In this document: one piece after another, positions 1 through 35,260 of the stretch
Position numbering within the stretch: position 1 is the first letter of the stretch
Layout: each line of letters begins with the position of its first letter
From: Hydrogenophilales bacterium 16-61-112
GTDB taxonomy: Bacteria; Pseudomonadota; Gammaproteobacteria; Burkholderiales; Thiobacillaceae
Length of the DNA: 35,260 nt
Direction of reading: 5' to 3'
Assembly: GCA_002257045.1 (NCBI GenBank)
Contig: NCHD01000019.1
Coordinates: 1-35,260, forward strand
Notes under the pieces: generated by a model
What the model was told of the DNA's origin: nothing
The model's input: only the letters and a program-made list of their open reading frames with translations
Databases searched by the model: none
Program-made: the position numbers and the translations under genes

Positions 1-1
1 C

Positions 2-961
2 CTCATCGCCAGCATCGGTTTTGCCCTGTTGACCCAACCCACGGCGGCCTTGGCCGAAGTCAAGATCGGCGTGTCCGACTGGCCGGGCTGGGTGGCCTGG
101 TATGTCGCCGAGCAAAAAGGCTATTTCAAGAAGCATGGCGCCGACGTCAAGCTGGTCTGGTTCGCCAACTACACCGACTCGATCAGCGCGCTCTCCGCCG
201 GCCAGATCGACGGCAACTCGCAGACCTGGAGCGACACCATGGCGCCGCTGGCCAAGGGTATCGCGCTGAAGACCATCCTGGTCAACGACAACTCGGCCGG
301 CAACGACGCGCTGATGGTCGGCCCCAAGATCAAGTCATTCAAGGATCTGAAGGGCAAGAAGATCGCGCTGGAGGAATACAGCGTGTCGCATTTTCTGCTG
401 ACCCTGGGCCTCATCAAGAACGGCATGACGCTGAAGGACGTCAAGGTGGTCAACCTGTCCGCCGGTGATGCCGCAGCCGCCTTCATGGCCGGCCGCGTCG
501 ACGCCGCCGTGGTGTGGAACCCGTGGGTCAACACCATCCAGACCAGCGGCAAGGGCAAGCCGCTGTTCACCTCGGCCAACGTGCCGGGCCTGGTGCCCGA
601 CCTGCTGGTGGTGCAGGAGAAATCGCTCAAGGCCAAGCGTAAGGACTTCGTCGGCATGGTCAAGGCCTGGTACGACGTTGAGGCTTTCCTGCGCAGCAAC
701 CCGGATGAAGCGGCGAAGATCATGTCCAAGGTGGTCGGCCTCGATGCCAAGACCTACAAGGTCTTCCTGCCCGGCACGAAGTTCTTCGACCAGAATGCCA
801 ACCTGCAGGCTTTTGGCCCTGCCAGCGACAAAACCTCGCTGCTGGGCGTGGCGCCGACTATTTCCAAATTCCTGCTCGACAACAAGCTGATGGAAGGCAA
901 GGTCGATTTCGCCAAGGGCCTGGATGCTTCGCTGGTCAAGGAAGTGGCTGGCGTCAAGTAA
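2..961 (+). CDS. ABC transporter substrate-binding protein, NitT/TauT family (5' end outside the window)
   Basis: Periplasmic binding protein of the nitrate/sulfonate/taurine (SsuA/TauA, NMT1-like) class. The frame is open to the left edge, and the first residues seen form the hydrophobic core of a signal peptide ending in AALA before EVKIGVSDWPG, so only the N-terminal tip is missing. The mature domain has the usual two-lobe features: an opening beta strand, YVAEQKGYFKKHGADV, the FANYTDSISALSAGQID segment, and DLKGKKIALEEYS at the start of the second lobe. About 305 mature residues is normal for the family. The permease and ATPase follow at once. Because the same operon carries a guanidine riboswitch and the guanidine carboxylation pathway, guanidine or a guanidino compound is the likely ligand. 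That is inference from context; the family also binds sulfonates, nitrate, pyrimidines and others. Confidence 0.9.
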   Translation, partial: LIASIGFALLTQPTAALAEVKIGVSDWPGWVAWYVAEQKGYFKKHGADVKLVWFANYTDSISALSAGQIDGNSQTWSDTMAPLAKGIALKTILVNDNSAGNDALMVGPKIKSFKDLKGKKIALEEYSVSHFLLTLGLIKNGMTLKDVKVVNLSAGDAAAAFMAGRVDAAVVWNPWVNTIQTSGKGKPLFTSANVPGLVPDLLVVQEKSLKAKRKDFVGMVKAWYDVEAFLRSNPDEAAKIMSKVVGLDAKTYKVFLPGTKFFDQNANLQAFGPASDKTSLLGVAPTISKFLLDNKLMEGKVDFAKGLDASLVKEVAGVK

Positions 962-980
962 GCATCAGGGAGATATGACG

Positions 981-1817
981 ATGCTATCCAGACCCGGCAC
1001 CCGACCGCGCGCCAAGTCGTCTGGCAAACCGGGCATGTGGGCGATCCGCGGCCCGCTGTCGCGCAACCAGTACTGGCTGTTCGCCGCACTCGGGTTGCTG
1101 GCGCCGCTCGCCCTGTGGTGGCTGGTATCCAGTTCGGCCTCGGTGGACAAGGTATTCATGCCGGGTCCGCTGGATGTCTATCACCGTTTGATCACGTGGT
1201 ACGTGGACGACAACCTGATGTCCGATATCGGGATCAGCGTCTACCGGGTCACCGCCGGTTTTGCCCTGTCGGCTGTTATCGCGCTGCCGCTGGGGCTGCT
1301 GATCGGCACCTTCCGTCCGGTGCAGGCGGTGCTGGAGCCGCTCACCGACTTCATCCGCTACATGCCGGCGGTGGCCTTCATTCCTCTGGTGATGCTGTGG
1401 GTGGGAATCGAGGAATCTTCGAAGATCGCCATCATCTTCATCGGCACCTTCTTCCAGATGGTGCTGATGATGGCCGAGGACGTGCGCCGCGTGCCGCTGG
1501 CGCAGATCGAAGCGGCGCAGACCATGGGCGCGACGCGCGGCGAGTCGGTCAGGCTGGTGATCTTCCAGTCGGCCAAGCCGGCGCTGCTCGACACCCTGCG
1601 CGTCACCATGGGCTGGGCCTGGACCTATCTGGTGGTGGCCGAACTGGTTGCCGCCAGCTCGGGCATCGGCTACTCGATCCTGAAGGCGCAGCGCTTCTTG
1701 CAGACCGACAAGATTTTCGTCGGCATCCTGCTGATCGGCTTGATCGGCCTGGTGATGGATCAGCTGTTCCGCCTCGCCCACCGCAAGGCCTTCCCCTGGC
1801 TCCACCTGAGGTCGTGA
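981..1817 (+). CDS. ABC transporter permease, NitT/TauT (SsuC/TauC-like) family
   Basis: Inner-membrane permease of the importer, about 278 residues with roughly six hydrophobic segments (the first at LFAALGLLAPLALWWLV, then the FALSAVIALPLGLLIG, VAFIPLVMLWVG and IAIIFIGTFFQMVLMM regions). The cytoplasmic EAA loop that docks the ATPase is clear: IEAAQTMGATRGESVRLV. Two ATGs six bases apart could start it (975 and 981). AGGGAG at 967-972 is only 2 nt from the first but 8 nt from the second, so 981 is preferred. It begins 19 nt after the binding-protein gene, and the ATPase gene follows with a 2-nt gap, so the three form one transporter. The substrate is inferred to be a guanidine-type compound from the operon. 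Confidence 0.9.
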   Translation: MLSRPGTRPRAKSSGKPGMWAIRGPLSRNQYWLFAALGLLAPLALWWLVSSSASVDKVFMPGPLDVYHRLITWYVDDNLMSDIGISVYRVTAGFALSAVIALPLGLLIGTFRPVQAVLEPLTDFIRYMPAVAFIPLVMLWVGIEESSKIAIIFIGTFFQMVLMMAEDVRRVPLAQIEAAQTMGATRGESVRLVIFQSAKPALLDTLRVTMGWAWTYLVVAELVAASSGIGYSILKAQRFLQTDKIFVGILLIGLIGLVMDQLFRLAHRKAFPWLHLRS

Positions 1818-1819
1818 CC

Positions 1820-2653
1820 ATGCCGAAAATTTCCATCCAGCAGGTCGGCAAGGTGTTCGGCGAAGGTGGCCACCGCGTCGAGGCGTTGAAGGACATCAGC
1901 CTCGACATCGCCGACAACGAATTCGTCACCTTCGTCGGCGCCTCCGGCTGCGGCAAATCGACCCTGCTGCGCATCATCGGTGGCCTTGAATACCACACGT
2001 CCGGCGAGGTGCTGGCCAACGGGCAGCCGGTCGCCGGCCCCGGCGCCGACCGCGCCATGGTGTTCCAGCACTACAGCCTCTACCCCTGGCTTCGGGTGAT
2101 GGAGAACATCAAATTCAGCCGCCGTCTCAAGCACGGCCGCGAAAATCTCAGCTCGGCCGACGTCGAGGCCGCTTCCGGCCGCGCCGACGCGCTGTTGAGC
2201 CTGATGGGCCTCAACGCCGCTGTCGACGCCTATCCCAATCAGCTGTCCGGCGGCATGCAGCAGCGCGTCGCCATCGCCCGCGCGCTGATGGGGCGGCCCG
2301 AGATCCTGCTGATGGATGAACCCTTCGGTGCGCTCGATGCGCAGACGCGCGAGGTCATGCACGACCTTATTCTGCACGTGCACCGGCTGGAGAAGCCGAC
2401 GCTCGCCTTCGTCACCCACGACGTCGAGGAGGCGATTTATCTGGCCGACCGCGTGGTGCTGATGGCGCCGCGCCCCGGCCGCATCGACACTATCTACCCG
2501 GTGCCGCTGCCGGCCGAGCGCGAGCAGGACATGAAGCACACGCCGGAATTTCTGCGCCTGAAGAAAGAGATCCTCGCGCGCATCCGCGAGACCTCGGGCA
2601 TGAAGACCGATCAGGGCATGCTCGATCAGCTCAACATGCAGGAGGCGGTATGA
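1820..2653 (+). CDS. ABC transporter ATP-binding protein, NitT/TauT (SsuB/TauB-like) family
   Basis: Cytoplasmic ATPase that powers the importer, 277 residues. All nucleotide-binding motifs are intact and in order: Walker A GASGCGKST, Q-loop VFQHYSLYPW, signature LSGGMQQR, Walker B ILLMDEPFGALD and the switch histidine in VTHDVEEA. The C-terminal tail of about 60 residues (from DTIYPVPLPAEREQD) is typical of SsuB/TauB-type subunits. The frame is open far upstream, but ATG 1820 sits 2 nt after the permease stop and yields MPKISIQQVGKVF, a normal family start. Its stop overlaps the start of the next gene (ATGA at 2650-2653), indicating translational coupling to the creatininase-like gene. Confidence 0.92.
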   Translation: MPKISIQQVGKVFGEGGHRVEALKDISLDIADNEFVTFVGASGCGKSTLLRIIGGLEYHTSGEVLANGQPVAGPGADRAMVFQHYSLYPWLRVMENIKFSRRLKHGRENLSSADVEAASGRADALLSLMGLNAAVDAYPNQLSGGMQQRVAIARALMGRPEILLMDEPFGALDAQTREVMHDLILHVHRLEKPTLAFVTHDVEEAIYLADRVVLMAPRPGRIDTIYPVPLPAEREQDMKHTPEFLRLKKEILARIRETSGMKTDQGMLDQLNMQEAV

Positions 2654-3426
2654 ACTCAGGCAACCCCGTTCTCTGGCAGAACCTCACCTGGGAAGACGTC
2701 GCCGCGCTGCGCGACCGCGGCATCACTATGGCGATCCTGCCGGTGGGCGCGACCGAGCAGCATGGCCCGCATCTGCCGCTCGGGGTCGACACGCTGTCGG
2801 CCGAAGCGGTGGCACATGGCGCTTCGACGCTCACCGGCATTCCGGTGCTGCCCAGCCTCGCCTACGGCTGCTCGCTCGGGCATTCGCCGAAGTGGCCCGG
2901 GACGATTTCGTTGCGCCCCGAAACGCTCGCCAAGCTGGTGCTGGAAATCGCCGAATGGTTGCACACGGCCGGCTTCGACCGCCTGCTACTCCTGAACGGA
3001 CACGTCACCAACTGGGCGCCGCTGCGCTGCGGGCTGGAGAACATCCGCCACACCTACCCGACCATGCGCGTCGCGCTACGCTCGATCTGGGACATTTCGG
3101 ACGAAGCGAACCGCCGCTATCACGAGGACGCCGCCAACTTCCACGCCAACTGCGCCGAGACCTCGCTGATGCTGGCGCTGCATCCCGAGCTGGTGCGCAT
3201 GGACAAGGTCGTCGACGAACCCGACCGCTCGGCCGGCTGCTTCTTTTCGTATCGCGTGAACGACGAGAGTGTGAACGGCACGGTCGGCAGGCCGAGCCAG
3301 GCCGAAGCCGCCGCCGGCAAGAATCTGCTCGATCTCTGCGTGAGAGAACTCGCGCAGCAACTCACTGTGGCGCTGACCGAGGCTACACCCCTCGAAAGCG
3401 CCGGCATCAGTCCACCCCCGTTTTAA
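2650..3426 (+). CDS. Creatininase-family amidohydrolase
   Basis: Protein of 258 residues in the creatininase / creatinine amidohydrolase superfamily (also MftE-like), binuclear-metal enzymes that hydrolyse small C-N bonds. The metal-binding opening is textbook: VGATEQHGPHLPLGVDT carries the Glu, His and Asp ligands. The second signature, normally NGHGGN, is here NGHVTN, a departure that may alter the active site. The third region HANCAETSLMLALHPELV carries the downstream His and Glu. It overlaps the ATPase gene by 4 nt and precedes a glutamine-synthetase homologue, so it belongs to the guanidine operon. Its substrate is unknown. It could trim a guanidino compound or act on a pathway intermediate, but nothing in the sequence decides this. 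Confidence 0.88.
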   Translation: MNSGNPVLWQNLTWEDVAALRDRGITMAILPVGATEQHGPHLPLGVDTLSAEAVAHGASTLTGIPVLPSLAYGCSLGHSPKWPGTISLRPETLAKLVLEIAEWLHTAGFDRLLLLNGHVTNWAPLRCGLENIRHTYPTMRVALRSIWDISDEANRRYHEDAANFHANCAETSLMLALHPELVRMDKVVDEPDRSAGCFFSYRVNDESVNGTVGRPSQAEAAAGKNLLDLCVRELAQQLTVALTEATPLESAGISPPPF

Positions 3427-3438
3427 GGAGTTGTCAGC

Positions 3439-4815
3439 ATGACCATGCATTCCCAACCCGAAACCCTGGCGGTCGAAACCCAGGCCGCCAGGGCTGCTCT
3501 CGAAGCCGCCGGGGTCAAATACGCACTCGCCAGCTTTGCCGACCTGCACGGCATGTCCAAAGGCAAGGTGGTACCGGTCAGCCATTTCGAACAGATGGTC
3601 GGCGGCTCCGAGCTCTACACCGGCGCCGCGCTCGACGGCGTGCCGCAGGAGGTCAACGACGAGGAAGTGGCGGCGCATCCCGACCTCGCGTCCGCCGCGA
3701 TCCTGCCGTGGAATCCGGAAGTGGTGTGGTACGCCAGCGACCTCTACCTGAAAGGCCAGCCGTTCGAAGCCTGCTCGCGCGGGATTCTGAAAAAACAACT
3801 CGCGGCCGCCGCCGAGCTCGGCCTGCGCTTCAACCTCGGCATCGAGACCGAGTTCTTCATCCTCAAGCAAAACGCCGACGGCAGCATCGCCCCGACCAGC
3901 GAGGCCGACACGCTCGCCAAGCCCTGTTACGACGTGCGCGGCTTCCTTGACAACTACAGCCTGCTCGACGAAATCGTGCAGGCGATGGACGGCCTCGGTT
4001 GGGACGTCTATTCCTTCGACCACGAGGACGCCAACGGCCAGTTCGAGACCGACTTCCAGTTCGCCGACGGGCTGACCATGGCCGACCGTTTCACCTTCTT
4101 CCGTCTGATGCTGGGCGAGATGGCGAAGAAGCGCGGCTATTTCGCCACCTTCATGGCCAAGCCCTTCGCCGACCGCACCGGTAGCGGCGCCCACTTCAAC
4201 ATGTCGATGGCGAGCCTGGAAACCGGCGAAAACCTGTTTGATTCCGAGGCAGACGCCAACGGCCTCAAACTGTCGAAGCTCGGCTACCAGTTCGTCGCCG
4301 GCGTGCTGAAGCACGCGCACGCGATCTCCGCCGTTATCGCCCCCACGGTCAACAGCTACAAGCGCCTGGTGCGGCGCGGCAACATGTCCGGCTTCACCTG
4401 GGCGCCGATCCACGTCTCCTTCGGCAGCAACAACCGCACCAACATGCTGCGCGTGCCGCTCGCCGGCGGGCGTGTCGAATGCCGCGCCGCCGACATGTCG
4501 TGCAACCCGTATCTGGCCGCCGCGCTGATGCTGGCCGCCGGCCTCGAAGGCATCCGCGAAGGGCTCGACCCCGGCAAGCCGCACGGCGAGAACATGTACC
4601 AGCACACCGAGGAAGCGCTCCAGGCGATGGGCGTTTCGCACCTGCCGCGCTCGCTGGAGGAAGCCATCGACGCTTTCGAGGCCGACCCGCTGACCAAGCA
4701 GGTGTTCGGCCCGCTGATGGCCGACGCCTTCGTCAAGTTCAAGCGCGACGAGTGGGAGGCGTATCACACCCACGTGTCGCAGTGGGAACTCGACCGTTAC
4801 CTGAAATTCTTCTGA
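3439..4815 (+). CDS. glnT: Glutamine synthetase family protein, GlnT-type
   Basis: Protein of 458 residues with the full glutamine synthetase catalytic fold. Visible motifs include GIETEFFIL (metal-binding Glu), HEDANGQFETDF, GSGAHFNMSM (ATP/metal loop), NSYKRL, and the C-terminal arginine-rich segment NRTNMLRVPLAGGRVECRAA followed by NPYLAAALMLAAGLEGI. It resembles the rhizobial GlnT class often labelled type III glutamate-ammonia ligase, rather than housekeeping GlnA. The start is supported by AAGGAG at 3425-3430, 8 nt upstream. In this operon it could capture ammonia released from guanidine as glutamine, or ligate glutamate to another amine. Related GS-like enzymes act on amines other than ammonia, so the substrate is open. 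Confidence 0.85.
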   Translation: MTMHSQPETLAVETQAARAALEAAGVKYALASFADLHGMSKGKVVPVSHFEQMVGGSELYTGAALDGVPQEVNDEEVAAHPDLASAAILPWNPEVVWYASDLYLKGQPFEACSRGILKKQLAAAAELGLRFNLGIETEFFILKQNADGSIAPTSEADTLAKPCYDVRGFLDNYSLLDEIVQAMDGLGWDVYSFDHEDANGQFETDFQFADGLTMADRFTFFRLMLGEMAKKRGYFATFMAKPFADRTGSGAHFNMSMASLETGENLFDSEADANGLKLSKLGYQFVAGVLKHAHAISAVIAPTVNSYKRLVRRGNMSGFTWAPIHVSFGSNNRTNMLRVPLAGGRVECRAADMSCNPYLAAALMLAAGLEGIREGLDPGKPHGENMYQHTEEALQAMGVSHLPRSLEEAIDAFEADPLTKQVFGPLMADAFVKFKRDEWEAYHTHVSQWELDRYLKFF

Positions 4816-4826
4816 TTCGAATCGTC

Positions 4827-5564
4827 ATGGCACAAAACCTCAACCCCATCCCGCCCGCGCTTTTTTTGTGGGAAGAAGCCCTGCCCGGCGGCTGCCACTG
4901 GTCGGGCATCCTGCGCCGCGGCAACGCGCTCAGGCTCACCGATCTTTCCGGCCGCGCCAACGTCTCGGCACTGTTCTACAACGCCGAGGAAAAGCTCGAG
5001 CGCTACAACATGCCCGACACCCTGAAGGCGCAGCACACCGCGCACCTGACCAAGGGTCACGCGCTCTACTCCGACATGGGCCACGTGCTGTGCTCGGTCA
5101 TTGCAGATACCTGCGGCTGGCACGACACGCTGTGCGGCGTCTCCAATGCCGAGATGGTGAAGGAGCGGTACGGCGAAGCGAGCTACCAGACCCACCGCAA
5201 CGCCATGCACCGCAATGGCCGCGACGGCCTGCTGATCGAGCTGGGCAAATGGGGACTCGGCAAGCGCGACGTGGTGCCGAACGTGAACTTTTTCAGCAAG
5301 GTGGTGGCTGACGAAGCCGGGCGGCTGCAGTTCGACGAAGCGAACTCGCATCCTGGCGCCACCGTTGATCTCCGCTTCGAGATGAACGTGCTGGTGGTGT
5401 TGTCCGCCGCGCCGCACCCGCTTGACCCGCGCCCCGACTATGCGCCGGGCGACATCATGCTCACCGCGTGGAAGGCCGGTGCGCCGGGCGCGGACGACGC
5501 CTGCCGCAATGCCTGCGCAGAAAACCAGCGCGGCTTTTATCAGACCGAAATCCTGTACCGCTGA
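4827..5564 (+). CDS. cgdA: Carboxyguanidine deiminase subunit A (urea carboxylase-associated protein 1, DUF1989)
   Basis: DUF1989 protein of 245 residues, long called urea carboxylase-associated protein. In characterised guanidine pathways this protein and its partner form carboxyguanidine deiminase, which converts carboxyguanidine to allophanate and ammonia. The conserved core is present: [37 protein letters not shown], the metal-binding-like stretch [12 protein letters not shown], and NVNFFSKV near the middle of the fold. The frame is open well upstream, but ATG 4827 lies 11 nt after the glnT stop and gives [17 protein letters not shown], the expected N-terminus. The cgdB gene follows after 10 nt. 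Assignment as the A subunit rests on order and overall likeness; the guanidine role rests on the riboswitch downstream. Confidence 0.85.
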
Positions 5565-5574
5565 GGTGAAAACC

Positions 5575-6234
5575 ATGAGCACATTCAACCTCGTCGAAAG
5601 CCCCTTCGATCCCAAGACCGCCGTGGTCGACGCCGTCGTCGATGCCGGCGATCCCTGGATCCACGAAATCAAAAAAGACCAGGTCTTCCGCATCCTCGAC
5701 CTCGAAGGCAACCAGGCGGTCGACACGTTGTTCTTCAACGCGCGCGACATCGAGGAGCGCTATAGCGCCGCCGACACCGTGCGTGCGCAGGGCGCGCTCT
5801 ACCTCACCACCGGCACGCAGTTGATGTCGACCGAAGGCAGGGTCATGCTGACAATCACCGCCGACACCTGCGGCCGCCACGACACGCTGGGCGGCGCTTG
5901 TTCGTGCGAGAGCAACACCGTCCGATATGCGCTGAACAAGCGGCCAATGCACGCCTGCCGCGACAGCTTTCTGCACGCGCTGGCGCACCATGACGGCGGC
6001 CTCACCAAGCGCGACATCACCAGCAACATCAATTTCTTCATGAACGTGCCGGTGACACCCGACGGCGGCCTCACCTTCGCCGACGGCGTGTCGGCACCGG
6101 GTAAATACGTGGAGATGCGCGCCGAGATGGACGTGCTGTGCCTCATCTCCAACTGCCCGCAGCTCAACAACCCGTGCAACGCCTACAACCCGACGCCGGT
6201 GCGGGTGCTGATCTGGGATGCGGCCGCCCAATAA
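5575..6234 (+). CDS. cgdB: Carboxyguanidine deiminase subunit B (urea carboxylase-associated protein 2, DUF1989)
   Basis: DUF1989 protein of 219 residues, paralogous to the preceding gene and the expected second subunit of carboxyguanidine deiminase. It shares the core pattern [39 protein letters not shown] and [10 protein letters not shown]. The cysteine cluster and the Asp-Thr-Cys...His-Asp motif match the metal site seen in the A subunit. The start at 5575 gives [20 protein letters not shown], typical for the family; the longer open frame upstream overlaps cgdA and is discarded. The stop at 6234 is followed by the 87-nt leader that carries the guanidine-II riboswitch, so cgdB lies upstream of the switch and the carboxylase downstream. 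Confidence 0.85.
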
Positions 6235-6264
6235 CAAGCCGAGCCAATAACCCATAAAAATCCC

Positions 6265-6315
6265 CGGCGGGACGGCCTGCCGCGGAGACTGCACGCGGGA
6301 CGACCCGCAAGGAAG
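6265..6315 (+). promoter_or_regulatory. Guanidine-II (mini-ykkC) riboswitch
   Basis: Two perfect hairpins with the diagnostic ACGR tetraloops lie just before the carboxylase gene. The first is cggcggg-ACGG-cctgccg at 6265-6282, with seven pairs including one G-U. The second is gcggg-ACGA-cccgc at 6295-6308, with five pairs. A 12-nt linker separates them. The ribosome binding site AAGGAAG (6309-6315) abuts the second stem and lies 6 nt before ATG 6322. In the known class the two loops kiss through their CG bases, bind one guanidine each and turn translation on. Loop sequence, spacing and the downstream gene (urea/guanidine carboxylase) all agree. I could not identify the alternative pairing that would hide the ribosome binding site without ligand. 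Confidence 0.9.
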
Positions 6316-6321
6316 CACACC

Positions 6322-9300
6322 ATGTTCGACAAGGTTCTCATCGCCAACCGCGGCGCCATCGCCTGCCGCATCATCCGTACCTTGCGCCGCATGGGGGTGA
6401 AATCGGTCGCCGTCTATTCCGAGGCGGACCGCCATTCGCTGCACGTGCGGCTGGCCGACGAGGCGGTGGAGATCGGCCCGGCGCCGGCGGCGCAAAGTTA
6501 CCTGCGCGCCGAGAAGATTCTCGAAGCGGCTAAAGCCACCGGCGCCCAGGCCATCCACCCCGGCTACGGCTTCCTCTCCGAGAACCCCGGCTTCGCCGAA
6601 GACTGTGCCGCTTCCGGCATTGTCTTCATCGGCCCCAGCCCGGACCAGATGCGCGCCTTCGGCTTGAAGCACACCGCGCGCGATCTGGCCGAGCACAACA
6701 AGGTGCCGTTGCTGCCGGGTTCCGGCCTGTTGAGCGACGCCGGCCACGCCCAGGCCGAGGCGGCGCGCATCGGCTACCCGGTGATGCTGAAAAGCACCGC
6801 CGGCGGCGGCGGCATCGGCATGCGCCTGCTCTGGAGCGCCGACGAGCTGGTGGAAGCCTTTCAGTCGGTTGAGCGGCTGGCGCGCGCCAACTTCAAGGAG
6901 GCCGGCATCTTCCTCGAAAAATACGTCGAGCACGCGCGCCACATCGAGGTGCAGATATTCGGCGACGGCAAGGGTCAGGTCGTCGCGCTGGGCGAGCGTG
7001 ACTGCTCGGTGCAGCGGCGTAATCAAAAAGTGATCGAAGAAACCCCTGTGCCGGGTTTCACCGAGGTCCAGCGATCTAGCCTGCTGGCGACGGCGGTGCG
7101 GTTGGGTAAAGCGGTCGGCTACCGTTCTGCCGGCACCGTCGAGTTCGTGTACGACACCTTGAGCGGCGAGTTCTACTTTCTCGAAGTGAACACCCGCCTG
7201 CAGGTCGAGCACGGCGTCACCGAGGAAGTTACCGGCGTCGATCTGGTCGAGTGGATGGTGCGCGAGGCGGCCGGCGAACTGGACTTGTCCGGCTTCCAGG
7301 CCACGCCCAAGGGCGCATCGATGCAGGTGCGCCTCTACGCCGAGGATCCGGGCAAGGATTTCCAGCCCGCCGCCGGCGTCTTGACCGAGGTGGTGTTCTC
7401 GCCGGATGCGCGCATCGAAACCTGGGTCGAGCGCGGCAGCGAGGTGCCGCCATTCTACGACCCGATGGTGGCGAAGATTATCGTCAAGGGCCGCGACCGC
7501 GCTGAGGCGCTGGAGAAGATGCAGCAGGTGCTTGCGCAAACACGTGTCGCCGGCATCGAAACCAACCTCGGCTACCTCAGCCAGATTGTGCGCGATGCGG
7601 TATTCATGGAAGGGCGCCAGACCACGCGCTATCTCAATGCCTTCCACTACCGCCCCGCGACCATCGACGTCATCGAGCCCGGCGTGCAGAGCAGCATTCA
7701 GGACTGGCCGGGCCGCACCGGCTACTGGGACGTCGGCGTGCCGCCGTCGGGGCCGATGGATGCGCTGGCGCTGCGTCTGGCCAACAAGCTGGCGGGCAAT
7801 GCCGAAGGTGCGGCCGCGCTGGAACTCACCGTCGCCGGCCCCACGCTGCGCTTCAACTGCGACGCGCGGATCGCACTGGCCGGCGCCGACATGGGTGCCG
7901 AGCTGGACGGGCAGCCGCTCGCTAACTGGGCCGCGCACGCGGTGAAGGCCGGTTCGATCCTGAAACTTGGCGCGATCAAGGACACTGGCTGCCGCGCCTA
8001 CCTCGCGGTGCGCGGCGGCTTCGACGTGCCGGACTATCTCGGCAGCAAATCGACCTTCACGCTCGGGCAGTTTGGCGGCCATGCCGGGCGCACGCTGCGG
8101 GTCGGTGACGTGCTGCACATCCCTTGGGCTCAAAACTCGGCAATCGAGAATATGCTGCCGGCCGCGCTGGCCCCCACCTACGCCCACGCCTGGGAAATCG
8201 GCGTGCTGTATGGCCCGCACGGTGCGCCGGACTTTTTCACCGGCGCCGACATCGAGATGTTCTTCGCCACCGACTGGGAGGTGCATTACAACTCCAGCCG
8301 CACTGGCGTCCGGTTGATCGGCCCACGTCCCGAATGGGCGCGCAAGGACGGCGGCGAGGCCGGTCTGCATCCGTCCAACATCCACGACAACGCCTACGCC
8401 ATCGGCGCGGTCGATTTCACCGGCGACATGCCGGTGATCCTTGGGCCGGACGGCCCCAGCCTCGGCGGCTTCGTCTGCCCGGCCACCATCGTGCAGGCTG
8501 AGTTGTGGAAGATGGGGCAGCTGCGTCCCGGCGACACGGTGCGTTTCAAGCGCCTCTCGCAGACGCAGGCCGAGCAGATGGAAGCGGCGCAGGACGCAGC
8601 CATCGCCGGCCTCGCCGCGCCGGCTGCTCCCGTGCTTGTCGTCGATGGCGGCCCGCTCGCCGAACCGGTGCTGCACCGAACCCCGGAAACCGATAACCCG
8701 GTGCCGGTCGTTTATCGCCGCGCCGGCGACAAATACCTGCTGGTCGAATACGGCCCGCTGGTGCTCGACCTCAACCTGCGCTTCCGCGTGCATGCGCTGA
8801 TGACGCATCTTCAGGCGATGGCCGTGTCCGGCATCCTCGACCTCACCCCTGGCATCCGCTCGCTGCAGGTGCATTACGACTCACGCGTGCTGCCGCTGAG
8901 CAAATTGATGGACCTGCTTCTGGCCGCGGAACAGGCGCTGCCCGCCATCGAGGACATGCAGGTGCCCACGCGCATCGTCCATATCCCGCTGTCATGGGAC
9001 GACGCCGCCACCCAACTCGCCATCGAAAAGTACATGCAGTCGGTGCGCAAGGATGCGCCCTGGTGCCCGAGCAACATCGAGTTCATCCGCCGCATCAACG
9101 GCCTCGACTCGATCGAAGACGTGAAACGCATCGTCTTCGACGCGAGCTACCTGGTGATGGGCCTGGGCGACGTCTACCTCGGTGCGCCGGTGGCCACGCC
9201 AGTCGACCCGCGCCATCGCATGGTCACCACCAAGTACAACCCCGCCCGCACCTGGACCCCGGAAAACGCCGTCGGCATCGGCGGCGCGTACATGTGCGTG

Positions 9301-9924
9301 TACGGCATGGAAGGCCCCGGCGGCTACCAGTTCGTCGGCCGCACGCTGCAGATGTGGAACCGCTGGCGAGCAACCCGCGACTTCACCGACGGCAAGCCGT
9401 GGCTGCTGCGCTTCTTCGACCAGGTGCGCTTCTTCCCGGTGAGCGAAGAAGAACTCCTTACAATCCGCGAGGATTTCCCGCTCGGCCGCTACCAGTTGAA
9501 GATCGAGGAAACCACCTTCAGCCTGCGTGAATACAACAGTTTCCTTGCCGACAACGCCGCGTCCATCGGCGCCTTCAAGTCGCAGCAGCAGGCCGCGTTC
9601 GACGCCGAGCGCGAGCGCTGGCGTGCAAGCGGTCAGGCCGATTACGCAAGCGATCTGACGGTGGCCGAAGCCGCGCCCGACAGCGAACTCGACCTGCCCG
9701 AAAACGGCCGCGCCATCGCCAGCCACGTCGCCGGCAACGTGTGGAAGGTGGAAGTGACAGAGGGCGCAGAAGTGAAACAGGGCGATCCGCTGGTCATGGT
9801 TGAATCGATGAAGATGGAGTTCACCGTGATGGCGCCGTGCGACGGACGCATCCACAAGATGTTCTGCCGCGAAGGCGGGCAGGTGAGCGCCGGGCAGGAT
9901 CTGCTGGTGCTGGTGAGCGAGTGA
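6322..9924 (+). CDS. Guanidine carboxylase (urea carboxylase family, biotin-dependent)
   Basis: Biotin enzyme of 1200 residues that carboxylates guanidine (or urea) using ATP and bicarbonate. Domains in order: biotin carboxylase, residues about 1-445 (KVLIANRGAIACRI, glycine-rich loop AGGGGIGMR, EVNTRLQVEHGVTEEVTG); a KipA/AHS2-like carboxyltransferase half from about 450 (VIEPGVQSSIQDWPGRTGYW, GVPPSGPMDALALRLANKL); a KipI/AHS1-like half from about 795 (LLVEYGPLVLDLNLRFRVHA); and a C-terminal biotin carrier domain with VESMKMEF, Lys1164 being the biotin site. The fully fused architecture is that of urea carboxylase. The guanidine-II riboswitch in its leader and the adjoining cgdAB genes favour guanidine as substrate. 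Family members differ at a substrate-pocket residue (reported as Asp versus Asn), which I did not map here. atzF follows after 8 nt. Confidence 0.9.
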   Translation: MFDKVLIANRGAIACRIIRTLRRMGVKSVAVYSEADRHSLHVRLADEAVEIGPAPAAQSYLRAEKILEAAKATGAQAIHPGYGFLSENPGFAEDCAASGIVFIGPSPDQMRAFGLKHTARDLAEHNKVPLLPGSGLLSDAGHAQAEAARIGYPVMLKSTAGGGGIGMRLLWSADELVEAFQSVERLARANFKEAGIFLEKYVEHARHIEVQIFGDGKGQVVALGERDCSVQRRNQKVIEETPVPGFTEVQRSSLLATAVRLGKAVGYRSAGTVEFVYDTLSGEFYFLEVNTRLQVEHGVTEEVTGVDLVEWMVREAAGELDLSGFQATPKGASMQVRLYAEDPGKDFQPAAGVLTEVVFSPDARIETWVERGSEVPPFYDPMVAKIIVKGRDRAEALEKMQQVLAQTRVAGIETNLGYLSQIVRDAVFMEGRQTTRYLNAFHYRPATIDVIEPGVQSSIQDWPGRTGYWDVGVPPSGPMDALALRLANKLAGNAEGAAALELTVAGPTLRFNCDARIALAGADMGAELDGQPLANWAAHAVKAGSILKLGAIKDTGCRAYLAVRGGFDVPDYLGSKSTFTLGQFGGHAGRTLRVGDVLHIPWAQNSAIENMLPAALAPTYAHAWEIGVLYGPHGAPDFFTGADIEMFFATDWEVHYNSSRTGVRLIGPRPEWARKDGGEAGLHPSNIHDNAYAIGAVDFTGDMPVILGPDGPSLGGFVCPATIVQAELWKMGQLRPGDTVRFKRLSQTQAEQMEAAQDAAIAGLAAPAAPVLVVDGGPLAEPVLHRTPETDNPVPVVYRRAGDKYLLVEYGPLVLDLNLRFRVHALMTHLQAMAVSGILDLTPGIRSLQVHYDSRVLPLSKLMDLLLAAEQALPAIEDMQVPTRIVHIPLSWDDAATQLAIEKYMQSVRKDAPWCPSNIEFIRRINGLDSIEDVKRIVFDASYLVMGLGDVYLGAPVATPVDPRHRMVTTKYNPARTWTPENAVGIGGAYMCVYGMEGPGGYQFVGRTLQMWNRWRATRDFTDGKPWLLRFFDQVRFFPVSEEELLTIREDFPLGRYQLKIEETTFSLREYNSFLADNAASIGAFKSQQQAAFDAERERWRASGQADYASDLTVAEAAPDSELDLPENGRAIASHVAGNVWKVEVTEGAEVKQGDPLVMVESMKMEFTVMAPCDGRIHKMFCREGGQVSAGQDLLVLVSE

Positions 9925-9932
9925 GGCCCAGC

Positions 9933-11726
9933 ATGAACATCCCGCTCGACATCGCCAGCCTGCGGCGCCTGTATCGGTCCGGCGAGCTCATCCCGCTCGC
10001 CTTGGTGGACGACCTGCTCGCCCGTCTGGCCGGCGAGGACACGCACCATGTCTGGATCAGCCGCCTCGACGCCGACGCACTGCGCGCCTATGCAAGCAAA
10101 CTCGAAGGCCGGGACATCGCGAGCTTGCCGCTGTACGGCATTCCCTTCGCCATCAAGGACAACATTGACCTCGCCGGCCTGCCCACCACGGCCGGCTGCC
10201 CCGAGTTTGCCTACACGCCGAAGCGTCATGCAACGGTGGTGCAGCGGCTGATCGACGCCGGCGCGATTCCCCTTGGCAAGACCAACCTCGACCAGTTCGC
10301 CACCGGGCTGAACGGCACCCGCTCACCCTACGGCGCCTGCCGCAACGCCTTCAACCCCGACTTCATTTCCGGCGGTTCCAGCTCCGGATCGGCCGTCGCG
10401 GTGGCGCTCGGCCTCGCGAGCTTTTCGCTCGGCACCGACACCGCCGGCTCCGGCCGCGTGCCCGCCGCGTTCAACAACCTGGTCGGCCACAAGCCCAGCT
10501 GTGGCGCGCTGTCGACCCGCGGCGTGGTGCCCGCCTGCCGCTCGCTTGACGCGGTGTCGATCTTTGCGCTGACCGCAGAAGATGCCGAGCGCGTGGTGGC
10601 GGTGGCCGCAGGCTTCGACGCCGACGATGAATACGCGCGGCCGCTGGCGCCGCACGGCTTCGACTTCGGTCGCGCGCCGGCTTTCCGTTTCGGCGTGCCG
10701 CTGCAGACGGATCTTGAGTTTTTTGGCAACGCCGAGGCCGAACGCCTGTTCGGCGAAGCGGTGGCGCGCATGCAGGCGCTCGGCGGAACGCCGGTGGGAG
10801 TCGACCTCGCGCCCTTCCTCGACACTGCGTGCCTGCTCTACGGCGGCCCCTGGGTGGCCGAGCGCTATCTCGCCATCCGCGAGTTCTTCGACGCGCAGCC
10901 CGACACCGTCTTTCCGCCAGTGCGCGACATCATCGCCGGCGGCCGCGCCGTCAGCGCCGCCGATACCTTCGCCCATCTCTACAAGCTGCGTGCGTTCAAG
11001 CGCACCTGCGATGCCGTGTGGAACGACATCGACGTCATGCTCACCCCCACCGCCGGCACGATCTACCGCGTGGATGAGATGCAGGCCGACCCCATCCGTC
11101 TCAACTCGAATCTCGGCTATTACACCAACTTCATGAACCTGCTGGATCTCGCCGCTACCGCCGTGCCGGCCGGGTTCCAGACCGACGGCCTGCCGTTCGG
11201 CGTCACCCTGATCGCGCCGCCGCATCAGGACGGCCCGCTGCTGCATCTGGCGTCCAGAATGCAGCAGGCGCTCGGCGGCCAAACGGGCGCCACCGCGCAC
11301 CCGTTGCCCGTAGCCGAACCCATGAACCTGCTGGCGAGCGGCCAGGTCCGCGTCGCCGTCGTTGGCGCCCACCTCAGCGGCCTGCCGCTCAACCCCCAGC
11401 TCACCGAACGCACGGCGCGTTTGGTCGCCACAACGCAGACCGCGCCGAAATACCGTTTCTACGCCCTGCCCGACGGCAAGCGCCCCGGACTGATCAAGGT
11501 GGAAAGCAGAGGCGCCGCCATCGCCTGCGAAGTCTGGGAAATGCCCGCCGCCGCCTTCGGCTCCTTCGTCGCCGGGATCCCCGCGCCGCTCGGCATCGGC
11601 ACGCTGGAACTGGCCGATGGCGCCTGCGTGAACGGCTTTATCTGCGAAGGCATCGGCGTGGCCGGTGCGCAGGACATTACGGAATTCGGGGGGTGGCGGG
11701 CGTGGTTGGCGGCGCGGGATGTATGA
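9933..11726 (+). CDS. atzF: Allophanate hydrolase
   Basis: Amidase-signature enzyme of 597 residues that hydrolyses allophanate to ammonia and CO2, the last step of the pathway. The N-terminal amidase domain has the Ser-cisSer-Lys triad: Lys in FAIKDNIDLAG, the cis-Ser in SGGSSSGSAVA and the nucleophile in GTDTAGSGRVPAA. The C-terminal 140 or so residues (from VAVVGAHLSGLPLNPQL, through YRFYALPDGKRPGLIKV, to AQDITEFGGWRAW) form the gamma-glutamylcyclotransferase-like domain typical of AtzF/DUR1. ATG 9933 is 8 nt after the carboxylase stop and gives MNIPLDIASLRRLYRSGEL, a normal start. It is the last gene of the operon; a hairpin about 50 nt downstream may end the transcript. Confidence 0.93.
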   Translation: MNIPLDIASLRRLYRSGELIPLALVDDLLARLAGEDTHHVWISRLDADALRAYASKLEGRDIASLPLYGIPFAIKDNIDLAGLPTTAGCPEFAYTPKRHATVVQRLIDAGAIPLGKTNLDQFATGLNGTRSPYGACRNAFNPDFISGGSSSGSAVAVALGLASFSLGTDTAGSGRVPAAFNNLVGHKPSCGALSTRGVVPACRSLDAVSIFALTAEDAERVVAVAAGFDADDEYARPLAPHGFDFGRAPAFRFGVPLQTDLEFFGNAEAERLFGEAVARMQALGGTPVGVDLAPFLDTACLLYGGPWVAERYLAIREFFDAQPDTVFPPVRDIIAGGRAVSAADTFAHLYKLRAFKRTCDAVWNDIDVMLTPTAGTIYRVDEMQADPIRLNSNLGYYTNFMNLLDLAATAVPAGFQTDGLPFGVTLIAPPHQDGPLLHLASRMQQALGGQTGATAHPLPVAEPMNLLASGQVRVAVVGAHLSGLPLNPQLTERTARLVATTQTAPKYRFYALPDGKRPGLIKVESRGAAIACEVWEMPAAAFGSFVAGIPAPLGIGTLELADGACVNGFICEGIGVAGAQDITEFGGWRAWLAARDV

Positions 11727-11778
11727 CTGCGAGCGACCCGTGCGATCGATCAGGTTGAGCAGGCTTGACGACAGCTTC

Positions 11779-11810
11779 TCGGCCTTATGTGGAGCGCTAC
11801 ATAAGGCCGA
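11779..11810. repeat. 12-bp perfect inverted repeat downstream of atzF
   Basis: The arms tcggccttatgt (11779-11790) and acataaggccga (11799-11810) pair perfectly over 12 bp around the 8-nt loop ggagcgct, which itself contains the palindrome agcgct. It lies between the convergent atzF (ends 11726) and yceH (ends 11892). It could act as a terminator in both directions, but there is no T-run on either side. The shape also resembles an isolated end or site of a mobile element. The rest of the 165-nt gap shows no gene. Confidence 0.6.
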
Positions 11811-11891
11811 GGTACGGACATACGTGGCGATCTTTTCGACTTGATCGCTCTTGGCCGAACGCGATCTTCAGCCTTTCTCCAATCCGGAATC

Positions 11892-12569
11892 TCAACCGGA
11901 CACGCCGAGTTCTGCGCACAGTTTTCCCACCACGCCTTTCAACGCTTCGACCTCCGACTCCAGCCGCGCCACGTTGACCTTGAGTGCGGCGAGTTCGCTG
12001 ACGCTGACGTCGGCGACCCATTCGCTTGACGGGCTGGCGGGGGCGGATGGCTCGATGACTGGCGAGCCGCTCAGCAGGTGCGCCCAGCGGTTCTCGCGCG
12101 CGCCGGGCTGGCGCGACAGTTCGACCACCATGGCGCCGTCCGGGCGCTCGGCCAGTTCCTGCAGAAAGCCTTCCACCGCCGAGATGTCGGCGAAGCGGTG
12201 CAGACGCTCGCAGTTGATGCGCAACTCGCCTGTGGTCTGCGGGCCGCGAAGCATCAGCACGGTGAGCAGGGCGATGGACTGGGCCGGCAATTGCAGCACA
12301 CGGCCCATGTTGTGGGCGTAGCGGGTGACGCGGCCGCCGCTGGATTCCATCACCAGCGCCGGGCCCTTGAGACTGTCGATGGCGGCCTGTACTTCGGCTT
12401 CGCTGGCTTCGATGAGGGGGTGGCGGCTGGTTTTCTGGTTGCAGCCGGCGACCAAGGCGTTGAGCGATAGCGGATAGGTGTCGGGCACGGTGTGCTGCTT
12501 TTCGCAGAGCACGCCGAGGACGCGGGTTTCGAGCAGGGAGAGGACGGGCAGATGGGGAGCGGTCATCAT
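11892..12569 (-). CDS. yceH: YceH/DUF480 family protein
   Basis: Conserved cytoplasmic protein of the YceH (DUF480) family, built of two winged-helix domains; its molecular role is not established. Family landmarks are clear: LSLLETRVLGVLCEKQHTVPDTYPLS, AGCNQKTSRHP, the second half LLTVLMLRGPQTTGELRINC, and PGARENRWAHLLSG. A coiled-coil-like C-terminus (VNVARLESEVEALKGVVGKL) matches the E. coli protein. The start is uncertain: ATGs on the minus strand at 12656, 12599, 12569 and 12566 are all in frame, and none has a clear ribosome binding site. 12569 is chosen because family homology begins within about ten residues of it. It is convergent with atzF and divergent from the cheW-like gene. Confidence 0.88.
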   Translation of the reverse strand: MMTAPHLPVLSLLETRVLGVLCEKQHTVPDTYPLSLNALVAGCNQKTSRHPLIEASEAEVQAAIDSLKGPALVMESSGGRVTRYAHNMGRVLQLPAQSIALLTVLMLRGPQTTGELRINCERLHRFADISAVEGFLQELAERPDGAMVVELSRQPGARENRWAHLLSGSPVIEPSAPASPSSEWVADVSVSELAALKVNVARLESEVEALKGVVGKLCAELGVSG

Positions 12570-14691
12570 GGCGGGGGGGGCGGAAGGCTGATAGGCCATT
12601 ATGCCCCGGCGTGATGGTGGTGCAGCCGACGCTTTTGCCCGCCTTGCGGCGATCAACCGGAAACGCTTGAGGTGGTCGAACAGCGGCCAGTTTGCGGGTT
12701 TATTGTGCCGCCTCGAGGCGCCCTTCCAGGAGCAGGAACCCTAATGGTGGATCGCGCATGCCTGGTCTGCTACTTGCTTGTTCTCAGGCATTTCTACTTG
12801 ATGCTAGAGCCGATTCGATGAGCAATGCCTCCAATCAGAAGAACGACCTATTCCTGCCTTACATGCGCGACGTTGTCCGCAGCGAGCAGTCCCTGCGCGA
12901 ACTGAACCTGATGTGGCGCATGATCGAGTCTTCGGCCAGGATGAACCCTCTGGCCGAGACCCAATCGATTCTGCAAACCATGACGGCAACGCGGGCCGGA
13001 TTCGACCAGTTGGAACACGAACTGGTTTCGAGCCTGGTGCACGAAAAGTGTGCGAACGTACTGATGGAAATCGGCACCAAGGCGCACTATGTGATCGATA
13101 TCGTGGTGCGCAATCTGTATGAGCGGCACTGCCGATGTCGGCTTTCTCGCCACCGACCGTGATCTATGCGAATTCGTCGCCGGCGTACAGAGCAATGCAG
13201 ACGCCATTCATGCCCGCCTGCTGGCCTATCGCAGCAAGTACACCGTTTACGACGAAATCATGCTGCTGGACCGCGACGGCAATCTGTTGGTCCAGATCGA
13301 TGAGCATTCTGAAGTTGAGGGCAGCATCGACCCGCTGATCGGGCACACGCTGGCTTCGGAACGCTATGTCGAAAGCTTCTGTGCGACCGACCTGCGCCCG
13401 GGCAAGGACAAAGCGTTGATCTATTCGCAGCGGATGCTGCATCCGCAAACCGGCGAGGTGGTCGGCCTTCTCTGTCTCTGCTTCGATTTCGAGCAGGAAA
13501 TGCAGGGCATCTTCAAATCGCATCGTGATCCGGACGAGCGCTCGAACATGCTGTTGCTCGACTGCGATAACCGAGTCATTGCCAGTGCAGACGCGCTGTG
13601 GGTGCCCGTGGGTGCGGTCGTTCCGGTGAACCGGAGCGGCAGCCCGCGCCTGATGATGTTCGGCGGTCGTAAATATCTGGTGCAGACCTTTAGTGCTGAC
13701 GGCTATCAGGGTTATATGGGGCCTCCGGGCTGGCAGGGGCAGGTCATGGTACCGCTCGAGGTTGCGTTTCTGGAAGGCGGCGACCGCTCCCTGTTGTCGC
13801 TCGATCCGGCGATCGTCGACGGCCTGTTGTCGCACGCGCAGACCTTTTCGCCGCCGCTCTACAAGATCATGAAGGCAGCTGAAACCATCCAGCGCGTCGT
13901 GTGGAACGGGCAGGTCATGACCGCCGGCAACACCGTTAATCAGGTTCAGCTCAAATCGGTGCTGAAGCAGATCAGTGAAACCGGCAACCGCAGCAACGAA
14001 TTGTTTTCGCAATCCATCAGTAACCTGTACGAAACCGTACTGAGTTCGAGTTTGCGCGGGGCGGAGTTCATGACGCACCTGCTGGTCGACCTGCTCGACC
14101 GTAATTTGTACGAGCGCGCCAACGACTGCCGCTGGTGGGCGTTGACGCCGGCATTGCGCAACGCGCTGGCGGCACCTGCGCGGACCGAGGCCATGCTCAG
14201 GAACATCAGCGGCATCCTCGCCTACATCAATAGCCTGTATACCGTCTATACCCGGATTTTTGTGTACGACAAAAGTGGGCGGATCATCGCCAGCACCTGT
14301 CTGGCGCAGCAGGGTGAGGACCGGGCCATGGTCGGCACCACGGTCGAGCATGACACGCTTGCATCGGTGTTGTCGCTGGCGACCGAGCAGGATTACCACG
14401 TCAGTCCATTTGCAGCGACACCGCTGTACGAAGGATTGCCGACTTATGTCTATCACGCTGCGATTCGCCATCCGGACAAGCCGAAAGTGATCGTCGGCGG
14501 GATCGGCATCGTGTTCGACGCCGCGCCACAGTTCGCTGCGATGCTGCAGGGCGGCTTGAATGGAAAGTCCGGCACCACGGCATTCTTCATCGACCGCAGT
14601 GGCCGCATTATTGCCAGCACCGATCGGGCTCGTCCGGTAGGTGGCCTGCTCGATATCGATCCGCAAATCCTGCAGCAGAAAAACGGCTGCA

Positions 14692-14728
14692 GCATAGCAA
14701 CCGTCACGGTTCATGACGGTTGCTATGC
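14692..14728. repeat. 15-bp perfect hairpin inside the cheW-like gene
   Basis: The arms gcatagcaaccgtca (14692-14706) and tgacggttgctatgc (14714-14728) are exact inverse complements with a 7-nt loop. The hairpin lies in coding sequence (encoding SIATVTVHDGCYAS) in the second sensor module. Its purpose is unknown; it could be a chance product of codon choice, a recombination target or an mRNA structure. Confidence 0.7.
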
Positions 14729-15190
14729 CAGCATGGGCTGCACTGTTTCGAACGGCTATCGTGAGTTCAAGGTCAGTGACGATTACCAGGAAGACATCAT
14801 TGCCGTCGTGTTCGAATCCTTTGGCGAGGTGCGCGAACGGCGCGCACTGGGCAGCCAGGCATCCTCCATCATCGAGCACAGTTCACTGGAAAGCGGTGGC
14901 AGGCAGTTCTCGACCTGCTTCATCGAGGGCAATTTGTATGCCCTGCCCGCTGAGTGTGTTCTGGAAGCCCTGCCGGGCTCGGGTGTGCTGCCCATGTCGA
15001 TGGGGGGATTTACCGGCCGTATCGGCATGCTTGCAGTCGAACACGAAGGTGAGGCGAAGAAATTCATCTGGGTATTCGACCTCGGCTACATGGTGCAGGG
15101 CAGATCGTCGGCAATCACCCACACCAGTCAGGTCGTGGTGGTCAGGAACGGGCAGCAAAGCATCGGCTTGCTGGTCGATGCGTTACATGG

Positions 15191-15210
15191 CGTCCCGGAA
15201 TTCCGGGACG
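15191..15210. repeat. 20-bp perfect palindrome in the CheW-domain coding region
   Basis: cgtcccggaa followed directly by its inverse complement ttccgggacg, with no spacer, encoding part of HGVPEFRDEQ. It contains an EcoRI-type GAATTC core. It is probably incidental to the codons, but a perfect 20-bp palindrome is unusual. Confidence 0.6.
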
Positions 15211-15588
15211 AGCAGATTAGTCCCAGCCATTTTGCCCTGGAGACAGGAGACACGTTGGTGCCGCTGATCATAAAGGGCAATCAGGATGGGTTGCTGATAC
15301 AGGTGCTCAATATCGAATACATCTATCGTGCGCTGGAAGGCGGTGAAATGCCGTGCATTCCGTGCCTGCAGGAAGCCGAGATGCAGGCAGCAGCGTAAGG
15401 AGGGTTGCAGGACGATTTCAAGCGCTTCATCGGCGTACTCGGGCTGACTATTGTTTCGTCCCGCAGGTATGGCAGCGTTCATCACGCCCGCTGGCGGTTT
15501 CGAGCAGGGTGCGCTTCCAGACCCCGCGACAGGCATCCGGATCCGGCATGGGGGATTCCGACATGTTGCCAGCAAGGAATGGATGCCG

Positions 15589-17769
15589 TTATTCGATACG
15601 CTGCGCTATGCACTGGCCCGCGCTCGCCGCCGTGCCGCGCAGCAAGGCTTCCATTTCCGCCGCAGGAACCGGCCGGCTGAACAAATAGCCTTGCAGCTCG
15701 TCGCAGCCGTGCTGCTGCAGAAACGCCAGGTGCGCATGGGTTTCCACGCCCTCGGCCACCACCTTGAGTCCCAGCGCGTGGCCGAGGGTGATGATGGCGC
15801 GCACGATGGCGGCGTCGTCGGGGTCGCTGTCGATGTCGCGCACGAAGCTCTTGTCGACCTTGAGGCGGTCGACCGGGAAGCGCTTGAGATAGCTCAGGCT
15901 CGAATAGCCGGTGCCGAAGTCGTCCACCGCGATGTCGACGCCCAGCGCCTTCAACGACTGCATGGCGACATTGATGCGTTCGGCGTCGTGCATGACGAAG
16001 GATTCGGTCAGCTCCAGTTCCAGCCAGGCGGGATCCAGCTGCGCCTGCTGCAGCGCATCGGCCACCGACTGCACCAACCCGGCATGGCGGAACTGGATCG
16101 GCGACAGATTGACCGAGACGCTGATCGACGGCAATCCGGCGCGTTGCCAGGCGCGGTTCTGGCGGCAGGCTTCCTGCAGGATCCATTGCCCGATGGGGAT
16201 GATCAGCCCGGTTTCCTCGGCGATCGAAATGAAGTGGTCGGGCGGGATCAGTCCCTTGACGGGGCAGTCCCAGCGGATCAGCGCTTCGGCGCCGATGATG
16301 CGGCCGCTGGCGACGTCTACGCGCGGCTGGTAGTAGAAACGGAACTCTTCGCGTTCGAGCGCGTGGCGCAGGTTGTTTTGCAGTTCCAGACGTTCGTTGA
16401 TTGCCTGGTTGAGCTCGGGCGTGTAGGCATGATAGGTGTTGCGGCCGGAAGTTTTGGCCTTGTACATGGCGACGTCGGCGCAGCGCAACAGGGCGTCGGG
16501 TCCGTCGCCGTCGCGCGGGTAACAACTGATGCCGATGCTGCAGCCGAGGCCGTATTCCTGTCCGTTATGCAGCCATGGCTGGGAGACGACGTCGAGCAGG
16601 CGCTTGACGATGGCCAGGGTTTCGTCCGCGTCGTGCTGCTCGGTGAGCACCAGGACGAATTCGTCGCCGCCCTGGCGCGCCACGGTGTCGTGGCTGCGAA
16701 CGCAGGTCATCAGCCGGTCGGCCACTTCCAGCAGCAGGCGGTCGCCGACGTGGTGGCCGAGGCTGTCGTTGATCAGCTTGAAGTGGTCTAGGTCGACGAA
16801 CACCACGGCCACCCGCATGGCGTCGCGCTGCGCCTTGGCGATGGCCTGTTCGATGCGGTCGCGCAGCAGCGAACGGTTGGGCAGCCCGGTCAGGCTGTCG
16901 TGGTTGGCCTGGTATTCGAGTGCGGCTTCGTGCTGGCGGCGTTCGGTGATGTCGATCACGGTGCCTTCGAAAAACTGCACGCTGCCGTCGGCATTCCGCA
17001 CCGCGCGCGCGTTCTCGGAAATCCAGATCACGCTGCCGTCGACCCGGTAGACCTCTGATTCGAAGTTGCGCACCACGCCGTGCTCCTGCATCAGGCGCAC
17101 GAAGGCCGTGCGCCGCTCCGGCTGCACGTACAGCTGGCGCGAAATGTCCTGCAGGTGATCGATCAGCGCGTCCGCCGAGACGTGGCCGTAGATGCGCGCC
17201 AGCGCCGGGTTGGCGTTGAGGTAGCGGCCTTCCAGCGTGGTCTGGAAGATGCCCTCGGTGGCGTGCTCGAAAATGCTGCTGTAGCGCCGCACCGCTTCGC
17301 GCAGCATTTCGTTGGCGGCCATGCGCTCGGAAATATCCTGGATATAGCCTTCGATCCAGGCCAGCCGGCCGTCCTCGCTGCGGATCCCGACGCCGCGCTC
17401 GAGTACCCAGCACGCCCGGCCATCGGCGCGCCGGATGCGGTATTCGACCTCGAATGACGTATTGCTTTCCAGCGCCGCGTGAATGGTTCGGCTGACGTCG
17501 TCGCGGTCCTCCGGCAGGGTGATCTGGTCATACGACACGCGGGTGTTGAACACCAGTTCGGCGGGCCGGTAGCCGGTCAGCTTGTGGCATCCCTCGCTGA
17601 CATATTCCATGGTCCAGATGGCATCCACCCGGCAGCGGTAGAGCATGCCGACCAGGTTGTCCGTGATCGTGGTGAGCAGGCGCGTGACGTCGAGCGGCGC
17701 ATCGACCTCCGTTTTGTCTGCTTCGCCCGTCTGCGCGGGCGCAAGCTTGATGGCCGGATTCAGAGTCAT
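15589..17769 (-). CDS. PAS-PAS-GGDEF-EAL cyclic-di-GMP signalling protein
   Basis: Cytoplasmic protein of 726 residues with no membrane segment. Two PAS/PAC sensor units come first: about residues 30-150 ([19 protein letters not shown] ... [13 protein letters not shown]) and 160-285 ([20 protein letters not shown] ... [16 protein letters not shown]). The diguanylate cyclase domain follows with an intact GGDEF at 367-371 and an RxxD inhibitory site (RSHD, 358-361). Last is the phosphodiesterase domain with EAL at 495-497, the downstream ELTESF and [10 protein letters not shown] motifs and VAEGVET. All catalytic signatures look functional, so it may make or break cyclic-di-GMP according to the PAS input. 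The frame is open further upstream, but ATG 17769 gives [19 protein letters not shown], shortly before the first PAS. It is convergent with the cheW-like gene. Confidence 0.93.
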
Positions 17770-18165
17770 GTTGTGTGATCCCGGACCCGCGACCCATGTT
17801 GGGGTCAGACGTTTCCAGGCTGGATCTCCTCTGTGGCGCGCTGCCCGAAAGCGGGACCGGCCGTTCCGGTGTCCGCCTCGCGCGCTGCGCATGAATGGCT
17901 GATGCAGCCGACTGCGTTCGCGCATCCCTCCGTCTGGCTTAAGCAACTCCTGTTCCAGTTGCGCGCCAAGGCCCGGTGTGCTGCGAGCCGCATGCGTGCC
18001 TGGGCTTGCCGGGGGCGGCATTGTGCCGATTGGCCGGGCCGCAGCGGCGTGCCCCGGGCTGGTGCGGCTTGTCGCCTGGCGCGCACCAGATTGGACCGAT
18101 GCAATGCGGCCTTTTGTATTGGAGTGCTTTTCGGTAGGCTTCGCGCTACTTTCCGGAAACCACCC
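17770..18165. other. Divergent intergenic region with no gene seen
   Basis: These 396 bases separate the GGDEF-EAL gene (leftward) from the P-loop ATPase gene (rightward) and should hold both promoters. The open frames here have no family-like sequence. A ggggtcaga motif at about 17803-17811 resembles the ggggtcag repeats found near 19010. No clear sigma-70 promoter could be fixed by eye. Confidence 0.5.
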
Positions 18166-19083
18166 ATGCACTTCACCCCCGAATCCTTCCGCGCCTGGCC
18201 CACCAAGCGCATCACCCTGCTCGGCATGTCGGGCGTCGGCAAGACGCACATTTCGTCCATGCTGCGCGGCCACGACTGGTTTCATTTTTCTGGCGACTAC
18301 CGCATCGGTACGCGCTACCTCGACGAACCCATCCTCGACCTGATCAAGCAGCAGGCGATGCAGGTGCCGTTTTTGCGCGACCTGTTGCGCAACGACTGGA
18401 TCGACATCAAGAACAACATCAAGATCCACGATCTGGGGCCGGTGCTCACTTTCGTCGGCAAGCTCGGCGGGCCGGAGTGGGGCGGCCTGAGCCTGGACGA
18501 GTTCTCGCGGCGGCAGGCCGCCTACCGCGAGGCCGAAATCGCGGCGATGCGCGATGTTCCGGCCTTCATTCGCAAGGGCCAGGAGATCTACGGCTACCCG
18601 CACTTCGTCAACGACGTCGGCGGCAGCCTGTGCGAACTCGACGAGCCCGGCGTCGTTGAATTGCTGGCCGAACACACGCTGATCCTCTACATCCAGACCA
18701 CCACGCGCGAAGAAGAGGACACGCTGATCCGGCGCGCGCAGTCCGACCCCAAGCCGCTGTATTTTCGCCCGGCGTTTCTGGCCGAACAGCTGCCGGTCTA
18801 CCGCAAGGAAAAAGGCATCGAATACGTGGCGCAGATCGAGCCCAACGACTTTGCGCGCTGGGTGTTCCCGCGCCTGTTCCACTCGCGCCTGCCGCGCTAC
18901 GAAGCGATTGCCGGGCCGCATGGCTACACCGTGACCTCGCAGGAGGTGGCGCAGGTGCGCGACGAGCGCGACTTTCTGGCGCTGCTGGAAACCGCGATTG
19001 CAAGAAAGGGGTCAGGGGTCAGCACTCTGACGGGCATGAAGGGTCAGGATTCAGGGGGAACGCATGCCGCTGGTCGCGCATAA
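18166..19083 (+). CDS. Uncharacterised P-loop ATPase
   Basis: Protein of 305 residues with a Walker A motif GMSGVGKT at residues 20-27 right after KRITLL. The pattern is like a nucleoside or adenylate-type kinase fold, and [19 protein letters not shown] follows. I know of similar proteins only as conserved hypothetical ATPases. Charged stretches such as [20 protein letters not shown] and a C-terminal helical part ([20 protein letters not shown]) fit a soluble enzyme. ATG 18166 is chosen because the P-loop then lies at the usual distance from the start. The last 20 or so residues (from GSGVSTLTG) are read through ggggtcag-like repeats and overlap metA by 20 nt, so the C-terminus looks extended by inserted or repeated sequence. 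No function is assigned. Confidence 0.8.
19008..19053. repeat. Cluster of GGGTCAG repeats before metA
   Basis: GGGTCAG occurs at 19009-19015, 19016-19022 and 19041-19047, with the inverse CTGAC at 19027-19031, so gtcag-cact-ctgac can fold. A near copy, attcaggggg, precedes the metA start. This looks like a degenerate short interspersed repeat that has altered the end of the ATPase gene. Confidence 0.45.
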
Positions 19084-20116
19084 CGCCCTGCCCACCTTCG
19101 ACCGCCTGCGTCGCGACGGCATCACGGTGCTGTCGACCGCGCGCGCGGCCAATCAGGAAATCCGCGAGCTGCACGTCGGCCTGCTGAACATGATGCCGGA
19201 TGCTGCGCTGGAAGCGACCGAGCGCCAGTTTTACCGGCTGGTCGGCGAATCCAACCCGATCGCGCAGTTTTACATGCACCCGTTCACCCTGCCGGCGTTG
19301 CCGCGTGGCGCGGCGGCGCAGGCGCATATCGCGCAGTTCTACGAATCGTTTGAGGACATCCGTGCCGGCGGGCTGGATGCGCTCATCATCACCGGCGCCA
19401 ACGTCAGCCATGCCAACCTCGCCGACGAAGCGTTCTGGCAGCCGCTGATCGAGGTGATCAACTGGGCCTGGGACAATGTCACCTCGACGCTGTGCTCATG
19501 CCTCGCCACCCACGCGGTGATGCAGTTCCGCCACGGCCAGACACGGGTGAAGCAGCCGCACAAAACCTGGGGCGTGTACGAGCACCGCGTGACCGACGCG
19601 CGGCATCCGCTGGTGGCCGACATCAACACCCGCTTCGACGTGCCGCATTCGCGCTGGAATGATGTTTCAGGCGCGCAGTTCGCGGCGGCGGGCGTCAAGG
19701 TGCTGGCCGAAAGCACCGAGGCCGGCGTGCATCTGGCGGTGTCCGCCGACGGTCTGCGCACCGTGTTTTTCCAGGGCCATCCCGAATACGACACGGTGTC
19801 GCTGCTGAAGGAATACAAGCGCGACCTGCTGCTGGCGGCAGCGGGCAAATTGCCGGCCTTTCCGCCTTTCCCCGCGCGCTACTTCGACCGCCAGGCGCAG
19901 GCGCTGCTGCTGGAATATCAGAGTCGTGTGCAGGCGGGCGAGACGCTCGACTTTCCCGAAGTGCTGCTGCTGCCGCAGCTTGACAACACCTGGCACGACA
20001 CCGCGGAAGGCGTGATCGGCAACTGGATCGGTTGCGTCTATCAGGTCACCCACCGCGAGCGCGGCTTGCCGTTCATGCCGGGTATCGACCCGGCCAATCC
20101 GCTGGGCCTGGCATGA
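19064..20116 (+). CDS. metA: Homoserine O-succinyltransferase (MetA family)
   Basis: Enzyme of methionine biosynthesis, 350 residues, that acylates homoserine. By family knowledge, MetA-fold enzymes may use succinyl- or acetyl-CoA, and sequence alone does not settle this. The fold and active site are clear: HVGLLNMMPDAALEATERQF near the N-terminus, the nucleophilic Cys146 in STLCSCLATHAVMQ, and the His239/Glu241 pair in FFQGHPEYDTVSLL. An extra C-terminal stretch beyond the E. coli length (from YFDRQAQALLLEYQSRVQ) is typical of betaproteobacterial forms. The start at 19064 has AGGGGG about 5 nt upstream and overlaps the ATPase gene. Its stop overlaps the next start (ATGA at 20113), coupling it to the lipid-transport genes, an odd pairing of functions. 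Confidence 0.9.
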   Translation: MPLVAHNALPTFDRLRRDGITVLSTARAANQEIRELHVGLLNMMPDAALEATERQFYRLVGESNPIAQFYMHPFTLPALPRGAAAQAHIAQFYESFEDIRAGGLDALIITGANVSHANLADEAFWQPLIEVINWAWDNVTSTLCSCLATHAVMQFRHGQTRVKQPHKTWGVYEHRVTDARHPLVADINTRFDVPHSRWNDVSGAQFAAAGVKVLAESTEAGVHLAVSADGLRTVFFQGHPEYDTVSLLKEYKRDLLLAAAGKLPAFPPFPARYFDRQAQALLLEYQSRVQAGETLDFPEVLLLPQLDNTWHDTAEGVIGNWIGCVYQVTHRERGLPFMPGIDPANPLGLA

Positions 20117-21114
20117 CGGCAGCGGCGGCGCATTTCGACGCAACGCAGGGCGTGCTGATTGCCAGCGGCGCCTGGCGCGTCGATGCGGCAGCGGCCTTGC
20201 CGCGTCTCGACGGACACATCGTGCGCGTGCTCGATGGCACGGCCATCACCCAGCTCGACACCAACGGCGCGTGGCTGCTGCTCAACGCCGTACGACCGCA
20301 GCCCGACGATCCGCTACCCGAGCTTCGCGGTTTCCAGCCGCGTCATCTGTCGCTGCTGAATCTGGTGGCGGAACACGCCGCCACCACGGCCGCGCGCATC
20401 GAACCACCGCGCGCGGGCTTGCTTGAGACGGTGGGGCGCAGCTCGTATGCCGTTGCCCGGCACATCAGCGGACTGGTTCGCTTCATCGGCCAGCTCACGC
20501 TCGAGCTGGGGCAGTTGATACGCAAGCCGGAAAACTGGCGCTGGCGCGAGCTGGGCGCGCAGGTGAGCACGGTGTTCGTCGGCGCGATCCCGATCGTGAT
20601 CGGCATGATGTTCCTGCTCGGCGTGGTGTTCGCCTACCTGCTGGGTTCGCAGGCGCAGCAATACGGGGCGGCCATCACGGCGCAGCTCGGCACCATGAAA
20701 GTCAACGAGGAGATCGACGCCATCACCACGCTCGGCCTGTCGCCGTTGGCGGTGCTGGTGATCCCGCGCATCCTCGCCCTGCTGATCGCCCTGCCGCTGC
20801 TGGTGTTCATCGGCGACATCGCCGGCGTCATTGGCGGCATGCTGGTGGCGCAGGCGCAGCTGGATATTTCGACCTACATGTTCGTGGACCGGATGGAGAG
20901 CGTGCTGCGCCTGAAAACCCTTATGGTGGGGATTTTGAAGGGGCCGGTCTTCGCGGTGTTCATCGCCCTGATTGCCTGCCGCATGGGCCTGTCGGTCAGC
21001 CGCGACGCCAGCAGCGTCGGCGCCCACACCACGTCGACCGTGGTGCAAAGCCTGGTCGCCATCATCATTCTCAACGCGATTTTTGCCGTGATGTTCGTGC
21101 GGATGGATATCTGA
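20113..21114 (+). CDS. MlaE-family ABC transporter permease with N-terminal STAS-like domain
   Basis: Protein of 333 residues fusing a STAS-like segment (about 1-95: VLIASGAWRVDAAAALPRLD, AITQLDTNGAWLLLNAV) to an MlaE/YrbE permease (about 130-333). The permease has the conserved QLTLELGQLIRKPENWRWRE, membrane segments around AIPIVIGMMFLLGVVFAYLL, the cytoplasmic motif GTMKVNEEIDAITTLGLSP and LVIPRILALLIALPLLVF. In E. coli MlaB (STAS) and MlaE are separate; here they are one chain. Its role is phospholipid transport between the membranes, with MlaF and MlaD encoded next. The start overlaps the metA stop by 4 nt; the longer upstream frame is a shadow. The stop shares bases with the next ATG. 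Confidence 0.9.
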   Translation: MTAAAAHFDATQGVLIASGAWRVDAAAALPRLDGHIVRVLDGTAITQLDTNGAWLLLNAVRPQPDDPLPELRGFQPRHLSLLNLVAEHAATTAARIEPPRAGLLETVGRSSYAVARHISGLVRFIGQLTLELGQLIRKPENWRWRELGAQVSTVFVGAIPIVIGMMFLLGVVFAYLLGSQAQQYGAAITAQLGTMKVNEEIDAITTLGLSPLAVLVIPRILALLIALPLLVFIGDIAGVIGGMLVAQAQLDISTYMFVDRMESVLRLKTLMVGILKGPVFAVFIALIACRMGLSVSRDASSVGAHTTSTVVQSLVAIIILNAIFAVMFVRMDI

Positions 21115-21881
21115 TGAGCGAAACCGTGCTCGACGTGCGCGACATCCACACCACGCTGGGCGGCAACAGCATCCATCGCGGCCTGAGCCTGACGGTTGCG
21201 CGTGGCGAAGTCATTGCGCTGATCGGCGGCAGCGGCACCGGAAAATCCGTATTGCTGCGTGAAATCATCGGCCTGCTCAAACCGCAGGCGGGTCACATCA
21301 AGCTGTTCGGCGAATCCGTGCTGGACAGCACGCCCGCACAGATGAATCAGCTGCGGCAGCGTTTTGGCGTGCTGTTTCAGGATGGCGCGCTGTTTTCCTC
21401 ACTGTCGGTGGAAGACAACGTCGCCACGCCGCTGTTTGAGCACACCGACCTGCCGCATCCCCTGTGCCGCCAGCTGGCACGCCTGAAGCTGGCGCTGGCC
21501 GGGTTGCCGGCGGACGTCGGGATCAAGCGGCCGAGCGAGCTTTCTGGTGGCATGCGCAAGCGCGTGGCGCTGGCGCGCGCGCTGGTGCTCGACCCCGAAC
21601 TGCTGTTTCTGGATGAGCCGACCTCCGGTCTCGACCCGATTTCGGCGCGCGCTTTCGATACCTTGATCCGCCTGCTGGCCGACAACCTGGGACTCACCGT
21701 ATTCCTCGTCACCCACGACTTGGATACACTCTTTTCAATTATCGATCGCGTCATTGTGCTGGCGGACGGTCGCGTACTCGGCAGCGGCACGGTGGCCGAA
21801 CTGAAACAGTTCGACGACCCGTGGCTGAACGATTACTTTTCCGCGCGCGCGCGGGAGGAAGAAACCCTAGATGGAAACTGA
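21114..21881 (+). CDS. MlaF-like ABC transporter ATP-binding protein
   Basis: ATPase of 255 residues for the MCE lipid transporter. Motifs in order: Walker A GGSGTGKS, Q-loop VLFQDGALFSSLSVEDN (the DGALFSSL form is typical of MlaF), signature LSGGMRKR, Walker B LLFLDEPTSGLD, and VTHDLDTLFSI. Also MlaF-like is the late segment ADGRVLGSGTVAELKQFDDP. The ATG overlaps the permease stop (TGATG), and the gene end overlaps the MCE gene by 11 nt, so the products should be made in step. It sits on the cytoplasmic face with the preceding permease. Confidence 0.93.
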   Translation: MSETVLDVRDIHTTLGGNSIHRGLSLTVARGEVIALIGGSGTGKSVLLREIIGLLKPQAGHIKLFGESVLDSTPAQMNQLRQRFGVLFQDGALFSSLSVEDNVATPLFEHTDLPHPLCRQLARLKLALAGLPADVGIKRPSELSGGMRKRVALARALVLDPELLFLDEPTSGLDPISARAFDTLIRLLADNLGLTVFLVTHDLDTLFSIIDRVIVLADGRVLGSGTVAELKQFDDPWLNDYFSARAREEETLDGN

Positions 21882-22815
21882 AGGACGCTACACCCTGGTG
21901 GGGTTGCTGGTACTGCTGGTGGCCGCGCTGATGACGCTGGCCATTGTGTGGCTGGTGGGCGCGGCCGGTACCAGCGCCTATCAGAACTACGCCATTTCTT
22001 TCAAGAAACAATCGCTCGACGGACTGGCCGTCGGCGGCCCGGTCAAAATGCGCGGCATCGATGTTGGCACCGTTGCGGATTTCGATTTCGTCAGTAACGG
22101 TGACGAAGCCGTTGCAGTGATCGTCCGGGTAGATGTGGATCTGAAAATCCATCGTGGCGCAGAGGCCTACGTCAAACGTAATCTGGTCACCGGCATTGCC
22201 GCGATTGAAATCGTCAACGGCCCGAAAACCGCGCCCGTGCTGGAGGCTGCCCCAGGCGAACGTTATCCGCTCATCGCCGAGGGCAGTTCGGATATCGACA
22301 AGGTGGCCGTGACCTTGGCGAAACTGGCAGACAGCGGGGAGGCGATCATGGAGCAAATGAGCCTGGTGCTGTCGGAGAAAAACCAGCGCGCATTCAGCCA
22401 GGCACTGGCCAATCTAAACGCACTGTCCGGTCAGCTCGCTGCCGACAAGAATGGTCTTAAAGACGTGTTGGTGGGAGTACGCGAAGCCTCGGACCAACTC
22501 CGCATCACCAGCGCCAGCATCGGGCAGGCGACCACCCGGGTCGAAGGCAGCCTCGTCGGCGTCGCCAATAATGCCGATGCCGCTTTGAAACAGGCTGTCG
22601 TCTCGATGGAGAAACTCGAACGTGACGCCAGCCAGATTTCCGCAAACATCCAGCAGCTCAGCGACACCGGCACGCTGGAAATGGTTCGGCTCAGCAGCGA
22701 CGTGCGCACCACCTCCGATACCCTCACCACCACCGGACAGCGCTTGTCCGACCCGCGCGCCATCCTGTTCGGCCCGGCGAAACAGCAGCTCGGCCCCGGA
22801 GAAAAACTGCCATGA
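21871..22815 (+). CDS. MlaD-like MCE-domain protein
   Basis: Membrane-anchored periplasmic MCE protein, 314 residues, which binds lipid for the transporter. It has a short N-terminus, one hydrophobic anchor (about residues 8-31, LVGLLVLLVAALMTLAIVWL), and an MCE domain at about 40-120 with LDGLAVGGPVKMRGIDVGTV and YVKRNLVTGIAAIEIVNGPK. The C-terminal half is a long helical region, seen in LANLNALSGQLAADKNG and ASQISANIQQLSDTG. It could form the tube or coiled coil found in longer MCE proteins, which makes it closer to PqiB/MlaD hybrids than to short E. coli MlaD. It overlaps the ATPase gene by 11 nt and the lipoprotein gene by 4. Confidence 0.9.
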   Translation: METEGRYTLVGLLVLLVAALMTLAIVWLVGAAGTSAYQNYAISFKKQSLDGLAVGGPVKMRGIDVGTVADFDFVSNGDEAVAVIVRVDVDLKIHRGAEAYVKRNLVTGIAAIEIVNGPKTAPVLEAAPGERYPLIAEGSSDIDKVAVTLAKLADSGEAIMEQMSLVLSEKNQRAFSQALANLNALSGQLAADKNGLKDVLVGVREASDQLRITSASIGQATTRVEGSLVGVANNADAALKQAVVSMEKLERDASQISANIQQLSDTGTLEMVRLSSDVRTTSDTLTTTGQRLSDPRAILFGPAKQQLGPGEKLP

Positions 22816-23429
22816 AAATCGCTCACGCCCGCATTGGGCTGATCCTGCTCGCAGCGAGCAGCGCGCTCAGCGGCTGCCTCAACCTGGGGGGGGCGATGAA
22901 AGCCCCGACCGTGGTGTATTACGTGCTGAACGATGCCGGTCCTGCAGCGCCCGCTGCACCCGTCGTGCCATTGCCCGCTCCCGTGCTGCGGGTGCTCGAT
23001 ACCACCACCGGTAATTTCTACGATACCGAGCAGCTGGTTTTCAGCCGCAGCCCCGACACCCGCGGCCTGTATCAGTATGCGCGCTGGACCGAACGTCCTG
23101 GAAAACGCTTCACCGAACTGATGCGCGCCCGCCTCGAACGCCAGGGCAGCTGGAGCGTTAGCGGCGGTGCCTCTGTGCGCGCCGACTGGCAGCTCGACAC
23201 CGAACTGGTCGAGTTTTATCACGACGCCGTCAGCGAACCGGGGCAGGTGCGGCTGCTGCTGCGCGCCGCTGTCATCGACATCAAGCAGCGCACCGTGCTG
23301 GGGCAGCGCGTGTTCGAACAGCAGGTGCCGCTCGAACGTTACGATGCCGCCGCCGCCGCCCAGGCTTCCAGCCTGGCGGTCAGCCGCCTGCTGGACGAAT
23401 TGACCCCCTGGCTCGCCAGTCTCAAATAA
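22812..23429 (+). CDS. PqiC-like ABC-transport auxiliary lipoprotein
   Basis: Outer-membrane lipoprotein of 205 residues. The signal MKIAHARIGLILLAASSALSGC ends in the lipobox LSGC (acylated Cys22). The mature part matches the ABC-type transport auxiliary (PqiC/DUF330-like) pattern: VVYYVLND at the start, LQYARWTERP-like YQYARWTERPGKRFTELM in the middle, WQLDTELVEFYHD, and the C-terminal AAAAQASSLAVSRLLDELTPWL. PqiC partners MCE proteins at the outer membrane, which fits its place after the MlaD-like gene. ATGA overlap with that gene shows coupling. The set lacks a recognisable MlaC, so this lipoprotein may be the outer-membrane end of a direct MCE conduit; that is inference. Confidence 0.87.
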   Translation: MKIAHARIGLILLAASSALSGCLNLGGAMKAPTVVYYVLNDAGPAAPAAPVVPLPAPVLRVLDTTTGNFYDTEQLVFSRSPDTRGLYQYARWTERPGKRFTELMRARLERQGSWSVSGGASVRADWQLDTELVEFYHDAVSEPGQVRLLLRAAVIDIKQRTVLGQRVFEQQVPLERYDAAAAAQASSLAVSRLLDELTPWLASLK

Positions 23430-23490
23430 GTGCCTACAATTCGTAAGGCATTTCCCGGGTTCGAATGCCCACAAAATTAGGAGAGAGACC

Positions 23491-23862
23491 ATGAAACGCC
23501 TGCTTGCTGCCCTGTTGCTGAGTTCCGTTGCTGCCGTTGCCCACGCTGAAATTTCGCAAAAATTCGGCAACCTCGAAATCCATTACAACGCGCTGACCAC
23601 CGACGAGCTGTTGCCCGAAGTCGCGAAGAAGAACAAGGTCGGCGCGCCGACCCCGGTGCCGGCCAAACTTACTATCTATGCGACCAACCTCACCCAGCAG
23701 CTGTCCAATGTCAGCATGCGTGAAATCAAGGAGGGCACGGCGATTTACTACCTCGGCGAATTCCGCGTTACGCCGCCGGATACGCTGAAATTTACCGCCA
23801 CCGTCGAAGTGGCCGGTGAACCCAAATACGAAATGACCTTCGACCAGAAGTTCTTCAAGTAA
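23491..23862 (+). CDS. Secreted DUF4426-like protein
   Basis: Small exported protein of 123 residues. A signal peptide ending in AVAHA is cleaved before EISQKFG. The mature protein carries the pattern FGNLEIHYNALTTDELLPEVAKK, close to the DUF4426 family, for which I know no function. The rest is a predicted beta-rich domain (AKLTIYATNL, GTAIYYLGEFRVTPPDTLKFTATVEV). A strong ribosome binding site AGGAGAGAG (from 23479) precedes ATG 23491. It is 61 nt after the lipoprotein gene and may have its own promoter; a small hairpin with arms ggcatt/aatgcc at 23447-23469 lies in that gap. The gene ends at a perfect palindromic terminator. Confidence 0.8.
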   Translation: MKRLLAALLLSSVAAVAHAEISQKFGNLEIHYNALTTDELLPEVAKKNKVGAPTPVPAKLTIYATNLTQQLSNVSMREIKEGTAIYYLGEFRVTPPDTLKFTATVEVAGEPKYEMTFDQKFFK

Positions 23863-23864
23863 GC

Positions 23865-23906
23865 CAGTCACCAAACAGCCCCGCATGCGGGGCTGTTTGG
23901 TGACTG
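23865..23906. terminator. Bidirectional terminator, 42-bp perfect palindrome
   Basis: Bases 23865-23885 are the exact inverse complement of 23886-23906. The core is aacagccccgc with its complement around atgc, ending in ctgtttgg. A-rich and T-rich flanks in the stem (aaa ... ttt) allow intrinsic termination in both directions. It sits 3 nt after the DUF4426-like gene and 24 nt before the end of the convergent membrane-protein gene. Confidence 0.88.
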
Positions 23907-23929
23907 TAGTGAAGAGGCCAGGCGGGTAA

Positions 23930-24610
23930 TCAGGTCTTCGCCAGCGCCGTGTACGCCAGATGCCCCAGCCCCCACACCCCAAAGCCCGCCACCGTCAGAC
24001 CCGCCGCGCGGCGCACCCACAGCTGCTGCATGAACGGCTGCATCTGCCGCGCGAACAGGCCCATGCCCAGCAAATTCGGCAGCGTGCCAATGCCGAACGC
24101 CAGCATCAGTGCCGCACCCGAAGTGGCGCTGCCCGCCGCCAGCGCGGAGACCAGCACCGAATACACCAGCCCGCACGGCAGCCAACCCCAGGCCATACCC
24201 GCCAGCAGCGCCTGCGGCAGCGACTTCACCGGCAAGAGTTTCTGGAACAGTGGCTTGATCCAGTTCCACACCGCGCCGCCGGCGCGCTCGAACACCAGCA
24301 CCCACTGATTGAATCCGGCCAGATACAGGCCGAGCAGAATCATCACGAACTGCGCCAGCACAAACAGCAGCGTCTGCACCGGCATGAACCCGGCGAGCTT
24401 CAGCGACGCGCCAAGCGTGCCAGCCAGCGCGCCGAACATCACGTATGAACTTACCCGCCCCAGGTTGTAGGCCAGATGCAGGCGAAACGGCGGCGTGCTG
24501 CCGTCGGCGCGGAAGGAAAACGCCGCGACAATGCCGCCGCACATGCCGACGCAATGCACGCCGCCGAGCAGACCGGCGAGCAGTGCGGTGAGTAGGGAGA
24601 GTTCAATCAT
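23930..24610 (-). CDS. DsbD_2/TauE-type (UreH-like) membrane protein
   Basis: Integral membrane protein of 226 residues with about six helices. The N-terminal signature LLGGVHCVGMCGGIVAAFSF, with a CxxxC pair, and the later GMAWGWLPCGLVYSVL place it in the sulfite exporter TauE/SafE, UreH-like or DsbD_2 group. Members near cytochrome oxidase or copper genes are thought to move metals or reductant. Here it follows the ampG remnant, its ATG overlapping that gene's stop by 4 nt, so it was probably cotranscribed with ampG. Metal transport is possible but unsupported by its neighbours. The gene ends near the shared terminator. Confidence 0.87.
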   Translation of the reverse strand: MIELSLLTALLAGLLGGVHCVGMCGGIVAAFSFRADGSTPPFRLHLAYNLGRVSSYVMFGALAGTLGASLKLAGFMPVQTLLFVLAQFVMILLGLYLAGFNQWVLVFERAGGAVWNWIKPLFQKLLPVKSLPQALLAGMAWGWLPCGLVYSVLVSALAAGSATSGAALMLAFGIGTLPNLLGMGLFARQMQPFMQQLWVRRAAGLTVAGFGVWGLGHLAYTALAKT

Positions 24611-25912
24611 GTTTGTTTATGGTTTCGGGATACCAGCCACACCAGCAGCAGCACCGGCACCCCGATTGCCGCTGTGCCGGTAAAGAAATTGGCCCAACCC
24701 CAGGCATCGACGAACTCGCCGGAAAAACCCGCGATGAACTTGGGCAGCAGCAGCATTACCGAGGTGAACAGCGCGTACTGCGTGGCGGAGTAGGCCTGGT
24801 TGACCAGACTGGACAGATACGCGACGAAGGCCGACGAGGCGATACCCGCCGAGAGGTTGTCGGCCGACACCGTGAACACCAGCGCGCTGACATCGTGGCC
24901 GCGCCCGGCCAGCCAGACGAACAGCAGGTTGGTCGCAGCCGACAGCACCGCACCAAGAAACAGCGTGCGCATCACGCCGATCCGCATCGTCAACAATCCG
25001 CCGAGCGCTGCGCCGACGATGGTCATGATCACGCCGTAGACTTTCGACACGGTGGCCACCTCGTCCTTGGTGAAGCCCAGCTCCTGATAGAAGGGATTGC
25101 TCATCACGCCCATCACCACGTCCGAGATGCGGTAGGTTGCGATCAGCGCCAGCATCAGCAGCGCCTGCCACTTGTAGCGCTGGATGAAATCGATGAAGGG
25201 CGACAGCACCGCACTGTAGAACCAGGCTGTGGCCGTCAGCAGCCAGCCAGACAGCCCGGCGGCGGCGAAGCGTTCGCGGGTGTGTGCCTCGCGCTCAGTG
25301 GTGACGGTGGAAATCTGCTTTTCCGGTTCGCGGATGATCAGCGTGGTCAGCATGCCGACCACCATCAGCGCCGCCATCACCGTGTAGGCCACCTGCCAGG
25401 GACGGAAATCGTAGGTCGCCTCGCTCGGGTCGAACGCCGCCGCGATCCACAGCGCGCCCGCGCCGGCGGTAATCATCGCGATGCGGTAGCCCGCCTGATA
25501 GGTTGCCGCCATCGCGCCCTGCTTCTCGGCTTCCACCGCCTCGATGCGCGAAGAACACCATGTGCGTCAGATCCAGCACCGGATCGGTGTTCGCCATCCC
25601 CAAGAGTGCGGCGGCAATGCAGACCTGCGACAGCAGTAACCACGCCCGTCGCTTGCCCAGCATGCGCGTAAGGAAAGGTAGCGGCAGCCGGTCCACCAGC
25701 GGCGACCACAAAAACTTGAAGCCGTACGCCAGCCCCACCCAGCTCAAGTGCCCGATCGTGGCTCGCGCGATCCCCGCTTCGGAGAGCCAGAACGACAGCG
25801 TTCCCAGCACCAGCAGCAGCGGCAGCCCGGCGGAAAAGCCGAGAAACAGCATGCCGACGACGCGTGGGTGGGTGTAGACCTTGAGAGCATTGAGCCAGGG
25901 GTGGGTGGCCAT
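24607..25912 (-). pseudogene. ampG: AmpG-family muropeptide MFS permease, broken by an internal deletion
   Basis: AmpG imports cell-wall anhydro-muropeptides for recycling. The N-terminal part reads from ATG 25912 (VVGMLFLGFSAGLPLLLVLG, GLAYGFKFLWSPLVDRLPLP, GKRRAWLLLSQ) to MVFFA at 25547. The sequence then continues in another frame from RIEAVEAEKQGAMAATYQAG to 24607. Family members have about 16 extra residues between these points, including the conserved SATQDI-(x)-DAW/Y segment. So about 50 bp, not a multiple of three, appear to be lost around 25546-25549, and the frame shifts. The remainder of the transporter is intact to its end (VLLLVWLVSRN). The function is probably lost unless the deletion is an assembly error. 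It lies 78 nt downstream of fic. Confidence 0.85.
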
Positions 25913-25949
25913 AAGTGATAGTCCAAATGTGAGGCTAGTGAGTTTTGCC

Positions 25950-25974
25950 TTAACTAAACAAGTTGCTTAGTTAA
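25950..25974. repeat. TTAACTAA/TTAGTTAA inverted repeat upstream of ampG
   Basis: ttaactaa (25950-25957) and ttagttaa (25967-25974) are exact inverse complements with a 9-nt spacer. A third copy, ttaactaa, is at 25991-25998 over the fic stop codon. The AT-rich block stands out from its GC-rich surroundings and lies about 40 nt before the ampG start, so it could be an operator or promoter element. The regulator is unknown. Confidence 0.45.
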
Positions 25975-25990
25975 CGGAAACCTATTTAAG

Positions 25991-27124
25991 TTAACTAACA
26001 AACAGGCTAAGGTAACGATCGAATGCAAAGACCCTTCCGCGTTGCTGCCCCGTAATTTCGGTCACTATCCCCAGGTTTTCCATGTCACGGATAAGTGCAT
26101 TAGCCGTTGGGGTGCTGACTGACAGCGCCACCTCGATATCCGTCGCTGACACCATAGGCTTGCGGTAGAGCAGATTGAGCATCAGTCTCGCGTTAGGTGC
26201 GCGTTTCCCCAGTGATAGGACGGCGTGTTCAACTTCAGTGCGCAAAGTCAGAATCTTGCGGAACACGTCACGGCCCTTTGTCGCAGTTTCTGCCACACCA
26301 CTGAGAAAGAATCGAACCCAATGAATCAGATCATTCGAAACCCGCACACGCATCAGTGCATCGTAATAGCTTGCGCGGTTGCGCTCAAAATAGTCCGAAA
26401 GATAGAGTGAAGGTTTGGCCAGCAAGCCGTGATTGACTAGATAGAGCGGAATCAGCAACCGCCCGATACGTCCATTGCCATCCAGAAACGGGTGGATGGT
26501 TTCAAACTGGTAATGGCTGATGGCTACCCGAATCAGATGTGGAACCGCAATGTTTTCGTTATGCCAGAACTTCTCCATTTCTCCCATCAGATCGGGTACT
26601 TCATCGGGGTGCGGCGGAATAAAAACCGCGTCTGCCAAACTGGCACCGCCAATCCAGTTCTGGCTTGCGCGAAATTCCCCGGGCTGTTTGTGCTCACCGC
26701 GCACTCCCCGCATCAGGATTTCATGCGTGTGCTTGAGCAAGCGGTTGGATAGCGGCAACGTGGCCAATTCCCGGATCGCCACATTCACTGCGTCGATGTA
26801 ATTGCGCACTTCGCGCCAGTCGTTGCGCTTCTCCGGCAGAATCTGTTCTTCGGGCAGGAGTGCCTCGTCAATGCCTGTTTGTGTCCCCTCGATGCGGCTG
26901 GAGGTTTGTGCTTCTTTGACCACGTGCATCTCAATGAAGAGATCGATGTCAGGCACGATCAGCGAAAACGCATTCAGTTCACCCAGCGCTCGATTGGCAT
27001 CTTCCAGCAGCGTGTTGACCACAGGGTCTTCCCAGGTCCAGACAGTATTCACGGGCGATGGCGAAAAACTTTTGTATTGATACTGCTGGTGCCAAATGCC
27101 GGCCTTGAATTGTTCGAATTTCAT
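25991..27124 (-). CDS. Fic-domain protein with N-terminal inhibitory motif and winged-helix C-terminus
   Basis: Protein of 377 residues that probably AMP-ylates a target protein. The catalytic motif HPFLDGNGRIGR at residues 211-222 matches HxFx(D/E)GNGRxxR. An N-terminal inhibitory motif of the (S/T)xxxE(G/N) type is seen in TSSRIEGT, putting it in the self-inhibited class II group. A Fic_N-like helical region precedes the core. The C-terminal 70 residues (APNARLMLNLLYRKPMVSAT, DIEVALSVSTPTANALIRDM) form a winged helix that may bind DNA. ATGA overlap with the MmeI-like gene and an AAAGG about 8 nt upstream support the start. Being the last of four overlapping genes, it may protect or guard the restriction module; that is inference. 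Confidence 0.92.
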   Translation of the reverse strand: MKFEQFKAGIWHQQYQYKSFSPSPVNTVWTWEDPVVNTLLEDANRALGELNAFSLIVPDIDLFIEMHVVKEAQTSSRIEGTQTGIDEALLPEEQILPEKRNDWREVRNYIDAVNVAIRELATLPLSNRLLKHTHEILMRGVRGEHKQPGEFRASQNWIGGASLADAVFIPPHPDEVPDLMGEMEKFWHNENIAVPHLIRVAISHYQFETIHPFLDGNGRIGRLLIPLYLVNHGLLAKPSLYLSDYFERNRASYYDALMRVRVSNDLIHWVRFFLSGVAETATKGRDVFRKILTLRTEVEHAVLSLGKRAPNARLMLNLLYRKPMVSATDIEVALSVSTPTANALIRDMENLGIVTEITGQQRGRVFAFDRYLSLFVS

Positions 27125-29070
27125 TTCATCGCCTTTCTGGCGTGCTTCCCGACCGTTACTTGGCTGGCCGAGCTGCGCGCCAGGTTCAGCGCCAGCAAAC
27201 GCTTGAGGATGTCCTCGTCCGGCATTTCCGGCGTGTAGTCGGTCCAGCCGTAGGCGGCGGCCACCGCCGCGTCGAGTTCGCGGTGGGCGTGGTCGAGCCA
27301 GGCCGGGCGGGCGTTGTAGAGATTGGTGAGGGTGCGTTTTTTCAGCTCGGCTTCATGGCTGGGCTTGGCGACCGGGCGCAGCGGGAAGCCGGCCTGCTCT
27401 TCTTCTTTCGTCCGCACCCAGTCCACCCACTCCGGCGGGTTGAGCCAGGTTTCGCGCAGGGTGTTGAGTTGTTTTGCGGCGGCGGCGATGGCTTCGGCCG
27501 TCACCCCGGCGGGGAAGGGGAAGGTCTCGAAGCAGGATTTTGCGAAGTATTCATCGCCCAGTTCGCCGCGTTTCATGCTGCCGCCGAGGAAAGGCGGATT
27601 GCCGAAGATGGCGTCGGCGGCGGGCCAGAGAGGTTCGCAGTAAATCTCGCTGCTTGAATCGATTTTCCGATAGGCCAGTACCGCATCGCGGTTCTCGATA
27701 TGGTCGAGCGGCTGCAGGATCGGGTTGCGTCGCAGCGCGTAGCCGTGCGCCAGCATCCACTGGATTTCGCCGATCCACACGGTGACGCGGGCGAGTTCGG
27801 CGGCATACGGGTTGAGTTCGATGCCGAGGACGTTGGCGGGGCTGGTTTCGATCACCAGTTCGCAGTGCAGGCCGAGAGATTCGGCTTCGAGGTTGGCGCG
27901 GTGCTCCAGGTCTTTGAGGGTTTTCAGCGCCAGGTAGAGGAAATTGCCGCTGCCGCAGGCGGGGTCGAGCACGCGGTAGGCCTTGAGCCGCTGGATGAAA
28001 CCCGCCAACGCGGCCTGGGCGTCGCGGTGCGCGGTTTGCGAGCCTTTGCCGCCCTGGACATAGCTTTCCATCAACCCGGCGATGCGTGCCTTGACCGGCT
28101 GCCATTCGGCCAGCAGCGGCGCTTCGATCACCGGGCGGATCAGTTTGAGAATGGTGGCGGGGTCGGGGTAGTGCGCGCCGAGCTGGCTGCGCATGTCGGG
28201 GTTGAGGCCGCGCTCGAACAGGGTGCCCAGTATCGCCGGCTCGATCTCGCCCCAGCCCATGCGCGCGCAATCGAGCAGGTGCACCACATCTTCGGTGGTG
28301 AGCGGCGGCACCTCGATCAGCTCGAACAGGCCGCCGTTGAAATAGGGGATGGTTTCCAGCGAAAAGTCGCCGCCTTTCTGCATGGCGGCAAACAAGGCAG
28401 TTAGCCGGGACTGGGCTTTGGTACCGTCCGGGTTGGATTTATCGAGCACCCTTTCAAATAGCTTCTCGGGCAACAATTTCGCGTCTTCGGCAAACATGCA
28501 GAACACGCACTGGATCAGAAAGTGCGCGGTTTGCAGCGGTGTGTTGCCTTGCGCATTGAGGCGCTCGGCCAGCTTGCCCATCTTGCGCGCGGCTTCTTCG
28601 GTGACGGCGTAGGTGGTCGTGCGGGGTTTGTATCGATCAGGCGCATTAAATAGCCAGCGCAGCTTTTGCAGGTTTTCCGGCTGGCCAATGTCTTCCAGCA
28701 GAATCTCATGCACTTCGCTCGGCGTGCCGGTGAAGTGGGTGTGGATTTCAATCCGTTTGCGGTCGCTCACCACCAGCAGCGGTGGGTTGTCGAGCGCCAG
28801 CGCGTACACCATCAACTGCTTGAGCGCCGCGCCGAGATCCTTGTCGGGCGCCTTGTATTCACAGGCGAAGCAGCCGCGTTTCCACACATCCGCCCAGCCC
28901 TGGCTGGCGCTGCTTTTCTTGATCAGCCCGCGTTCGTACTGGTATTCGCCTTCGACGCGCGGCGGCTCCACTTCCAGCAGCGCGCACAGGTCTTCGAAAT
29001 GCGCCTGCGCGCCCGCGCGTTCGGTCAGCGGGTTGGCGCGCCATTTGGCGATGAAGGCTTGCGGGGTCAT
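27121..29070 (-). CDS. MmeI-like (type IIL) restriction-methylation protein lacking its target recognition domain
   Basis: Protein of 649 residues, whereas full-length relatives usually reach 900 or more. The N-terminal part has a PD-(D/E)xK-type nuclease site (ADVWKRGCFACEYK). A helical linker follows, and the methyltransferase has motif I LDPACGSGNFLYLALK (about 368) and motif IV FGNPPFLGGSMK (about 488). Normally some 280 residues of methylase and target recognition domain follow; here ELGDEYF passes after a few residues to CFETFPFPAG (about 514), a motif that lies near the far end of the recognition domain. The tail RTLTNLYNARPAWLDHAH is normal. The frame is kept, so a shortened protein may be made, but specific DNA recognition should be lost. 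It overlaps hepT and fic by 4 nt each. Confidence 0.85.
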   Translation of the reverse strand: MTPQAFIAKWRANPLTERAGAQAHFEDLCALLEVEPPRVEGEYQYERGLIKKSSASQGWADVWKRGCFACEYKAPDKDLGAALKQLMVYALALDNPPLLVVSDRKRIEIHTHFTGTPSEVHEILLEDIGQPENLQKLRWLFNAPDRYKPRTTTYAVTEEAARKMGKLAERLNAQGNTPLQTAHFLIQCVFCMFAEDAKLLPEKLFERVLDKSNPDGTKAQSRLTALFAAMQKGGDFSLETIPYFNGGLFELIEVPPLTTEDVVHLLDCARMGWGEIEPAILGTLFERGLNPDMRSQLGAHYPDPATILKLIRPVIEAPLLAEWQPVKARIAGLMESYVQGGKGSQTAHRDAQAALAGFIQRLKAYRVLDPACGSGNFLYLALKTLKDLEHRANLEAESLGLHCELVIETSPANVLGIELNPYAAELARVTVWIGEIQWMLAHGYALRRNPILQPLDHIENRDAVLAYRKIDSSSEIYCEPLWPAADAIFGNPPFLGGSMKRGELGDEYFAKSCFETFPFPAGVTAEAIAAAAKQLNTLRETWLNPPEWVDWVRTKEEEQAGFPLRPVAKPSHEAELKKRTLTNLYNARPAWLDHAHRELDAAVAAAYGWTDYTPEMPDEDILKRLLALNLARSSASQVTVGKHARKAMK

Positions 29071-29435
29071 GCAGCCGGGTCGATGATTTGACCCGCATTC
29101 GCCGCGGCCTTGAGAGCATGCAGGTTGTGCAGCAGGGCGGGGATGTCAGTCTGAATGATGCTCCCGAGCGTGTCGTTGTCGATGCCGAGATAGCCATGAA
29201 TCAACCGGCTACGCGTGGCTACGATGCGGCGCCAGTCAATGTGACTGGCGAATTGCCGCGCATGCTCGGGAATGTGTGTGGCGGCTTCGCCAATGAGTTC
29301 GAGATTGCGCACGGTGGCGTCGTAGTTAAGGCCGCTTTGCTCGAAACGGCTTTGTTCCATTTCATGGGTATAGGCCAGTACCTTTTCAGCGAAGTCGATC
29401 ATGTCACTCACGTAAAAGTGCCATTCACGCGACAC
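29067..29435 (-). CDS. hepT: HepT-like ribonuclease toxin (DUF86)
   Basis: All-helical protein of 122 residues in the HepT (DUF86, HEPN) family. It has the RX4-6HXY catalytic motif in ATRSRLIHGYLG, with the tyrosine that the partner nucleotidyltransferase modifies in the studied systems. Other family features are NLELIGEAATHIPEHAR and the C-terminal TDIPALLHNLHAL. It starts with GTG at 29435, preceded by AGAGG about 6 nt upstream, and overlaps mntA by 11 nt, the usual arrangement of the pair. Its 3' end overlaps the MmeI-like gene by 4 nt. HepT cleaves RNA (tRNA in some cases) unless silenced by MntA. Confidence 0.9.
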   Translation of the reverse strand: MSREWHFYVSDMIDFAEKVLAYTHEMEQSRFEQSGLNYDATVRNLELIGEAATHIPEHARQFASHIDWRRIVATRSRLIHGYLGIDNDTLGSIIQTDIPALLHNLHALKAAANAGQIIDPAA

Positions 29436-29718
29436 GAATAGCCTCTTTCTCGATATAGGGGCGGAGTTCCGGGCGCAGGGCCTTGTCGGTGACGAGGTCT
29501 ACCGGGCAGCCGAACAGGTCTTCCAGATAAAACTGCAAACCGAAATAGCGGTCGGAGGTGGCTGGTCCGTCAAATTCGACCAAGACGTCAACGTCGCTTT
29601 TTTCCCGCGCTTCATCGCGTACGGTGGAGCCGAAGAGCGACAGATGCCGAACGCCGAAGCGTTGGTAAATCGTTTCCTTGTGTTCCTGCAGCAGGTGCAG
29701 AGCGTTCTGTTTGTTCAT
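29425..29718 (-). CDS. mntA: MntA-like nucleotidyltransferase antitoxin
   Basis: Minimal nucleotidyltransferase of 97 residues. The active-site pattern is present: [20 protein letters not shown], giving GS...R...SDxDxLV with the two metal-binding aspartates, and a further Asp in CPVDLVTD. In known MntA/HepT systems this enzyme adds AMP residues to the toxin tyrosine and switches it off. ATG 29718 is preferred over the upstream in-frame ATG at 29763 because it gives [15 protein letters not shown] and leaves a 19-nt gap after xthA. It is the first gene of a four-gene overlapping set with hepT, the MmeI-like gene and fic. Confidence 0.88.
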
Positions 29719-29737
29719 CGTGATCTCGATGGATAAC

Positions 29738-30517
29738 TCAAGCCCGATAATCGTAATCGACAATCAGCGGCGCGTGGTCGGAAAAGCGCTGGTCCTTGTA
29801 GACGCTGGCCGCTTTTGCCTTGGCGGCGATGCCGGGGGTGGCGATCTGGTAGTCGATGCGCCAGCCGACGTTCTTGGCATACGCCTGGCCGCGGTTGCTC
29901 CACCAGGTGTAGGCCTCGCCGGTGTGCTCGGGATAGAGGCTGCGGTAGACGTCGACCCAGCCGAGCTCAATGAACAGGCGCGTCATCCAGGCGCGCTCTT
30001 CGGGCAGGAAGCCGGAGTTCTTCTGGTTGGATTTCCAGTTCTTCAGGTCGACCTCTTTGTGGGCGATGTTCCAGTCGCCGCAGATGACGATTTCGCGGCC
30101 GCTTTTGATCAGCGCTTCGAGGTGGGGAAAGAACACGTCCATGAAGCGGAATTTGGCCTGCTGGCGCTCGTCGCTAGAGGAGCCAGAGGGCTGGTAGAGC
30201 GAAATGACGGCCAGATTTCCGTAGTCGGCTTCGATGTAGCGGCCTTCGGCATCGAACTCGGGGACGTTCAGGCCTTCGACGATGCGCTGCGGTTGCGTGC
30301 GGGTGTAGACCCCCACGCCGCTGTAGCCTTTTTTCTCGGCGTAATGAAAGGCGCCGGTGAGACCGTCGCACTGGATGAATTCGGGCTTGAGGTCGGCGGC
30401 CTGGGCCTTGAGTTCCTGCACGCAGACGACGTCGGCGTGTTGCGTGGGCAGCCAGTCGAAAAAGCCTTTGGTGGCGGCGGAGCGGATGCCGTTGAGGTTG
30501 GCCGATATAATTCGCAT
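29738..30517 (-). CDS. xthA: Exodeoxyribonuclease III
   Basis: AP endonuclease/3'-exonuclease of base-excision repair, 259 residues. Its hallmarks are all present: [14 protein letters not shown] at the start, [10 protein letters not shown] (metal-binding Glu), [19 protein letters not shown], the Trp/Asp-rich [20 protein letters not shown], and the catalytic [12 protein letters not shown] at the end. The length is normal. The start faces pyrE across only 30 nt, so the promoters of both must overlap coding sequence or each other. It is followed by mntA after 19 nt, possibly with readthrough into the defence genes. Confidence 0.95.
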
Positions 30518-30547
30518 TGCGTTTATCTACTCAAGAAAAGTCAGGAA

Positions 30548-31186
30548 ATGTCCGATTACAAAGCCGAGTTTGTGGAGTTCGCGATTGCGTCGCAGGTGCT
30601 GTGTTTTGGTGAATTCAAGACCAAGGCAGGGCGCATGAGCCCCTACTTCTTCAATGCAGGACTGTTTAACGACGGCGACAAGCTGAAACGGCTCGGCGAA
30701 TTTTACGCCAAGGCGATTGTGGATTCGGGGATCGCGTTCGACGTGCTGTTCGGGCCGGCCTACAAGGGGATTCCGCTGGCGGCGAGCATTGCGATCGCGC
30801 TGGCCGGCATGGGCAGAAACGTGCCGTTTGCGTTCAACCGCAAGGAGGCCAAGGACCACGGCGAGGGCGGCACGCTGGTCGGCGCGGAGCTGAAAGGCCG
30901 CGTGCTGATCGTCGACGATGTGATTTCGGCCGGCACCTCGGTGCGCGAATCGGTGCAGCTGATCCGCGGCGCGGGGGCCGCGCCGGCGGGGGTGGTGATC
31001 GCGCTGGACCGGATGGAGCGCGGAACAGGCGAACGATCCGCCGTGCAGGAAGTACAAGAACAAGTGGGCATTCCGGTGGTGGCCGTGGTCACGCTGAATA
31101 ATCTGGTGGAGTTTCTGGAACGTGATGCAAGCAGACAAGCAGAATTGCAAGCCGTGGCGGGTTACCGCGCAACCTATGGCGTTTAG
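30548..31186 (+). CDS. pyrE: Orotate phosphoribosyltransferase
   Basis: Pyrimidine biosynthesis enzyme of 212 residues that joins orotate to PRPP. The sequence shows the expected motifs: [18 protein letters not shown] at the start, [28 protein letters not shown], the flexible-loop lysines in [12 protein letters not shown], and the PRPP-binding [18 protein letters not shown]. The frame is open far upstream through xthA, but ATG 30548 matches the family start. AGGA lies too close to the ATG for ideal spacing, so an AAGAAAAG stretch slightly upstream may help initiation. The last 62 nt overlap the start of the next gene. Confidence 0.95.
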
Positions 31187-31772
31187 TGCATTGGCACTGG
31201 CTTTGATGCTGGTCGCTGGGAGCGCGCAGGCGCAGATGTATCGCTGGGTGGACGGCAACGGCCGGGTGCATTACAGCGATACCGCGCCGATGACCTACCG
31301 GCAAAGCGGCGGCGCTGAACTGGGCAAGCAGGGCAACGTGATCAAGCGTACCCAGTCCGAAGCGGAACGCCGCGCAGAAGCCGCACGCGCAGCCAAGCAG
31401 AAGCAGCTTCAGCTGGAGCAGCAAAAACAGGCACAACTGGATCGCGCGCTGACCCAGACCTACACCACCGAAGCGGAAATTGACCTGGCGCGCGACCGTG
31501 CGCTGGAACATCACAAGCTGGCGATCAAGGGAGCTGAAACCCGCAGCAAGGCCGTGGAAGCCAATCTGGCCGACCTGCGCACCCGCATTGCGTCTATCGA
31601 AAAAGCCAGGGGCAAGGTGGGGGCGGGGCTGACTGCGCAGGTCGAACAGGCCAGCCGAGAGAGCCTGGAACTGAAGCGCGTCATCCTCAACAACGAGGAA
31701 GCCATGCAGCAAGTGCGTGACAAGTATGCGGCCGATAAGATGCGCTTTCGGGAGTTGACGGCCAAGCCTTGA
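31125..31772 (+). CDS. Secreted DUF4124-domain protein with coiled coil
   Basis: Exported protein of about 215 residues. The hydrophobic signal core [19 protein letters not shown] is followed by [19 protein letters not shown], the DUF4124 pattern common in betaproteobacterial cell-envelope proteins of unknown role. The rest is a highly charged helical region rich in Ala, Glu, Gln and Arg ([17 protein letters not shown] and on), probably coiled coil. Two starts are possible: ATG 31125, which overlaps pyrE by 62 nt and gives a positively charged n-region, or ATG 31176, 11 nt before the pyrE stop, which has none. 31125 is preferred for that charge. It ends before a strong terminator. Confidence 0.83.
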
Positions 31773-31805
31773 TTGCGCTGCCAACAGGCAGCCGGGCCGG
31801 GGGGG

Positions 31806-31859
31806 GGATGAACGAAAAAGCGTTGGCAGGGTCACCCCGGCCAACGCTTTTTTTCATCC
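31806..31859. terminator. Bidirectional intrinsic terminator between the DUF4124 gene and gatB
   Basis: aaaaagcgttgg (31815-31826) pairs perfectly with ccaacgcttttt (31841-31852) around a 14-nt loop, and seven Ts run from 31848 to 31854. Outer arms ggatgaa/ttcatcc (31806-31812 and 31853-31859) extend it. The A-run serves the opposite strand. It overlaps the last codons of gatB. A run of nine Gs (31799-31807) lies just before it. Confidence 0.9.
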
Positions 31860-33284
31860 CTGAAGCTTGAGCTTCAGCAGGTCGTTGACCTGCGCCGGAT
31901 TGGCCTTGCCCTTGCTGGCTTTCATGACTTGCCCCACCAGCGCGTTGAAGGCTTTTTCCTTGCCTGCGCGGAATTCCTCGACCGACTTGGCGTTGGCGGC
32001 CATGACGTCGTCGATGATTTTTTCCAGTTCGCCGGAGTCGGACATCTGCTTGAGGCCGCGCGCCTCGATGATGGCGTCGACTTCGCCCGCGCCTTCCCAC
32101 AAGCCTTCGAACACCTGCTTGGCCAGCTTGCCGGACAGCGTGCCGTCCTGGATGCGGGCGACCAGCGCACCGAGCCGGGCGGCGGAGACCGGGCTGCGCT
32201 CGATGCTCAAATCGGCCTTGTTCAGCGCGGCGGAGAGTTCGCCCATCACCCAGTTGGCGGCGAGCTTGCCCTGGCCGCAGGCTTTCGCCGCAACTTCGAA
32301 GTAATCGGCCAGCGCGCGCGAGCCGGTCAGCACGGCGGCGTCGTAGGGCGAGACGCCGTATTCGCTTTGAAAGCGCGCCTGCATCGCGGCGGGCAATTCG
32401 GGCAGTGTGGCGCGTACCTGCTCGATCCAGTCTTCGTCGAGTTTCACCGGCAGCAGGTCTGGGTCGGGGAAGTAGCGGTAGTCGTGCGCGTCTTCCTTGC
32501 TGCGCATCATGCGCGTCTCGCCGGTGTCGGGGTCGAACAGCACGGTGGCCTGCTCGATGCGGCCGCCGTCTTCCAGTGTCTCGATCTGCCAGCGCACTTC
32601 GTAATCGATCGCTTGCTGCAGGAACTTGAACGAGTTGAGGTTCTTGATTTCGCGGCGGGTGCCGAATTCGGCCTGGCCGACCGGGCGCACCGACACGTTG
32701 GCGTCGACGCGGAAGCTGCCTTCCTGCATGTTGCCGTCGCAGATGCCGATCCAGGTCACCAGCGTGTGCAGCGCGCGGGCGTAGGCGACCGCCTCGGCGC
32801 TGGAACGCATCTCCGGCTCGGAGACGATTTCAAGCAGCGGCGTGCCGGCGCGGTTGAGGTCGATGCCGCTCATACCATGAAAGTCTTCGTGCAGCGACTT
32901 GCCGGCGTCCTCTTCCATGTGTGCGCGGGTGAGATTGATCACGCGCTCGGTGTCGCCGACCTGGATGGTGAGCGCGCCGCCTTCGACGATGGGCTTGGCC
33001 AGCTGGCTGATCTGATAGCCCTTGGGCAGATCGGGGTAGAAGTAGTTCTTGCGGTCGAATACGTTGATGCGGTTGAGGGTCGCATCGATGGCCAGTGCGA
33101 ATTTGATCGCGCATTCCACCGCGCCCCGGTTCAACACCGGCAGCACGCCGGGCAACGCAATGTCGACCGCGCTCGCCTGGGTGTTGGGCGCCGCGCCGAA
33201 GGCGGTGCTACTGCCGGAGAAGATCTTCGACTGGGTGGCGAGCTGGGTGTGGACTTCCAGCCCGATGATGGTTTCCCATTGCAT
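31854..33284 (-). CDS. gatB: Aspartyl/glutamyl-tRNA(Asn/Gln) amidotransferase subunit B
   Basis: Subunit of GatCAB, which converts misacylated Glu-tRNA(Gln) or Asp-tRNA(Asn) to the correct amide form; GatB binds the tRNA and activates it with ATP. Length 476 is standard. Visible landmarks: [50 protein letters not shown], the [18 protein letters not shown] motif, and the YqeY-like tail ending in [17 protein letters not shown]. The frame is open upstream, but ATG 33284 gives the family N-terminus. It is separated from gatA by a small extra gene. Confidence 0.96.
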
Positions 33285-33325
33285 GTTGATTACCCCGTAT
33301 GACGCTTTATTGATGCCGTGCCGGC

Positions 33326-33661
33326 TCAATTCGATTCGTTGTCGATCACTTGATCGCGTAGTTGGCGCAAGCTTTCCGGCATGGTCAGGGTTGTCCTGTC
33401 CCATCCTTCCAAGTCCAGTATCTTGTCCAGACACTGCTCCAGCACGGCATGGGCCTTGCGGGTCGCCTCGGCAATACGCGCATGAACCTGAATGTTCAGT
33501 GGGCCGTCGTTTATGCACGTCTGCTGGTAGCTGTAGAGCTCGCGTAACGACAGGAGCTGGTTCGCAACCTGGGCGGGGCAGGCGCACATATAAATCATCG
33601 CCTCGTCCGTGATTCGTTGCAGCTGTTTTTCGCTGTGGCGCACAGGCAATACTTCGATCAT
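33326..33661 (-). CDS. Small uncharacterised protein encoded between gatA and gatB
   Basis: A 111-residue soluble, mostly helical protein ([57 protein letters not shown]). It has a cysteine pair in MCACPAQ and two further cysteines. Its ATG overlaps the gatA stop (ATGA at 33658-33661), and gatB begins 41 nt after its end, so it is translated within the gatCAB transcript. I do not recognise the family. Codon use resembles its neighbours, which argues for a real gene. A role with the amidotransferase is suggested only by position. Confidence 0.7.
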
Positions 33662-35121
33662 GATCCCCCCTCTATGGTTGGTTGCCGCTGATGCCAGTAG
33701 GTGGCGCGCTGATACTGGTGGGCGACATTGAGCATTTTCGCCTCGCTGAAATAATCGCCGACGAGTTGCAGGCCGATCGGCAGGCCTTTGCTGTCGAAGC
33801 CGCACGGCAGGGACATGCCGGGCAGGCCGGCGAGGTTGGCAGGGATGGTGTAGAGGTCGTTCAGATACATTTCCACCGGGTCGTCGGATTTTTCGCCCAG
33901 CTTGAACGCGGTGCCGGGCGCAGTGGGGCCGAGAATGACATCGCAGGTCTTGAAGGCGGCGCTGAAGTCCTCGGCGATCAGGCGGCGGATCTTCTGCGCC
34001 TGCAGGTAATAGGCATCGTAGTAGCCATGTGAGAGCACATACGCGCCGATCAGGATGCGGCGTTTGACCTCGGCGCCGAAGCCCTGCGCGCGGGTCTTGC
34101 AATACATGTCGTCGAGGTTGCCGTATTCCGGCGCGCGGTAGCCGTAGCGCACGCCGTCGAAGCGCGACAGGTTGGACGAGGCTTCGGCGGGCGCGAGCAC
34201 GTAGTACACGGGAATGGCAAGTTTGGAATTGGCGAGCGAGATCTCGACGGTGGTCGCGCCGAGCTTCTTCAGTTCGGCCACGGCTGCTTCCACCGCAGTA
34301 GCGACTTCATTGCCCAGGCCTTCGGCAAAAAACTCCTTCGGCAGGCCGACGCGCAGGCCGCTCAGGGGTTTGTCCAGGTCGCGCGTGTAGTCTTCCTTGT
34401 CGCGTTCAAGACAGGTCGAGTCCTTGGGGTCGAAGCCGGTCATCACGTTCAACAACAGCGCGCAATCCTCGGCCGACGGCGCCATCGGCCCGGCCTGGTC
34501 GAGGCTGGAGGCAAACGCGATCATGCCGTAGCGTGACACCAGGCCGTAGGTGGGTTTCAAGCCGGTGATGCCGCACAGCGCGGCGGGCTGGCGGATCGAG
34601 CCGCCGGTGTCGGTGCCGGTGGCGGCCGGCGCCATGCGGGCAGCGACGCACGCCGCTGCGCCGCCGGACGAGCCGCCGGGCACGTAGGCGGGGTTCCAGG
34701 GGTTTTTCACCGCGCCGAAATAAGACGTTTCGTTGCTTGAGCCCATGGCGAACTCGTCCATGTTGGTCTTGCCCAGGCTCGGCATGCCGGCGGCCTTGAA
34801 CTGCTGGATCACGTGAGCGTCGTAGGGCGCGACAAAGTTGTGCAGCATTTTCGAGCCGCAGGTGGTGAGCCAGCCGTCGGTGCAGAAAATATCCTTGTGC
34901 GCGATCGGCACGCCGGTGAGCGGGCCGGCCTGGCCGGCGGCAATGCGCGCGTCAGCGGCGGCGGCCTCCATCAGCGTTTTTTCGGCATCCAGCGTGATGA
35001 AGGCGTTGATCGACGGGTTCAGCGCGGCAATGCGGTCGAGATACTGCTGGGCGAGTTCGCGGCTGGAAATCTGGCGGGTCTTGAGCTGCGCGGCCAGGGC
35101 GGAAAGCGTGGTGTCGGACAT
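33658..35121 (-). CDS. gatA: Aspartyl/glutamyl-tRNA(Asn/Gln) amidotransferase subunit A
   Basis: Amidase-signature subunit that releases ammonia from glutamine for the GatCAB reaction, 487 residues, a normal length. The catalytic triad is visible: Lys in PIAHKDIFC, the cis-Ser in [13 protein letters not shown] and the nucleophilic Ser in [13 protein letters not shown]. Other family marks are [20 protein letters not shown] and [20 protein letters not shown]. It starts 3 nt after the gatC stop and overlaps the small gene downstream by 4 nt. It is homologous in the amidase core to the atzF product far upstream but is clearly GatA by its motifs. Confidence 0.96.
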
Positions 35122-35124
35122 GGC

Positions 35125-35260
35125 TTAGTCGATGACCCTGGGCACGAGGTACAAGCCGTTTTCGACGGCGGGCGCGATGGCCTGAAAGGCGGCACGGCGG
35201 TCGGTTTCGGTCGCGACGTCTTCGCGCAGGCGCTGATAGACCTCCTGCGCATGCGCCATC
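35125..35260 (-). CDS. gatC: Aspartyl/glutamyl-tRNA(Asn/Gln) amidotransferase subunit C (partial, 5' end outside the window)
   Basis: The last 44 or so codons of gatC enter from the right edge: [20 protein letters not shown] followed by [19 protein letters not shown] and a stop at 35125-35127. This C-terminus, with [11 protein letters not shown], is the conserved end of GatC, the small subunit that holds GatA and GatB together. The gatA ATG follows 3 nt after the stop, confirming the gatC-gatA order. It is too short for the six-frame list to show in full. Confidence 0.9.

Follow-up and report, generated by a model that had tools for sequence, protein, structure and literature searches.

The window, by which we mean the whole stretch of DNA that was analysed, is one complete contig of 35,260 bases (G000:C133) from a genome of 206 contigs. 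It starts within an operon, and its genes run on the plus strand from base 1. The first of them encodes an ABC transporter substrate-binding protein (1-961; TIGR01728, 204.4 bits), the 5' end of which lies on contig C13, behind a guanidine-I aptamer. It is followed on the same strand by an ABC permease (975-1817; PF00528), an ABC ATPase (1820-2653; PF00005), a creatininase-family amidohydrolase (2650-3426; PF02633, 229.2 bits, under the TIGR04448 cut-off), a type III glutamate-ammonia ligase family protein (3439-4815; TIGR03105, 586 bits), the DUF1989 carboxyguanidine deiminase subunits encoded by cgdA (UAAP1; 4827-5564; TIGR03425, 370.7 bits, and PF09347) and cgdB (UAAP2; 5575-6234; TIGR03424, 347.8 bits, and PF09347), a guanidine carboxylase annotated as urea carboxylase (6322-9924; TIGR02712, 1924.8 bits, with an alignment to 3va7 and 5i8i) and, 8 nt behind it, the allophanate hydrolase gene atzF (9933-11726; TIGR02713, 805.4 bits). 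A guanidine-II element lies in the gap that separates the stop codon of cgdB (6234) from the ATG of the carboxylase gene (6322), and the mid-operon position given in the initial annotation, 3' of cgdAB and 5' of the carboxylase gene, agrees with this gene map. A crude scan for sigma-70-like promoters over window positions 1-12000 found no site in the whole interval, versus 1.3 expected, and thus no internal promoter of this type before the carboxylase gene. Homologues of the creatininase-family and glutamate-ammonia ligase genes (45-56% identity) are retained in relatives whose transporter set differs; a literature search found no paper linking creatininase, guanidine, riboswitch and glutamine synthetase. 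Elsewhere in the window, the minus strand at 25991-29763 carries a Fic protein (SoFic, 394.6 bits), an MmeI-like type IIG enzyme of 649 aa, the best stretch of which covers positions 2-587 in a model of 1136 positions, and a HepT-like/nucleotidyltransferase pair. Judging from its gene content, this cluster is possibly a defence or toxin-antitoxin island.

Both cgdA and cgdB exceed the curated UAAP1 and UAAP2 cut-offs, and Asp698 of the carboxylase (VDFTGD) aligns with Asn1330 (INFTGD) of the K. lactis urea carboxylase 5i8i. Asn1330 is presumably the specificity position described in the work cited next; a literature search on N1330 and urea carboxylase found nothing. At that specificity position, Asp marks guanidine carboxylases and Asn urea carboxylases (PMC12186494). 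Asp occupies the equivalent position in all 80 carboxylase loci of our comparison sample, which consists of the best 80 of at least 585 confirmed loci from a scan of public genomes and is biased toward near relatives. The earlier proposal that this is a guanidine rather than a urea operon is supported by the UAAP1 and UAAP2 matches, Asp698 and the guanidine-I aptamer at the operon head, while a urea-degradation operon is rejected by Asp698, the DUF1989 pair and the presence of two guanidine aptamers.

The guanidine-II element consists of two hairpins, delimited from the sequence and from the RF01068 match. P1 (6265-6282) reads CGGCGGG-ACGG-CCUGCCG, with its 5' arm at 6265-6271, the ACGG loop at 6272-6275 and the 3' arm at 6276-6282; P2 (6295-6308) reads GCGGG-ACGA-CCCGC, with its 5' arm at 6295-6299, the ACGA loop at 6300-6303 and the 3' arm at 6304-6308. 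Both stems had been described as perfect, which holds for P2 (5 bp, all Watson-Crick) but not for P1, where one of the 7 bp is a G-U. The linker CGGAGACUGCAC (6283-6294, 12 nt) holds a Shine-Dalgarno-like GGAGA, and the Shine-Dalgarno sequence of the carboxylase gene, AAGGAAG (6309-6315), abuts P2; the two loops, the 12-nt spacing and the contact with the carboxylase ribosome binding site can all be read directly from the sequence, as was claimed. Predicted folds point to a candidate extension of P1 (6261-6286), in which UCC 6261-6263 and GGA 6284-6286 would pair beyond a C-C mismatch. The published guanidine-II consensus is a pair of hairpins with ACGR loops (PMC5486947, PMC9094411), and both loops of the window element are ACGR tetraloops on G+C-rich hairpins, each closed by a G-C pair (G6271-C6276 in P1, G6299-C6304 in P2). 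Crystallography shows the ligand with the closing G stacked beneath it and the loop guanine in contact with it; the fourth loop base is in an extrahelical position, stacked against its partner base (PMC5486947).

The full RF01068 model matched 6264-6308 with 29.6 bits (E 4.3e-4, 501 nt searched), and in a search of the whole genome the window element (E 5.8e-4) came at the top of seven matches, with the runner-up at 15 bits. The gathering threshold of the family is 32 bits, and a scan of the window at that threshold gave no match. A covariance search below threshold had been named in the initial annotation as refuting the assignment, and in that formal sense the score (29.6 against 32 bits) speaks against it; the threshold is nevertheless a curators' cut-off and not a structural definition. 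When RF01068 was searched in 60 relatives and the own genome, 24 matches were obtained, of which 17 reached at least 25 bits, and the gene directly downstream of these 17 was a carboxylase in 10 cases, a gdx-type small exporter in six (according to our reading of the frames) and none that could be recognised in one (L014). Among the 10 carboxylase-linked matches, window included, two score above 32 bits and eight below, and because of these eight we suspect that it is the cut-off, and not the element, that is at fault for the missed score. The L014 match (1392-1433; G018, C369) scores 31.1 bits and has no recognisable gene directly downstream. A class-wide draw of 274 genomes at E 1e-4 yielded 17 matches in 16 genomes; 14 could be parsed, with seven located before a carboxylase, five before an exporter and two before another protein.

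Conservation was evaluated in the same 80 carboxylase loci, from which L154 and L171, where the carboxylase N-terminus is absent, were left out of the motif counts, leaving 78. A pair of GACGNC motifs, 18-55 nt apart and at most 140 nt upstream, was present in 59 of these 78 loci (drawn from the best 80 of at least 585) and in the window, so that 60/79 carboxylase upstreams carry it, versus 134/7816 control windows from the same loci. With a stricter test that demanded stems of at least 4 bp, pairs were found in 47 of the 76 loci having at least 120 nt upstream, the background being 7/7800 in mononucleotide shuffles and 56/8000 in random windows, the latter possibly including true elements. 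The genus genomes contain 19 carboxylase loci, two without a start; 13 of the 17 genes with a start have both motifs within the last 110 nt and the other four have only one nearby, because a 141-nt insert separates P1 from P2 in these loci.

For covariation, 60 upstreams were aligned on the GACGNC motifs only, pairing not being a selection criterion; the counts are not independent, the sequences being related and some near-identical. P1 was paired at depths 2-7 in 60, 54, 53, 52, 56 and 49 of the 60 sequences and at depths 8 and 9 in 35 and 36; six pair types were seen at each of depths 4, 5 and 6, and five at depth 7. P2 was paired at depths 2-5 in 59/60, 58/60, 58/60 and 57/59, and at depths 6 and 7 in 26/59 and 8/59. 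Compensatory changes were found in both stems, those of P1 at depths 3-7 across the 60 sequences. Sliding one arm by +1, +2 or -1 lowered pairing to 10-35 at P1 depths 4-7 and to 0-24 at P2 depths 4-5, although the G-rich first three positions still often paired in these registers (up to 60). The P1 loops were ACGA in 37 sequences, ACGG in 17, ACGT in three and ACGC in three, and the P2 loops ACGA in 38, ACGG in 17 and ACGC in five (n=60 for each). The ACGR rule is thus broken in one loop (ACGY) by 11 of the 60 carboxylase-linked elements, with ACGT in L101, L105 and L107 and ACGC in L102, L103, L104, L108, L109, L121, L146 and L152. The identification as guanidine-II is supported by the covariance model, below its curated cut-off, by conservation and by covariation. 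In one relative (L040 of G001, 11732-11790) the linker GGAGACUGCAC is similar to GGAGAUUGCAU, the ribosome binding site 3' of P2, which looks like a tandem duplication of hairpin and binding site.

The 141-nt insert lies in the linker between P1 and P2 in G015 (with an identical copy in L111), G026 and G027; the copies are located at L083:1332-1472, L111:8832-8972 and, both on the minus strand, L087:2558-2698 and L090:3332-3472. In G017 a contig end retains 57 bases from its 3' side. The insert is a near-complete hairpin, self-complementary over nearly its whole length, with predicted energies of -78 to -87 kcal/mol. In the split copies P1 is found directly 3' of cgdB and P2 still abuts the Shine-Dalgarno sequence; a search with RF01068 at E 0.1 gave no match in G015, G026 or G027. 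Loss of P1 in some Thiobacillus relatives was considered and ruled out, as P1 is present behind the insert. On its opposite strand the insert matches Rfam sX9 (44.9-45.4 bits, cut-off 44), and matches to partial relatives of it at E 1e-5 or better were obtained in 18 of 36 genus genomes, the four carriers included, with none in the own genome at E 1e-5. Literature searches, judged by title and the start of the abstract, returned no paper on guanidine-II linker insertions and none on sX9 as such a repeat.

A second guanidine switch upstream of the binding-protein gene, for which the initial annotation had proposed to look, was found on contig C13, where a guanidine-I aptamer at 184-285 on the minus strand (G000:C13) scored 84.1 bits with RF00442 (cut-off 63). 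It is the single match above cut-off in the own genome, the next one reaching 18.3 bits. Read on its minus strand, C13 enters the substrate-binding gene, whose ATG is at C13:125-123, and the contig ends in 99 bases that recur without a difference at the start of the window. The operon thus begins with guanidine-I and contains guanidine-II midway, a link that bridges a contig gap and that relatives support: G001 and G025 carry both aptamers and the nine genes in the same order on one contig, with 6.3 kb between the aptamers, and in G026 and G027 about 6.5 kb separate guanidine-I from the carboxylase gene, both on the same strand of one contig. In other members of the genus (G005, G012, G016, G019 and, up to the contig end, G018) the order cgdAB, guanidine-II, carboxylase, atzF is preceded by transporter genes that are more distantly related (35-50% identity). 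No guanidine-I match was obtained at E 0.01 in G012, G016 or G019; that of G018 is on the opposite strand, about 15 kb off, and G005 has one weak match (36.5 bits), far away, guanidine-II being the only element found in G005 from 1 kb before the transporter through the carboxylase. Across these relatives the mid-operon guanidine-II element is thus constant and the operon head varies.

The initial annotation had suggested that guanidine-II may tune only carboxylase and atzF and that transport and deimination are set elsewhere; the latter fits the guanidine-I aptamer, with the refinement that a switch at the head would cover the whole operon. If the message spans the operon, carboxylase and atzF would therefore be predicted to answer to both switches. 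No intrinsic terminator was found between the guanidine-I aptamer and the first gene, with two matches upstream of the aptamer, and the fold of the guanidine-I leader is unexceptional (z 0.37). In this leader (L034:123-183, minus strand) the segment CUCUCUCC behind the guanidine-I aptamer could, in our own reading, pair with the Shine-Dalgarno sequence AGGAG; such a pairing would suggest translational control.

These observations, namely the two aptamers identified by sequence and covariance, the gene cluster they share and the guanidine signature of the enzyme, are best explained by a guanidine-II riboswitch that raises translation of the guanidine carboxylase in response to guanidine and is the second of two sensors in the operon, a reading to which we assign a probability of about 0.93. 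By analogy with the published homologues, from which the ligand, the kissing loops and the ON direction are taken, guanidine would bind both ACGR loops, which would then pair with each other, and these kissing loops would lock P1 and P2 and leave the adjacent Shine-Dalgarno sequence free. In the presence of guanidine more carboxylase would be translated, and perhaps more AtzF too, while expression of the transporter, creatininase-like, glutamine-synthetase-like and cgdAB genes, and of everything downstream, would be subject to the guanidine-I switch at the head. We infer that the copy in the window is in working state, that the genes are on a single message and that the site is masked in some manner when the ligand is missing. 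The predicted fold of 6240-6350 is not stabler than shuffles (z -0.58). In the free ensemble of 6235-6350 both P1 and P2 form with probabilities of 0.85-0.86, and along the Shine-Dalgarno sequence the unpaired probabilities are 0.99 and 0.99 for the first two A, 0.41 and 0.37 for the G that follow, 0.80 and 0.70 for the next A and 0.56 for the last G, the G residues being spread across several weak partners with none dominant. With the hairpins already formed and the Shine-Dalgarno sequence partly open, a single OFF state is thus not obvious.

In the E. coli guanidine-II model an anti-Shine-Dalgarno sequence lies within the linker (PMC9094411). None was found in the linker of the window, the best duplex of which with the Shine-Dalgarno sequence has -3.1 kcal/mol (z 0.0 versus shuffled linkers), and the mean z for such pairing was 0.13 across 47 elements of the carboxylase type (that of the window counted in), L147 and L149 being among the few that deviate strongly. 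Another seven carboxylase-linked elements from the class scan, filed as 'other' with the reading frame cut by the locus end, gave a mean z of about -0.7, with -1.8 in L182 and L184; since these seven lean to pairing, some lineages may possess an anti-Shine-Dalgarno. The gdx/sugE exporter elements (the E. coli type; L008, L009, L010, L011 and L015 among the relatives) belong to the same aptamer class and differ in being located before an exporter gene, whereas that of the window precedes the carboxylase gene. Their linker/Shine-Dalgarno pairing varies (-9.5 kcal/mol in L183, -7.0 in L011 and -1.9 in L008), and in the exporter-type sample (10 parsed) the mean z was 0.17, on average no better than shuffles, for which reason no contrast between exporter and carboxylase types is claimed. 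This linker test omitted the unparsed L014, L025, L181, L194 and L196 (5/24 genome loci).

A different platform for the proposed switch, which would refine rather than replace the main reading and which we hold to be unlikely on the strength of the fold predictions, is strand exchange in the ligand-free OFF state. The 5' arm of P1 and the CC or UCC preceding it might pair with the 3' arm of P2 and the GG(A) of the Shine-Dalgarno sequence, and in the ON state the GGAGA of the linker might serve, again tentatively, as a decoy for the UCC. For 6235-6350 the strand-exchanged structure (CC 6263-6264 on GG 6311-6312) equals the minimum energy of -32.4 kcal/mol; nevertheless it is a minor state of that ensemble, in which the two hairpins hold 0.85-0.86. 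In shorter contexts, one set of folds gave -26.5 kcal/mol for the hairpins and -27.5 for the exchange, and in another, of constrained folds, the two were level at -27.8 and -27.9 kcal/mol, respectively. The probability of the GGA being unpaired falls from 0.70 with the hairpins to 0.27 in the exchange in the window, and from 0.80 and 0.75 to 0.07 in L100 and L110. While an equal drop was seen in only 1/200 and 3/200 shuffles of the upstream flank for these two relatives, it was seen in 28/300 for the window and in 30/200 for L105, and in the close relatives L101 and L107 the exchange fails to mask the site (0.69 to 0.75 and 0.30 to 0.44). Exchange of the first four pairs is possible in 23 of 58 carboxylase-type elements (two of 60 with unusual start-codon distance were omitted), the site being masked by at least 0.2 in 8 of the 23, and outside the close relatives of the window one of 14 possible cases (L137) favours it. 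Moreover, GCGGG is common to both stems and by itself enough to permit exchange. A broader proposal, that part of Thiobacillus has a platform of its own, with strand exchange and a UCC mask in the absence of guanidine and a linker decoy in its presence, and that in sister species the aptamer works around the 141-nt hairpin repeat, appears doubtful.

That the window element is a degenerate, non-functional guanidine-II relic, redundant under guanidine-I control, would agree with the score below threshold, the G-U in P1 and the presence of the guanidine-I element, and is nonetheless improbable: the loop and closing-pair positions named for the crystal structure (PMC5486947) are intact, and both motifs are retained in relatives with and without a guanidine-I match. 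Chance G+C-rich hairpins, or a conserved mRNA structure that binds no ligand, would suit the high G+C and the unexceptional fold energy and are very improbable in view of the 60/79 versus 134/7816 motif pairs and of a whole-genome E of 5.8e-4 directly 5' of a guanidine carboxylase gene.

The two-switch layout has already been published in other bacteria, and the window, for which the riboswitch reading is retained, is a further example. In Vreelandella boliviensis, guanidine-I is described in the 5' UTR and guanidine-II in the interval from cgdB to gca; both were in-line probed, with KD values of 44 uM and 93 uM, respectively, and of the two only guanidine-II bound methylguanidine (PMC12508155). 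The same two aptamer classes are thus found in the same places, and the ABC transporter, cgdAB, carboxylase and atzF are clustered in both (PMC12508155); the window differs from that description in that genes for a creatininase-family protein and a type III glutamine synthetase separate the transporter from cgdA, and in that mgdH/mgdL are missing between carboxylase and atzF, which lie 8 nt apart. A similar division, with importer and deiminase behind guanidine-I and carboxylase and allophanate hydrolase behind guanidine-II, is reported for Raoultella, Erwinia and Klebsiella (PMC12186494); these are Enterobacteria, and the passage concerned names no creatininase or glutamine-synthetase gene. 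A literature search on guanidine riboswitches in Thiobacillus returned a paper on Nitrospirales and none on this genus.

Besides correcting the annotation of the 'urea carboxylase' to guanidine carboxylase, the analysis has a bearing on how common guanidine-II is before this gene: the RF01068 cut-off misses 8/10 of the carboxylase-linked matches obtained in this analysis as well as the split copies, so current counts may be too low. With this locus the genus Thiobacillus, to which we infer that the window belongs, joins the bacteria that have a guanidine-controlled operon with aptamers of two classes.
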